Positions 1 to 64,000 of a stretch of DNA of 64,000 nt are shown piece by piece (the stretch's first letter is position 1; each line of letters starts with the position of its first letter). Under the pieces are notes generated by a model that worked only from the letters and a program-made list of their open reading frames with translations, made no database searches and was not told the DNA's origin. The stretch is from Cladocopium goreaui (Eukaryota > Sar > Dinophyceae > Suessiales > Symbiodiniaceae), in NCBI GenBank assembly GCA_947184155.2, contig CAMXCT020006641.1:97501-161500 (forward strand), read 5' to 3'. A program made the translations under genes and the position numbers.

Positions 1-2430
1 ATGACGTTAAGCAAATTCTGCTTTGGGATAGCCAAAAATTCTGAAAAACAATGTATGCATAAAGCAATTAATTGATTTAAAATCAGACATGTTCATTATT
101 CGTCCTTATTTTTTCCTTCTTTTTCTCCATTTGTCATTATTTTTCATTCTTTTTTCCCCTTCTTTTTCTCTATTCTATGTTTCTTCATTATTTGTTTCCT
201 TCTGTTTCTTTATTTGTCATTATGTGTTTCCTTTTTTTCTCTATGCTTCATTATTTTTCACTAGTTGTCCTTCTTTTCTTTCTTTCCCTAATTTTCAATA
301 TGTGTTCTTTTTTTTCCTTAATTTGTCATTATTTTTCATTATTTTCCATGATTTTTTATTATGTGGTTCCTTCTTTTTCTCTATGTTTTATTATTTTTCA
401 ATATCGTTTTCCTTGTTTTTCTTGTTTCATTAATTTTCAATATGTGTTCCTTCTTTTTCCCTAATTTGTCATTATTTTTCATTATTGTCCATGGTTATTT
501 ATTATTTGGTTCCTTCTTTTTCTCTATTTTTCATTATTTTTCATTATTTGTTTCCTTCTTTTTCTCTATTTTTGATTAGTTGTGTCCTTCTTTTGCTCTA
601 TTTTTCGTTATTTTTCATTTTGTTTATTCTGTTTCTTTATGCTTCATTATTTTTCATTATTTGTTTCATTATGTTTATGTATTTTTCATTATGCTTCTCA
701 TTTTTTCATTGTTTTTCAGATCTTTCTTGTTCTTAATTTTTCATGTTTGTTCATTATGTTTCTCTATCTTTCATTTTTTTTCATTATTTGTTTCCTTCTA
801 TTTCTCTATGTTTCATTATTTTTCATTATTTCTTTCCTTTTTTCCGATTTGTCTTTATTTTTCATTATTTGGTTTCCTTCTTTTTCGCAAATTTCTCATT
901 GAATTTCATTATTTTTCATTATTTGTTTCCTTCTTTTTCTCTATTGTTCATATGTGTTCCCTTCTTTTTCTCCATTTTTCATTATTTTTCATTATGTGTT
1001 TCCTTCTTTTCCTCTATTGTTCATTATTTTGTGTTCCTTCTTTTTCTCTCTTTTTCATTAGTTTTCATTGCGTGGTTCCTTCTTTTTTTTATTGTTCATG
1101 ATGCTTTCCATTATTTTTCTCTATTTTTCACTAGTTTTCATTATGTCTTTCCTTCTTTTCGTCTATTGTTCACTATTGTTTTCCTCCTTTTTCTCTATTT
1201 TTTTATTTTTCATGGTGTTCCTTATTTTTCTCTATTGTTCATTGTTTTTTCTTCTTGTTCTCTATTTTTCATTATTTCTCATTGTTTTTCAATATTTGTC
1301 ATTAATTATATTTCAATATTTTTTATTTTTTCTGTATTTTTCATTAGTTTTTCATTTGTTGTTTTTCATTGTTGTTCATGTTGTTTTCCTTCTTTCTCTC
1401 TATTTTTCGTTGTGTTTTCCTCGGTTTCTCTATTGTTCATTATTTTGCCTTGTTTTTTCACTGTTTGTTTCATTGTTGTTCATTATATTTCATTGTTTTT
1501 CATTGACTTTTCATTGTTGTTCATCATGTTCCATTTCTTTTGTAATTGTTGTTTCTCTATTGTTCACTTTTTTCATTGTTTTATCATGTGTTTTCATTAT
1601 TGTTCATTGTGTCTTCATGTTTTTCTCAAATCTATGTTTCATTGTTTTTTCATTGTTGCTTTCATTGGTTTGCATTATTGTTCATTGTTTGTGTTCATTG
1701 TTTGTGTTCATTGTTTTTTTTACAGTTTTCATTATGTTCATTGTTTTTCATTGTTGTTTTCATTGTTTTAATTATGTTTATATGTTGCTATTTTTCATTA
1801 TGCTTCACTGTTTTTCATTGTTTTTTCATTGATGCTAACTATGTTTCAGTGTGGTTTCATGGTTTTCCTCTATTTGTTCATTATGTTTCATAAATTGGTC
1901 ATTGTTGTTTTCATTGTTTTCATGATTTTTCATTGTTTGTTCCCTTGTTTTTCTTCATTTTTCATTACTGGTCTTTTTTCATTGGTGTTCATTATTTTCC
2001 ATTGTTTTTCATTGGTGTTCATTGTTTTTCATTATTTTTCATTGTTTGTTTTCATTGTTTTTCATTGGTGTTTTCATTGTTTTTCATTATTGGTTTCCTT
2101 GTTTCTCTGTATTATTCATTAGCTTTCATTGTTTTTTTTCCATTTGTTGCTTCATTGTTTTTCATTATGATCATTGTTTTTTCATTGTTTCTTCTCTATT
2201 TGCTAAGTATGTGTCATTGTTTTCATTGTTTTTTCATTGTTTTTCATTGTTGTTCATTGTTTTTCATTATGTCTCAATGTTTTTTCATTGTTTTTAATTA
2301 TGTTCATTGTTTTTTCATGTTTTCTCTCTTTTTCGTGTTCATTGCTTTTTCCAGATTGTTCATTGTTTTTCATTCTTGTGTTCATTGTTTTTCATTATTT
2401 TTCATTGTTTTTCTTTGATGAGGCTCAACA
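1..2430. repeat. Degenerate T-rich tandem repeat
   Basis: About 2.4 kb of short imperfect units built on TTTTTCATT. In the left part the longer unit is roughly TTCCTTCTTTTTCTCTA followed by one or two TTTTTCATTA; from about 1200 rightward the units change to TTTTTCATTG. Open frames here encode only Phe/Ser/Leu/Ile-rich low complexity in all three forward frames, as expected of the repeat, so I call no gene. The gradual change of unit along the array suggests expansion by slippage or unequal exchange. Confidence 0.9.
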
Positions 2431-2432
2431 AT

Positions 2433-2448
2433 ACGAAAACGGACAAGA
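2433..2448. repeat. Left arm of a possible terminal inverted repeat
   Basis: GGACAAGATAGAATAT lies here and its exact reverse complement lies at 21776-21791. Removing the 18.9-kb LTR element between them leaves about 440 bp, the size of a small non-autonomous DNA element. No convincing target duplication is visible outside the arms, so this is only a candidate. Confidence 0.4.
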
Positions 2449-2555
2449 TAGAATATTTTCGAGATCCTGGCGCGACATGGCTCCAAATTATCTACTTGGA
2501 AGCTTTCCATTGTGTGGAAATGCTTGTGTGTTGATTTTCAAAATATGTATATATA

Positions 2556-2560
2556 TTTTA
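2556..2560. other. Target site duplication, left copy (TTTTA)
   Basis: TTTTA directly abuts the terminal TG of the left LTR and is repeated at 21477-21481 after the terminal CA of the right LTR. Five-base duplications are typical of Copia-type integrases. The empty site would be a TA-rich microsatellite. Confidence 0.85.
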
Positions 2561-2758
2561 TGTGAACAATTTTATCCTTGTTCTGGATGTGGCTATTGAA
2601 TTGCAATACCTGTTATGCTGGTAGTTCCGGACAGCTTTACAGCATGGCGTGCAGAGATCGGACTTTTTCCTCACGCAGGGACTTGAGCCATAACGGCGTT
2701 CCAATGTGCAATGATACATGCACATGATACATGTCCTAGCGCTCAGTTCCCTTTGACA
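2561..2758 (-). repeat. 3' LTR (left end)
   Basis: 198 bp from TGTGAACAAT to CTTTGACA, matching 21279-21476 with one T/C difference near 2668. Very short for an 18.9-kb element. It contains an internal near-duplication around GATACATG. Confidence 0.93.
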
Positions 2759-2764
2759 CCCCCC
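2759..2764 (-). other. Polypurine tract of the Copia-like element
   Basis: Read on the minus strand, a run of six G directly abuts the 3' LTR, preceded by GGGCAT. This is the expected position and composition for the primer of plus-strand cDNA synthesis. Confidence 0.7.
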
Positions 2765-3252
2765 ATGCCCGTGGTACCTTCGGACCACGGACACGAGAGA
2801 GGGAACTTTGAATTAGAATGGTTCTGCTACTTGAATTACGCCTATTTACATAAAACGTGCCATTCGGCTCCCCCTTCCCATATACCCGACGGGAATAATG
2901 GTTCCGGGTTCGCCTACTCTATGGCTGTCGATGCATTGGCGCCTCTTCAAGCTGTACATCGTGAATTATTGCTAGCTAACATCTACTTTTCTACGTTGGC
3001 TAGGCATGCCACTCACCCGACGGGAGAAATGGACCGCTTCGCTACCAAAGATTTACAATGCTAACTAACGAATTCACGTGCACTGTGCAGAATTCCGTGC
3101 AGATTGGGAATATTGAAAATCTCGGACCTAAGCGAATTAGTCTACTGCCTCGCTCAGAGTCCACTCAGTTGGTCTTTTCCTGATCATCTGTTCACAAAGA
3201 CGATACACATCTTATAGCCCAGTGATCATTTGGATGGACAGAGGTAGTTGGT
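2765..3252 (-). other. 3' untranslated region of the Copia-like element
   Basis: Between the stop of ORF4 and the polypurine tract there is no long frame on the minus strand. It holds two copies of the box CCCGACGGGA (2885-2894 and 3016-3025), also present at 15023-15032 and 21243-21252 in the same element. Otherwise I see nothing in it. Confidence 0.6.
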
Positions 3253-6200
3253 CTACTGCTCACGGCGGACTTTCTTCCATTGAGGTGTTGTTGGGGATTT
3301 CTCCCAACCTGCCGCACGTTTTGGAGCAGCTTTCGGCGATGAAGGCTTCGCAGGTGGTGCTTTAGATGGTTCATGGGACCTCGGCATAGCCTTAGCCTTT
3401 GGTGCACTGGTCGATGAGGATGATGCTGAACCAGTGCCTTCAGGTTTCTGTGAAGGCTGTGCCGATGATTTGGCTTTCGCGTCTGCCGTGGCGCGCCTGG
3501 CGCCGGCACTATCCCCGACCGCTTTGAATACCTCACTTACCACTTCGTCCCCCAAGTTCGGAGCCATCTTCATTTTCATCTCGGACTTTCCCCTCTGCGC
3601 CTCGGCCTCAGCCAGTTGAATAGCATAAGCCATCTTGCTGACAAAGTTTTGAGGTAATGGAATGCCGCATTGTTGGGCAGCAAAGAGTAGTTCCACCCTT
3701 TGTTCCTTTTCTCTCAGACTCAGATATACCGAGAAAGCGGGGAGTTCAATGCAGTTGGGGAAGCCGTGGCTCCCGGAACGAAAGAAGGTATATGATTCAT
3801 GTTCTGGAAAGGTTCCTTTTAGCAGTCGTCGGAGAAAGTTGCTGATGGTCACTCTCATCTCCTGTTTCCCCTGTGCATCAGCCTGCATCCTATTCATTGG
3901 CATGAGGAAACCTAAGGACTCGGGAGTGTACCCGGCACATACCAGAAACTCCATCATCTTTTCGTAAACCTCTAAAGTTTTGATGACAGGCATCATCATG
4001 TTTCTTGGTCGTCCAGAGTACATCTTCTCTCCCTCTGGCCATGAGTTCTTCTTCCCTTTCTCCTGAAAGAGTTCGTCCAATTCCAGCTCCGTCGGTCGCT
4101 TGAGGTTGCCATCCTGGTCTTCGCCTGTGTAAGGGCAGAAGTCGTCCAGGTCCAGCCGGACTCGCTTGGTTTCCGTCATCAGCGCATAGTATTCCTCTGG
4201 GGTCGGAGTGACTCTCTGTTTGTAGTAGAGTCTGAACATTGCGATGATCTTTGACATCACGGCATTGTCGTACAAGTGAGCCGCGGCCTCGGAGACATCA
4301 TTGTTGACAAGTCCGTCTCCTGGCAAACCCTTGCTTCCGCACTCAAGATTCTTGGTCCATGCTGGTAGTTTGGAGGAAGGTTCATTTTCAGGTTCGACGT
4401 CCATCTCATCATCGTCTTCTTCTTCAACGATTTCGTCGTCTTCCTGTTGAGTTTCCTCCTCCTGATCCATTTCTTCATCATCGCCTTCGTTGTAGTCGAC
4501 CTCGTCAGGGTTGAAGCCATAGTCGTTGGATTCAGATACGTTTTCTTGTGCTTGATGGACCGTATCCTTGAACAACGATTCTTCTTGTCGACGAACCTCT
4601 TCATCGAGCTCTTTCTTTGTGGCCTCATCTTCATCGTCTTCAGGAGCTTGTAGCCGATATGGTCGAATTCCACAGCTTTCAAGTTCTGTCCAACAAACTA
4701 GACACACTGCTAACTTCGTCGGCGTCTCATTGAGGCAATGAGGACAATGACGGCAACCTGAAGTTTGCACCCTTTTGCGTTCGACTATGTAGTCAATCAG
4801 CTTGATGCGGGCCAGGTATTGCTCTTGTCCGCCAGGCTCAATGAGGTTGTTCCTGAATTGGTGGACGATGTTCATGGCATCCATGGTGATCTCGTCATAC
4901 GGTTGGTCTTCGGCGTCGATGCATTGACTTGCGACCCTCAGGATGGACTCCTTGGTGGCTACAGTTCTTGATTTGACAGTGCCAGACCGGACTACCTGGT
5001 CGTCGCCCGACGGAACGAACAACCGGAGCCATGTCTTGTTGTATTGATCCTTGGGATCCTGAATCCATCCTCCTTTGATCGCTGAGAACGGGATGATCTT
5101 TGGTGAAACGATCTGTCCCGAGTCAGTCAATCGACCGCCATACTCCACCATCAAGGTCTCGGTCGGGATGAATAGGCAGATATAGTCCCCCTTTCGCGTA
5201 TCAACGCTCTTCGTGATGGTCCATGATCTATGATCCCATGGCACATACGGGTTGAAGAACGTGAACATCCGATGACCTTCTCCAAGACCTCCTGGAATTA
5301 ACCCTTGCCTCCAAATGCTTCGGAGGTTGGTCTTCTTTGTGATGTGGAAGCAGACCGGTAATGACATGATGGTGTTGGGTGCGATTGGATGCGAAAGCAA
5401 CGATGACAGCAATGAGACGTCATCTCTGGAAGATCCTTCCTTGTGCCCCGTTGGAGCGCGGACTGCCACTGGATATAGCAGTAGCCCTTCGTCGGGAATG
5501 TGCGTGTCCGCATCGACTTTGTTGTCAATGCACGTCAGGCTGCTGCGATCAATGTCCTTGTTGATCCCGAACGCCAAGACTTGTTCACGCACACGACGTC
5601 CATATCGAGCACAGTGGAACATGATCTTGAACAGCAATGTCATGCGATAGTTCGCCTCATTGACATTCCATGCACTTTGATCATTTGCTCTTCCTTTGGG
5701 GGCGAGGAAGACGTGTGGCCAGCGTGCGTGCTCATGTCTCCAGATGGACTCACATTTGAGCACTTCCTCGATGGGCACCCAGCCGGCGTCATCACAGAAC
5801 AGACTCTGTGATTCTGATACCTTCCCCACATTGTGACGTAGAATCCTGTTCAGTGAGGTACTCACCTTGTCCTCATAGCTGTCGAGTCGGTTGCCAGTTT
5901 CGAAGCGATAGTTGGCCGCGTACTCCACACCGCCAAAGTAAAAGCAGTTGAAGAAATGGGCTCCCGTTGTAGGGATGATTTTCAAGAAACCATCTTGCGG
6001 CGCCTCGATTCGTTTGTAGAAGGGTTTTCTGATGTTGTTGTCAGAGTAGCTTGCAAGGAATTCTGGCACTGACCAAGTGTCACCTCCTCCTCTGACAATA
6101 GCATCTCGAATCACTTCGTTGAGATCAACGACATTCTGTGGTCCCAGCTTTGTGACATCACGCCCTTCAATGCAGAACCTACCATACTCATCGAGGTCTC

Positions 6201-9200
6201 CGACTTCGGACATAGTCCTGATGCTGTCGTACCACTGGTGTTCACTAAACCTCGGTTTTGTAGGTTCATCCGTTTGCCCCGACCCTTCAGTAGCACCTGA
6301 TCCGTCCTTTTTGTGCTCAGGAGGTTCCATATCGACATCATCAGATGTGGGACTATCAGCCTCGAGCGACGCTCGGACGGCCTTTAGCACCTTTCTGACT
6401 TCATCCTTCTTCTCATGTTCACATTCAAGGTGACCATGTTTGGTGCTACCACAGTACAAACACACATTGACATCCTCAGAGACGGTGAAGAGTTTTCCCA
6501 ACGCATCCAATAGCTGTTGTTTTCCGGAAATCTCTGAGTCCCTGACTACATCAGTGGGGTCATTTGCTGGCTCATCAGCTTCCTCCTCCCCAGGGTGAGC
6601 CGACGACTCGTCACCTGGCTTGGCATCGGCATCAGCGCCCATGCTGGCGTCATCCCCTGTGATGTTGTGCTTTCTTCGATACTGAGAGAATACCTGATCT
6701 TTCTCCCACTCTGTGAGGCAGCAGAAGTTGGCCAGCGATTCATATCCGGGGATTGCGTGGATGATCTTCATGACTCTTTCGGCTTCTGCAGTCTGCAGGG
6801 TGCAGTCGAATGATCCCCGTCTCTTGTCATTGATGGTGCTTGTAGTTCTGGAGGTCGATGTGAATTGGGCCAATGCCTTTTCCAATCCGTTGAGGTACTC
6901 AGCAGGATCAACGCTGGCATTGAAAACATTCACAACTCCTTTGGCCATATTTGCCACATCCAAGACACCAAGCCAAAACTCGATGATATCCCCAGTTTTC
7001 TCGGCTGATGCACGGGAGAATCCAAAGATCTCGTTCCTTTCCTTCACCTCAGGAACAGCGACCTTCTCGAAGAAGTCCTTGTACGCGACATTTCCGCAAT
7101 CTTTCGTGACCCTGTAAACCAGGAGCCACTTCTTCGCGACTTCATCATAAATTCTTTCGCGATAGATGCTGAATTGTTTGCCGCGTCCATTCCGGAAGAT
7201 TTCCAGAGCTTGTCTCTTCGATACTCTGACTCCCCCCATGTGCGATAGAGACTTCATCAAGTGCTCCCCATACGTCAATAAGGCATTTGAAATCAACGAC
7301 GATGCCGTAAACGTAAGCCATGTCTGAAATCCTTGATTGATGTCAACAATGTCGACACCAAGATCCTCAAATGCGACCTTCAATCTGGCCGCCAGGAGTA
7401 AGACGGATTTCCTGGCCTCCAATGTGGGAGCGGAGCGCTTGTAGTGGTCTTGGGTGTTGGCGGAGCAGTTGATGCAATGGGTCGGTTTCACCTGGCATGT
7501 CTCGATCTCATCCATCGTCACCGCATTTCTGCAGCATCCGCACAAGATGTCGGAGCTCTCCTTGTCGATGGTAAACCACATGCATCGATCTGAAACAACT
7601 GGTTCCAGTTCATGAGTGCCGACCACTGGTTCAACCCATCGGGTCTTAAACCTCTTGTCCTTTGTGAACCTGTTGACGGCGGTTCCAGGGCCTCGTTGGA
7701 AGATGGTTGTGTCATCGTTCGCATAGTCACCTGGGGTCATCTCGCCACTTGCGATTTTGAATGCCTCAGTTGGCCCAGTCATGTCCTCCAACACTTTTGT
7801 GTTGATGCCGGATTCATCAGGTTTGAATGCTCCTTCATTGAGTACGGATACATACTCCCTGTTTGTGGCACACATGAGGAAAACTCTTTGGCGAAATAGG
7901 TTCTTCTCGATGACAGACCAAATTGCAGTCTTTCCCAAGGTCCCCTTTTTGGTCGTGTTCAATATTGGATACTGTTTTCCGAATTGGGAATACATCGACC
8001 GCCACATTCTCTGGTCAGATGTCACTAAGATCCCTTGGAGCCTCATCTTCTCGATCAGCTCAACTGCGATTCTTGACGTGACGGAGTCCATACCGTTGAA
8101 CATGGAGTCGTTGTTGATGGCGACCATCAAGGGTCGGGATGTGACTTGATCAAGGTCGATCACCCCCTTGACAAACTGATTCTTGAAATCATTCTCAAGC
8201 ATTACACAGTGGGGTGGCTTTTGTTCATGGAGGAACTGCAATGATAACCAAAGATGAACCGTTATCTGGCCATCATCAACGGCATCCGTGCTGAGCTTGA
8301 CCTTGTCAAGCGTGTCGAGGAATTGTTGGAGTGGTCGTTCTGATTCAGAATCATGGATCTTGAAGACTTCAACACTCTCCCATCCCATGTCAGCTAACCC
8401 CATTTGGATGCCATGCGTCCCACTTTGGGTTCCCACGCGGAACATCAGATCGGTGATAAGGATGGTCGTCCCAGCCCTGAAGTCACCTGCCAACATGTCA
8501 ACCTCCCTTGGACCGCTCGGTGCTTCGATGATCCTGCATGCAAGCGGGTTCGTGATCATCTTCTTGATTCGGCCCAATTCGGACTGGTTGGCGACGTTCA
8601 CGTCATGGTGCCCGAGCATCATCAGCATTCCTGCCGTTGACAGGTAGCATCCAGTCCGCGTCAACATGTACTTGCGGACGATGTGGCTGTAGCACCTAAG
8701 CCAATCCTTCTCAGAGATGGTGGATGCTGTATCCTCAGTCACGACCCCCGGATTGCAAACTCCGAAGACCATGCAGGCGTATGCGGTCACTCTCCTCAAA
8801 TACTGTGCCCAAGGTGCTGATCCCGATGTGCTGGCAGCTTGAGCTGCGGGGCCTTGGATGATTGATAACAGAAAGTGATCCCGCTCGTCCATCCAAGCAG
8901 ACGTGATGAACTCTGAATTCCTTTGATCGGGCATCGAGGATGTCCTAAAAAGATACCCATTTGGTACCCGAGGAATTACCCAGTCCTTTCTTGCGGGAGG
9001 TGTCGACGGCCTTGCCTTCGATGGTGGAGCCTTCGGTGGTGGCGCGCTCCCAGCTGCAGAGCTGTAACCATCGCGTCCACCGGCGGTGGAACTGCTAGGC
9101 CCAGTCTGTTGTTGTTGCTGTTGTGCCCGCTGTGCATCGGCTTCCCTTTGTTGCTTGTCGTTCATCATTCTGATAGGTGAGGGATCCCAACCTGGATGAT

Positions 9201-11436
9201 CCGGTTGGCTTGGAGGGTTTCTGCCGTCTTTCGGCATCAGCGGGATGTCCCAGCCATCGATGTGGGAGACTTCTGTGGCCCCTTGGCCCATCTGGGTGGT
9301 GGCAGTGGTCGTCACATAGTCGCGAATACAGGAAAATGTCCTGTTCCGTTTCTCCACCTCCTCGAACATGCCCTGGTCGGCCCTCTCAATGTTGTAGCCC
9401 CCCAACTCCCATAGGTCGTCGCGGAGGTCAATGGCCTGCTTCATTCTGACCAGATCAGTCTTAATGATCCCGCTCAGGTATGACATGGATTTGAAGTTCT
9501 CCAATCGTGTCATCCACTCATGTAGCATCTTGGAGACCATGAGGATGGTTTGTAGATGGACAACAGCTGCCGTCCGCTCCAAGCTGAGATCATAATTCAT
9601 CGACATCCAGTCTTCCAGGACATTCTGGACGATGATGGTCTTACCCTGGCTGCTGGTCGCTCTGGCGTTGTGACGTCGGAGTGCGTAGCCGAGGCTATAG
9701 CTCTCCTCGTACATGATGTTGACCAGATACATGATGCGGTCTTCAACTTCACCTGGCTCAGGTTCCTCTCTCCGCATCGCTTCAAATGACCATCTTTCCC
9801 ACTTCCGACGGGCAATCTCCTTGAAGTTCGTCCTCTTCCGGATTTGGTAGCATGAACTTCCATAAGGAGGGTATGTCTGATTCAAGGATCCAAGGTTTGT
9901 TGGGCTTGTATTCGCGATCTTGTCGCGCAATTCCTTAACCGTGATCTCCTTGTTAATCATACTGTTCTGCCCGGTGTAGTGGTCTTTGAGGGTATCCCAT
10001 AGTTCATCTATTCTAATCGCACACTCGAAGGTGCACAAAAGCTGCATGATGCTTTTCTCATCTGGATTTCTGGCGGCCCCTTCCACCAACTTTGATAATC
10101 GGGCCCCTTTGTCAATGAAGCTGGTGGCAGACATCTTCAACTCATTCTCGTTGGTCACTTTTGACAACATTTTCATGAGCAACCTGATTGCATGAGTTAC
10201 GAATGCTCTGCCACTTCTGTCCATGACAAAGGCTAAGGCCACAACGACGGGAGGAGAAATCTTCACTCGATCCAACCATTCGTCAAGGTCCTTATCCCTG
10301 TAACCCCTGAAGTTTGTCTCCTCATAGGTGGAGAATGGAGCAGGAAGGTTGTGCTCTTGGTTCTTCTCCTTGATGAGGGACAAGGTTGATTTCAGTGAGC
10401 CAATGCCTTTGGCCGCTGAAGGGATCACAAGGTCAGCTCCAGCCATTGCGAAGACCGAGATGAGGCACGGGGAATCCGGATCCGTCAAGGCGCACCAACG
10501 ACGCAGGTAGCAGCCCGACTTCACCTTCAATCTACCTCTAACGGGATCCGGATCCGCCAATAGCGATCCACGACGTGGATACAGCCTCAGCTTCACCTTC
10601 ACACCGCCTCGTTGGGTGATGAAGTTAATGAATAGCTGTTCATTGACGGTCTTCTCATTAACTTTGAATTCAAAGTCGTTCACAATGACACATGCACATG
10701 ACTTCGATTCATGGTGATCTATCTCATCTGATACCTTTGGTCGATGTCTCCTTCCATCAGCGTTGTTGATCAACATTTGGTTTGTAACACCCCGTAGAAT
10801 ACATCTGACAATCTTCTCGGTATACAATTGTGTTGCACGTGTTTCTCTACCCGCACATTGACCGTGGATGTGTGAGCCATCACATTTCGCATGCAAGTCA
10901 AAGAACTCAACCCCCCACGATACGATTCTCCATGGTTTCTTGATTGCGGTCCCAACATCTTTGAATTGTGATGTCAAACCATACATGCATCCATCAAAGT
11001 CATGCACGGTTGATTGGGTCCCATTTATCAGGAACTTCATTCTCTCGTCATTCCAATAGTCGCATCCCCGAGGCAGTTCCAACAATGCCATAGCACTCAA
11101 GACATGTACACGTTGCAGACACAATGTGAACTCTTCCCATAGCTCCCAATATAGAAACGCTTTCATTCTGATGTTGTGTGCTGTGACCTCACTCACATTT
11201 TTGTTTAACCGATTCCACGGTGAACCACCGGTGCAAGGTCCCGCAAAGAACACGCAGTCACTAGGACCCCTGATGCAACGTCTCCATTTCGCCCTTCCGT
11301 AGTTGGACATCAGGTTGTCATCTTCGGTAATCGTGACCACATGCATCATCTTGAACCGACTCTGTTTGTGAATCTTGGTGATGATACTTTGCGTTTCAGC
11401 ACACATAAGGAGCAAACATGGGACATCATCTTTCAT
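3253..11436 (-). CDS. Copia element ORF4: 2,727-aa protein with MTase-like, CCHC and KptA/Tpt1-like domains
   Basis: The start is an ATG whose first bases overlap the TGA of ORF3 (ATGA). Residues about 55-215 resemble the methyltransferase-like region I associate with dinoflagellate Gag-Pol proteins: FFAGPCTGGSPWNRLN is motif-IV-like, LELPRGCDYW is motif-VI-like, followed by FDGCMYGL and KKPWRI. Near residue 1657 is a zinc knuckle, CLYCGSTKHGHLEC (CX2CX4HX4C). Residues about 2020-2120 resemble the KptA/Tpt1 RNA 2'-phosphotransferase fold: FHITKKTNLRSIWRQGL, then GGLGEGHRMF. A zinc ribbon (CRHCPHC...CLVC) is near 2226, a long Asp/Glu tract at about 2275-2350, and a basic Pro/Ala/Lys/Ser tail ends the protein. 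The middle third is unrecognised. It may be made by reinitiation or -1 frameshifting after ORF3. The ORF is certain; the domain names are family-level guesses by eye. Confidence 0.8.
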   Translation of the reverse strand: MKDDVPCLLLMCAETQSIITKIHKQSRFKMMHVVTITEDDNLMSNYGRAKWRRCIRGPSDCVFFAGPCTGGSPWNRLNKNVSEVTAHNIRMKAFLYWELWEEFTLCLQRVHVLSAMALLELPRGCDYWNDERMKFLINGTQSTVHDFDGCMYGLTSQFKDVGTAIKKPWRIVSWGVEFFDLHAKCDGSHIHGQCAGRETRATQLYTEKIVRCILRGVTNQMLINNADGRRHRPKVSDEIDHHESKSCACVIVNDFEFKVNEKTVNEQLFINFITQRGGVKVKLRLYPRRGSLLADPDPVRGRLKVKSGCYLRRWCALTDPDSPCLISVFAMAGADLVIPSAAKGIGSLKSTLSLIKEKNQEHNLPAPFSTYEETNFRGYRDKDLDEWLDRVKISPPVVVALAFVMDRSGRAFVTHAIRLLMKMLSKVTNENELKMSATSFIDKGARLSKLVEGAARNPDEKSIMQLLCTFECAIRIDELWDTLKDHYTGQNSMINKEITVKELRDKIANTSPTNLGSLNQTYPPYGSSCYQIRKRTNFKEIARRKWERWSFEAMRREEPEPGEVEDRIMYLVNIMYEESYSLGYALRRHNARATSSQGKTIIVQNVLEDWMSMNYDLSLERTAAVVHLQTILMVSKMLHEWMTRLENFKSMSYLSGIIKTDLVRMKQAIDLRDDLWELGGYNIERADQGMFEEVEKRNRTFSCIRDYVTTTATTQMGQGATEVSHIDGWDIPLMPKDGRNPPSQPDHPGWDPSPIRMMNDKQQREADAQRAQQQQQQTGPSSSTAGGRDGYSSAAGSAPPPKAPPSKARPSTPPARKDWVIPRVPNGYLFRTSSMPDQRNSEFITSAWMDERDHFLLSIIQGPAAQAASTSGSAPWAQYLRRVTAYACMVFGVCNPGVVTEDTASTISEKDWLRCYSHIVRKYMLTRTGCYLSTAGMLMMLGHHDVNVANQSELGRIKKMITNPLACRIIEAPSGPREVDMLAGDFRAGTTILITDLMFRVGTQSGTHGIQMGLADMGWESVEVFKIHDSESERPLQQFLDTLDKVKLSTDAVDDGQITVHLWLSLQFLHEQKPPHCVMLENDFKNQFVKGVIDLDQVTSRPLMVAINNDSMFNGMDSVTSRIAVELIEKMRLQGILVTSDQRMWRSMYSQFGKQYPILNTTKKGTLGKTAIWSVIEKNLFRQRVFLMCATNREYVSVLNEGAFKPDESGINTKVLEDMTGPTEAFKIASGEMTPGDYANDDTTIFQRGPGTAVNRFTKDKRFKTRWVEPVVGTHELEPVVSDRCMWFTIDKESSDILCGCCRNAVTMDEIETCQVKPTHCINCSANTQDHYKRSAPTLEARKSVLLLAARLKVAFEDLGVDIVDINQGFQTWLTFTASSLISNALLTYGEHLMKSLSHMGGVRVSKRQALEIFRNGRGKQFSIYRERIYDEVAKKWLLVYRVTKDCGNVAYKDFFEKVAVPEVKERNEIFGFSRASAEKTGDIIEFWLGVLDVANMAKGVVNVFNASVDPAEYLNGLEKALAQFTSTSRTTSTINDKRRGSFDCTLQTAEAERVMKIIHAIPGYESLANFCCLTEWEKDQVFSQYRRKHNITGDDASMGADADAKPGDESSAHPGEEEADEPANDPTDVVRDSEISGKQQLLDALGKLFTVSEDVNVCLYCGSTKHGHLECEHEKKDEVRKVLKAVRASLEADSPTSDDVDMEPPEHKKDGSGATEGSGQTDEPTKPRFSEHQWYDSIRTMSEVGDLDEYGRFCIEGRDVTKLGPQNVVDLNEVIRDAIVRGGGDTWSVPEFLASYSDNNIRKPFYKRIEAPQDGFLKIIPTTGAHFFNCFYFGGVEYAANYRFETGNRLDSYEDKVSTSLNRILRHNVGKVSESQSLFCDDAGWVPIEEVLKCESIWRHEHARWPHVFLAPKGRANDQSAWNVNEANYRMTLLFKIMFHCARYGRRVREQVLAFGINKDIDRSSLTCIDNKVDADTHIPDEGLLLYPVAVRAPTGHKEGSSRDDVSLLSSLLSHPIAPNTIMSLPVCFHITKKTNLRSIWRQGLIPGGLGEGHRMFTFFNPYVPWDHRSWTITKSVDTRKGDYICLFIPTETLMVEYGGRLTDSGQIVSPKIIPFSAIKGGWIQDPKDQYNKTWLRLFVPSGDDQVVRSGTVKSRTVATKESILRVASQCIDAEDQPYDEITMDAMNIVHQFRNNLIEPGGQEQYLARIKLIDYIVERKRVQTSGCRHCPHCLNETPTKLAVCLVCWTELESCGIRPYRLQAPEDDEDEATKKELDEEVRRQEESLFKDTVHQAQENVSESNDYGFNPDEVDYNEGDDEEMDQEEETQQEDDEIVEEEDDDEMDVEPENEPSSKLPAWTKNLECGSKGLPGDGLVNNDVSEAAAHLYDNAVMSKIIAMFRLYYKQRVTPTPEEYYALMTETKRVRLDLDDFCPYTGEDQDGNLKRPTELELDELFQEKGKKNSWPEGEKMYSGRPRNMMMPVIKTLEVYEKMMEFLVCAGYTPESLGFLMPMNRMQADAQGKQEMRVTISNFLRRLLKGTFPEHESYTFFRSGSHGFPNCIELPAFSVYLSLREKEQRVELLFAAQQCGIPLPQNFVSKMAYAIQLAEAEAQRGKSEMKMKMAPNLGDEVVSEVFKAVGDSAGARRATADAKAKSSAQPSQKPEGTGSASSSSTSAPKAKAMPRSHEPSKAPPAKPSSPKAAPKRAAGWEKSPTTPQWKKVRREQ

Positions 11437-12866
11437 CTCATAGAGGTTGAGTGATATGGTAACGTCATCAAGTATCTTCCGAAAAAATCAGCATAGGACT
11501 GCCTGAAATGATATGTCAGAGTCTTCCCATTCTTTCGGTGGAGTGTCATCTGAATATCCCAATCATTTTGTTTTCTGGTCTCATGCTTCAGCTTGTAATG
11601 ATGGGCTATAAACATGTCATCCAACGGAATGATTTTCATGTTTCCATCAAGGATACAGGTGACCACAGTGTCCTGGCACGATGCCCTGTCCTCCACGTCA
11701 GACCCGCTGTCCATCACATCTTTGATGTCTGCATTGGATATGATCTTGAAGGTAGTGGTCCCTGTCCAAAATTCATTTCTTTTATTGGTCTTCTCGATGT
11801 TATTTCCCGCCAATCTCCATGAGTCGTGGATCAATCTCCCACTTGACTGAAACACTTGGTTGGTTTCCCGTTCATCTCTAAACCGTCTCAGCTTACATGG
11901 TAGAAAGTCAGCCTCTTTGGGGGTAAACATCTTTCTTCTTGGTACTTTGTGCACTCTCGTCAATGTTGTTTCATCCTTCCATATCCATTCATCTTGATCG
12001 CATTCATTTTTAGATATTTTCTTTCCCTTTCTTGATGACGTTGTGGGGTTGTAGGCTTTGTCCTTTGATACCCTACCAGCAATCACGTCACCACCGGCAA
12101 AGATAATTCGTCGTCGATTGGGATCTTTGTTTTCTGTGGGATATGGATCATCATCGGGGTCCCCCGACGGAGGAAATCCCATTGGAAGGCTACCCCATCC
12201 AGAACTCCCCCCATGAACAACTCGAAGAAGCGTGTTGATCACCCGAGCAGTACCACAAGGAGCTGCATGAATGGTTGTGGGTTCATTTCCATGGGATTGA
12301 TGACAAAATAGTTGACCCACCCCCACAGTTAACTGAGGATATTTCAGGACTGGAGTCTGACGAGTCGGCACCGTGGCAGCATGGAGCCCTTGTCGTGCTG
12401 TTGACGCCGGGTGTCCCGGTGAGACAACGCCCGCTGATTGCCTAGTAATCACCGACGGTGATATACTATATTGACACGGATGGTATTGGAAACAAGCTCG
12501 TTCTACCCATTGATCAAAACGTTCTTGTTGTTGAACGGGTGGAACTCGATCCTCAACCTTGATCCATTTGCCATGAGAAAGTATCCAGGTATTTCTCAAA
12601 CAATCATGGGGCAATGATACACCAGGTGGTCGTTTTCTAAAGAAAGTTGGCGTCTTAACAACCAATATGGGATCCATACCAGGTAGTTGTTGTACTTGTT
12701 CTTTACCAGAAAGACCCTTCTGATACACCTCAGGTGGTAGAATAGGTATTTCGGTATACGGAAAATTTGGAACATCTTGAGTTTTGGTTTGAAACACTTG
12801 TCGGACAGTGGTATCGACATCCGTGGTGGGTGAGAGACCATATCGAGCAGATCTTTCGTACCGATG
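11433..12866 (-). CDS. Copia element ORF3: linker protein after RNase H
   Basis: The frame is open from 12866 and overlaps the end of ORF2 by 271 nt in the -1 frame. No ATG lies near its beginning; the first is at 12677, so entry by -1 frameshift from Gag-Pol is likely. The N-terminal part is Pro/Gln-rich and unstructured. The C-terminal half has a conserved-looking block (VPRRKMFTPKEADFLP, then a stretch ending near WTGTTTFK) that in related dinoflagellate polyproteins precedes the methyltransferase-like domain, here found in ORF4. Its stop overlaps the ORF4 start. I cannot assign a function. One or more of the frame changes could be assembly errors in what is otherwise a single polyprotein. 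Confidence 0.7.
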   Translation of the reverse strand, partial: HRYERSARYGLSPTTDVDTTVRQVFQTKTQDVPNFPYTEIPILPPEVYQKGLSGKEQVQQLPGMDPILVVKTPTFFRKRPPGVSLPHDCLRNTWILSHGKWIKVEDRVPPVQQQERFDQWVERACFQYHPCQYSISPSVITRQSAGVVSPGHPASTARQGLHAATVPTRQTPVLKYPQLTVGVGQLFCHQSHGNEPTTIHAAPCGTARVINTLLRVVHGGSSGWGSLPMGFPPSGDPDDDPYPTENKDPNRRRIIFAGGDVIAGRVSKDKAYNPTTSSRKGKKISKNECDQDEWIWKDETTLTRVHKVPRRKMFTPKEADFLPCKLRRFRDERETNQVFQSSGRLIHDSWRLAGNNIEKTNKRNEFWTGTTTFKIISNADIKDVMDSGSDVEDRASCQDTVVTCILDGNMKIIPLDDMFIAHHYKLKHETRKQNDWDIQMTLHRKNGKTLTYHFRQSYADFFGRYLMTLPYHSTSMR

Positions 12867-15800
12867 TCACCAGGGTCCAACAGGTTGATGAGCATACATG
12901 CTCTTTTCCATGCCAACGGATTCTTGAAACCTTTGGTGTGAATGTCAGCGGCCATTTTCGAGGTCACCTCATACATGAGTACGTAGTTCTCCCGAGTAAA
13001 ATGTTCATGGAGGGAAGTAATGGCTATGCCATGGGTCCTCTCAAGATGCCGCATAGTGGGGTTACGACCCGACCTGACTACACCGATCATGCCCTGATTG
13101 TCATCATGGAACAATAATTTGGGCGACTTTCCCGTCAGCGTTTCCCAAATGCTCATTGCGGGCAAACCCATAGTACGGAGGGTGACATCGGCTGCCACGA
13201 TTTCGGCCTCAGGCGTTGAATGGCTTACGCATCCTTGCCGTTTGCTCCCCCCGGACAAAGGAAACCGTGTGTGGTTACCCTGAATATGCATATGAGACCC
13301 TGAAGTTGATCTCAACGACTGGGCACACCCTGCAAAATCAGCATCGGCAAATAAAGACAATGTCAATTCATTGAAATTGTCCCCAACCCATCCGGTCATT
13401 CTTTTAGATAGGCTGGAATTCACGTAGCACATCAAGTGATACAACTTTGCATCGTCATCAATGGTCCACTTTGTTACATTCCTGGCCAAGGAATTAATGG
13501 AACGAAGCAGATCAAAACGAGCAATCCTCGCCGCGTACAGCAGCTTCATCAACACGCTGGCAGCGTGTGGCGCTAATGCACCTCTCTCAGACTCCCCAGG
13601 CGAGACGTCTTCCCCTTGGGTTCCTTGTTCATAAAACAATGGAGCGTCCGGATCAAATTCATGAGTGCACCATGGACATATTTTCTTGTTCTTGGGGTTC
13701 CCGGGACATGGTGCTCTAGACTTATGTTTCTTTGTTTCTTCAGGTAGACTTGGAGTGGATACGTGTTTCAGCTTCGTATCTTTTCCAACAATGTCTAAGT
13801 ACTTCTCAACCGACAGTTTCAACAGACCTTCCATGTCATAGGTCATGGTTGACACCGGGGTACCATCATGAAGTTTGGTAGATCCCTTTCTCAAAACACA
13901 ACCAAGATAGAGTCCTAAGTCAGTCTCGGGCTCGATGTTGAGTTTTGATCTGAGCATCTCCCAACCCTTAGTCAGGTTCTCTTCCGGTCCTGCCAGCTTT
14001 AAGTCGTCTACATAGATGACAAGAAGTAACTTCAGTTTCTTATGAAAATACATAGAAGGCCATTCTTCTCCAACAGGAACGAAGTCGAGTTCTCGAACTT
14101 TCCGATCACAATGCTGTTCCCACATTGTTCCCGAATCGGGGTGGCCGTACAAAGCTTTAACCAATCTTACAACTGGCCTACGGAATTTTCGAATATCGAC
14201 ATCGTCTGGCCAAGCATCTTCGGGTAGCTCAACCCAACATGGTGGTCCGGTTAGTTTTGCTTGAATGTATGCCTGAATGGCGTCGGCAAGTTTTACATTA
14301 TGGCCTGGAAGACACCCATAGAAATCAGCCCATCTCGATGCCTCAAAAGTAGCTGGAGAATTGCCCAAGTCCTGGAAGAAAGCAGCCTCCCAGAATTGGT
14401 TCTTCACCTGATTACCAAGCAAGACACCTCGGCCTTTGAATTTTCTACTAGGGCTTCCTGCAGGCAACTGGTAGTTTTTCTCAACACAGATACCATGTAC
14501 TCTGGCCATGTGAACCTCTGTCTTGTTTGCCTTTGCTTCACGAACAACGTCATCATATTCTCTTATAACACTGAAATCATAGACTCCACAAGCGTGTTGA
14601 CCTAACCATTCCTTCCTCATAGCCTTACGTGCATCATCGTTTTCCATCATTTCCTTTCGACCAACAGGCCTTGCAACTGCAGTGTTGAACATCTTATTGA
14701 TATTGATTCCGTCACCGTTTGGAGCTATCTTTTCTCGATGATCATCACAATGATTAATACATGGCATGCATGGAAATGGAAGGAAAACATCACTGAGGCC
14801 ACGAGCGTCTTGGGGTACTTCGTTGGTGTTATGCACGGTCGCGGCAGCCACCACTTTTCCCTGGTTGAAGTCATACACTTTGTCGTTGTTCCAAGTAGCC
14901 TTCGGTCCCCTACCCTTCTCAATCTCAGACCATTCGTCCCACTCCATCAAGAAGTCATCATCATCAGGTACATCAGTGTCCGATAGATCTGAATAACATG
15001 GAGCAGAGGCAGAGATCCCTCTCCCGACGGGAGAAGCGGACCCTTTTCCATATTGAAAAACTTTGCCTCTTCGGACGTGGTCTTGGGACGTGGCCACTCC
15101 AGAAACGTGATCGTCCTTGTCGTCTTTCTTGGAGGATTTGGCTTTCTTTGCTTCTTTCTCTTTCTTCTTTTCTTCTTTTCTCTTTGCTCGCTCTTCACTT
15201 TCCTTGATTTTCGCATCACTTTTCTTCTTTTCCTTTTCAGCTTCAATCTTCTTCTCTTCGGCCCTAGCGATCCCCTTTCTGACAGTCGGTGACATCTTCC
15301 TCCACTCGTCAGGGGTATACTTTGAAGGCCTTGGAGTAGTTGATATTCTGCGAAAACCACGTTCATCAATACGATATGGATGACCGCGAGCATTGAGCTT
15401 TACCCATTCACCATCGTCATTCAGGTATACGATCCCATCCCCAGCCTTTCCAACGGAGTAATGTTCTGGTCCTCTTTCTGGAACATGAAGGTCTGGATGT
15501 GCCGGTTTGTCGATACCTGGTGGTCCCATTCTTTCAGATATTGCATCAAAGTGTCTTTCAGCTTCCAACTCTCCCTCAGTTGGTTCTCGTGGGACCTTCG
15601 ACGAAGGTACACCACCGCCATCATGACCATCGTCATCATCTCCACCTTCATCGTCATCACCATCATCCGGTGGAGGTGGCGGTAGGATTTCTGGGTTTCC
15701 TTCAAGACGATCTTTCACCTTTAATCCCTCAATGGAAACATTAATCCTCTCATACTCTAACTTACATGGGAATTCAAGGGGTTCTTTTAGTTCGACCCTT

Positions 15801-18800
15801 TCGGTATAGTGCGGAGTCCTCAGCTTGGCGATGGGTTTCTCGGCATCATAGGCCAAGTTCTGCTTACTCCAGTCACATAATGCCCATACCCTGTACTTTC
15901 TCGACCAATGGAGCCCGGGACCGATGGAGTATCCGGCGAACACTCCGGGAATTCCCATAGGGTCAAACTTGTGTTGTTGTTCTCGTTCACGTGAACCACT
16001 GGGCTTAAAATACACGAGGGCACCAAAAGGTATCATCTTCCCTTTGAATTCTTCTCCGTGAAGTTTGCACCAAGAACTCACCTCATCGTCGTTGGGCTCG
16101 ATGTTGAGCAGGTGGCTTACGCATCTGATGGCATACATCCAAAAGCATGGTGGAATTCCTGCTTCAAGTAGACATGTTGTGGTCGCCACGAGCACAAACT
16201 GGTTAGTTCTTTCTGCAAGTGAGTTGTGCTTGGTCTTTCCAGCCAAGGACGTGTCCATTGGGATCTTCAGGATTTTCATTGCCTTGTCGAACTGCGGGGC
16301 ATCATCGGAGTATGCTTCTCTAATCTTACGACGGCCCATGAACTGTTTGACCGCCCGGATGACTGCATCAGTATCCTTCCTAGCAGAAGGGTAAGATTGA
16401 AGCATCCCCGTATATCTGTCCCTGATGACGAAAATTGTTTTGTCATCACCATAGTCCTGTTCAGCAATACGACGATTGTCGACATAGTCGAATGTGATCA
16501 GGTCCCCAAATTTTGTGAGCTTACGCTGAAATGCTCCTCTGAACGTCTTCCTGTGCTTCATCTTGGCACGCACGCACGACTCACAGTATGGGTTCTTATA
16601 GCGATGAGTTAGAAGATGAACCTTTGACCTTGCCTCATTCTTCAAAGTTCCCCTCTTACTCAATCGAACTCCTCCATCTTCCTCATCAACATCAATGACA
16701 TCATCGTCATCTTCACCTCCTCCACCTTCAGGAATTTCTTCAACTTCAACTTGGTGATCTTCATGGATATCATCAGGTGCAATGCTGGGATCGTACCCGT
16801 CATCTTCAAACTCGGCATATTCATCGGCATAGCATGACATTTCCTCAGCATCACCTGCATCACTTCCAACAGCCACTTCATGTTGATCACCTCTCAATTT
16901 TGCTTTCTTACGTTTCTTCATTGATCTCTTGGGAGATTTAACATCGGATCGTCCAACGGAGTCGGAAAGATCCTCAAGCTCATCCCCACTCTCTCCATCA
17001 ATGACCAAAAGACCTTCGCCTTCCGACGTTGAGCATCCATCATCAAGAACTGCCATGATCTTTTCCACACAGGATGATTTTAACTTTCTCTTCTCTTGAT
17101 CGACACTCACATAGGGAATGTAGTCTTTGACAGTCATTTCGATGATGTTGCCATTGGGATCTAACATGAAAGGAGTTCTTCCAGTCGGCCATACGAATGA
17201 GTATCCAAGGTCAACGCACCGCTTGCCCATGGAGATCACAGAAGGCGTGTCTTCCAGGATGTGAGCTTCTGCTGGTTCGTTGAATGCCTCGAACTTGATA
17301 CTTGAACGTTTGGTCGAACATGTTACCCCATTTGCTGTATGGAAGTTGACGACTTTGTCATCATATGTTGGGAGATCCATTCTACTTATTCGTGTAGATG
17401 AGATGAGATCATGACCACTTCCAGAATCCAATATGAATCTCTTATCTCTTTCTTCAACAGGAACAGTGATACACATTGTGTTGCCCCTCTTACCATATCG
17501 ACCCTCAATATGCTGAACATAGTTTTCCACAAAGACTTCCCTGGACACCTCACCGTCCTCGATGTCGAGTCTAATCAAAATGTCCAGGCTGGGGCCGACG
17601 ATGACCAGGACTTCATCAATGTCACTGTACTCAACCTTCTCATCGATCAGAATAGCCATTGCTTTCCCTCGGCTCGATGCTAATCTGCATGAATAAGACC
17701 ATTGCTCATCTTGCCTTATCTGATCGGTGGGCTTACCAACTTTACCATGACCTTTGGAGATGGTTTGGGATTTCCGGCTGCACTTCACGAAGTCCTTCTT
17801 CACGTACGTTTGGACGTAAGTCTTAGACTCATCGAATCCGACCTTCTTCTTGACGACGTTTGATGCAACCTTGTGGAACGTCCCTTCGTCATCACTCCAT
17901 TCATGGACAAGTGCAGGAGTAGCCTTTGAGCTTGATGCTTCGGTGTTTGGAGCAGTGTTGAATAGATGAGGATCATGGCGTTTGTTGCATTTGTCTCCAT
18001 ATCGGCACTTGCCCTTAGCCCAGTGCCAGCATGGTTCATCAACCTTCTTGGTCTTGTTCGCTGGAGATTGACTTCTTGGAGTTCCTGGCTTTCGACCATT
18101 ACCTTTTGCGTTCTTGCTCGCATCAAACACCTTTTGGTCGTGACTGTATTCGCAATCTCTGCCTTTTCTGCATGCTTTCTTGATGAAATGGAAATGGCAT
18201 GGGATCTTCTTCTTGGATCTAGGACTAGCACTTCGGCTGTTTGCTCGATCCTTTCCTTTCCCTTGACCTTTCCCTTTTCCTTTTGCATGCTGTTTCGGTT
18301 GAGGTGATGGTAGAACTGGAGCTGCATCGGCCTTGGCCTTCGCCTTAGGTGCTGCCTTCTCCTTGGGAGTGGCTTTAGGCTTCGCTTTCGGATTGGCGTC
18401 TGGTGCAGCAGCAGTTGGATTCGGGGCAGGAGCAGTAGGCTTGCCGCCGCCCGCAAAGTCTCTTGCGTACTTCTCCCTAGCGGCCACATGCTTGTCCTCT
18501 CTAATTCTGGAGATGTGCCTTTCGATGACGTCCAACAGATATCGATAGCTTCGTCTTTGATCTCCTTCAATCCATGACTCGTACTGCTTGATGTCGAACA
18601 TCATAAGACTCGAATTTCGAATCTTCTTGTATAGAGCATCACGAAGCCAATCATCAGGAGGTACATCATCCGGCATCATGTTTGATACCATCTCCATCCA
18701 TTTCTCATAGAACACTTCCAGGTTTGAGTCACCGAGATATTTCATCGATACGATGTGCTCCATGGTGAAGGCTGTCTCTCGTTGACCTGGGGTTCTGAAG

Positions 18801-19459
18801 TGTTCCAGGATCATAGCCAAGATTTCTCGTCCCATAACATAGGTTCCTCTTCGGCTATGACTCTGTGTTCTCAGTCTCAGTTTGATTGCTACATGACGAG
18901 CAACATCACCGGCTTGGGCTATAACGTTTGACAATGCAATTGACAACTTGGCGTCTATTGATTGATATCGTTGCCCTCCACTGTCATTCAATAGCTCAAT
19001 GTCAGGATTTGGTCGAATAGCCGGCTGTAACCATGCTTCCCACGCAGCTTTGTCTCCATCATTCGCAGCAAGAACAACACTCTTGATGAGATCTGACTGC
19101 CAAACCCCAAGGTTCTGTTGCTTTGGCCATGGGCTAACATAAACTTTGTCAGCCTCCCGTCTTGACATTCTCGGTACTTCTTCTGCCGTGTATGCCGCTG
19201 TGGAGATGTCGTCTGCTGAATCACGTTGCGATCCTCGAACTGAAGGCAAACCAGGAGGTTCTGGAGGTGGTCCTGGACCGTTGGGCCCGAAAGGGTCAGG
19301 AGGTCCATCAGGGTCAGGCGGACCACCCCATCCGCTCGGAGGCTTGTAATAGTCCTTCTCGGTTCCGTCGGCGATCTTGTTGTCGACTTCTTTCAGCAGA
19401 TCGGTGATTCTCAGGGCTGACCCTAGACATAGACGTTTCAGAATCCTTGAGACTCTTTC
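12596..19459 (-). CDS. Copia element ORF2: Gag-protease-integrase-RT-RNase H polyprotein
   Basis: Residues are counted from 19249. A Gag region (about 100-260) is followed by a Lys/Ala/Pro linker and two CCCH zinc fingers (HFHFIKKACRKGRDCEYSH near 350; CWHWAKGKCRYGDKCNKRH near 405). The aspartic protease motif LDSGSG is near 606. Integrase has an HHCC-type finger near 880 and D, D, E residues near 921, 984 (SDDAPQF) and 1013 (LAERTN). Copia RT has YVDD near 1746. RNase H has DADFAG, STPEAE and ADIHTKGF up to about 2100. The frame is open from 19459, overlaps the end of ORF1 by 146 nt in the +1 frame, and encodes a Gly/Pro-rich linker there. The first ATG is at 19168, so translation starts either by +1 frameshift from ORF1 or at that ATG. 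No catalytic motif is missing. Confidence 0.93.
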   Translation of the reverse strand, partial: ERVSRILKRLCLGSALRITDLLKEVDNKIADGTEKDYYKPPSGWGGPPDPDGPPDPFGPNGPGPPPEPPGLPSVRGSQRDSADDISTAAYTAEEVPRMSRREADKVYVSPWPKQQNLGVWQSDLIKSVVLAANDGDKAAWEAWLQPAIRPNPDIELLNDSGGQRYQSIDAKLSIALSNVIAQAGDVARHVAIKLRLRTQSHSRRGTYVMGREILAMILEHFRTPGQRETAFTMEHIVSMKYLGDSNLEVFYEKWMEMVSNMMPDDVPPDDWLRDALYKKIRNSSLMMFDIKQYESWIEGDQRRSYRYLLDVIERHISRIREDKHVAAREKYARDFAGGGKPTAPAPNPTAAAPDANPKAKPKATPKEKAAPKAKAKADAAPVLPSPQPKQHAKGKGKGQGKGKDRANSRSASPRSKKKIPCHFHFIKKACRKGRDCEYSHDQKVFDASKNAKGNGRKPGTPRSQSPANKTKKVDEPCWHWAKGKCRYGDKCNKRHDPHLFNTAPNTEASSSKATPALVHEWSDDEGTFHKVASNVVKKKVGFDESKTYVQTYVKKDFVKCSRKSQTISKGHGKVGKPTDQIRQDEQWSYSCRLASSRGKAMAILIDEKVEYSDIDEVLVIVGPSLDILIRLDIEDGEVSREVFVENYVQHIEGRYGKRGNTMCITVPVEERDKRFILDSGSGHDLISSTRISRMDLPTYDDKVVNFHTANGVTCSTKRSSIKFEAFNEPAEAHILEDTPSVISMGKRCVDLGYSFVWPTGRTPFMLDPNGNIIEMTVKDYIPYVSVDQEKRKLKSSCVEKIMAVLDDGCSTSEGEGLLVIDGESGDELEDLSDSVGRSDVKSPKRSMKKRKKAKLRGDQHEVAVGSDAGDAEEMSCYADEYAEFEDDGYDPSIAPDDIHEDHQVEVEEIPEGGGGEDDDDVIDVDEEDGGVRLSKRGTLKNEARSKVHLLTHRYKNPYCESCVRAKMKHRKTFRGAFQRKLTKFGDLITFDYVDNRRIAEQDYGDDKTIFVIRDRYTGMLQSYPSARKDTDAVIRAVKQFMGRRKIREAYSDDAPQFDKAMKILKIPMDTSLAGKTKHNSLAERTNQFVLVATTTCLLEAGIPPCFWMYAIRCVSHLLNIEPNDDEVSSWCKLHGEEFKGKMIPFGALVYFKPSGSREREQQHKFDPMGIPGVFAGYSIGPGLHWSRKYRVWALCDWSKQNLAYDAEKPIAKLRTPHYTERVELKEPLEFPCKLEYERINVSIEGLKVKDRLEGNPEILPPPPPDDGDDDEGGDDDDGHDGGGVPSSKVPREPTEGELEAERHFDAISERMGPPGIDKPAHPDLHVPERGPEHYSVGKAGDGIVYLNDDGEWVKLNARGHPYRIDERGFRRISTTPRPSKYTPDEWRKMSPTVRKGIARAEEKKIEAEKEKKKSDAKIKESEERAKRKEEKKKEKEAKKAKSSKKDDKDDHVSGVATSQDHVRRGKVFQYGKGSASPVGRGISASAPCYSDLSDTDVPDDDDFLMEWDEWSEIEKGRGPKATWNNDKVYDFNQGKVVAAATVHNTNEVPQDARGLSDVFLPFPCMPCINHCDDHREKIAPNGDGININKMFNTAVARPVGRKEMMENDDARKAMRKEWLGQHACGVYDFSVIREYDDVVREAKANKTEVHMARVHGICVEKNYQLPAGSPSRKFKGRGVLLGNQVKNQFWEAAFFQDLGNSPATFEASRWADFYGCLPGHNVKLADAIQAYIQAKLTGPPCWVELPEDAWPDDVDIRKFRRPVVRLVKALYGHPDSGTMWEQHCDRKVRELDFVPVGEEWPSMYFHKKLKLLLVIYVDDLKLAGPEENLTKGWEMLRSKLNIEPETDLGLYLGCVLRKGSTKLHDGTPVSTMTYDMEGLLKLSVEKYLDIVGKDTKLKHVSTPSLPEETKKHKSRAPCPGNPKNKKICPWCTHEFDPDAPLFYEQGTQGEDVSPGESERGALAPHAASVLMKLLYAARIARFDLLRSINSLARNVTKWTIDDDAKLYHLMCYVNSSLSKRMTGWVGDNFNELTLSLFADADFAGCAQSLRSTSGSHMHIQGNHTRFPLSGGSKRQGCVSHSTPEAEIVAADVTLRTMGLPAMSIWETLTGKSPKLLFHDDNQGMIGVVRSGRNPTMRHLERTHGIAITSLHEHFTRENYVLMYEVTSKMAADIHTKGFKNPLAWKRACMLINLLDPGDIGTKDLLDMVSHPPRMSIPLSDKCFKPKLKMFQIFRIPKYLFYHLRCIRRVFLVKNKYNNYLVWIPYWLLRRQLSLENDHLVYHCPMIV
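15023..15032. repeat. CCCGACGGGA box inside ORF2
   Basis: The sequence TCCCGACGGGAGAAG is shared exactly with the leader copy at 21242-21256. The core is a perfect stem with a three-base loop. Two further core copies lie in the 3' untranslated region. Function unknown. Confidence 0.5.
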
Positions 19460-21158
19460 TCAGTTCATCTAAGTGACGTTTCATGTCAATAATCTCAGAA
19501 TTCTTGATACCAATCTTTTCATCCCTATCCTGAATTTCCCCCATAAACATGCATGATCTCTCATACTGCTGAACACCACTAGCCAATTTCATTTTGCGCT
19601 CACTTTCTAGTTCAGATCTTAAAGTTCGGACTTCAGCATTGGAGAAGGACGACGCCCCTACATCCGCAACTTCAGCCAATCTTTCTTTTAACAACATGTT
19701 CTCTTGTAAACATTCATGAACCTCATGATCTAGATCCTGAACCCTGATTTGAGCCATTTTGGCTTGATTACGTAGATCTTCAACAAGCATCTCATCGGGG
19801 CCACGACCGTCGGTCGTAGTGCCCTGAGTCAATGATCTTCGCAGCTTCACGTTCTGCAATTTGATCTCATCCTTCAATTCACAGTTCATCTCCTGCTCAT
19901 TGGTGTAGAGCTCTTCATAGTGCTCCGCCCTTGCGATCGAATTTGCACTAGCCTGTGATTCAAGCCTCAGGTGTGATATCGCTTCGGCCTCATGGTTCCT
20001 GTATGATGCAATTCTTCTGACAGTATCATGTTCAGTATTTCGATGCTTCAGATCACTTTCCAATTTGGCCTGATTTGCCTCGAAAACCTTCTTCCTAGAT
20101 TCTCTAGTGATCTCGTCAATACTGCTTTCATACAGCTCGGCCTGTTTACGAGACTGAACTAAAGCTTCACTCAATAGCTGATTCCGTTCAGATAACTCAT
20201 GAACTGCAATTAATTGTTGTTGGCTAATCACTTCAAGTTGATTGCTGGAGAAGGATGCCATTTCGGATCGATTACGATATTCCATGATTGAGTTCTGGAA
20301 ATCTGTCTGCATTTCTTGACCTTCATTGTATAATCGATTGGCAATATCGGTGGTTAAGACATTGGTTTGATGAAGTTGTTGCAGTCTTGCCTCCGTATTA
20401 CCCAATAGTCCTTGAAGGTGATGTACTTCATCCTTGTACTCTTCCTGGATCTCCATACCACGTTGATGGATCCGTCTTGCACCATGTTCCATTAGGGCAC
20501 CTCGGCGTTCAAGGTCTTGGATGCGTATTGTTGCACCTTCGTCTTCCTGAGATGCTACCATTAGTTCTGCTTGATATTCTGCAACCTCATTTGCGGAACA
20601 TGACAATCTATGATTGAGTGCATTGACCTCATCAAATACATTCTGGTTGTGTTCCTGAAGATACTCAGTGAATCTGATCTCGATGTCATGAATCAGTTGA
20701 TCTCTTGATGCAGCATATGCTTCCATGTGGTTCAACTGATTACGTAGGGATTGACATTGTGCCCGTAGTTCTTCTATCATGGCAATAGGTTCACTAGCCA
20801 CAGAAGTATCCGTTGATCTCCTCTTAACACGACTATCCCCGGTCCTCTCACCAATTCGGTCGGTTACGGCCCTGGTGGATCTGTCCCTTGGGGTAGTTCG
20901 TCCTCGAGATGGTCGATGCCCTTGGCGGACAACGTCACTTCGAGCACTGTTTCGAGAAGATCTTGGTGTACTTTGGGTGGATATTCTTCGTCTGTTTGAT
21001 GTAACTTGCCATCCGGACTGTGTAGTTCGGGTAGAGCGTATCCCACCACTGTCTGCCGTGTCGCCAGGGGACGATTGATTGACCTCCTCGACCGGCATAG
21101 CAGTGTTCTCATTGAAGGTAAACTGCGTGGTGCGCGAATCTCCGCTGCCGCCTTGCAT
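19314..21158 (-). CDS. Copia element ORF1: long coiled-coil protein
   Basis: The first ATG in frame is at 21158, giving 614 aa. Residues 1-130 are Ser/Thr/Arg-rich and look disordered. From about 130 to the end the sequence is almost continuous Gln/Glu/Leu/Arg heptads, predicted coiled coil. I see no zinc finger or enzymatic motif. Its place, upstream of and overlapping the Gag-Pol frame, suggests a structural or particle-assembly role. Many known Copia elements have no separate coiled-coil ORF in front of Gag. The reading frame passes into ORF2 by a +1 shift within 19314-19459; a TCT AGG G heptamer in the overlap loosely recalls the Ty1 slip site but proves nothing. Confidence 0.75.
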   Translation of the reverse strand: MQGGSGDSRTTQFTFNENTAMPVEEVNQSSPGDTADSGGIRSTRTTQSGWQVTSNRRRISTQSTPRSSRNSARSDVVRQGHRPSRGRTTPRDRSTRAVTDRIGERTGDSRVKRRSTDTSVASEPIAMIEELRAQCQSLRNQLNHMEAYAASRDQLIHDIEIRFTEYLQEHNQNVFDEVNALNHRLSCSANEVAEYQAELMVASQEDEGATIRIQDLERRGALMEHGARRIHQRGMEIQEEYKDEVHHLQGLLGNTEARLQQLHQTNVLTTDIANRLYNEGQEMQTDFQNSIMEYRNRSEMASFSSNQLEVISQQQLIAVHELSERNQLLSEALVQSRKQAELYESSIDEITRESRKKVFEANQAKLESDLKHRNTEHDTVRRIASYRNHEAEAISHLRLESQASANSIARAEHYEELYTNEQEMNCELKDEIKLQNVKLRRSLTQGTTTDGRGPDEMLVEDLRNQAKMAQIRVQDLDHEVHECLQENMLLKERLAEVADVGASSFSNAEVRTLRSELESERKMKLASGVQQYERSCMFMGEIQDRDEKIGIKNSEIIDMKRHLDELRKSLKDSETSMSRVSPENHRSAERSRQQDRRRNREGLLQASERMGWSA

Positions 21159-21278
21159 CTTCGCGATGATGAGCTGATTGGTCCTTTGCGTCCACAATCA
21201 ATTGCTCAGAAGGCCCGGCTACCAGCACGCAGGTACTCCTCTCCCGACGGGAGAAGAGAGCCCTTACGGCTGATAACC
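21159..21278 (-). promoter_or_regulatory. Leader and primer-binding region of the Copia-like element
   Basis: On the minus strand the sequence next to the 5' LTR is GGTTATCAGCCGTAAGG. It does not begin TGG, so it does not look like a complement of a tRNA 3' CCA end; priming by an internal tRNA fragment, as in Drosophila copia, is possible. A short palindrome, CTCCCGTCGGGAG, lies about 25 nt inside. Confidence 0.4.
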
Positions 21279-21476
21279 TGTGAACAATTTTATCCTTGTT
21301 CTGGATGTGGCTATTGAATTGCAATACCTGTTATGCTGGTAGTTCCGGACAGCTTTACAGCATGGCGTGCAGAGATCGGACTTTTCCCTCACGCAGGGAC
21401 TTGAGCCATAACGGCGTTCCAATGTGCAATGATACATGCACATGATACATGTCCTAGCGCTCAGTTCCCTTTGACA
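21279..21476 (-). repeat. 5' LTR (right end)
   Basis: 198 bp, TG...CA, matching 2561-2758 except one base. On the minus strand it starts the element and should hold the promoter. I see no clear TATA box in it. Confidence 0.93.
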
Positions 21477-21481
21477 TTTTA
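21477..21481. other. Target site duplication, right copy (TTTTA)
   Basis: Same five bases as 2556-2560, directly after the CA end of the LTR and followed by a TA microsatellite. Confidence 0.85.
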
Positions 21482-22600
21482 TATATATATATATAGAGAT
21501 GGATGTACAAATACGTTGACAACCAGACAATTTGTAGTTTCCACATAGGACAGGATATGCAGCCGGGGAGATTGAGCTGTAAAAAGATGCCTTTCTGCAG
21601 CAAGACAAGAGGTAGCATGGCTTTACTGGGATTTCCCCCCAATTCAATAATTATTTATATATATATAATATTATCTGTATAAATGACCGCCTGAATTTTC
21701 TTTCTTTTAATTATTTTTAATTTCTGAATATTGTATCTTGTGGGTGCTAGACCCTGTGTTTGTAGTGTTTTTGAGATATTCTATCTTGTCCCCACTAAGA
21801 GTACAATATTCTATCTTTCAGCCGGTCGGTATACGCATCCGGGCTACCGCTCGATGTGCCATATGATCCGAAATTGATCTAAAAGACTTGCAAAGAAAAT
21901 ACACTTGCATCAAAACACTGTCAAGCGGGCTTGAATCCACAAGGTTCAGCACGTTAGGAGAAGCAGGGAACCAAAGTGTGTCATTTGCTATTGGAGATTG
22001 GGTGGAGGCAAGCCGTCGGGCTGGAACGTGTGCTTCGTGCGTCCAAGAGCTGTAGTGTAATCGCTTGTCACAATACTTCAATACAACTGCACAACGATAG
22101 AAACCAAAATTCACGAGTCGAGCGCTCTGGACACAAACGAAAAATAGATCCAGCACAAAATTCATACACTCTTTTCCAAATTGGGAGTCGTAGCCAAAAC
22201 GATGTGCTTGGTTCAGTGTAATAACTGAGGCTCCCGATTCTTCCAACCTCGACTTGATGACCATTCGACAACAAGTTGGAGGGTTTTGCATGAGGGACGC
22301 CAACGCTATAGCTGCTGCTTGAGCCAACACATGGCGCACCTGGGACACTTGGGCTGCATGGGCCCCGGCCAAGTGCTGGCGGCTCAAGCACTGCTTGCTC
22401 AGACTCCGGCCGCCTCGTCTCACCTGTCCTGGCGCCCAAGGCAATGCGTCACAAGGCATCACAATGTATGCCAAAATGACGAGCTATCACAATGCAATGC
22501 TGAAAACTATCCACATATATCAACATGCAACGATCAAAGCTGAACTAATTCAACCAGACTTGTTCACTTGATCGAATAATTCTATATTGCCGCATCTTCT
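21482..22600. other. Non-coding stretch downstream of the Copia-like element
   Basis: TA microsatellites occur at 21482-21495 and 21653-21668. Three spaced copies of an ATATTCTATCTT-like motif lie at 21729-21822, one of them the right arm paired with 2433. A 218-codon minus-strand frame at 21818-22474 has no recognisable domain and I do not call it; part of it could be downstream exons of the zinc-finger gene. Confidence 0.5.
21776..21791. repeat. Right arm of a possible terminal inverted repeat
   Basis: ATATTCTATCTTGTCC is the exact reverse complement of 2433-2448. See the left arm. Confidence 0.4.
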
Positions 22601-22637
22601 GCAAGAAGTCTCGACATTTTGAAACTTGGACACTTAC

Positions 22638-23371
22638 CCAGCCTCCTCTTCTGCCTGCGTGCAGCCTGCTGCAATTGTCGCCTTCTTGCTTTTGCTTGCT
22701 CGGCGTTGCAGAGATGGCAGTGTCTGCATTCATCACCTTTGAAGCAACCTGCTGGCTTCAGAGCGAAAGCTATACAAGGAAAGCATTGCCCCGAGTTGTG
22801 TAGCTGTACCTGGTGTAGTTGCCAACTCTGCCAAGTCGTAGGTGGCATCTGTGGCATCCCTTCTCTTTCCAAGAGCCGGATCTGACCAGTGTGAGCTGGC
22901 TCTGGTTCAAAGACATTTCCATGGCCCTGGCCGTGGCCCAGGGCGTGGCGTGTCTTGCCAGTGCCGCCAGCTCCTTTGGCGCCGAGCAGTTGGCTCTCGT
23001 TCATTGGTCGCTGTGCTCGCTGTGGTCGCTCGGATTCCTTCCGCGCAGTCAAAATTGGAGCTGTGCGAGGCTCCGACCGCATCGCTCCATTGGTCTGCAT
23101 TGCCCAACACACGTATCTTGGACCACAACTGGTTTGCAGAAGTGTTCAAATGTTTGCAGTCTGCCGTCCAACTGACCACTGGTTTTAAACTTGCGCAGAT
23201 TTGGTTTCACAATTAACGCACATCCTCTTTGCTACGAATATGACGCCTTTTGAAAACAACTAACTTGCAACTGGCGGCCTGCATTCGGAGGCAGCAAATC
23301 GAGCTGGGCCGTCACCTGCACCTTGGTGTTTGCTGCTTTTGTTGGCTTCCCAAGAGACATAGGAGGAACTG
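22638..23371 (-). CDS. CCCH zinc-finger protein of dinoflagellate type (partial, several exons)
   Basis: The clearest exon is 22809-22638. It encodes 57 residues with a Cys/His cluster, SGQCFPCIAFALKPAGC then ECRHCHLC, followed by a basic Arg/Gln-rich helix. Short GQC.PC...C..G..C..CHLC modules of this kind recur in dinoflagellate proteins and are probably RNA-binding. The exon begins after CAG and ends at a perfect GTAAGT donor in phase 1. The same frame stays open upstream to 23112 and may be an earlier exon. A further upstream exon is likely at about 23371-23268, ending at a GTTAGT donor. Start and 3' exons were not found. The zinc-finger exon is well supported; the extent is not. Confidence 0.6.
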
Positions 23372-23483
23372 CGTCAACTGAACATCTGCAGCATTCACCC
23401 AGAGCATGCAAAAAGTCGGTCAAAGACATGTTTGTCTTAACTCAACCCATTGCCAAAAAGTAAAGACAGTATATACTGTAAGT

Positions 23484-23535
23484 ATGTATACATGTATGTA
23501 TATATATATACATACATACATACATACATACATAT
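23484..23535. repeat. TATG/CATA microsatellite
   Basis: Alternating TATG and TACA units with a TA core, flanked by unremarkable DNA. From here to about 24090 I see no gene. Confidence 0.85.
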
Positions 23536-24094
23536 ATTATATTGTGTGTGTGCTTATATCATCTTCCGGGGAAAAAGGAAACATATACCTAGACAGTAAC
23601 AGTCAAGATCATTTCTCCTCGGTCCTCGGAGATGACCCTGAAGCAACTTGCACATCCACGCGAAAACTTTCCAACAAATACCTTGGGGACTCCTTCGGGC
23701 TCTTTTGTATACCAATCACATGTGAAGGCTCACAAAACTGCAACAGGGCCCCTGGAATTCCACTCGAAAACTTACAGAATGGTCAGTCTTGGTAGTCTCC
23801 CAAACAAATGCAGTCATCTCCCCTTATCCAAAAATAATGCCTTGAACCACTTGCACTCCAAGAGTGCCTTAAGTGCCTTACTACCCCTACGACAACCTGT
23901 TTCATTGCTGCAAGATCCTTCCTTTGCAAGCTTTGGTGATGGCCAACAACCTATGTACTAAAACGGTAAATATGCAACCGAAGCCAATTAAATTTCTGTC
24001 CAAAACAGAGCAGTCTGCCGCGCCTGAGAGCCGGGTGACAGCTGCTGAGGAGGAATGCTGAGAAAGGCACCTTGTAATTCGTGACTGTAGAATG

Positions 24095-25330
24095 AGTTGC
24101 AAAATCCGCCGACCCCGCCGACGGCAAGGGGGAGCGCGTCAAAGAAGACACTACAGGTGGACGTTGAAGGCAGGACCGATGGTGCTAGAATCCGCCGACC
24201 CCTGCCGACAGCAAGGGGGAGCGCATCAGAGAAGAAGTGCTTTAGCCCTGCGACAACGTCCTTGGACCCGAGCTCCGCAGGACAAAAGCCAGCTGACCCG
24301 AGCTGTGCCGGACGAAAGCCAGCTGCAAGAGGACACGAGCAAGCTGGCAGTTGGCAGTGCAAAAGGGCAGGCAAAGTCAAGGTTTGGGCAATTCAGAAAG
24401 CAACCTTTGGCAGTGTGGGCTGCGGGCCGCGGGCCCGATCCGTTCTTCACTGCCATCGTGTTTTAGCCCTGCGGGGGGGTCCTGTGACCAGAGCTGTGCA
24501 GGACGCAAGCCAGCTGCAAGAGGATGCAGGCAAGTTGAGAGGAAAACAAGCAAATGGAAGGTTTGAAGCTAGTTTCTAGGCAGTTCAGAAAGCAATGTTT
24601 GGCAGTATGGGCTGCAGGCCGCAGGCCCGATCCGTCCTTCACTGCCGTGGTGTTTTAGCCCTGCGGGGGGGTCCTGTGACCAGAGCTGTGCAGGACGCAA
24701 GCCAGCTGCAAGAGGACGCAGGCAAGTTGGGAGCTGGCAGTGCAGGAAGGCACGCAAATGGAAGGTTTGAAGCTGCTGCGGGCCGCAGGCCCGATCCGTC
24801 CTTCACTGCCATGGTGTTTTAGCCCTGTGGGGGGGTCCTGTGACCGGAGCTGTGCAGGACGCAAGCCAGCTGCAAGAGGACGCAAGCAAGTTGGGAGCTG
24901 GCAGTGCAGAAGGGCAGGCAAAGTCAAGGTTTGGAGCTGCAGAAGGGCAGGCAAAGTCAAGGCCTAGGCAGTTCAGAAAGAAATGGCCCGATCCGTCCTT
25001 CACTGCCATGGTGCTTTAGCCCTGCGGGAGGTCCTGCATGTGACCGGAGCTGGCAGTGCAGGAAGGCACGCAAATGGAATGTTTGAAGCTAGTTTCTAGG
25101 CAGTTCAGAAAGCAACCTTTGGCAGTATGGGCTGCAGGCCGCGGGCCCGATCCGTCCTGCACTGCCATGGTGTTTTAGCCCTGCGGGGGGGTCCTGTGAC
25201 CAGAGCTGTGCAGGACGCAAGCCAGCTGCAAGAGGACGCAGGCAAGTTGGGAGCTGGCAGTGCAGGAAGGCAAGCAAATGGAAGGTTTGAAGCAGGGGTC
25301 GGCGGCAGAGGGCGGCAGCCCTTAAATGTT
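24095..25330. repeat. Tandem array of ~180-195-bp GC-rich units
   Basis: About five imperfect copies carry the landmarks CTTTGGCAGT, GGGCCCGATCCGT, CACTGCC, TTTTAGCCCTGCGG, GTGCAGGACGCAAGCCAGC and GGAAGGTTTGAAGC. The left end has two copies of CCGCCGACCCC plus GACAGCAAGGGGGAGCG. Related pieces occur at 60361-60410 and 60840-61100, so this is a dispersed family. Long frames on both strands just follow the repeat and are not called genes. Confidence 0.85.
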
Positions 25331-25890
25331 GCAAAACGGGCAAGGTAGTCAGGGCCGGTCGTGACTTCCAGGTGAACACATTCAGAGCTCCCCAGGGAGT
25401 TCAAGACGAAAGGAATCGACGTAAAAAATGCGGAAGAAAAAGTTTCAAAGTCTATGGATATGTACAGAATCGGCATGCAATGCACGCATGACAGGAGAGT
25501 ATGTATGCTGTTCTTGGTGTCAACGCCAGTAAGAGGCCATGCGCATGTTGATATTTTGGGGTCGGGGGGGTGCCATTGACGCTTGGCCTCGGTTTTGCGG
25601 CACCGTTTGTTGTGCATGTAAGCAGGGTGGAACGGGTTAAGGTCTCTCGATAGATGTAGCCATAACTTGCAACTCCCTTTATATTGGCAGATGATAGGAT
25701 TTATTTCAGGCGCCAAGCGCCACTTCCAGAGCATGTGGCGCGCATGCTTCATTCACCGGGCTTGTGTTGCCATGTGCACCTTTAGCTTGGTCGCAGAAAG
25801 GAGGCATTGTAGCGGTATATCTATATATAACCATGGATACGATACCGAGGTCTATACCTTATCATTAAACATATATCATATGTATATGTC

Positions 25891-25956
25891 GCTCCATCAG
25901 CTCCATCGGCGTCATCGGCCTCATCGGCCTCATCGGCCCATCGGACTCATCGGCCT
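25891..25956. repeat. 9-bp minisatellite (TCATCGGCC)
   Basis: About seven degenerate copies of TCATCGGCC and related nonamers. See the finding on 9-bp repeats. Confidence 0.9.
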
Positions 25957-26169
25957 TTTTATGTTGCTTTCTGAAAAGCCTAGTGCAGCACGCCCCGAAG
26001 GAGGCGGAATCTGGTGCGTCCATTTTGCGCCTATGTCTTGCTGCAAGCTTTCTTTTGATTAATACTGATGCATAGCCTCTTGGCTTGCGATATAGCCTCC
26101 AAGTGTCGAACATACTGGGTGGGGTGGGGTGGGGTAAAAACGTTCGTTTCCACTTCTACCACATGGTAC

Positions 26170-26790
26170 GATCACTTCCACACAGACGTCATGCTACGCT
26201 GCTGGATGTTCTTTTGCACTTCCAAACATACGTCTACGTCATGCTACCCTCCTGGACGTTCTCTTGCACTTGCACACATACGTCAGCTACGCATGCTCTC
26301 GCACTTCCACACATACGTCATGCTACCCTCCTGGGCGTTCTCTTGCACTTCCACATACGTCTACGTCATGCCACGCTGCTGGACGTTCTCTTGCACTTCC
26401 GCACATACGTCATGCTACGCTGCTGGACGTTCTGTCACTGTTGCTATTCCACACGCACACACGTCTACGTCATGCTAGGCTGCTGGACGTTCTTGTGCCC
26501 TTCCACACATACGTCATGCTACGCTGCTGGACGTTCTGTCACTGTTGCACTTCCACACACACGTCTACGTCATGCTACGCTGCTGGACGTTCTCTTGCAC
26601 TTCCACACATACGTCATGGTACGGTGCTGGACTTTCTCTTGCACTTCCACACATACGTCATGCTACCCTGCTGGACATCCCCTTGCACTTCCACACATAC
26701 GTCTACGTCATTCAACGCTGCTGGACGTTCTCTTGCACTTCCACACATACGTCATGGTACGCTGCTGGACGTTCTGTCACTGCAATTCCA
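26170..26790. repeat. Tandem array of ~44-bp units
   Basis: Each unit contains CACTTCCACACATACGTC, ATGCTACGCTGCTGGACG and TTCTCTTG. About a dozen copies, some with an inserted CTACGTC. Forward frames through it encode a repeating HFHTYVMLRCWTFSCTST pattern with no sign of selection between frames, so I treat it as repeat DNA. Two more copies lie at 28035-28125. Confidence 0.9.
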
Positions 26791-27032
26791 CACACTAGAC
26801 AAGAATGGATCATTATAGTGATCCGGCAGGAACTGAATCCTGTAACATGCAAATTGCAAGCACGTCGGGATGATCAGTCCCGATATCACAATCTCAAACC
26901 ACCGTCTTCGTTGGGCAGAGTGGATGGAATGAGATTCACTGCCCCCCTGCATTGGTACTATGATTAGGGAGAGGACAGAAGGAAGAAAAAGAGAGAAGTT
27001 TTACATCTATTCAGATGTTACACACACACACC
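26791..27032. repeat. Direct repeat block, copy 1
   Basis: About 242 bp nearly identical to 27791-28034. It contains short palindromes (GATCATTATAGTGATC; CGGGATGATCAGTCCCG) and ends in a CA run. It sits at the right end of the 44-bp array. Confidence 0.88.
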
Positions 27033-27790
27033 CGGCCGGAGCCGGGTCAACCCTGAAAGGCAAGAGGAAGAAAAAAGCGAACACAGACGACGGGCAGAAA
27101 GCCAAAACAGCGCAGGGGGGAGAGGGGAACAGACGGACCTCCAAAACCAACCTACACGGCGAAACGGACCTGACCAAAACAGTGCACACACCTAAACCCC
27201 ACGACACATTACGGAGAGGCACGAGGGGAGAATTAGGGACCAAATGGGGGACTAGTTGATGACAAACAAGAAAACCAAAACAATTAATTAAACATCAGGA
27301 CTCAGTTCCTAAATACCTAGGATTCGTGCGTTATGCCCCTCCGGGCCCGTGTTCAGGTCAGCCACAAGGGCATATAACGGCTCTTCAAATTCCATCGAAT
27401 TAAATGAATTAGGTGCACAACATGTTTGACCTCACCAGAGAACCATCAAAAGAAAGAAGACCACACCTAAAGGTCGTGTATCTGCCTGATTCCTGTGTCA
27501 TGCAATGATGCAATGTGACTGCAAAAGTTGCTGCGAACAAAAAAAAGGTTTCTGAATGTTCAGCACAGCTTCACAGTCAAAGAACTGCTTTCCACGAGGT
27601 TTCACAAGGGACCGCAGGATCAGCGGGAGCTCTCGAAAAAGGTGCACAACCGTAAGGCCAGCTGTTGCACTTTACTTAGACGAATTACCAAATTAAAATG
27701 TGTGAATTCAGAAGTCAGGTCAGTCGACAGTCACCCTAAACAGGGTTGCCTCAATTGGCCCTATGGCACCTTCGGAGTCACCATAGGAAT

Positions 27791-28034
27791 CACACTAGAC
27801 AAGAATGGATCATTATAGTGATCCGGCAGGAACTGAATCCTGTAACATGCAAATTGCAGGTACGTCGGGATGATCAGTCCCGATATCACAATCTCAAACC
27901 ACCGTCTTCGTTGGGCAGTGGATGGAATGAGATTCACTGCCCCCCTGCATTGGTATTATGATTAGAAAGGGAGAGGACAGAAGGAAGAAAAAGAGAGAAG
28001 TTTTACATCTATTCAGATGTTACACACACACACA
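27791..28034. repeat. Direct repeat block, copy 2
   Basis: Second copy of the 242-bp block, a few substitutions and a short indel away from copy 1. It is followed by two copies of the 44-bp unit. The 760 bp between copies has an inverted repeat around 27327-27380 (CGTTATGCCC / GGGCATATAACG) and no recognisable gene. Confidence 0.88.
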
Positions 28035-28125
28035 CGTCTACGTCATGCTACGCTGCTGCACGTTCTCTTGCACTTGCACACATATGTCATGCTACGCTGC
28101 TGGACGTTCTCTTGCACTTCCACAA
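28035..28125. repeat. Short second array of the 44-bp unit
   Basis: Two units of the family seen at 26170-26790, directly to the right of direct repeat copy 2. Confidence 0.85.
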
Positions 28126-28421
28126 CAAACTGGAACAACTTTGTGTTTGAAGCAAACAAAAAAAAAGGGAACTTTTCCACGAAGCTCTCGGGACACAAAA
28201 TTACAGGTTCGTTGTGGTAAAACACTAGATTTTCCAATTTTGAGGCGAGCCTTCGCGTGCAAATTACTACAGTTTCGGACATTTCCACCATCATCCTGTG
28301 ATTGTCTGATGTCATGAGCAACACGGCCTCTTACAGGCGTTGACACCTTGTTCTTGTTTACCTCTGTCTCTATCTACGTTAGATTGCCTTCGGCCCGCAA
28401 GTCTTGCCCCCCACAGATGGA

Positions 28422-28491
28422 ACAGGCGGTTCCGTGGCAACTTGCGTGCCAGTGCGTGTTTCAGCCTGCACCACGAGAGGGATTGCCAGGT
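28422..28491 (+). CDS. Possible plus-strand exon, unrecognised
   Basis: A pyrimidine-rich CCCCCCACAG is followed by an open frame beginning ATGGAACAGGCG, and ends CCAG at a perfect GTAAGT donor. About 23 residues with no known motif. The splice signals are the only evidence. Confidence 0.2.
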
Positions 28492-28816
28492 AAGTATTGC
28501 TCCGAGCTGCAATCGCTTATTGCGAAAACCCTCTGTTGAAAATTGTCAAAGGTGCAAATTCAAATCACCAAGAATCCTGGTGTCGGACCAAAATGGGAAA
28601 CCGTGCCTATTGTATCTGGTTGCATCTTGACCCTTCGTTCCCTTTCCATCCCTTTCCATCACTTTTCATTCACTTCCAGTTCTCATCACTTTATCGTCAC
28701 TTTTATCATCACCTCCTTTCATAATCTTTATATCATCTTTCAAGACTCCTTTCACACCAAGCCTGCACTGACCAGCTCACCTCGGAGCCATGGCAGGAAA
28801 ACATGTAGCAGCGCAG

Positions 28817-28856
28817 TCATAGCGGCCATAGCGGCCATAGCGGCCATAGCGGCCAC
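28817..28856. repeat. 9-bp minisatellite (ATAGCGGCC)
   Basis: Four copies of ATAGCGGCC. Confidence 0.92.
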
Positions 28857-29506
28857 AGTGCCAATTTGCTTCATATTATTTTGCTGATGTTTACTATGTA
28901 TATACTATGTATCATATGTAATTATCTATGCTTATCATTGACCATCTATGTGTATCGTATATATCAAGATATCTATGACATCACATCCTTTCGGAAAGGC
29001 CTTGGAAAAAATATAAACACATTCACCTTCACTCAGGATTCTGCCTCCCCTTGAAGAACAAGTACCGAACAGGGACAGGGTTCCACCTAAGACTCCCGCC
29101 ACAGGCGTCAGTGTAGCAAGTCCGGCTTGCAGCTCTGCTTGCGTGAACTGGTTGTCGCCCACTGTTGGTGCCCTCAGTGGTATGATCTGCTCGAGTGAAC
29201 AGCCCCGCGGTGGCTCGCACAATCTCAGTCCCCTGCAATGGTATCGCCCCAATGATCGTTGTGTCATTCTCCGGTTCAACCTGTTTTGCAGAGGCTTTGG
29301 TTGCCATCTCTACAATTGTGGCCAAAACGTGCCGAAGCAACAAAGTGCCACCAAACCAGCCAGAGTGTCTGCTCCCAGCCAGCCGAATTGCAGGAGTTCT
29401 GCACGTCTGGAGTTTCCCTGTGGGTCCTCGCTTCTGGCGATTGAAATCGACTGGACGACATAACTGACATAACATGTTTGTGTTGTCTAGCAATGTTCAG
29501 CACTGT

Positions 29507-29790
29507 CTAGCAATTCGGGAAAGAATTGTGCCCTATTTTCCAGATGTGTCTCAGACACTGACTCACAGAACTGAAAGGCCTCACGATTTCCATCTTCAAC
29601 TGTTTACAGCAGTGTCTCGCGACTTCCTCGAGGACATCCAAGTGCTGCAATGCCACTGGTGTTTTGCCTTCTTCGGCCTCCAAAACAATGGAGCCAAATG
29701 TCAGCCGTACAGCGCTATCAAAGTCAATCTCAAGACAGCACCCTGACCGTCTCCGGACCACCACACCACGGGAGACGAAAACATGATCGT
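29507..29790 (-). CDS. Candidate coding segment, unrecognised
   Basis: Of the minus-strand frames I checked here, only this one stays open. It encodes a mixed-composition protein segment (GVVVRRRSGCCLEIDFDS, then a Glu-rich helix-like part) ending at a stop. The residue mix looks real rather than repeat-derived. I recognise no family, and boundaries are uncertain. Confidence 0.35.
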
Positions 29791-32700
29791 TTACGTGATT
29801 TCTGTTGATATCTGTTGATGTGCGTTTCAATCGTTTCACGTTGTGCTCGGTTGAATTCTGAATGGAAAGCATCTGCTCGGATGTGACAAAAAAATCAAAA
29901 AAGAGCGGATTGCTTCTGCCTGCAGTGGAGGCCCTTCTGGTGCCGCCCCTGGGGATGGTGCCAGCCCCACCAACCGCAGATTCGCACCGGCAGCCGCTGC
30001 TGCAAGTAACTGCAGGTGCACCAAAAATATTGATATCCTAAGCACAACTGGTTTAAAACACCGTGTCACTCTGGGAGTTTGCCATATAGTTCATATATAC
30101 AATATGTGTTGTTTTATCAGCATGTCTTGTGAGTCTTGTGTCCCCACCTGGTCCGCAACGGCACTTGCCCTTCTTGATGAGCTGCCAAGACGATTAAGAC
30201 GATTGGGCGGGGCTAAACGATTAGAATGACTAGAATGCTGCCATCCTTTCAAACCCCTTTCAGCAGCCAAGTGTAAGTCGCCTCACAGAGGAGAGTGGCT
30301 GCGCTGGCAGGTCTTGGACGTTGATGACAAAGGTGTAGTAGCCACAAACCTGCAGTCTAGCTACGAATCAAGTGGCTCAGTTCGGTGAGTTCTCACAGCA
30401 GCTTCACGGCCAAACAACAAGTTGAACAATCTCCAAATTCAGACCTCTTCAAGAGGGAGCATGCCCAAACTGATTTCATTTTCCGTGAGGTTCTTGGAAG
30501 CCTGGCAGGGCACAACGAAACCGGCAGGGGCATTCAGCGGCATTCAGGCTATGTTGTTCTGTTCTGATGTGCTCTGAGTTTCAGACGTTGATGCAAGCTC
30601 CAGCGTGTACATTCACAAAGCCTGCAATGAAAGCTGCCATTGGAGGGTACGGGGATTTCTGCTTTTGTGCCTGTAGTGATGCACCCGTTGACATGCTCAT
30701 TTTCCGTCATTTTCCGTTGGGTCAAAAAGGCTCCAGAAAGTCAGCACAAAGTGTTTGAAGATGTCCGACCTGCGGAGAAGGTGCCAGGTTCAACTGATAG
30801 ACGACTGTCAACACTGCGGCTGCCAGTCTTGTCCTACGATGCGGCGGTCAGGCGGATCAAGATCACAAGCTGCATCAAGCTGCAGATATTGACAGATGTT
30901 GACAAATGCCAATTGAGAAAATGGGATGCTTCATCGACCACTCCCCACAGCCCCCACAGCCCCCACAGCGCTTGGGCCTGACCAAGCGATTGCGCATCGG
31001 CAACCACTGTCATTGCAGGTGCCTCGTGACCAAGAAAATTCTGTTCGGGAGCAGAATTGGCACTTGCAGTCCAGCACTGACCAAATGTTCTGGAATTGTC
31101 TTCTAAACTGTCTTCTAAACATTCTAAACTTCTAAACATGTTTAAATATGTTTAAATCATTTTAAACCATCTTTGAGGCGCTTCAACGCATAATCACAGC
31201 AAATAGGCGAACAAGCATTTACACTGCAGAAAATGGTCAGGGGATAGTGACAGGGTATCATTATCATCATTGCTTTGACCGTCGACTCGTTGCTGATTCT
31301 TTTGGAAAGCCAGAAACGACGGTGCCAACACCCACGAGGAGGATCACAGGGAGAGTAAAACATAGAAATATGCCCCAATTGAGAACCTTCGCGTGTGGGG
31401 AATCAAAGTCCAACTAAGTTTGAAGAGTAAGCCAGTCAGAGCCAGCTGTTTGTGAAGCACAGGTGGGATTGCTGACAGGCACTGGTTAAACACTTTCATG
31501 TATTTTACATGTTGATTTCTGTCTCCCCGCCTGCTGTTGATAGACGGTTCGCAAAGCAGCATCAAAAGACCAGGCAGCTTGCCTCGAAACTCAAAAGCGA
31601 AGTGAAGAAATCCCCTGGTGAAGCGTGTCCACTGTGATGTGAGGCAAAGCAGCAACGGTTCCTTGCCATGCTTGGTTGCCAAGGTCACTAGCAAATTGAG
31701 CCCTGAGCAGGGGTCTCAAAGGCTCCTATCATCCATCTCAAAACAGTACAAGCAACGCAGTTCAAGATAAAAGATCTGATGTGCCCATCTCTCAAAGAAA
31801 CGACAAATTTGCTCTTAAAGTCAACTCATCTTATCTCATCGTACTCTTAAAGTTTGCTCCTCCAGTGTCAAGCTGTGTGAAGGTTCCGGAGCCTGGCCAA
31901 CGATTGGATGGCCAAGTTGGACTGCTATTTTTGGGGATAAAAAAAACCGTGGCCGCCTGGCCAGATAAGAAGGTGGTGGGCATCGGAGCATCTCCAAGCA
32001 CACATCCCTGGCAATACCGGAAATGCGTCAGACATGCAAAGAAAACTTCGCTGTGGGTGTTGGACTCACAAAATTGGTCATTTTCGGCACTGGAGGCCAA
32101 GAATTTTGAACCAACCCCACATTAACGGCATTAACGGCAGTAACGGGAAAGACATCACCGAAGTCCTTGAAAAGGTCACAAAATATTGCTAGACATTTCA
32201 AGATGTTCAAGTATGTTCAAGTGATATTGCAAAGGCCATGGCGGCCAGAGTAGCCCCAAAAGAGAGAGAGAGAGACAAAGGACAGACAGCTCCTGGTTCA
32301 GATTTTTGGTCTTGCCTCAATTAGTGGGGATTCAATACAATTAGTGGGGATTCAATAGAATCGGCCGCAGATATTCAGCCAAACAGCTGATGCAGCCAAC
32401 AATGCGAACATGCCATCGTTTGAACATGCTTGAACTCATCCCTCTTTTCATGCCTTGGGAACCACGGCTTCCAGTTCCAAGTTCAACCTCAACAACCATA
32501 GACAGCCGGAGACTTGAGCATGCGATCAAACACACATTGAGAAGCTACACTAGGCTTTTGAGGGAAGGCCTAGCTGGCCCATCGGCCTATCGCGGTAAAC
32601 TTTCATGTCATCAATGAACTATGTTGTAGCAGCAAATATGACTCATGGACCCATGGATCAAATTGAGGCCACAGCCATCGACCATAGCGCGGCAAAGTGT

Positions 32701-33365
32701 ATGGGCCGGGCGGAACCTTACGCACGTGGTTTTTCTCAAAGTGGCACTCGCCAGGAACAGCTCCATGAATCTACAAACCATCTAATGACAAGCACTACAG
32801 GAGAGGTGATGCTTGTTGATAGACACGCGCTGTGGTTGGGGGCTTGAGCATACACATTCAGATTGAAGGAAAAAAACACTTCATAGTGCGGTGAGAATCC
32901 CTCCGTGGAGGAACTATTCTCGGACGATTGGACCTGTCCTGCTGTCCTGCTGTCCTACTCTACATGCAGTGATCCCAAACCAAGAAACCAATGGTTCCAC
33001 AATTGGAACTGGAAGCTCTTCTACCTCCCAGATCAGTCAGAAAAGTTCAAAGCTGATTGTGCTACCCTGCCCCGTCAGAAGCTCATAGGCACAATAGGCA
33101 CAGTTACACACAGTGGCGGCACGGACACATCTCGATCCATCTTGATGCCTCCAAGTGGTGGCAGGAGACACCCACAAGACCCAGCACGTTTTCTTGCTGT
33201 AGGCAAATGCGGTACAAATAGTTCACCTCGAACGAACCATCACGAAGTGCAAAGCAGCAAGTTTTGAGAAAGGGAATTTAAGGGAATTCTAAAATGTTGT
33301 AAAACTCTCAAACCCTGGGAAGAGGCTTCCACTGGAGGCTTTGATCTTTGCTCTTTCACATGAAG

Positions 33366-33522
33366 TCACATGTAGTTGCAGTCGGCTCTCTTGTAATCAG
33401 GGTGCTTGAGAACTGGGTCTCTCCAAAAGTGAAGCTGGAAGCTCTGAGGGATGTGCTCGAAGGCTTCGATCGTACTCCAAATCCACCAGACCTTTAATCC
33501 ATGTGCGTCACAACACGATATC
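33366..33522 (-). CDS. Candidate 3' exon, unrecognised
   Basis: A minus-strand frame ending in a stop and encoding an aromatic-rich segment (LKVWWIWSTIEAFEHI, then FQLHFWRDPVLKHPDYK). No domain recognised; composition is the only support. Confidence 0.22.
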
Positions 33523-34017
33523 ATCTGTATCCTTGCTGGCTGCTGGATGACCCAGGATTTTTTATATTTTGATCTGCTCAAGAGAAATGACCCATATTTC
33601 GTCAAATATAGTCCCTAGATGTCGAAACATCGCAGCTAAGTCGGTCGCTCAATAGTGCACCTTGCCGAGGGAAGATGACCTGCAAATCACAGCACAGGCC
33701 ATGAGTTTTCGCACCACGTTCTCCACATTTCTCGACAGTGACCCGCCTGTGGCTCTTGGGCATTGGCCACGATGCCTGCCTCAATGCGTGTCAATTCCTC
33801 GGAATCCCAAGAGCCATTCGTGATGTTGAAGGCTCCTGCCAAATACCAACCTCAGCACCCACGCAGCTTCTGTGTGTCTCAGGCTTTCATTGTATTAAAA
33901 CACTAAGCTTCCCAACGGCTCGGTAGTGCCATTCGCCCTGCCAAACCCTGACTGTTGTCTGAGTTCAGAATGGTTGAATCCGCACAAGACGGTACCTCAA
34001 TGCAAAAATGCGGACAT

Positions 34018-34065
34018 GCCATGCGTGCCATGTGTGCCATGTGTGCCATGTGTGCCATGTGTGCA
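34018..34065. repeat. 9-bp minisatellite (GCCATGTGT)
   Basis: Five copies of GCCATGTGT or a one-base variant. Confidence 0.92.
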
Positions 34066-36199
34066 AGGCAAAGTACCTTCTCAGTCTGCACTTGCCCTAT
34101 GCCTCTTCTATGTTTTCTCTTCTTATCCTTATTCCTGTATCAAGTAAGAGACTTTTTTGCAGGTTCAAATTGATCACAAACGATACAGGAATCAATGGCC
34201 AGTGGCTACAGTCAGCTTTGAGGGCTTGACGAGCTGTGGGCCCCAAATGACAGGCCTCAGCCGCACACATGAAATGTGTAACTGTGTTCCTTTCAAATAC
34301 ACAGCTAGAGTAGATGTGGGCACAACATAATGCAGCTGAGTCTGGTTGTGCCAAGTGGCCTTGGCCAAAGCACCGGTGCTGTCATTCCACCAGCCACATC
34401 AGCCTTCAATTCCTGACCGGAGATCCAGAGAGGATGTGTGGCTTCTAGCTTCTTTCAACTCCTTGCTTGAGACTTATTTGACACGGACTCTGAATAAAAC
34501 CAACGCCGAATCTACAAATGGCATACCGCATACATCCGCATACCCCATGCAGTCCTGACTAGGAGCAGTGACCTGGCTGAATACGTAGCGCCGAAGCACT
34601 CCAGCCTTTCACACGTGAATCAAAGGTGTTGGATGTGCAGATTTTGAGCCTCAGCCTGAAAGGATTTCTTTTCGACTGACATTTGATCTGCATCCTTCAG
34701 TTGCAGCAGTGCCGCCTGCAAGGTGACAGCGCTTCCAGGTACCAGGCCTCAAAGGAAAGCATCGAGTAAGAGTCACCAGTCACCAACTTCGCCGCCAGGG
34801 TCAGATATCTTCTCTGCTGCTATCACTAGAACAACATGACACGTCAGGATTCACTTCCAGTAGGTACATGTCCCTTGCGTGGAGGGGGCAGTAGTGCAAG
34901 AGCAGAAGAAAACAAAAATGTCAGGACAATGTCTGCATTCAAGAACTTTTGCATCCGGTGCACATCTTTGTACAGTGCACATGCTGGCGAGACCCCTATG
35001 CTAAACGCATTCAAGGAGGAATGGAATTTGGTAAAGGGAAACATAGCGAGCAATATGATAGCCAGGACGAGAAGGCACTTCCACCCAATTGAAGCAAAGT
35101 TTTTGAGAGCAGGATGTTTCCCCGTCAAAAAGGATCAGGATCAGTCCTTTTCTCTTCTGTTCCCTTGAGGTTTGTTCACTATCCGACAACGACAAAAATT
35201 GTCCATTGGTTCCAGATACATGCAACAAAGCAGAAAGATCGGAAAGTAACGCTGTGCCACACCATTCCTTCGTATATTCCTTCATATATCCAAATACAGT
35301 AGATTCAGCGAGTGTAGCTCAAAAAGATTGAGAAATGGTTTGAAAATGGTTTGAAGTTTGAGACATGCTCCGCCGCCTGGGGCACTGCCCAAAGCAATGG
35401 CTGCCACCTGTCGAGACTTCCACCAGCAGCGGGGCCCTTGGCCAAGGAGCCTGAGTACACAGCCATTGGCGGATGGATCAGCACCGAAAAAGTGTCCGGT
35501 AAATTGCAAAAGGGCAAAATGGGCACAGGAACATGAATTGGAATGCCTAGCTTTGATTCGTTTTGAAAAGAGAGACACCTCCACCAGCATTTCGAGATTG
35601 AATCCAAGGTATTCAGGGCTTTGACAGAGTGTCATCATGTTGAGCTGAAGCAAGATTCAAAGTGACTGATCGCGTTGCAGAGAACATACAATATGCTAAA
35701 TTCATGCAAGTCCAAGTCCTGATAATAACAACTGAGAGCAGGGTTTATCTGGGGGCTACACCGTAAAGTGTTCTGATCCACCAGGACACTGCAAGAGAAG
35801 GAAGTCGCAGCAAGTGCAACGCCCCCAGAGTATTCCTGCGGATAGGGTCGCATGGGCCCATGGGCCCATGGGCTGACAAGAGTCGGAAGACCGGACCCGA
35901 CTCAGACTCAGACTCAGACTGACTGAGAATAAAAGACATACTAGTAAAATCTAGTAAACTAGTAATCAATTTGTCAAACCGAGATCTCTTTCAGCTTCAG
36001 GCCTCCCCAGGAAGAGGCGCCTCGGATTAAAACAGTTCAGATTGTTGGCGGGCAGCGAGCATCCATCAATGTGATTCAATGTTATTTGTAGGGCATCCCA
36101 AAGTCAACTACGTAGTTGATCATATTGATCATCAATTTCCCATATTTCCAATGAAAAAGACTGGTATCCCGAAAAATCCCGTTAACAAAACCATGTCAA

Positions 36200-36357
36200 A
36201 AGTCACTCCAAATCGCAGTCGAGTCACCACTCTGCTGTCGAACTGCAGCTCAAGGGTCACAAAGCTTTCGTCAAAGCGAGCTCCCTGCAGTCGTGGTGGA
36301 GTGGTACGAACCTCGGGCAGAACTCTCAGGCAGGATGCTTCATCGTCTTGGCATTGA
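36200..36357 (-). CDS. Candidate coding segment, unrecognised
   Basis: After CTGCAG, the minus strand reads GARFDESFVTLELQFDS and then RVVTRLRFGVTFDM, alternating polar and hydrophobic residues like beta strands. A similar pattern occurs near 36610 (AMVLRLRFVLES) and near 29710 (AVRLTFGSIVLEA). These could be related exons of one gene. No family recognised. Confidence 0.28.
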
Positions 36358-38458
36358 GAATGCGATGCCCACAACAGGTCCAACTGGTGAGTAAAGCCAC
36401 AACGAAATAGCTATCATACATGTAACATAAAGCCATCAATATAGCTATCATACATGCAACATATAGCATTATAAATACAGCATAATACAGCTATCATACA
36501 GTACATACAGCTATTTTCTTCAACTGCTGGTTGCTTTGTGAAAAAGTGCCGTGGAATACCATGGGTCTCGGATCTCGGATTCCAACACAAATCGAAGCCG
36601 CAGGACCATTGCTTGGCCGCTCAGAGGCAGGAACCTGCAACGAAGTGAAAGGACAACAAATTCATACAATCCAAAATCACGTCGTAAGAACAATAAAACG
36701 AATGAACAATGATGGACAATGCAAATCAACATATTGTCTTTCATTGTTGAAACAGTCATGAATGAATACAGTAGTAATACAGCATAGTACGGCAAAACAA
36801 TGTTTAAGATCAACGAACGAACTTGCTGAACAGTGAACGGTGCCTGCAGGAGCTCGGTGGCACCCGGCAGAAAGCAGTCGTACAGCGGCTCTACCTGAAG
36901 GCACGCTCGATATCACTCGATGTCGCATGACGTCGCATCCGGTGCACATCTTAGAGACGACTTCAGGAGAGTCATAAAATGAGCAATGTCATCCACTTTC
37001 AGGAAATTAAGAATTATGAATACAACACCAGAGACGAGACATTCAATTCCATTTAGGAAAGATTCACTTTCGGCAGGGGCGGTTGTTGCAGCCCGGAAAG
37101 TCTTGCAAAATTGACGGAGGAGACAGCAGAGATGGAAAAGCCATGCGGATTAACAACTTGTGATCTTTTGACACCCACACGAGGCACATCATTAAGTTTT
37201 AGTTTAAGACATATTAAAAATATTTAAAACTGGCAAAAAAACACAGCGGCTGAAAGAGGCTACGAATGGCTACGATACTTTTGAGAGAGCGACCTGGCAA
37301 TCTCCAGTACAGCCATCATCGCCACGATAGTTGCCATCATCGCACGCCTACCGCCGCGGCATTGGGCTTTCAACTGGAAGCCACATGACAACAGAATGAC
37401 AACAGATAAAATTTATAAAAATTTGGTGTTCTGTCAAGATGATTCAAGATGGCTATCAAATCCATTCAAATGCAAGAAATGCTGAGAATCTACAGTAACA
37501 GACACAATCTACGCGCCTCCCCTGTGACCACAAGGCCATCACCACAGACCGGTGTGCAAACATCGCCTGGCAGAGCAGAGGAGCAGACAGGTGGTTTATC
37601 ATGGTTCAAAACGGTTGAAACCCCAAACCCTGCAACATCTGTGCTGATCTGACATAAAAATTAAAAATGCAAACAGTCCAGCTGGTCCAGCTTGCTGCAG
37701 CTTGCCATAGTCTCTATTCTCTGCTTAGACATATCTTCATCTTGCTTTTATAAATATCTTTTGGCTGAGTATTCTCACATGTGGAAATTCTAACAGTTCA
37801 AATCATTCCTTCAAGGCTTCCATTTGTTCTCCCCTGCCTGGTGCGGTTCCAGGGCTAAGATGACTTGGTCCTTTGACGCAGTTCCAACCTTGGAATTTTC
37901 AGCCCATCATTTCAGTTCTGGATACGATTTACTGGGCTGGCTCGCCAGTCTTTCTTGATCACAAAACTGAGGTGTCAACCAGGTTCCAATGTGCAACTGC
38001 TACTACAGCCATCTCCGGAGGCTGTATTGCCATCATCACCTTCCAAATGTCGTTTTGATGCATGTCTTGGAAGGCAACGGAGAGGCTAACTAGATTTTCG
38101 CAAAAGCGCAACAGGGATGTTGTAATCTTTGGAGAACTTGCTGGGCAGCCAACATTCTTCACTGTCAGTTCTGCGGAAATCCCCACAGACCTTAGGCTCG
38201 AGTGTGATTGGAAACGGTTCAAATCACCAAAGCAAATCGGCCGAAAATAGACACAAAACATCACAAAACCCTCTACATGTGTCTGCGAGGCAACGGGCAT
38301 AGGGTGCCTCGGCAAATTTATCTCAGACCCTTGCTGTCTCAGGCAGTTTGCGGCACTGAAAACATGACCTCAGCATTTTGCAGCGGGTTCCAGGATCGAG
38401 TACGACTAGCCAACAGGAAAAAACGTCAACAAACAGAACCATTTGCCAATGGACAACT

Positions 38459-38503
38459 GAATGTAAAGGGAATGTAAAGGGAATATAAAGGGAATGTAAG
38501 GGG
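38459..38503. repeat. 12-bp minisatellite (GGGAATGTAAAG)
   Basis: Nearly four copies of a 12-bp unit. Confidence 0.88.
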
Positions 38504-39162
38504 AAGGCAAATGATTGTGCGGTCAGATAGAAAAGGGGAATGAATTGAAGCTGAAGAAAACGAAGCAGCGGGGACACCAAAATAAATCGTTTGACGACAG
38601 GGACCAAAAGTTCAAGATCGGATCTCCGATGTTGAAAATCCATGGCAGGCCGAAAACCGGAGGGACTTTTGAGCCCCTGGCGAAGAGCTGCCTGGGGCGG
38701 CATCATCACATTCCTGTTACAGAAATTGAGTTGGAAATGACATGAAATGACTGGGCATGTGAGAAATGTCCTCTCCTAACAGGAGATCCAAGCAACTGAT
38801 ACTGCAATAGTCACGCAGTATTAGAATATGAATGAATAGGATGCAATATTGAGCAATATCTCAAGTAATAAATAGTACTGATATTCATTGTGATGTATGC
38901 TGTTTCATTTCATTATGATGTATTAATGATGTATCATGTTTCTGTATTCTGTTATAGATTTGCATAGTGCTGTGTTCATCGGATCCGTAGAAACTCCCAG
39001 CTGATCCTCGTTGTAGTTTTGGATGCCATCACCGCAGCTCTTGGAGCATCCGACAACGCCTTGTCAAGCGCAATGCAACACAAAAGAAACAGTGCCTCAG
39101 CTACATAGAACTTGTGAATATATAACCTACAATATTGATGTCTATTACATAGACATGCATAC

Positions 39163-39190
39163 ATGTATATATATATATATATACATATTA

Positions 39191-39229
<39 letters not shown>

Positions 39230-39235
39230 ATATAT
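39163..39235. repeat. TA microsatellite at the left edge of the YR element
   Basis: Long TATATA tract interrupted by TATGCA and TATGTATG. The tyrosine-recombinase element begins in it. Confidence 0.9.
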
Positions 39236-39447
39236 ACATCTCAAAGTGTCATATGAAACAGATACTGTCTCGCGCTCCCGCAGCTTTCTTTTTCCACAGC
39301 TATGCCTATGCTCAGTCAATTTCACCTGCAATCCTCAGGTTTGCTTTGGGTTGTCACGATGTGACACGTACATAGCCCCAGACCAGTTTCGCCACTGGTC
39401 AGCTGCCTGGCAACCCAGGCTGGAACCTGCTCTGCAGGAATCACCCA
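39235..39447 (-). repeat. Split direct repeat Y, terminal copy
   Basis: 213 bp identical by eye to 39717-39929. It forms the 3' end of the element on the minus strand. Confidence 0.93.
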
Positions 39448-39595
39448 TCCCTTAAACCTAAGGGAAGGAAAAACTCTATTGGTCGCCCCAAGAGAGGATC
39501 CCCGATAGAGGCTATGGACTCGCCTGCCGTGCAGGCTCCCCTAACCTAGGCGGACATCTCCACGGGAGGTCGGCTCTTAGGGTTGGGAGGGTGGG
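39448..39595 (-). other. Spacer between the X and Y repeats of the YR element
   Basis: 148 bp, unique in the window. It contains a perfect 7-bp stem, TCCCTTA / TAAGGGA, with a four-base loop next to the Y repeat. Probably part of the internal complementary region used in circle formation. Confidence 0.5.
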
Positions 39596-39718
39596 GAAAG
39601 AAAACAGCAATGAATGCTATTTTGGTTCAAGTTTACTTGAGCCAAAATGGTAGCATTCATTGAAACACTTAAAGATGATACATGCACACCCAAGCCTGCC
39701 AAACTCAATGCATGGGTA
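39596..39718 (-). repeat. Split direct repeat X, internal copy, with hairpin and spliced-leader-like sequence
   Basis: 123 bp identical by eye to 49238-49360. It contains a 24/27-bp near-perfect palindrome with a four-base loop (39608-39662). On the minus strand 39650-39636 reads CCATTTTGGCTCAAG, the last 15 bases of the dinoflagellate spliced leader. It overlaps the neighbouring Y copy by two bases (TA). Confidence 0.92.
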
Positions 39719-39929
39719 CATCTCAAAGTGTCATATGAAACAGATACTGTCTCGCGCTCCCGCAGCTTTCTTTTTCCACAGCTATGCCTATGCTCAGTCA
39801 ATTTCACCTGCAATCCTCAGGTTTGCTTTGGGTTGTCACGATGTGACACGTACATAGCCCCAGACCAGTTTCGCCACTGGTCAGCTGCCTGGCAACCCAG
39901 GCTGGAACCTGCTCTGCAGGAATCACCCA
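39717..39929 (-). repeat. Split direct repeat Y, internal copy
   Basis: 213 bp, directly downstream of the RT ORF on the minus strand and contiguous with the internal X copy. Confidence 0.93.
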
Positions 39930-39950
39930 ATGCACTCAATTCCCAAAGCA

Positions 39951-42900
39951 CTAAAGGTATTCGAAGGTGAGAATGACAGCTGCAAAGGGTAGCTGGAACA
40001 AGATTGTAGGGAGGTACGACGAATAAAATTCAAAACCATGGCATCGCCACCATGGATCATTGACGCCAAGTCGGCTGATATCGTCAGCCCAGTTGCTCTT
40101 GCTCTGGACGTACTCCCAATATCCTTGGGCTCGCAGTGCAAACAGAGCTAGATGGATCAAATGACCTAGCTTCGCTAAGTCGGCATTGCTAGAACGTCCT
40201 CTCACTAGCGTCATGACGGCTGCTACGTTGTCCAAAAACCATAGGCCGTGTCGGTTTCGAAACAGATCAGGCCTTTCGACAAGGGCGTAGAGCACCATAG
40301 ATAGTTCCAATTGGGCGATATGCGTCTCTGCAGGTTGCCAAAGTGTTCGGAGCTCTGCACAGTTGGTCGCGACAAAACTGTGACGAATTTGTGATCCGTC
40401 AGGTTGGAAAAAGATCAGATGAAAACCTCCTGAACCAGGATTGTCTGCTTCGACAGCTGCGTCGGAGGCTGCCAAAAAGCGCAGATGATCCAGGTGCAGA
40501 ACGGGAAATTCCCGCTTTGGCTGAAAGCGCATAACCGCTTCGATCACCCCGAAGCATGCTTCAATCTCGGGAGTGATGGTCGAGGTTGTCTCGTCTTGCC
40601 TGGCTTTGATGGCCATGAGGCCGCCATATCCCACTCGACCGTAGATTCCCTGTTCCAGGAAATTGGCCAAGCCGTACAGCTTCGATGCTGCCCCTCGGCT
40701 AAAATGGCCAGTCACCCTGGCTGTTGCCAACATGTCACGTACTTTGTCATGGAGCCGTTCTCGAGCCCAAAACTGTACGTGCCCTGTTTGGTTGATGGAG
40801 CTGAGATCATGAGTCAATCCCAAAAAGGTTCCGGTGCTCTGCATTGGTTGTTTCTTGTCCTCTGCGAAGGGGGAGCCGATAAGAGAACACAATTGATTCA
40901 TGGCCCATTGGCCTGACCCTTTTGAGGATTGCAAGTCTGTAATGGTCGCATCATCAAAGTACAGGGATGTCAAAACTCGGCAAAAACGCCTGGCTAGTGC
41001 CTCCAATAGTCTGGAAAAACGGTTGAATGATGTAACCGCCAGCGGCAGTCCGAAGAGTAGCCCAGCGTAGACTTGGTATGCAGGGGTTTGCCATTCGTGA
41101 TGGTACCACACCACCACGCAGCCCAGACTTTCCTGCAATGCCATAGGGCAATACCTGTATGCTGAAGGCAGATCTTCTTGTCCTGTTTCCCAGGCATCGT
41201 TCGCGAAGAAATCGGCCATCTCATCCTCTGTCCAACGATGCATTGCAAGGCGAATGTGCTGGGCAGGACGCAATGGACTGCACAATGTGAGCTTGTTAGC
41301 ATCAGACGACAAGGCTGATTGTCCTCCGGTGTCCCCATTGTCGATCACACGCTGCTTGCCTGAGCTCTGTGTGATCACGCAACGCGGGATCAATCGATGG
41401 GCCTTGTTGCCAATGGCCCGCAGGAAATCTGTCCGTCGCAAGGGCTCTGTGCAGAAACCATTCGCTGCGTCCTCCAATGACTGCTGCAGGAGGAACTCAT
41501 CATCCTTGCCTGCTCTCAGCTGGCCCAAGATGTGCTGATTGTGTTCCTGCCATCCCTCCAACACATCTGCCATGCTGATCACCTCAGCTGGCTGTTGGGG
41601 GAATATCCCATAAGGTGGTGCGTAGCCCACTGCAGGCAGCCCACGGATCAGACCATAGGGAAAGCTGGTGTCTGCCCATGATGTCAGCAGCATCAGCAAT
41701 GCGATGAGCCCCACATCGCGGTGCCGTGTTACCTGCTGGACGGCCGGCTCTTGGAAGGATCGCAAGTGGAGGGTCACCCCCTCCCAGCGTCTCTTCAGCT
41801 CTCGCATGGCCCCGACTGCCTGCTGTCGCCACGGGCGCAACTGCTGGCCATGTGCCACATAGGCATCTGCTACGAACTCCAGGTCTAAGTCGACGACTGG
41901 GAGGTCTTCGTAGGGCAACGGGTGCTGGGCTCGTTGGACTGCTTGGTTGAAGTGGTCCTCAGGATCCAAGTTGAACGGCAGCAGCGGGGGCAAAGCGGCA
42001 CGGTGTGTCATCGCACCCACTTGGCACCCGTCCCCAATCCGTGCAAGCTGCCTCACTGACCCGGCAGCCAGATGCGGGACTAGGGGCCCGTCCCAAGCTT
42101 CTCCTCGCTCTGCAAGCCAAGTGGCATATGAGCAGAAGGGCGGGCTGTTGATGAGGTCTTCAATCATTGCAAACTTGTAGTTCTTGAACCAGTGCTCGGG
42201 GAAAAGCTTTTGGAATGCCAATACCAGTGCTTCTTGGCTCATCATGGGTAGGGCTACCCCCCTGGGAATAGCCTGGATCCCTTGCAACAATGCCACAGTC
42301 CTACTCCATCGGCCATCGGTGCCCCGCTGCATTGGGTCACCCCCAGGGGCGGTGGCATCGAAGAAGAGGCCAATGAGCATGTCCGCTTCGCACAGGTGCT
42401 CCATGGGGCAGTCGCACGCCAGCTCCATATTGCTAAGCTCATGCAAGGCGTCCCACAAAGGTGATGTTCGAATATGGACAATGTACCTGGCCGGCCATTC
42501 ACCGGCTTCGCAGTTGTGGCCCGGTGTCCATGGCGATTTCCACTTGGTCGTCGATAGGCGATGATGAAAGCTGCCTCGGCCGACGTAGATGGTCTTGCGT
42601 GGTAGCTTGTTGTTCTCGATCATCACCTCCTTGACGAGCCTTCGGACCGGTAACCCCGATCGTTCAGCCCTCAAGGATTCTGTGAGGCCCAGCGTCACCG
42701 CCAGTGGTGCCATTGCCCACTCCCGCATTGCGCGCGGGTCCATATCCAGCCAATGTTCACGGCGTCCGACTGACATGAACGTGGGCATGCGTGGGACATG
42801 CAGGACGGCTAGACCTGTGCGGACTGCCCACCAACTAGCCGACACTGCAATGGCAAAGGCAAGGACTGCTGTGTACTCTGCCTCTTCTTTGGATGGGTAG

Positions 42901-43520
42901 AACCGCTGGCCGTCGGAGGTGTAGGGGGTCCATTCCTGTGGGTCGTGCACATGGTGGCAATTGGCTGGGGGCCAGCGTTGGATCTCCTCCACATTGTGTC
43001 GTAGCACTTGATGCTTACAACGCGCCCCACCCAAAGTACATGCCGCGTAGGCTGTGTCGAACCATTGTCCCGATTCCCACATAGTCACCTCTGTGGACGT
43101 CCACCAGTGCAAGGAGCGGGCAGGGTTTTCACGCACACTGCCTCCCCCCCTATCCCGCAACTTCTGAATTTCTCCCAAGACATAGTTGCAGGCTTTGTTG
43201 TCAAGGTCGACTCTTTGGGCATCCCGGCTGTTGAGGTGAGGCAGGCCATCAGGGTAGACCTCGGATCGAAGAGGACCAGGGGCTGGCCGCCCGTCTTCAA
43301 ACTTCCTGGGGATCTCCCTGGCCCTGCTCTTTGTCGAACAGTCGATAGCTGCCGCTATGAAGATCACCTCTTCAAGCTGTTTGCTCAGGGAGTGTTGCCG
43401 GCGCTCATCTGACAGGTCATGGCTGTCATCCAACAACCAATCCACTGTAATGCATTGCCACCCGCAACTGATGAATGCTTTGGTGAGGGGTGCGTTGGGA
43501 CCTGCCATGAGATCTGCCAT
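39951..43520 (-). CDS. YR element Pol: MTase-like, DUF4326, RT and RNase H polyprotein
   Basis: 1,189 aa from the ATG at 43520. Residues 1-165 look like a Rossmann methyltransferase: DLMAGPNAPLTKAF (motif I region), AAIDCSTKSRAREIP (motif IV-like, with Cys) and ENPARSLHW (motif VI-like). Residues about 307-382 match DUF4326: IYVGRGSFHHRL, KWKSPW, then LACDCPMEHLCEADML. RT runs from about 710, with the catalytic YFDD near 853 and the DIRS-like GLPLAVTSFNRFSRLLEAL before it. RNase H has SDAAVE near 1017, an E near 1070, LDN near 1097 and ADDISRL near 1147. The frame is open upstream to 43592, overlapping the Gag ORF by 49 nt in the -1 frame, so expression by -1 frameshift is plausible. The ORF is intact. 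Confidence 0.88.
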   Translation of the reverse strand: MADLMAGPNAPLTKAFISCGWQCITVDWLLDDSHDLSDERRQHSLSKQLEEVIFIAAAIDCSTKSRAREIPRKFEDGRPAPGPLRSEVYPDGLPHLNSRDAQRVDLDNKACNYVLGEIQKLRDRGGGSVRENPARSLHWWTSTEVTMWESGQWFDTAYAACTLGGARCKHQVLRHNVEEIQRWPPANCHHVHDPQEWTPYTSDGQRFYPSKEEAEYTAVLAFAIAVSASWWAVRTGLAVLHVPRMPTFMSVGRREHWLDMDPRAMREWAMAPLAVTLGLTESLRAERSGLPVRRLVKEVMIENNKLPRKTIYVGRGSFHHRLSTTKWKSPWTPGHNCEAGEWPARYIVHIRTSPLWDALHELSNMELACDCPMEHLCEADMLIGLFFDATAPGGDPMQRGTDGRWSRTVALLQGIQAIPRGVALPMMSQEALVLAFQKLFPEHWFKNYKFAMIEDLINSPPFCSYATWLAERGEAWDGPLVPHLAAGSVRQLARIGDGCQVGAMTHRAALPPLLPFNLDPEDHFNQAVQRAQHPLPYEDLPVVDLDLEFVADAYVAHGQQLRPWRQQAVGAMRELKRRWEGVTLHLRSFQEPAVQQVTRHRDVGLIALLMLLTSWADTSFPYGLIRGLPAVGYAPPYGIFPQQPAEVISMADVLEGWQEHNQHILGQLRAGKDDEFLLQQSLEDAANGFCTEPLRRTDFLRAIGNKAHRLIPRCVITQSSGKQRVIDNGDTGGQSALSSDANKLTLCSPLRPAQHIRLAMHRWTEDEMADFFANDAWETGQEDLPSAYRYCPMALQESLGCVVVWYHHEWQTPAYQVYAGLLFGLPLAVTSFNRFSRLLEALARRFCRVLTSLYFDDATITDLQSSKGSGQWAMNQLCSLIGSPFAEDKKQPMQSTGTFLGLTHDLSSINQTGHVQFWARERLHDKVRDMLATARVTGHFSRGAASKLYGLANFLEQGIYGRVGYGGLMAIKARQDETTSTITPEIEACFGVIEAVMRFQPKREFPVLHLDHLRFLAASDAAVEADNPGSGGFHLIFFQPDGSQIRHSFVATNCAELRTLWQPAETHIAQLELSMVLYALVERPDLFRNRHGLWFLDNVAAVMTLVRGRSSNADLAKLGHLIHLALFALRAQGYWEYVQSKSNWADDISRLGVNDPWWRCHGFEFYSSYLPTILFQLPFAAVILTFEYL

Positions 43521-43543
43521 AAGAGGTCGCCCCTCTTGCGGCT

Positions 43544-44790
43544 CTAGCTCATCTGACCCAAAAGAGGCAGCCGCCTCCTCTTCTGGGGCGTGTCAACGCT
43601 TACCAGTGCAATTGGCTGCACCGTGGTTGAACGCTCCACATACCGATCTTTCCTGACAACTGCTCCGCATCGATGGGCTCCCTGAGGACATGGTTTGGCC
43701 TTGCAGCCGCCTCGTTGAAATTGCGGGCAAAGTTTGGTACCATCCTTCATTGCCGTCGCCACGGGTTTGCCATTGATCGGCTTGCGCAACTTCAAGGGTG
43801 ATGTGCTTGGCGGCACCTTAGATGGACTTGCAGTAGAGGCTGCGGTGGGGGCTGCACTCTTCCTGTCCGGGGTAGCGGGCCCTGGTGCAGACCAATGTGC
43901 GTCCATGGACGTGTAGATCTCGCTGATCACCTGTCCCAAGCTCATCGTAGACTCACGAAATTTGGACACCCACTCACTGCGTTCCTCCACGTCTTTGGCC
44001 TGGAGCCATTGCATGCGCTGTGATGTAGGCAAACCTGCCACACTGCGCTTGGCTCTGAAGTAGTACTTGTAGACGATGTCCATGGGGACGTTGACAAACT
44101 TGACTGTATCGGCTCCTAAGTTGAGCTCTTGCGCGGCATCTGGTGCTCCGGTCACCCCAGAGCACCCTGCCATGGCATAAGCCAACATCAGGGTGAACAA
44201 CCTGTCCAGGTAGTTGTCGACATCATGGGTAACCACCTCCTCATCGTCGCCATCTTCCAAGAACAGTCCTTCGCTGAGTTTGCGCTTCTTCTGCGATGTA
44301 GTGAGCTGGAATTGAAGGGTTTTCACTCTCCATATGTTGTACACGCAAAGCATGCGCTTCTGCATCTCTCTGGCGACTCTGGAGATGGTGGTATCTGCTG
44401 GATGGATCTCTGGGGGGAAGCGCATCTTGTAGCGTCTCCAAAACTGCTGCTTGGTGTCGCGCAGCTCGGTCTCCCCAAGCATGGTGTCCAAGTCCGACAG
44501 TGCAATCTTGGATCGATCCTGCTCCACCTGACGAAGTAGAGTCCCACTGCGGCCCATGCTCTGCGGACTCGAGCCGTCATCAGCAGTGCCTTATCCCCCA
44601 GGCCCAGCTTAGCAACCCAGGGCTCAATGGCTTGCTCCGATGCCCAGAGGAAACGAAACTCTTGCAAACTTTCGACGCCCAACCGGAGCAGGGCTGTAAT
44701 TACCCCATCATCCAACGAGAAGTTGTCACCCAACTTCCTTAGGATTTCCTCTGGGGAACCCTTTTCCAGTGGGACTTTATCAGTCTCCAT
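43544..44790 (-). CDS. YR element Gag-like protein with CCCH-like finger (frameshifted)
   Basis: The N-terminal part starts at the ATG at 44790 (METDKVPLEKGSPEEI) and the rest, to the stop at 43544, lies in another frame. The two frames overlap around 44535-44560, where the sense changes from one to the other. A single-base indel, an assembly error or a -1 shift would explain it. The body is helical and charged, with a Pro/Ser/Ala-rich linker followed by a zinc cluster, CPQFQRGGCKAKPCPQGAH. A near-identical module occurs in the recombinase ORF. By position and zinc finger it is Gag-like. The start of Pol follows within 25 nt. Confidence 0.65.
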
Positions 44791-45311
44791 GGCCTATTCT
44801 CGAGGACACCCCTCTAGCTAAGGCCCAGGGATCCCCTCCCTTTGACTGAAAACTGCGCCTCGGGTCTCCCCCGTGCGTTGTGCTGGAACAGCCTGGCGTG
44901 GCATGAAATAAATGGACCCTGACATACACTGATGTGAAATCTGGACATGTGTACAACGCACAGCTATGTTGCGACCTCACATGACATCACCTTCATGCCG
45001 CCACAGAGCTATGGTACACTAGACTATCTGAGGTCCCCCTCCCAGATGGTCTTGTGCGTTGTCATGAAAGGAAAAACTTGAAAAACACAACGAAAGGACA
45101 TGAGGGCACGGCACTTGCTCAGTGGGCACCCTACTGAAAGTCACCTGGCTCTACTATTTTCCTCTCGCGCATGATGTTACTGCTGGGGGCGGTCATGCAG
45201 GCTGGATTGAAGCTCTTATCCAAGCCCCGAGCTGATGAATTCGGCTCTCCATGGCCGGAACGGGCCAGTGCTGCTGATCAGCGCAAAGGCCAAAAATTCG
45301 GCTTGGGCATC
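44791..45311 (-). other. Non-coding spacer inside the YR element
   Basis: 520 bp between the recombinase ORF and the Gag ORF. No long frame on the minus strand. It may carry a second promoter or splice signals; I see none clearly. Confidence 0.45.
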
Positions 45312-48300
45312 TTAGGCAGGCGGCCACCATGACGCTGGCACTCGACGGAGGCACTGGTCACACCAGGGGCGCTCCCATGCCAGAGCTTCAAAGACGTCCG
45401 TGGACATGTATGGGTTCACCAGGCGCTTCGCCTTCCCATCGGCCTGCTTGTGCTGGCACAAGGTGATGCCGTCCTCGACCGTGACATGGGTGCTGGACCT
45501 CTCCGTAGCTGCATATCCCTGCGGCTCGGGGGGCTGTGTTCCCACCGCGGTGTCCTGGAAGGTCTTGTGCAGCCACTTCCGCATGCCTTGGTCGCGAATG
45601 ACCTTGTTCAGCTCTGTATCCCTGCGGCTCTCCACGTAGTGGTTGGCATCCTCAATGGACTCGCCGGCCAGCAATGCACGGCAGAGGATGCCTAAGAAAG
45701 CACCCCGGTGTCGCCCCTTGATGCAGTGCACCACGACGTTGTCGCCGTGCCAAACAGTGTTCTTGACGGCCGGCCACACGTCTGTCCACTGTTCGTTGCG
45801 TTCCTGGCTGTATGCCGCCGCGAAGGTCATCAACTGAGCTCCCGGGAGGGTCACCCCCCCCCGGCTCTCAGGACCATTCGGGAAGCAGCAGATCTGCAAC
45901 GCTGTCTTGGGGAACTTGTCCACCGTCTGCCTCATTGGAAGTCCTGCCAGGTAGATGCCACCACCCTTCCGGGATGTCCAGATGCAAGTCGGGGCCTGGG
46001 CTGTCCCTGAGCCCACACCCAACCGCTCCAAGTGGAGGTCCAAGGTGTCTCCTGCTGCCTTGCCATGGCCTTTCTTTGGCATGGCCTTGATCTGTGGCTT
46101 CCCAGGAGCGGCCAAGCGCTTCGGCGTTGTGGTTGTAGCCCTGGACTTCGCAGCTGTGGCCGGTGGCTTAGGTGTAGTGGCTGCAGCCTTCGGAGGTGTC
46201 TTGGGGGCTGCAATGGCTGGCGCCTTGGGCGGAGTCTTGGGTGCAGCCTGACCTCGGGCTTTCTTGACAGCTGCGCGCATCACCTCGGCCATCTCGTCGT
46301 CAGTGGCACCGCTCGCCGCGGTCCTCTTCCGGCCAAAAGTGGCCTTCTCCCCCACGGCTGCCGGCACCAAGGTGGCCGATGGCTTGGGTGCCGCTGGCAC
46401 TGCTGTTGCGGCCAACACCGCCCGCTTGATGTTGCAGACGCCTGCACCGTGCTTGCCACCACATGCCCGTCCTGACTTTTGTAGAATGGCACACAAGTGC
46501 ACTCCGAAGGGGCAGGAGTCTGCCGGATTCGGGCACTCGTCCGTCTGGAACTCCGGGCAAATGGCCTTACCATTCTTCAAAGTGGCCGTCAGCACCTTGC
46601 CATTGAGTTGATCAGGCATCTGAGGTGCCGGTGCGGCTACGGCCTCTTGCCGGGCTTGCTGTGCCGCTTCAACAAACTGCTGTGACAACTTGAGCCTCTT
46701 CTTCACGTCCTGGAAGCTATGTGCAGAGGCCCAAATAGGCTGGCGGTCTTGTCGCAGCAACCTGTCAGCTTCAGTAAGGCCATGAGCTCGGGCTGCATCT
46801 AGCTCTGCCTGCGGGATCGCCTCCCACAGCAGGTTGCTAGCGAGCTTGGCCGTAGCGCCCCAGATCAGGGATTTCACCTTGACTGACGCGGCGTATTTTG
46901 CCGAAGAATAGTGAAATGCCATCGCCCCCACCTCTGGTTGCTCACTCTTGTTTTGCCAGTCGCCCAGGGCTGCCATTTCTTCAGGCCTGCATCCTAACAA
47001 CTGGGCCACCGTGGGTGCAAGCCTCCTCCAGCTGTAGGTGGTCAGATCTTCTGGATTGTCGAGGAACACGGACATTTCCTGTTGCATCGTCTCTTGCACT
47101 TCTAGGATCGTCCATGGGCGCCCTTCGTCCGAGAAACAAAGGCCTGCAAGTCTCTGCCTTGCTGGTGCCAGCGTCCTGTATGCCTCCAGCACTTCCTTGG
47201 CCCAAAAGAAGCCGTTGGCGAATGTGGCCGGCACCGCAAAGTCGAAACCTTCGCGGGCATGCTTTTGTTTTCCCTTAGGGCACCTGCAATGGAGGAATGC
47301 AGCGGTGAGGCGCCGAGGTTCTGACCGCGCGATGTGCGCATACCTCAAACAGCCAAACGACATGATCCAAGGAGCCAGAAGAACTGACCACCTCTCATCG
47401 CCGACCGCGTGCAACTCCGTGATGCGGTCCTCCAAGGCCTGCACTAATGGCGGCTCCACCACCGGTGCTTGCCCACGCTGCCCAGTCGCCCTGGGTGTTG
47501 TAGGCACTTGCAAGTTTCCCAGCTCCATGTCTTGGTCGGCATTCTTGTTCATCCATTTCAAGGCTTGGAGTGCTCGTGCTGGCGCCTGGGTGTGGTTGAG
47601 GAACTGATCCAGGTCGACCATTCCAGGAGGAGCGGGTCGCCCCCGACTCTCCAAGAAGGCCCTCAGCTCCAACCAGGTGTTGACCACTCGGTCAATGGTC
47701 GCCTTCTCCGCGTCCTTCACCTTCTTCTCGGCGATCCTCTTGCACGTTTGTTTCCATTCGGCCTTGAGGGTGTCTGTCAAGATGCCAGCTGGTTTGTATG
47801 CGCCCATTCCGACAAACATCGACACCAAGCCGTTCACCCGCTTTTGGACGGCCTCATCCAGGTTCTTGGTGACGTTGACGGCCTTGGGCTTTTTCTTGTA
47901 GATTGTCTTGCGCACAGGGCGCAGAGTGACGGAACCCTTGGGGTTGTCCTCCACGACTTTGGCCCCAGCAGCAAGGAGGTGCTCTTCCACCCTTGCTCTT
48001 GTCTGCAGCCAGTCATCTGCTACGTGATGGCCAGCTAGTCCAACGACTTGATCGTAGTCGGTGTAGGCATAGGCGAAGTCGTTGTCGTCCAGGAGGCCTT
48101 CGTTCTCCCTCCATTGACGCGCACGCTGTGCAGCTATCATCATCAAGGAGTCGGCTGCTCTCCATCCCGGTTCAGGGTCACCCCCTGACGAGGACGAAGC
48201 TGCCGCTTGAGCTGCATAGTAGCCTTTGCCGCCTGATGCCATGGCGCTGCACCCTAACAAGATTGCTAAGGTGCGGAGAGCAAAAAGATGCTGCGGTGAC

Positions 48301-48323
48301 TTCAGAGGTGCCTCCTCTGTCAT
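45312..48323 (-). CDS. YR element tyrosine recombinase fused to zinc finger and DSP-like phosphatase domain
   Basis: 1,003 aa from the ATG at 48323, which lies four bases after the stop of the preceding ORF. The same frame is open further upstream, but there it is a shadow of ORF A. The recombinase is at about 300-480: first Arg in GCLRYAHIA, a H-x-x-R box in the form TTYSWRRLAPTVAQLLG (His replaced by Tyr), ALGDWQ, and a Tyr in FHYSSAKY. A zinc cluster follows near 590-615 (CPEFQTDECPNPADSCPFGVH). After an Ala/Pro/Lys linker, about 770-920 resembles a dual-specificity phosphatase, with the P-loop VVVHCIKGRHRGA (HC-x5-R) near 860. A Cys pair-rich C-terminus ends the protein. I know of no YR element with such a phosphatase domain. 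Confidence 0.82.
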   Translation of the reverse strand: MTEEAPLKSPQHLFALRTLAILLGCSAMASGGKGYYAAQAAASSSSGGDPEPGWRAADSLMMIAAQRARQWRENEGLLDDNDFAYAYTDYDQVVGLAGHHVADDWLQTRARVEEHLLAAGAKVVEDNPKGSVTLRPVRKTIYKKKPKAVNVTKNLDEAVQKRVNGLVSMFVGMGAYKPAGILTDTLKAEWKQTCKRIAEKKVKDAEKATIDRVVNTWLELRAFLESRGRPAPPGMVDLDQFLNHTQAPARALQALKWMNKNADQDMELGNLQVPTTPRATGQRGQAPVVEPPLVQALEDRITELHAVGDERWSVLLAPWIMSFGCLRYAHIARSEPRRLTAAFLHCRCPKGKQKHAREGFDFAVPATFANGFFWAKEVLEAYRTLAPARQRLAGLCFSDEGRPWTILEVQETMQQEMSVFLDNPEDLTTYSWRRLAPTVAQLLGCRPEEMAALGDWQNKSEQPEVGAMAFHYSSAKYAASVKVKSLIWGATAKLASNLLWEAIPQAELDAARAHGLTEADRLLRQDRQPIWASAHSFQDVKKRLKLSQQFVEAAQQARQEAVAAPAPQMPDQLNGKVLTATLKNGKAICPEFQTDECPNPADSCPFGVHLCAILQKSGRACGGKHGAGVCNIKRAVLAATAVPAAPKPSATLVPAAVGEKATFGRKRTAASGATDDEMAEVMRAAVKKARGQAAPKTPPKAPAIAAPKTPPKAAATTPKPPATAAKSRATTTTPKRLAAPGKPQIKAMPKKGHGKAAGDTLDLHLERLGVGSGTAQAPTCIWTSRKGGGIYLAGLPMRQTVDKFPKTALQICCFPNGPESRGGVTLPGAQLMTFAAAYSQERNEQWTDVWPAVKNTVWHGDNVVVHCIKGRHRGAFLGILCRALLAGESIEDANHYVESRRDTELNKVIRDQGMRKWLHKTFQDTAVGTQPPEPQGYAATERSSTHVTVEDGITLCQHKQADGKAKRLVNPYMSTDVFEALAWERPWCDQCLRRVPASWWPPA

Positions 48324-48327
48324 AAAA

Positions 48328-49164
48328 TCAACCTGCAGCAAACATCTTCTTACGTCCTCCACAAGTGCTGCAGGGCTCACGCCAGGTGAAGCAGTCACTA
48401 CACATCCCGACGCAGCATGCCCAGCACACGCGCCTGGTGGGATCTCCGCACTCTGTGCAGGCGGTGCCCAGCTGAAGCATGCCTGCATCCTGGCATTCCA
48501 GCCATCCACATAGCGCTCGATGTGCCCTGGCGCCTTCTCTCCCCCAGGCCACCCAGGGTCGCCCCCTAGGTGCTCTGGGGAAATGCCGCGGCTCGAGGAA
48601 GACCGGTAGGAGCTCGTGAGGGCCTGTGCATCTGAGCCAGCTCCTCCATTGATCGAACAGCTCCCCCAAGCCCAGTTGCCCAGCGTCGCCCGCTGAGCAC
48701 CTGAGCTGCAACCCGTAGAGATCCTGGGGCACGATGTCAGCGGCCACTTTGTGCTTCGTATAGGCAGCGACCAGCAGCAGGTCCATGGGGTCCTGGTGCT
48801 GGTAGTAGTACGCCCAAGCATCCGCAGGCGCCACATCATCGGGCAGCACAACGCCACGGCTGTTCCACAAGCCGAGCCACGGGAACTTGAACCCCCCCAC
48901 ATGAGCTGCGCAACGCTGGCAGTCATCAAGGCAACAGGGTAGCTTCGGCAGGGGGGGGAAAAGCTCTGAATCTGTCCCAGTCGTGATGACGTAGGGGGAA
49001 TGCAACACTTCAATGCCATGCATCCAGCATGTGTATGCTGCAGCATCAGAGCCCTCCCGCGCCAGCCTTTCCACGTGGCTCTTGAACTCCAGGAAAGCAG
49101 CAGCATGAAGGATCTTCGCCTCAGTGGCTGCCGGGATATCGATTCCTGGGAGTTTGCGCTGCAT
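48328..49164 (-). CDS. YR element ORF A: small Cys-rich protein
   Basis: 278 aa from the first ATG in frame at 49164; the frame is open to 49224, but only a GTG lies there. The C-terminal 40 residues hold a Cys-rich finger: CTECGDPTRRVCWACC, then MCSDC and CSTCGG, like a zinc ribbon or degenerate RING/B-box. The rest is unrecognised. The stop lies four bases before the recombinase ATG, so the two may be translated from one mRNA by reinitiation. It is the first ORF after repeat X, about 115 nt downstream of the spliced-leader-like sequence. Confidence 0.7.
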   Translation of the reverse strand: MQRKLPGIDIPAATEAKILHAAAFLEFKSHVERLAREGSDAAAYTCWMHGIEVLHSPYVITTGTDSELFPPLPKLPCCLDDCQRCAAHVGGFKFPWLGLWNSRGVVLPDDVAPADAWAYYYQHQDPMDLLLVAAYTKHKVAADIVPQDLYGLQLRCSAGDAGQLGLGELFDQWRSWLRCTGPHELLPVFLEPRHFPRAPRGRPWVAWGREGARAHRALCGWLECQDAGMLQLGTACTECGDPTRRVCWACCVGMCSDCFTWREPCSTCGGRKKMFAAG

Positions 49165-49237
49165 ACAAGGTCGCCCCTTGTATATAATTTGAACCACCCA
49201 ATCAAGGTCTGGAAAGGTCACCCCTTACCAAGACCAA

Positions 49238-49360
49238 GAAAGAAAACAGCAATGAATGCTATTTTGGTTCAAGTTTACTTGAGCCAAAATGGTAGCATTC
49301 ATTGAAACACTTAAAGATGATACATGCACACCCAAGCCTGCCAAACTCAATGCATGGGTA
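49238..49360 (-). repeat. Split direct repeat X, 5' terminal copy
   Basis: Identical by eye to 39596-39718. The hairpin and the spliced-leader-like 15-mer are at 49250-49304 and 49292-49278. This is the 5' end of the element on the minus strand. Confidence 0.92.
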
Positions 49361-49514
49361 TACCTACATGGATATATGGCCTGTCTGTCTGTCTGTCAAG
49401 CCGTGCGCCGCGTGGGAGCGTGGGCAGCTCCAACTCCATACATATGCACACAACATGCATACTAAAAACTTAAAGGCATTGTGCTACAAGGCAGCCTGAC
49501 TGGCCCCAATCGAT
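49361..49514. other. Flank between YR element and LINE
   Basis: Holds a short CTGT microsatellite (49381-49397) and no gene. Confidence 0.5.
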
Positions 49515-52068
49515 TCATTGGTTCAAAACCAGTTGGCGCCATTGCTTTTCATTCTGGACAAAAAATAACAGATTGCGAGTACTACCTGTAAAGGAAAGTG
49601 CTAAAGAAAAAACTTCAGGTATCCAATCTTTACCAGGCCGGCCTACCCTTCTCAGATATCGAGATGTAGCAGCAGTGTATGTGCCAGGTTCAAACGAGAC
49701 TTGTCTCAGAGGGTGGTGCGGGTGGCAACGCAGAATCTTTCCCAAGAGCAACAGCTGTTTTCGTTCAAGAAGTTTGGACACTGGAACGTGCGCACTTCGT
49801 TGCCAGACTTCAGCATTGGATGTTCTGGACAAGAAAGATAGCTGTATTCCCAAAATAGAACGCAAACATCTGTTCTGGAAACCATCTAAGCGACGTTTTT
49901 CTTGCTTCGTCAAAACCAATGCGCACAGGCTATAGAGGAGCCTTGATTCAACCACAGTTTGTAAATTTGCACTTTTTGGCGGTAGTGCAGCGATGAATGT
50001 TTCCAAACCTTCTGCAGTGCCGTAAAATCACTTTTGGCAATCCCAATGCGTCTAGATAGTTCGTTGCCATGCTTACCATCAGCAGTCATCATCGTGCCCA
50101 AGTACATCATACATTGCTGTGTCTGTATGCACGTGTTGTCTGGTAAACGAATATCAGGACTGCAACGCACACCTAGGAGTTGGAATTTGCCATCGTGAAG
50201 TTCCATGCCATACTTGCGACCAGATGCCGCTACAGTCTGCATGTATTCAGTCAAGTACAAAGTGGATACTCCCATCAACAGCGTATCATCTGCATAGACA
50301 ACGTCAGCCAAACCCCCCCGTTCAAAAGCCTCCCTGGCAGCCCCCTGCAACATGCTGAGCGCATCGTGCATCAGAACGGACATGAGGATAACAAAAATAA
50401 GGGGACTTAAAGTGCAACCTTGGGAAATTCCAGACATTTGGCTATGTAGGGCAGAAGTCTCACCACAGTCTGTGACGAAGAAATGTCTGCTTCGCATCAT
50501 CGCACCGATCATGTGAAAACCTTGTGGCAAACCAAAACGACGTAAAGCATCGAGTAAGCTATCAACATGTACACTGCCAAAGGCTTTCTTCCAATCCAAA
50601 GCAAGCAATTTGATCTGTCCAAAGCGGGCTGCACAAGCATTTTCAACGTGTCGTCTAGCAATATAAATAGCATCTTCCGTACCGTAACGCGGTCTGAAAC
50701 CAAACTGAGTTTTCCAAAGCGCACCCAGAACCCCACCACCAACGAGTCTGTTTTTGAGCATTGCTGCAAACATTTTGTAGGCAATGCATAAAATACTGAT
50801 CGGCCTGTAGTTGTCACACTCAGCAGGATCACCCTTTTTGAAAATCAAAGCCATGGAAGCAGTAGACCAAGTTTGCGGCACTGCTTTCTGTTCCAAACAT
50901 CGGTTGCAGAAGTCCAACACCCAAAGCATTTCGGCAGACCCAGAAGCCAAAAGAGCTTTGAACACTTCACTTGGGATATCACCTTGTTTGGTAGCTTTGT
51001 TTGGGGCAAGCCTTGCAACAGCAAATTCGAGTTCCTGAATGGTGAACGGGTCTAAGCCTAAGCTCACTGGCAATTCCGCACGAAGCGGTGGCTCAAGATC
51101 CGGGATCAAAGTTGCAGGACGAACCCTCCACTGTATATTTTCCAAATGTTCTGCAAAAGTTTCAGCGCGGAGATCAGAATCCACGAGTTCCCCACGACAA
51201 TTCTTTAAACGACCTTCTTGCTTACGAGGACCCTTTTTCAAATACTTGAATGCATTCCAGCTCTGCGACGCAACCAAATTCTCCAGCCAGTCTGCTTTGT
51301 CTTTGCGCACAGCGACTTGGACAGTCTTCCTAAGGCGTTTCTCCTCTGGTCAGTTCCCATTTTCCCTAGCAGAACGCTTGGCGGAAATCAACCTGAGAGT
51401 ACCTGAGCTAATCCATGGCCATTTTGCGACAGGAACATTGACAGGAACAACCTTGGCAACTGACGAGTTTACTCTTTCACACCAACCCTCCCAAGCGGCA
51501 TTGATGTCTACATCCAGCGGACTGCTGGCAGGAACTGCTTGCAGTTCCAAGGCTAAGCGATGTTGTGTTGCAGTGTCTTTCAAAGCAGAAAGGTGCAAGC
51601 GGCTGACATGCTTACGGGGAGAAGATTGAGGAATGCGCACATCAAGGATAGCACTGCTGATCTATCACTGAAAACGTCACGAATGTGATTTTTGAAATGT
51701 GCCCCAACAAGTAAAAAATCAAGCATTGCAAAACCTGCCTCAGAAACCGGATCTGCTGGTCCAACATGCGGCTCATGGTGTGTTACCAGTCTCTCTTGTG
51801 GTTGTGGGCAAAACGTGTTTGCAATTATCATCGCCAAACTTTGACACCACTCAAGCAGCAAATCTCTGTTCGGGATATCAACTTGATGCTGGGCAATTCT
51901 ACCAAAGCAAAAATCACCAAGAACATCATCTTCACCAATTTGACGCTGGCCAATGCGTGCGTTGAGGTCGCCAAAAACCAATTTGGGTCCGTTCACTGAC
52001 AATCTGCCCATCACAAAAGAAAGGTCTTCATAGAATTTCAGTTTGTCATCAGCAGGTTTCAGGTTGAT
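49515..52068 (-). pseudogene. 5'-truncated LINE (endonuclease-reverse transcriptase), broken
   Basis: Read on the minus strand: the C-terminal part of an APE-type endonuclease (KLVFGDLNARIG, later AMLDFLLVG) from about 52068; then RT with YRPISILCIAYKMF, FGFRPRYGTEDAI, SGISQGCTLSPL and the catalytic VVYADDTLLM near 50290; then a typical post-RT tail to the stop at 49515. The endonuclease N-terminus is missing. There is a frameshift at about 51580-51640, an in-frame TGA at 51350-51352 and another frameshift near 49935. It lies downstream of and in the same direction as the PPDK-regulator gene. Confidence 0.88.
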
Positions 52069-52084
52069 CTAAATTCCTGTCTGC

Positions 52085-52245
52085 AAACGGCCATTCTTCG
52101 CGAATAAAACAATCATTACTTTCGCGAATCTTTCGCGAACCCCATGTTTATCTTTCGCAGGGTCTCATGTTCGCTAAATCTTTCGCCCAAACAAAAATTA
52201 CTTTCGCGAACCAGAAAAAACTTTCGCAGGGTCTCATGTTGGAAC
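52085..52245. repeat. CTTTCGCGAA repeats
   Basis: Short interspersed copies of CTTTCGCGAA and CTTTCGCAGGGTCTCATGTT lie directly upstream of the truncated LINE 5' end; the 20-mer occurs twice (52153 and 52221). Confidence 0.7.
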
Positions 52246-52460
52246 CCTTGCGGCAATTGTAATGGACAATCTCTACATGGACCTTTAGATCGACAAACAT
52301 ATACATGCCTCCTAATATGTATCCTCCTAACATGTATCGGCATACGCAGGTCTTTTTTCTCGGTATCGGCATATGCATGTAGTGTACTTGGGTCCATGCT
52401 TACCTTTATGCACCATATGGCACCTGGCTTTTGGTCCCAAAATCCCGAATTTCGTGGCAC

Positions 52461-55074
52461 CTTGCGGCGGTCCAGAATTTCCATGATCCGGGCAGCTGTT
52501 TCAACCACACCAGCGTTACTTGTGTCCTCAAGCCACGGAAATCCACGGAACATCTGCAAAGATTCCAGTGATTCCAGGTCTATGGAGCAAGACAGCTCTA
52601 GAGGATATGACAGAAGCATGCAGCAACCAAATTCAATAAATTGAATCCCAAGCTGATCATGGCTTCATCAGCAACTAAGAGTGGTGCTATGATCGGCCAC
52701 TTTGGGCCCTTTCGCCTGAGCATGCTGCCAATTACACAAAATCAAACAACCAAGAAGAAAGTTCCGGTAGAACGACAGAAAGGGAACAACAAATGATCTG
52801 CTTTGTTTGCTTTCGAAGCGGAGTGCAGAGACAAGCCAAACGAGTGGCAAGTAAAAGTTCTTGATCCAGCTCACTTCCTTCTTGATGTTTGTCCTCAGAG
52901 CAAGATTGTGTTAACGATGGCACTAGCGCCCGCGTTTAGGTCTTACAAAATCTTATTTTTCACACCATGGTTTCTCCCTGGTTCATATGCTACAAGTTCT
53001 TGTCGCACTTTGATGCTATACAATTTCACCCCCTGTGTTTCAAGCAGCAGTTCTTGCAACATTTGCAACAATGTATGCAATTTTGAGTGTTGTGGCATGT
53101 TTTGGCACTGTGTCCCAACAAAAGCACCTCCGTATCAGTCCCGCGAAGATTGTCAACTCCAAGGAACAAATTGGCATACTGCGTGTTGGAACGATTAAAC
53201 TGCTTCATTCGCTGAGTGCCTCAGTGGAACAGTATGGAACCATTGTCGCCAAATGGTGTATCCATCGGCGATAAAGAGAACACGTCCAAGCCACGAATCT
53301 CCCGTAGTCTTTCAGGCTTGATCTGCAAAGCAAAACACTTCTGCTGATCAAGCTCAAAAAGCTCCTGAAACATTTGAAACATCCAAAAAAATGAAAACAA
53401 TTGTTAAACAATTGTTAAAACAATCCAAAACAATCCCATTATCTTTCCAGGCCATGGACATCAGAATGGAAACGCTGTCCTTCGGTGGCTCCTCCTCTGG
53501 CACCAAAGGATAGTTTGCCACCTGAAATTGCTGGTGGAGTGCGAAGCAGTGGCCAGGGACAGGCTGTCGCATGCTAGGCACCAAAAAGATCTCAACTGAC
53601 ACAACATCCAAGCTTCACGTTTCACCTCCCTCAAGATTCTACCCGACTTTTTGAGAATACGGTCATTTCCAGCCTTATAGCCTCTCTGTGCCAAGTAGAA
53701 TGACAAGGGTGTCTTTCCAGCTCGAGATGGCCCAATCAGCATTACGTCGCACTCGTTCCAAAGGTGGGGTAAAACCTGGGGTGCTCCCTGCACGTCTCAC
53801 ACCACAACATGCCGGACGCCTTTCATGATGTGCCCCTGAAATTTGCAAGTTGGTCATAAGCCCAGATAAATCCCAATCAACCCTAGTTGTCGGAAGTTAT
53901 GGGTAGTCATAACCCTATTTTGGATGGTATTCGCAGAGGCCGATCATTCTTGGACCCTTGGACTCAACCAAGTCTGCTACACGATTTCCAACTCCAAAAG
54001 GCCAACAGCTTTGGTCAGCTTCTTTGAGACAACAAAGCCTATGCAACTTGGCACAAGAAACGCCATCATCCACCTTTCGAGTGTACTCAATGGCCTTCAC
54101 CTGGGCAAGGCGCTTCCAGACTGAGCATGTACTTGAGATATCTTGAGATATGCTGCAACCTGACTATGTAGCAACATGTAGCGACTATGTACCAACTTGC
54201 AAACGTCTGGAAGTCTGTGAGAGAGAACTCTCCGAGACATTTATCACCGTCAGTGCTTTCTAGGAATACGTTTAGTAGTTGAGTAGTCCACAAGAGGAAG
54301 AGTCTTGAGTCTGAAAGCCCAGCCACAATAGTCATGTAATCATCACTGACTGTTTGTCGCCGACCAGCTTTCCCGCTGCGCTTTGCACCAAATCTTCTCT
54401 CAAACGAGGCTAACAAAGGACCCCAAAGGTCTATGCCTTCGGAGTGAAAACTTCAGACTTGCGAGTATCTATCCCCCAAACGAAAGAAGAACTTGGCATC
54501 GTCACGAAGAATGACAAAACACCAGGGAAACAAAAGATGTTTCGTTTTAATTATATTGATCTCTACATAAAACCCAAGTGACACAGCACATCACCTCAAA
54601 TCCATGGAGCTACAGTATCTGGAAGCCAAGACGCATTCAAGCTCTTTGGCCGTGCACTCATCAGCGAGAACTCGCTGCAACTTTGGATCCATGATTGTAT
54701 AGACCTCAGAGTCTCAGCCAAGTCCGTGTTGGCTTCGCAAGTCACCTCTATCCAAGTTATGGGTGCCGAAAGTCAATGGGAGCTCACAGGCAATCAAAGG
54801 CAAATGCTATTCAATCGTTGCTTTATCGGAATCAAGACTCAGTGGTTGGCTAGCAAGGCATTGGACTTCTTGGCCGCTTGGACAATGGTCTTGATCTCTG
54901 CTGCCGATCTCACAAATCTGTAGACTGTAGCGCGGCTCGTTGCACATGTCGACCCGGAACAGTACTCAAACTGCGCAGCCGCAGTTTTCACCGAAGCATT
55001 TGCGGATTCCCCAGTGCTGTCCGATAAGACAAAGATGTTCACGAGCTGACTGGCAGCACAGGTGTCACCATCAC
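52461..55074 (-). CDS. PDRP1: PPDK regulatory protein domain (bifunctional kinase/pyrophosphorylase, DUF299), spliced
   Basis: Ten exons: 55074-54851, 54704-54635, 54436-54327, 54100-54062, 53775-53674, 53521-53480, 53364-53296, 53211-53160, 52877-52837, 52553-52461. Phases agree at every junction. The joined protein follows the family end to end: VLSDSTGESA at the start, NALLVYTIMDPKL, DLWGPLL, AIEYTRKVDDG, the P-loop MLIGPSRAGKTPLSFYLAQ, VANYPLVPEEEPPKELFE, then LEDTSNAGVVETAARI. Known members use ADP to phosphorylate pyruvate,phosphate dikinase and Pi to reactivate it. Donors include GT, GC and GA; acceptors are mostly AG|G. The start is not here: the first exon joins in phase to the cyclic-nucleotide-binding exons upstream. 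The last exon ends at a GTGCC that may be a donor, so a short tail may be missing. Confidence 0.85.
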
Positions 55075-55156
55075 CTATGCTGCAGTGCACAAAGGTTTTG
55101 AGGGATTAAAACAGTGCATCGCCTTCTGTTGTTTCAACTGTTTGCGCACCCCCCGC

Positions 55157-56348
55157 CTTCATCATCCTCATCGTCGTCATCGTCATCTTCTTCTTCCGTT
55201 TGAGAAAGAATGATGGAATCGAATGTGGCTCGATCCAAGCGCAACAATCGGCAGGAGGTCTGCGCAGAAGCTGAGCATCTGTGAGGCGTATTGCCCAGCA
55301 AGCATTCAGCACCGATGTAACTCCCCTGGCTCACTGGGCGCCGTTCTGGCTCCACTCGTCCAGCACGGGGGATTTCCAACAAGACATCTCCCTGGCAGGG
55401 AACAGCATTGAACATCATTGAACAGCATGCAGGGAGATTACTGTACTAGTATCCTGCCATTCTTGTGATCCTCATTCTCCCCCTACTCCTCCTCCTTATC
55501 CTTCTCGTCCTCCTCCTCCTCATCATCATCATCATCATCATCATCCTTATCCTTGACATCTTGAAACAGTAGAATTGCATGGTATGATCTCTGCCTTTGT
55601 CACCCCAAGAGTTTCAGCCTTATGTGTCTCAACCCTCAAGACCATAGCATGATAGGATCAGTGGACAAGATTTGGGCATCACTGCACCTCTGCAATGATA
55701 TACATACTGTCATCAGGTTGTCCTTGCTGAGCGACAATCTCTCCTTTCTCCACTGTGATTGGTACCATGGTTCGGGCCAGCTGCAGAATGACATCCGTGT
55801 TGCTCTTGCGCAGCACCACCAACTCCTTCACCTCTGGTAGCACCTGAGATGCAATAAGACAATGTGATGAGAAAACGTGATGGTGCATGTGCATGAATCG
55901 ATGGATCTGACAATTGCGCTATTGCACATTCATCATGTTGAAACGACCAAAATGCGTAATTTGTACATCTTTGTAAGGTATACCAGGCATAGTTCTCAAG
56001 TCATAGTATCACAACGCTCGAGCGCTCAAACACTCAACTTGACCCTGCTCACCTGTCTCAGCAAGGAGATGTCGTCATCTGTCAAAGTTTCAACGCCTGC
56101 CTGAACCAAACGCAGACCATCTAGCAGGAAAACGGCCAGTATTGCGCAAACATATTTGGTTAAGAGGTCCATCCCAATTATTAACGGGGCTTGTCATGCC
56201 ACCTCTTTCACTTTGATGTATACAACTCTCAGATCTTACTCTGCGACTCCCAGCCTTTTCAGCATCTTGGGCATGACGATGCACCCGGCATGCTTTTCGC
56301 CGTCTGGTCACAGCCCCTGCTGATTTACGAACAGCGGCACGGCAGGCA
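55157..56348 (-). CDS. Cyclic-nucleotide-binding domain exons, 5' part of the same gene
   Basis: Exons 56348-56240 (Arg-rich), 56100-56053, 55843-55688 and 55391-55157 join in phase. The last two give a cyclic-nucleotide-binding domain: VLPEVKELVVL helix, VEKGEIVAQQGQPDDSMYII, AEGDVLLEI across the junction, SYIGAECLLGNTPHRCSAS (phosphate-binding cassette region with E and R), and LLRLDRATFDSII. An Asp/Glu run follows. The final exon ends GAAG with a GC donor in phase 1, and an 82-bp intron leads to the first PPDK-regulator exon, also phase 1. Unspliced, the frame would stop at a TGA at 55134. Upstream exons and the start codon were not identified. Confidence 0.75.
55495..55560. repeat. CTC/CAT trinucleotide-rich tract in an intron
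   Basis: CTCCTC then CATCATCAT run between two exons of the cyclic-nucleotide-binding domain. Confidence 0.8.
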
Positions 56349-56491
56349 CTGGTAACAAACAATGTTGAGACATGCTGTTGAAAGTCAAAATTGCATGGTT
56401 CACTATGCCAAGCATCAGATAAACAATTACATTGAGTATATAAACGTCCGTTTGATCTTCATGAAATAAAGACATTGCAGCTGACATGAGT

Positions 56492-56760
56492 TCACAACTC
56501 CAACTCGAAGCCTGCCACCGCCAAAGCAACTGGCCCATGCTTCAGGACCTTGTGAGCCTGTCTGCCAGCACAAACAGTCCCCAGGACCAATGGCATGTTA
56601 ACATTGAGAGCCCTCCACACCTCAAAACCATTCACTGGCCGCCCAGTGAAGTGACTGCCAGCACCAAAAACTTTGCCACGGGCATCGAAAGCGTGCGGTA
56701 GCGCGCATGGCTTCAGTGATTTACTCAGCATCGCTTTGCCGATCTTCTGAATATATTGAA
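56492..56760 (-). CDS. Candidate coding segment upstream of the CNBD exons
   Basis: An open minus-strand frame of about 90 codons (IGKAMLSKSLKP, then FDARGKVFGAGSHFTGRPVN, then MPLVLGTVCAGRQA). The composition looks protein-like but I recognise no family, and splice sites are unclear. It could be a further upstream exon of the same gene or chance. Confidence 0.22.
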
Positions 56761-57569
56761 CAGGTGGAAACTAAATAAGCCTCTGGTACACAAAAAGCGC
56801 AACAAAGACTTACTCTACAAGCAACAATAACTTCCAGTGAGGATCGTTGCTAACTCCTGTCATACTCTTGGACTGTGGTCGTTGGACTTGGATTGTGATC
56901 GTTGCTAGACTCATTTGCATCGGAGCCAAATGGCTGAGATCTCCATGACAAGCACCAGCCGCTGAGAGTCATGTGGATCCGCAAGGACAATCTGCAAGCA
57001 CTGCACCTGGGTGGATGTTTAAGTGCAATCTGGAGGCAGCAAGGCACCGTTCGCTACGGCCTGGCAGGACAACTGTCACGTCGCAGTGTCTCTATCTTCG
57101 TCTTTTCATGTGTGTTGTGAGAAACTGGGACAAAGGATGGAGGAAATCCGATGTGCACAAGATGGTGCAGGAGGATGAGTCGAGGTCGTAAACCTGTGCT
57201 ATGCAAAGGACTCATTGAAACACGAATCTTACTTGATATCTTGAAGTGTCAGTCTCTGTTAGTCTCTGTTGCCTCATGGTGTTGTTCTGTGTAGTGAGCA
57301 TAGAGCGCAGTCCACACTGCATCCTGGAGCGTACCCTAAGAGGCATTTGCTGCGATAGCTCAACTTGTGGATCTTACAGACTTGTGGGTGCTACAGACTC
57401 TTACAAACACCCAAAATGGACCTTGACGTGTAGCCTCCAAACATCTCCAAACTATTTGCGACTCTGCCTTCAAAAAAGAGAATTCTGAAATGAACCTGAC
57501 ATAACCTGACAGTCAAAGTGTTGCGTGTCCTAATTGAAAAGGCTCAGTTTGGTATCCTCCGTTCAACTC

Positions 57570-58641
57570 ACAGTCTCTGCAGGCTTGGTCCTCTTCGAAA
57601 TATATAGACTCTAGCTTCATCAATAGAGCGGTCAAAGCCTCAGATTGTAGAACTTGAATCGCAGGTCTATTAATTTGAATCGTGGTTCGAATATGTTCAA
57701 ATGAAGTTTTTATCAACAGAAGTCATTGGATACTGAATCGAAGTAGGGTGGACTCAGCCAGTCCAATTGACGGATGCCATGTCAAAATACAGCCAAGGCA
57801 AGGAATCTGCCCAAGACACATAGCCTGACAATGGTCTTTCCATAATGAAAACCTGAAACTTTATCTAATAGTAGAATCTGTCATGAAGAATTTCATGATG
57901 CAAGTCTGGCTCCGGAAGAATCTCACCTATCACTTGAATCACTTCTTCACACTGCCTGTGAAAACAGCATCGCTCCAAAAACCACCCCTGGAGGTTTTGC
58001 ATCAGTGTGTCACTTAGCTTCCAACTGCTGGGGCACAGCTCCTCAAAGGGCATCTAACAACGTGAAGGATGATGGGGAAGGACACCCTGATGCTTGATGT
58101 ATCTGTTGCATATTGGGATTCTTTTCTTGCAAATCAAGGTCAGACTATGTCAAATCCTCCAAAAGCTGACATGGGACGTGCGCATTTCGCTCCTGTACAT
58201 GGAGTCGAAGCGCCTGGCAATGTATCCAAACTCCTGGAAGAGGACCAAGTTTGGGGTGCCATTGCGATACCATGCTCCTGGCGGAAATACCCCGCTGCCA
58301 AGCTTCGGGAAAAAAAAGGAATTAGCACAGCTCAACAGCAAGAAGGCTGGGGATGGGCCAAGGGGCGCACCTGAGCGAGCTTTGAACTCCTGAAAGATGT
58401 TCAGCTCACATCCACCCAACTGAGAAATATCCTCCACCGCATTGATGTCAACAGCTTCCCCAACTTCCCGGCAGCATCGCTGATAGCTGTAGGTACCATC
58501 CCAACAGTTGGGGTTGCCAGTGGGTGGCGGTAAACAGCAGGTCTGATAATTGATCTCCCCAAGCCAACATGTTGGATCACCCTGCGAGGACGCTGGGACC
58601 GCAGTGATAAGTGTAAGCCACAAACACCGCCCCCGCCGCAT
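57570..58641 (-). CDS. Secreted protein with CW..CC repeats (5' exons)
   Basis: The ATG at 58641 starts a hydrophobic signal peptide (MRRGRCLWLTLITAVPASS). Two repeats follow with the pattern N/D-P-x-CW-x-G-x2-x-Y-x2-CC (PTCWLGEINYQTCC, PNCWDGTYSYQRCC), probably disulfide-bonded. Exon 1 ends at 58371 with GTGCG; exon 2 starts at 58277 after CCAG in matching phase and reads GAWYRNGTPNLVLFQEFGYI. Further likely exons are 58053-57914 (SWKLSDTLMQNLQGWFLERCC, ending at GTGAGA) and about 57640-57569 (ending at GTGAGT). Similar CW/CC modules occur in other algal proteins, but I cannot name a function. Confidence 0.55.
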
Positions 58642-58649
58642 CGCCGCGG

Positions 58650-60300
58650 CGCTGTGCCACTGTCATCATGGCGAAGGGGCATGGAAATTGGATTCACAAC
58701 TACATCCAAGGGCATTTTGAGAGTCCGGAATCCAGCAGTCTCAAATGATGTCAAACAGGCCCCAAAACATGGTACATATCAAGCTCTCATGAGATCAATA
58801 GCAATGAGTCAACTTCATCTCACACATCCTAAAGCTACAGCAGTCTGAGCCGAATCGCCCACAGGGTAAGACGCTTTATCAGACACAACCAGTCAGAACT
58901 GGGCTCAAGTGGCACAGACATTTGAGATCATTTTCCATTTGACAATATTTGACATATGTAGAGCGCAGTCTAACAGCAAAGACTTCCATGCTCCAGAAAA
59001 ACAAGAAAGAATATTTGACATATAGATTTTTTTGGACTTTTGGGCTATCCCCGAGTTGGAGAGGCCACCATTTTGGACATCACCCTGCTGTAATGGCCTG
59101 GCCCGGCATGGACCCCAAGCACTGTAGCAGGCGTTGTCGCTCCTAGCAGCCACAAACCATATGATCCGTAAGACAAACACAGAAGATTGAAAGCTGCAGC
59201 TGCACATCGCTGCACCGTCGATCCCCATGATCTTTGGTTGTTGCTGCGACCAGTTGATGCAGGAACCAACTCAAGCAGTTTTTTTATCTCAGCGCACTCC
59301 ACTCACCATGTGCAACCTGCACTACGCTTAGCTTTGCGCAGACCTGCCAGAGCGTTTTGTGCAACGACAAACTTGGACGCTTAGAGAAGTGCCTTTCCAT
59401 GCCCGTATTGCTGTCCTGCTAATACAGATTATTAAAAGAACAATATGTTGGGTACTGGACGTGTTCTGTATAGCAAACCCAAATCAAGCAAACAGGGAAA
59501 AAGATGCAAGTGATTGAATGGTGTAAGCAAACGATTCATATGGTTGCAATGACCCGCATTCGAATCACATGTTTTATGTGCGAACATGTTTTTTGCACAC
59601 GCACGGGTTTGTCTAAAAATGGGGCATACTCCACAAAATTGCCAGTTTGAATGGGAAAATGATGATAAACCAATAGAAACCATGGGATTTTGATGTTTTT
59701 CCCTTGAATTTTCAGACAAATCTGACGTAGATAGTCCCAGGTGTCCAGCCTCAGATAGCACAAGGCCACCTAACTCCTTCAATCGCGACCACGACCCTGC
59801 AGGGGCAGCTTTTGCTGGGTAAATCATTGTTTCAAGTCTGTAAACCATCAGTAGGATTATACATATATATATATATACATATATCTGCGTGTATTGTGTA
59901 TATGTATGTGTACATACCGTGCGGGGGCTGAGCAGATACCCATATCACCATATTTACATATATATATATACACAGTATACATATATATATATATATGTGC
60001 GGTATACGTACAAGTAGTTTAATACACATTATGTTCTCATAATTCTCATATTCAACACTTTGCTAACCCCAAACTACCCTTACTGCCTGTCTGCGTTTTT
60101 CCTGTGGCAAGGTGGAGCGAGACCGAGGCTCCTGTGAGTCCGGCCAACTCGACAGCGGAAGCTGGTTTGCTTGGCATACAGGAAATGGACAACACGGAGA
60201 GGTAGTTGGCCCAATGGCTGCTAAAGTTTTACCTCGTCTATGATATAGATATGTGTATATATATATATGTGTGTGTGTAATTATTTATATATAACTAAAT
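58650..60300. other. Non-coding or unassigned stretch with TA microsatellites
   Basis: TA/CATA microsatellites at 59862-59905, 59958-59998 and 60248-60300. Minus-strand open frames at 59045-59302 and 59650-59848 have no recognisable domain and are not called. Confidence 0.45.
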
Positions 60301-60315
60301 ATAGATGTGTAAAAT

Positions 60316-60830
60316 CCATCCATCCATCCACCCACCCACCCACCCATCCATCCATCCATCCGCCGACCCCTTCCGACAGCAAGGGGAGTGCGCCAGAGAA
60401 GAGGGGACAAGAGATGGACCAAAAAATACCAAAAAGATAGAAAGCAAAAAAAAGGAGCAAGAGGCAAGAGAAAGAAGCAGACGCAAAAACAAGACATGGA
60501 AGAAAGCAAGCTGCAAGCGCATGAAGAAGAAGAAAAAGAAGCAAGAGGCAAAACAAAGAAGTAGACGTAGACAAATGGCCAAGACATGGAAGAAGAAAGC
60601 CAGCTGCAAGAGCAGGCAAGATATGGAATAAGAAAGTAAGCAAGCTGCAAGAGCAAAAAGCAAAAAAGCAAGAATAAGAAGCAAGCGATAAGATGCAAGC
60701 AAGATATTCAAGCAAGCAAGATTGCAAGATATGGAATAAGAGAGCAAGAGCAAGAAGCTAGCAAGTGAGAAGAAGAAGAAGAAGCAAGAGGCAAGAGAAA
60801 GAAGTAGATGGCAGAAGAAAGCAAGCTGCG
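60316..60830. repeat. CATC/CACC repeat followed by purine-rich low complexity
   Basis: A 4-bp repeat (60316-60360) leads into about 450 bp of degenerate GCAAGAGGCAAGAGAAAGAAG-like units on the plus strand. The first 50 bp after the 4-bp repeat match the 24.19-kb array element (CGACAGCAAGGGG). Lys/Arg-rich forward frames are a by-product. Confidence 0.8.
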
Positions 60831-60839
60831 GCGACGCCA

Positions 60840-61105
60840 GCATTTTGGAGGCCTATCTGGGGCTAATTTCCTGTCGGTTCAGAAAGCAACGTTGGGCACT
60901 AGCAGCCACAAGCCAAACGTACAATCCGGCCTTCACTGGCCCCTTCACTGGCATGCTGTTTCGATGTGGCGAGACCAGCCTTTGGAGCTAATTTCCTTCT
61001 CGGTTCAGAAAGCAACGTTAGGCACTAGCAGCCGCAGGCCAAAGGCACGATCCGGCCTTCACTGGCATGCTGTTTCGGTGTGGCAACACCAGCTTTTGGA
61101 TGCCT
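60840..61105. repeat. Two tandem copies of a dispersed ~125-bp unit
   Basis: Landmarks GGTTCAGAAAGCAACGTT, GGCACTAGCAGCC, ATCCGGCCTTCACTGGC and CATGCTGTTTCG occur twice, and are related to the array at 24.1-25.3 kb. Confidence 0.75.
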
Positions 61106-61128
61106 GAGGCCTGCAATTTGGAGCGCAC

Positions 61129-63955
61129 CTGGAATATCTCCCCAGGGGTCGGCAGTCTTATAGTCTTTTGGATCTATCTTAATGTGGCGCCCCTCATTCC
61201 AAACAAACCTCATTCCACACCTTTCCATAGCAGAATGCCATGTCAGTCCTTGACAGGCTGTCCAGTCAAGGATTCTAGTTTCCTCTTGGCAGACTCAAGC
61301 TTCTCCTGGTCCAGGGAATGAAAGATGAAGAAAACGGTTCAATATGGTCGAAAATCCAAGGTCATATTTTTGCACATATGTTACAAGTGAATGAATGAGA
61401 AAGGACAAGCATCACTCTGCACATCCAAGCTCCTCCTCCTTCTCCAGCGTATCGACTGCCTCACCAAGTTCCACAACTTGGCAAAGAATGCAAAGGTATT
61501 GAAAAATTGGGAGATGAGAGAAGTGGCCAAACGAAGCACCTGCCCCGTCCACACGAATTCACATTGCACTGTTGCTACACTGAAACTAAGAAACAACGGG
61601 CTATGTCTCCATGAATTTCAAGCCTTATCGCGAGCATCCCTCCACTCCCAAGGCTTTTCTTCCTTCTCAGCTTTTTTTCGAAGCTCCTTGGTTCCAAGTA
61701 CAATGTGAAATAAATTGAAAACATTAAACTACCCACCCGTTCCAAGCAAACTTTGTCATCCCGGACCTCAATCCTCTTCTCGGCTTTCTCTTGCTCCTGT
61801 GATTTCAAACAGATCAAACAGTACGGAGGCACTGCTACCACTGCTGTCAACGGATGTTTGAACCCCAGAGCGCGCCTTGGTTTCAGCATCCTCCGCCTCG
61901 TCCTCATGCTCTCTTCGGACTCTCGCATGTTCTTCCTTCACCTCCAAGATACTTTTGCTCAGCAAGGAGCCACTTGGGTCCACAACACTTGAGCACCATA
62001 TGTCTCTGCCCTTGTTAGGATTAAGAAGCATACAATTTCGAGGGTACCCAATTTGTCCAGCTCACTTTAACAAGAAGCAACCGGTTGCTCCCTGGCCTTG
62101 CCATCATACTCCTGGCACTGTCACATGCACATCTGCTGATACAATAGCTTGTTCACTCTCACACGCTCAACATACGCAACCGAACAGTTTATAGTTTATA
62201 ACATCCTCACTTAGTGAACTTGATTGAACAACTATGAGAAACTGTATGGGATTCTGATACTGACGATGATTATGGCAGCTCCTTGCGGATTTGGGCGATC
62301 TTTGCCGCCAGCTCTTCCCGGATCTTCAACTCGGCTTGGTCCATGGCCAAGGCCAAGGCGTTCTTGGAGACTTTTCTCATCTCACCTGAGATGTCAACGG
62401 AACTCAAGCTCCCAATCCTTCATGGGGGCCAGGCCTTTCGGCCATCCGAATCATTCCACTCCTTCGCAACTAATTGAAAATTGCGACTGCATGTTGGGAT
62501 ATTCGATCAGATTATATTTTGAGATACGATGCAAGGTACAGTATCTGACGTGGTGTTGTGACCCCCGCCAGGCTGGTGGTTGTTTTTACACCTCAAAGTA
62601 TTGGGGGTCGAGTCATGCTCCTGGTCTTGTTCTTGAAAAAAAAGCCAAGCCGGCTAAGCCATCCATTGGTGGTTTCACGTCATCAAGCATGAACAAGCAG
62701 CTTTGCTCTCAGGGCCGCACTGAGTTTGTCTTCCAAATCTGACTTTATCCTCTCAGTTTCATCAGCAACCTGCATGATGTGCAGAAATGACACGCTGGAC
62801 CCATGGAGTGTTATAAGTTTTGGAAGTAGGGCATAGTAGGGACCATGCTCGATGCTTTCATTGAGCATATCTGCAAGTTGAGGGTTATCTTTCCCAAGCA
62901 ATTTGCAGCAATGGCCTTGCCCTCGAAAGGCATGCTTTCAATTTTCAACGGGATATCCGAGGCCAATTGATAGAAATCTCAAGATAGCCTTACGTTAACA
63001 CCCAGCCAAAATCCTTATTTCTTCGGGTGTTGCAACGCATAGAGGAAGACCCTTTGCAAGCAAGTACGATCAACTTAACTACTGTGTAGAAATCAGAACG
63101 ATCATGCTGCAATCATACTTTGTTGCAGGTACTTTAGCATCTGACATCCGTAGTTCTTATATCATCTTATCCTGGTGAGCACTGCCACAGAAGTCCTGCC
63201 TTGCGATCGATTGCATGCAGTGCCTGTTTCTCCATCTTCTTCAAAGAGGCCTTCAACAGTCAAAGGCACAGCACAAGGTCCATGGCATCAAGATATGCAT
63301 GCAGCTCACAAAGTCTCACAAATGCTCACAACATGTCAACCATGCCATCCGCCAACTGTGGATCTCGCCTCGGCTTCATCCGCCTCAGCCCTTGCATCTT
63401 GAACTCGCTCGTAGGCGTCCTACCAAACCCCATGCCATGGCTACCAGCCACCACCAGCCATGGCAGCTGAACAAGTCTCCCCAGTGATACCAGGTCCTCA
63501 TAGGCATTGCGAGCCGCGCTAATGGCTTCACTCTTCCTGGAAGTGGCTGGTGGCTGGTGATGTTGCGCTTTGACTTTCGCAACGACACATGTTCAAACAC
63601 AACTTCGGAAGCCCCTTGTATCCCTTGTGTTTAAAACTTTGGCAGCAGTTCATAAAGCAGAAGGATTTGCAACGGCCGTCTAGAGTATCACTTCGGGGAT
63701 TTTGGTGAGTATCTTACGCCTGACGTTGAAGTAAAGGGTCCTGACGTGGGGATCAAAATTTCAACACCCCTAAACCCACTTCATTTAGCAAACCCAATAG
63801 GCGTTTCGACCTCTTTCGACCTCCATTTCTTGATCCACGTTTTCCCATGCGAACCTGGGAAGGCCATCAGGGGTCCGTGATCTTCGACCATCTCTGGGCT
63901 CGCTTTCTGCAGCTCGGGAGTCATCACGAGAGTCGCCTGGTGGAGATCGTGCCAT
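61129..63955 (-). CDS. RS-like plus coiled-coil protein, at least 12 exons
   Basis: The ATG at 63955 begins an Arg/Ser/Asp-rich exon (MARSPPGDSRDDSRAAESE) ending at 63821. Further exons: 63532-63491, 63419-63369, 63250-63200, 62769-62709, 62385-62282, 61941-61876, 61796-61737, 61686-61624, 61459-61433, 61305-61249, 61192-61129. Phases agree along the whole chain. Most exons encode Glu/Lys/Arg/Ala heptads (DARAEADEAE, KKMEKQALHAIDRK, ELRKKAEKEEKPWEW, LESAKRKLESLTGQPVK). The last listed exon reads HIKIDPKDYKTADPWGDIP and ends in phase 1, so the gene continues leftward. Donors are GT, GC and GA. Structural or scaffold-like; I cannot name it. The RS-like first exon may suggest a nuclear or splicing-related role, which is speculative. 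Confidence 0.65.
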
Positions 63956-64000
63956 TCTTTTCAACATCTGGGCCAAAGAGCAAACAAACTCATGGAATCC

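Follow-up and report, generated by a model that had tools for sequence, protein, structure and literature searches.

A predicted PPDK-type regulatory protein with a fused, non-canonical cyclic nucleotide-binding domain in Cladocopium goreaui and other algae

The regulatory proteins of pyruvate, phosphate dikinase (PPDK) in plants and bacteria are switches driven by ADP and phosphate. In a 64,000-nucleotide stretch of DNA from the dinoflagellate Cladocopium goreaui (contig CAMXCT020006641.1, positions 97,501 to 161,500; here called the window), the first-pass annotation had placed exons for such a protein next to exons for a cyclic nucleotide-binding (CNB) domain, and proposed that the two form a single protein which may tie carbon flux through PPDK to cAMP or cGMP. 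Two questions are raised by this locus: whether the two domains belong to one gene, and whether the CNB domain has the makings of a cyclic nucleotide sensor. Our literature search, which was thin on subscription journals, found no publication linking a cyclic nucleotide-binding domain with the PPDK regulatory protein or DUF299; automated database names already display both domains.

Three-frame reading, corrected against relatives, gave one gene on the minus strand (56731–52461) with 16 exons encoding 528 amino acids from a start Met (Table 1). All 15 introns are in phase, with AG acceptors and GT, GC or GA donors, types familiar from dinoflagellate genes. From its N-terminal extension the protein runs through the CNB domain (PF00027) and an acidic linker into a full-length Kinase-PPPase (DUF299) domain (PF03618). 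The exons of the two domains lie on the same strand and are joined in phase 1 across an 82-bp GC-AG intron (donor GAAG/gc, acceptor atag/GTGA), exactly as first annotated, and the acidic linker encoded by exons 5 and 6 does lead into the SDSTGES motif at the beginning of the Kinase-PPPase domain. An in-frame TGA (55136–55134) falls within the same intron. The proposed gene start at 56348 had to be given up in favor of the ATG at 56731, which adds exons 1 and 2. A 470-residue draft based on the earlier start, with an extra GAPQ and with exons 12–14 wrong, was replaced after comparison with the relatives P0001 and P0003; relatives also served to adjust several exon borders toward the 3' end. The first homology search and the first Pfam scan were run with this draft, which scored 235 bits for Kinase-PPPase. 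Since exon borders were picked with the help of homology, their agreement in phase is no independent test of the model; the uninterrupted proteins of relatives provide one.

Table 1. Exons and other features of the fusion gene, in window coordinates.
Feature	Position	Strand	Basis
Exon 1, start ATG and N-terminal extension (MLSKSLKPCA...)	56512..56731	-	P0003, on a transcript-sized contig, also begins MLSKSLKPCA
Exon 2, Arg-rich stretch of N-terminal extension	56240..56316	-	In phase; aligned with P0003 (AVAG.V.RRR)
Exon 3, beginning of helical lead-in to CNB domain	56053..56100	-	Identical in Cladocopium goreaui P0002
Exon 4, CNB domain, first half	55688..55843	-	Gene model and Pfam
Exon 5, CNB domain, second half, and acidic linker start	55157..55391	-	Gene model and Pfam
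Phosphate-binding-cassette equivalent GSYIGAECLLGNTPHRCSASA, aa 190-210	55263..55325	-	P0003 vs PKA regulatory domain, gapless; conservation
82-bp GC-AG phase-1 intron between CNB and kinase/PPase parts	55075..55156	-	Gene model
Exon 6, linker end and Kinase-PPPase start (SDSTGES)	54851..55074	-	Gene model and Pfam
Exon 7, Kinase-PPPase	54635..54704	-	Gene model
Exon 8, Kinase-PPPase	54327..54436	-	Gene model
Exon 9, Kinase-PPPase (EYTRKVDDG)	54062..54100	-	Gene model
Exon 10, Kinase-PPPase, P-loop GPSRAGKT (aa 408-415, 53733-53710)	53674..53775	-	Gene model
Exon 11, VANYPLVPEEEPPK	53480..53521	-	Gene model
Exon 12, Kinase-PPPase	53295..53364	-	Gene model
Exon 13, Kinase-PPPase	53168..53219	-	Border from P0001/P0003
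Exon 14, Kinase-PPPase (TNIKKEVSWIKNFY)	52849..52893	-	Border from P0001/P0003
Exon 15, RKGPKWPII	52688..52715	-	Border from P0001/P0003
Exon 16, DTSNAGVVETAARIMEILDRRK, last recognised exon	52461..52526	-	Gene model

A deposited model of the same gene, P0002, is identical to the window protein over 382 residues (AGVETL to NFYL), save for 16 residues missing from P0002. Its first residue is an internal Met, part of the CNB domain is missing from it, and its C-terminal end is unlike that of other relatives. The relatives carry a 14-residue C-terminal tail (GDAVAASYQSSMAV) for which no convincing match was found on the window's minus strand, by a search that would miss a split or diverged exon; the best-scoring place, at 23086, was rejected as it has no AG directly before it. 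A search for a spliced-leader relic, allowing up to 3 mismatches, gave 0 matches, which is neutral as to a separate acceptor.

The independent test comes from relatives. P0003 (510 aa, longest contig 1,608 bases; DEDDEGDGDTCTASQLVNIF) reads uninterrupted across the same CNB/kinase junction, and so does the MMETSP transcript P0005. The genomic locus covers 4.3 kb and has 15 introns, so the simplest explanation of an uninterrupted frame on a contig of 1.6 kb is a transcript; because such transcript-sized contigs cross the junction, we rejected a reading as two genes. Among the matches listed, at least 55 distinct database proteins carry both the PF00027 and the PF03618 label: 36 from the search with the draft protein (best 120 of 183 matches listed) and another 3 and 16 from two alignment searches (92 and 85 matches). 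Both domains were found again in all 8 of these proteins that were rescanned. About 8,000 candidates were scored per search, so that these counts bear on those candidates rather than on all algal groups and the spread of the fusion is a lower bound. The named holders among the matches listed are dinoflagellates and chlorarachniophytes, with gene models in Durusdinium, Cladocopium, Effrenium, Polarella and Amorphochlora, along with MMETSP and EukProt transcripts, including a record labeled "Lotha..." (P0034) that we take to be Lotharella, and many contigs of about 1–2 kb. On this sequence evidence, we regard the fusion as real and as the product of one gene.

The profile match of the first domain (cNMP_binding, 52.5 bits at residues 145–229 of the final 528-aa model, cut-off 27.5) and its fold place it in the CNB family. 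The fold is that predicted for the relative P0003, whose model was used as the query in a structure comparison (VIA aligned 999 of Foldseek's best 1000 chains) and matches the cNMP-bound domains of the protein kinases PKA and PKG. In PKA and PKG (e.g., 2qvs, 5j3u, 5dyk) the CNB domain partners a eukaryotic protein kinase, whereas that of the window protein partners a PPDK-type regulator. Five of five fusions scanned also matched the Encapsulin 2B profile NF041163 weakly in the CNB part (22.6 to 45.5 bits, cut-off 400). This candidate was set aside and the match is taken as general CNB resemblance; a search of solved structures with the family profile puts alveolate PKG/PKA chains high, with no encapsulin in the best 60 of 212.

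In canonical cAMP- or cGMP-binding CNB domains a Glu of the phosphate-binding cassette contacts the ribose. The cassette Arg contacts the cyclic phosphate, according to the available part of PMC10959531. The cassette of P0003 aligns without gaps to that of the Toxoplasma PKA regulatory domain 5j3u, where G-D-Y-F-G-E-L-A-L...P-R stands against G-S-Y-I-G-A-E-C-L...P-H in both P0003 and the window protein, and the canonical Glu and Arg are accordingly replaced by Ala195 and His204. The replacements extend through the window's subfamily: in all 29 rows (P0002 included), A or S occupies the Glu position, and one of Q, H, L and Y that of the Arg. Over 40 rows (the window protein and 39 fusions) the Glu position is A in 28, H in 5, E in 4, D in 2 and S in 1, and the Arg position is Q in 20, R in 8, H in 7, C in 2 and Y, L and S in 1 each. 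Five chlorarachniophyte-type rows have His at the Glu position and keep the Arg. A second dinoflagellate paralog (P0122 of Effrenium, P0194 of Durusdinium and their kin), termed clade 2, has the same two domains as the window protein. Among its 21 rows with a cassette (22 aligned, several being near copies), the Glu position holds Glu in 19 and Asp in 2, and the Arg position holds C in 15, R in 4, S in 1 and P in 1, so that the Glu or Asp is kept while the window subfamily loses both contacts. Four of the 21 combine an acidic residue with Arg. Glu and Arg occur together only in P0043 and P0192 among all fusion rows aligned for the pocket. An alternative register, in which the canonical pair would be Glu196 and Arg205, likewise nine apart, was rejected, as the P0003–PKA cassette alignment is gapless and a Glu is present there in only 10 of 28 rows.

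Despite the loss of both contacts, the cassette, with the signature FGAxxLLGNTP[QH][KR], is the most conserved stretch of the CNB domain. In 28 subfamily rows (P0002 omitted as the same protein as the window's, rows unweighted for relatedness) its mean relative entropy is 3.06, compared to 2.31 in the rest of the CNB domain and 3.28 in the catalytic domain, and it ranks first among 93 windows of 21 columns. This is unlike what plain decay of the pocket would leave behind. At the residue following the lost Arg (PKA position 210, Arg205 in the window protein), 25 of the 28 rows carry Lys or Arg, and this conserved basic residue could hold an anionic ligand, a cyclic nucleotide included. The conservation of the cassette could also be due to folding or to an interface. 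PKA position 202 is Cys197 in the window protein and T, C or S in 25 of the 28 rows, with a Glu in one (P0013).

The history of the fusion was approached through trees of the catalytic domain, read without a root or a direction of change. In a tree of 71 rows (5 rows were dropped by a trimming pattern), the 35 sampled fusions fall on one branch (94/80) with three rows lacking the CNB domain, P0029, P0030 and P0032, nested inside among the window subfamily. P0029 may be truncated. P0030 and P0032 have other N-termini in place of the CNB domain, which suggests that the module is perhaps dispensable in places. A second tree of 65 rows, from which these three rows were deliberately excluded and P0186 was dropped by pattern, places 44 fusions on one side of a branch (96/90): 26 of the window subfamily, 14 of clade 2 and 4 of the chlorarachniophyte type. 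These are 44 of 56 fusions, counting the window's own; the 12 absent from the tree are near copies, fragments or sequences left out for other reasons. Clade 2 lies in the same fusion branch (P0122 was in the tree, P0194 was not). The neighboring branch (98/84) holds PPDK-regulator paralogs of dinoflagellates that lack a CNB domain; P0038, P0041, P0046 and P0051 share the Kinase-PPPase domain but carry a different N-terminus of about 250–390 residues without a Pfam match. The trees are consistent with one old fusion event, and on the 65-row tree the cassette Arg must have changed 3 times or more.

A pocket without the cAMP/cGMP residues but with another conserved signature most likely belongs to a module that binds a non-canonical ligand or works free of ligand. 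Hence we favor, as the probable reading, a PPDK regulatory protein with a repurposed CNB module over a classical cAMP/cGMP sensor. One gene would encode a bifunctional ADP-dependent kinase and Pi-dependent pyrophosphorylase, preceded at the N-terminus by a CNB module that an acidic linker connects to it. Reversible phosphorylation by the catalytic domain would turn PPDK off and on, and the role of the CNB module would be to modulate this switch through either activity or placement.

A more specific version, which we put forward tentatively, is that the CNB domain senses a new, non-cyclic ligand and tunes the PPDK switch directly, the cyclic-phosphate Arg having been given up in both dinoflagellate paralogs after one old fusion. 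One paralog would have exchanged Arg for Gln or His with a neighboring Lys or Arg, and most of the other would have acquired a conserved Cys; the first pocket might read, for example, an adenine nucleotide or a metabolite and the second the redox state, which would explain why the pockets are conserved. A partial likeness exists in the PKA regulatory subunit of trypanosomatids, in which, according to the available part of PMC10959531, polar residues replace the cassette Arg, Ala202 has become Glu, and nucleosides have taken the place of cyclic nucleotides as ligands. The dinoflagellate subfamily shares the replacement of the Arg by a polar residue, but Glu at position 202 is confined to the single row noted above, and the window protein lacks the trypanosomatid combination of Arg loss with Glu202.

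Somewhat doubtful, in our judgment, is that the CNB domain is a purely structural part with an empty pocket, which positions or dimerizes the enzyme or docks it on PPDK or on a membrane, although this overlaps the ligand-free branch of the favored reading. The lost contacts and the separate change of the Arg in clade 2 agree with such a role, and ligand-free CNB-type domains occur in KCNH channels, but a purely structural part has no obvious need for a cassette that is the best conserved portion of its domain.

We consider it unlikely that the domain still binds cAMP or cGMP, perhaps by way of the conserved Lys or Arg, and links the control of PPDK to a cyclic nucleotide. The good Pfam match, the likeness of the predicted P0003 fold to cNMP-bound domains, the basic residue beside the lost Arg, and the Arg kept in the chlorarachniophyte-type fusions and in the four clade 2 rows that pair it with an acidic residue would all fit. 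However, both canonical contacts are replaced throughout the 29 subfamily rows, and in PKG I-alpha the change Arg177Gln weakens cGMP binding to CNB-A more than 10^5-fold (PMC9417419, available part). Arg177Gln also activates the kinase (PMC6684604, available part). The link from cAMP or cGMP to PPDK in this alga, as first proposed, is therefore not one that the predicted pocket favors.

The identification of the second domain as a PPDK-regulator-type kinase/pyrophosphorylase is, on the other hand, upheld by the sequence and the relatives, by the tree, and by the fold predicted for one relative. Kinase-PPPase scores 264.6 bits in the final model (residues 259–521, profile 1–256 of 256, cut-off 23.5). 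The window protein keeps the motifs GPSRAGKTP, SDSTGE, DDG and KVAN, which are largely invariant in the alignments; the P-loop pattern is present in 55 of 56 relatives and missing from the gene model P0006. The closest solved structure to P0003 is the maize PPDK regulator PDRP1 (5d0n, 5d1f), whose match is limited to the kinase/PPase part and the linker (residues 199–497); we know of no CNB domain described for it. According to the available part of PMC9138534, ADP is the phosphoryl donor of the PPDK regulatory protein, whose C-terminal domain contains its only active site. We infer control of PPDK itself by the window protein from family membership. That this half acts instead on another substrate, such as PEP synthase or another dikinase, appears improbable. 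DUF299 does include PEP synthase regulators (same source), and the profile NF003742 (cut-off 225) spans PPDK and PEPS regulators; P0003 (253 bits), P0010 and P0036 exceed it while the other two of five fusions scanned, P0122 (219 bits) and P0043 (215), fall just short. Against this stand the closeness to the maize structure, scores far below the cut-off of the PEPS-specific profile NF049928 in all five, and the listing of ppdK for the F. kawagutii genome in a review figure legend (PMC6780300, available part).

It is hardly credible that reading exons by eye created the fusion as a chance splice between neighboring genes: the junction intron is indeed short with a GC donor, and P0002 is partly wrong at both ends, but the pair of domain labels recurs in the 55 or more proteins, among them transcript-sized contigs, MMETSP transcripts and P0034, and the junction region aligns.

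As far as predicted proteins can tell, the conservation of a CNB fusion among algae, coral symbionts included, suggests that carbon flow receives an additional input at the pyruvate/PEP step. The conserved non-canonical pocket turns what it binds, if anything, into a testable question. The family also offers natural variants on one tree, from the near-canonical pockets of P0043 and P0192 to fully changed ones, a series useful for the study of ligand loss or change in CNB domains.

The N-termini differ among the fusions. Three of the five chlorarachniophyte-type rows (P0034, P0036 and P0127) have a hydrophobic, signal-peptide-like start, and P0033 and P0035 have shorter N-termini without such a stretch; as an impression from hydropathy, plastid targeting is possible. 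By eye, an Ala/Val-rich stretch that lies deeper in the sequence and precedes Arg can be seen in many rows of the dinoflagellate type.

In the second dinoflagellate paralog of the CNBD-PPDK-regulator protein, represented by sequences from Effrenium and Durusdinium among others, 15 of the 21 rows carry Cys in place of the pocket Arg of the phosphate cassette; the pocket Glu is retained or is Asp. The relatives concerned are P0121, P0122, P0184-P0190 and P0194-P0199. The pocket cysteine might be redox-sensitive. Within the window's own subfamily, P0030 and P0032 are nested among the other members, lack a CNB domain and have N-termini of a different kind; secondary loss of the domain is possible, as is their being isoforms.

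Upstream of the fusion gene, the stretch LQDAVWTALYAHYTEQHHEA is similar by eye to IWAPLYAHYAEQHHQAV, a part of P0006, a relative known as a gene model. This part of P0006 may represent a merged neighbouring gene that is conserved beside the fusion.

Directly downstream of the fusion gene lies a LINE-type element, and its presence may be the reason why the last 14-aa exon of the gene was not found.

Features of the window outside the fusion gene
Feature	Window position	Strand	Basis
Three very long ORFs, overlapping frames (2744, 477, 2287 aa)	3253-19459	minus	
Three long ORFs (1213, 348, 1301 aa)	39951-49217	minus	
LINE-type element	49910-52068	minus	
Reverse transcriptase RVT_1 ORF	49910-51349	minus	Pfam, 103.9 bits
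Endonuclease-like ORF	51580-52068	minus	By eye; no Pfam match
Stretch similar to part of P0006	57335-57252	minus	By eye

One of the three very long ORFs contains a CCCH zinc finger together with an RVT_2 match slightly under the Pfam cut-off (30.2 vs 31.6 bits), and another contains a Tpt1/KptA RNA 2'-phosphotransferase-like stretch, also under the cut-off (22.7 bits, cut-off 26). In the other group, the 1213-aa ORF carries DUF4326 above the cut-off; the 348-aa and 1301-aa ORFs have no Pfam match. Window positions 1-2000 differ in composition from the remainder, with only 25% GC and a strongly T-biased plus strand (AT skew -0.62).
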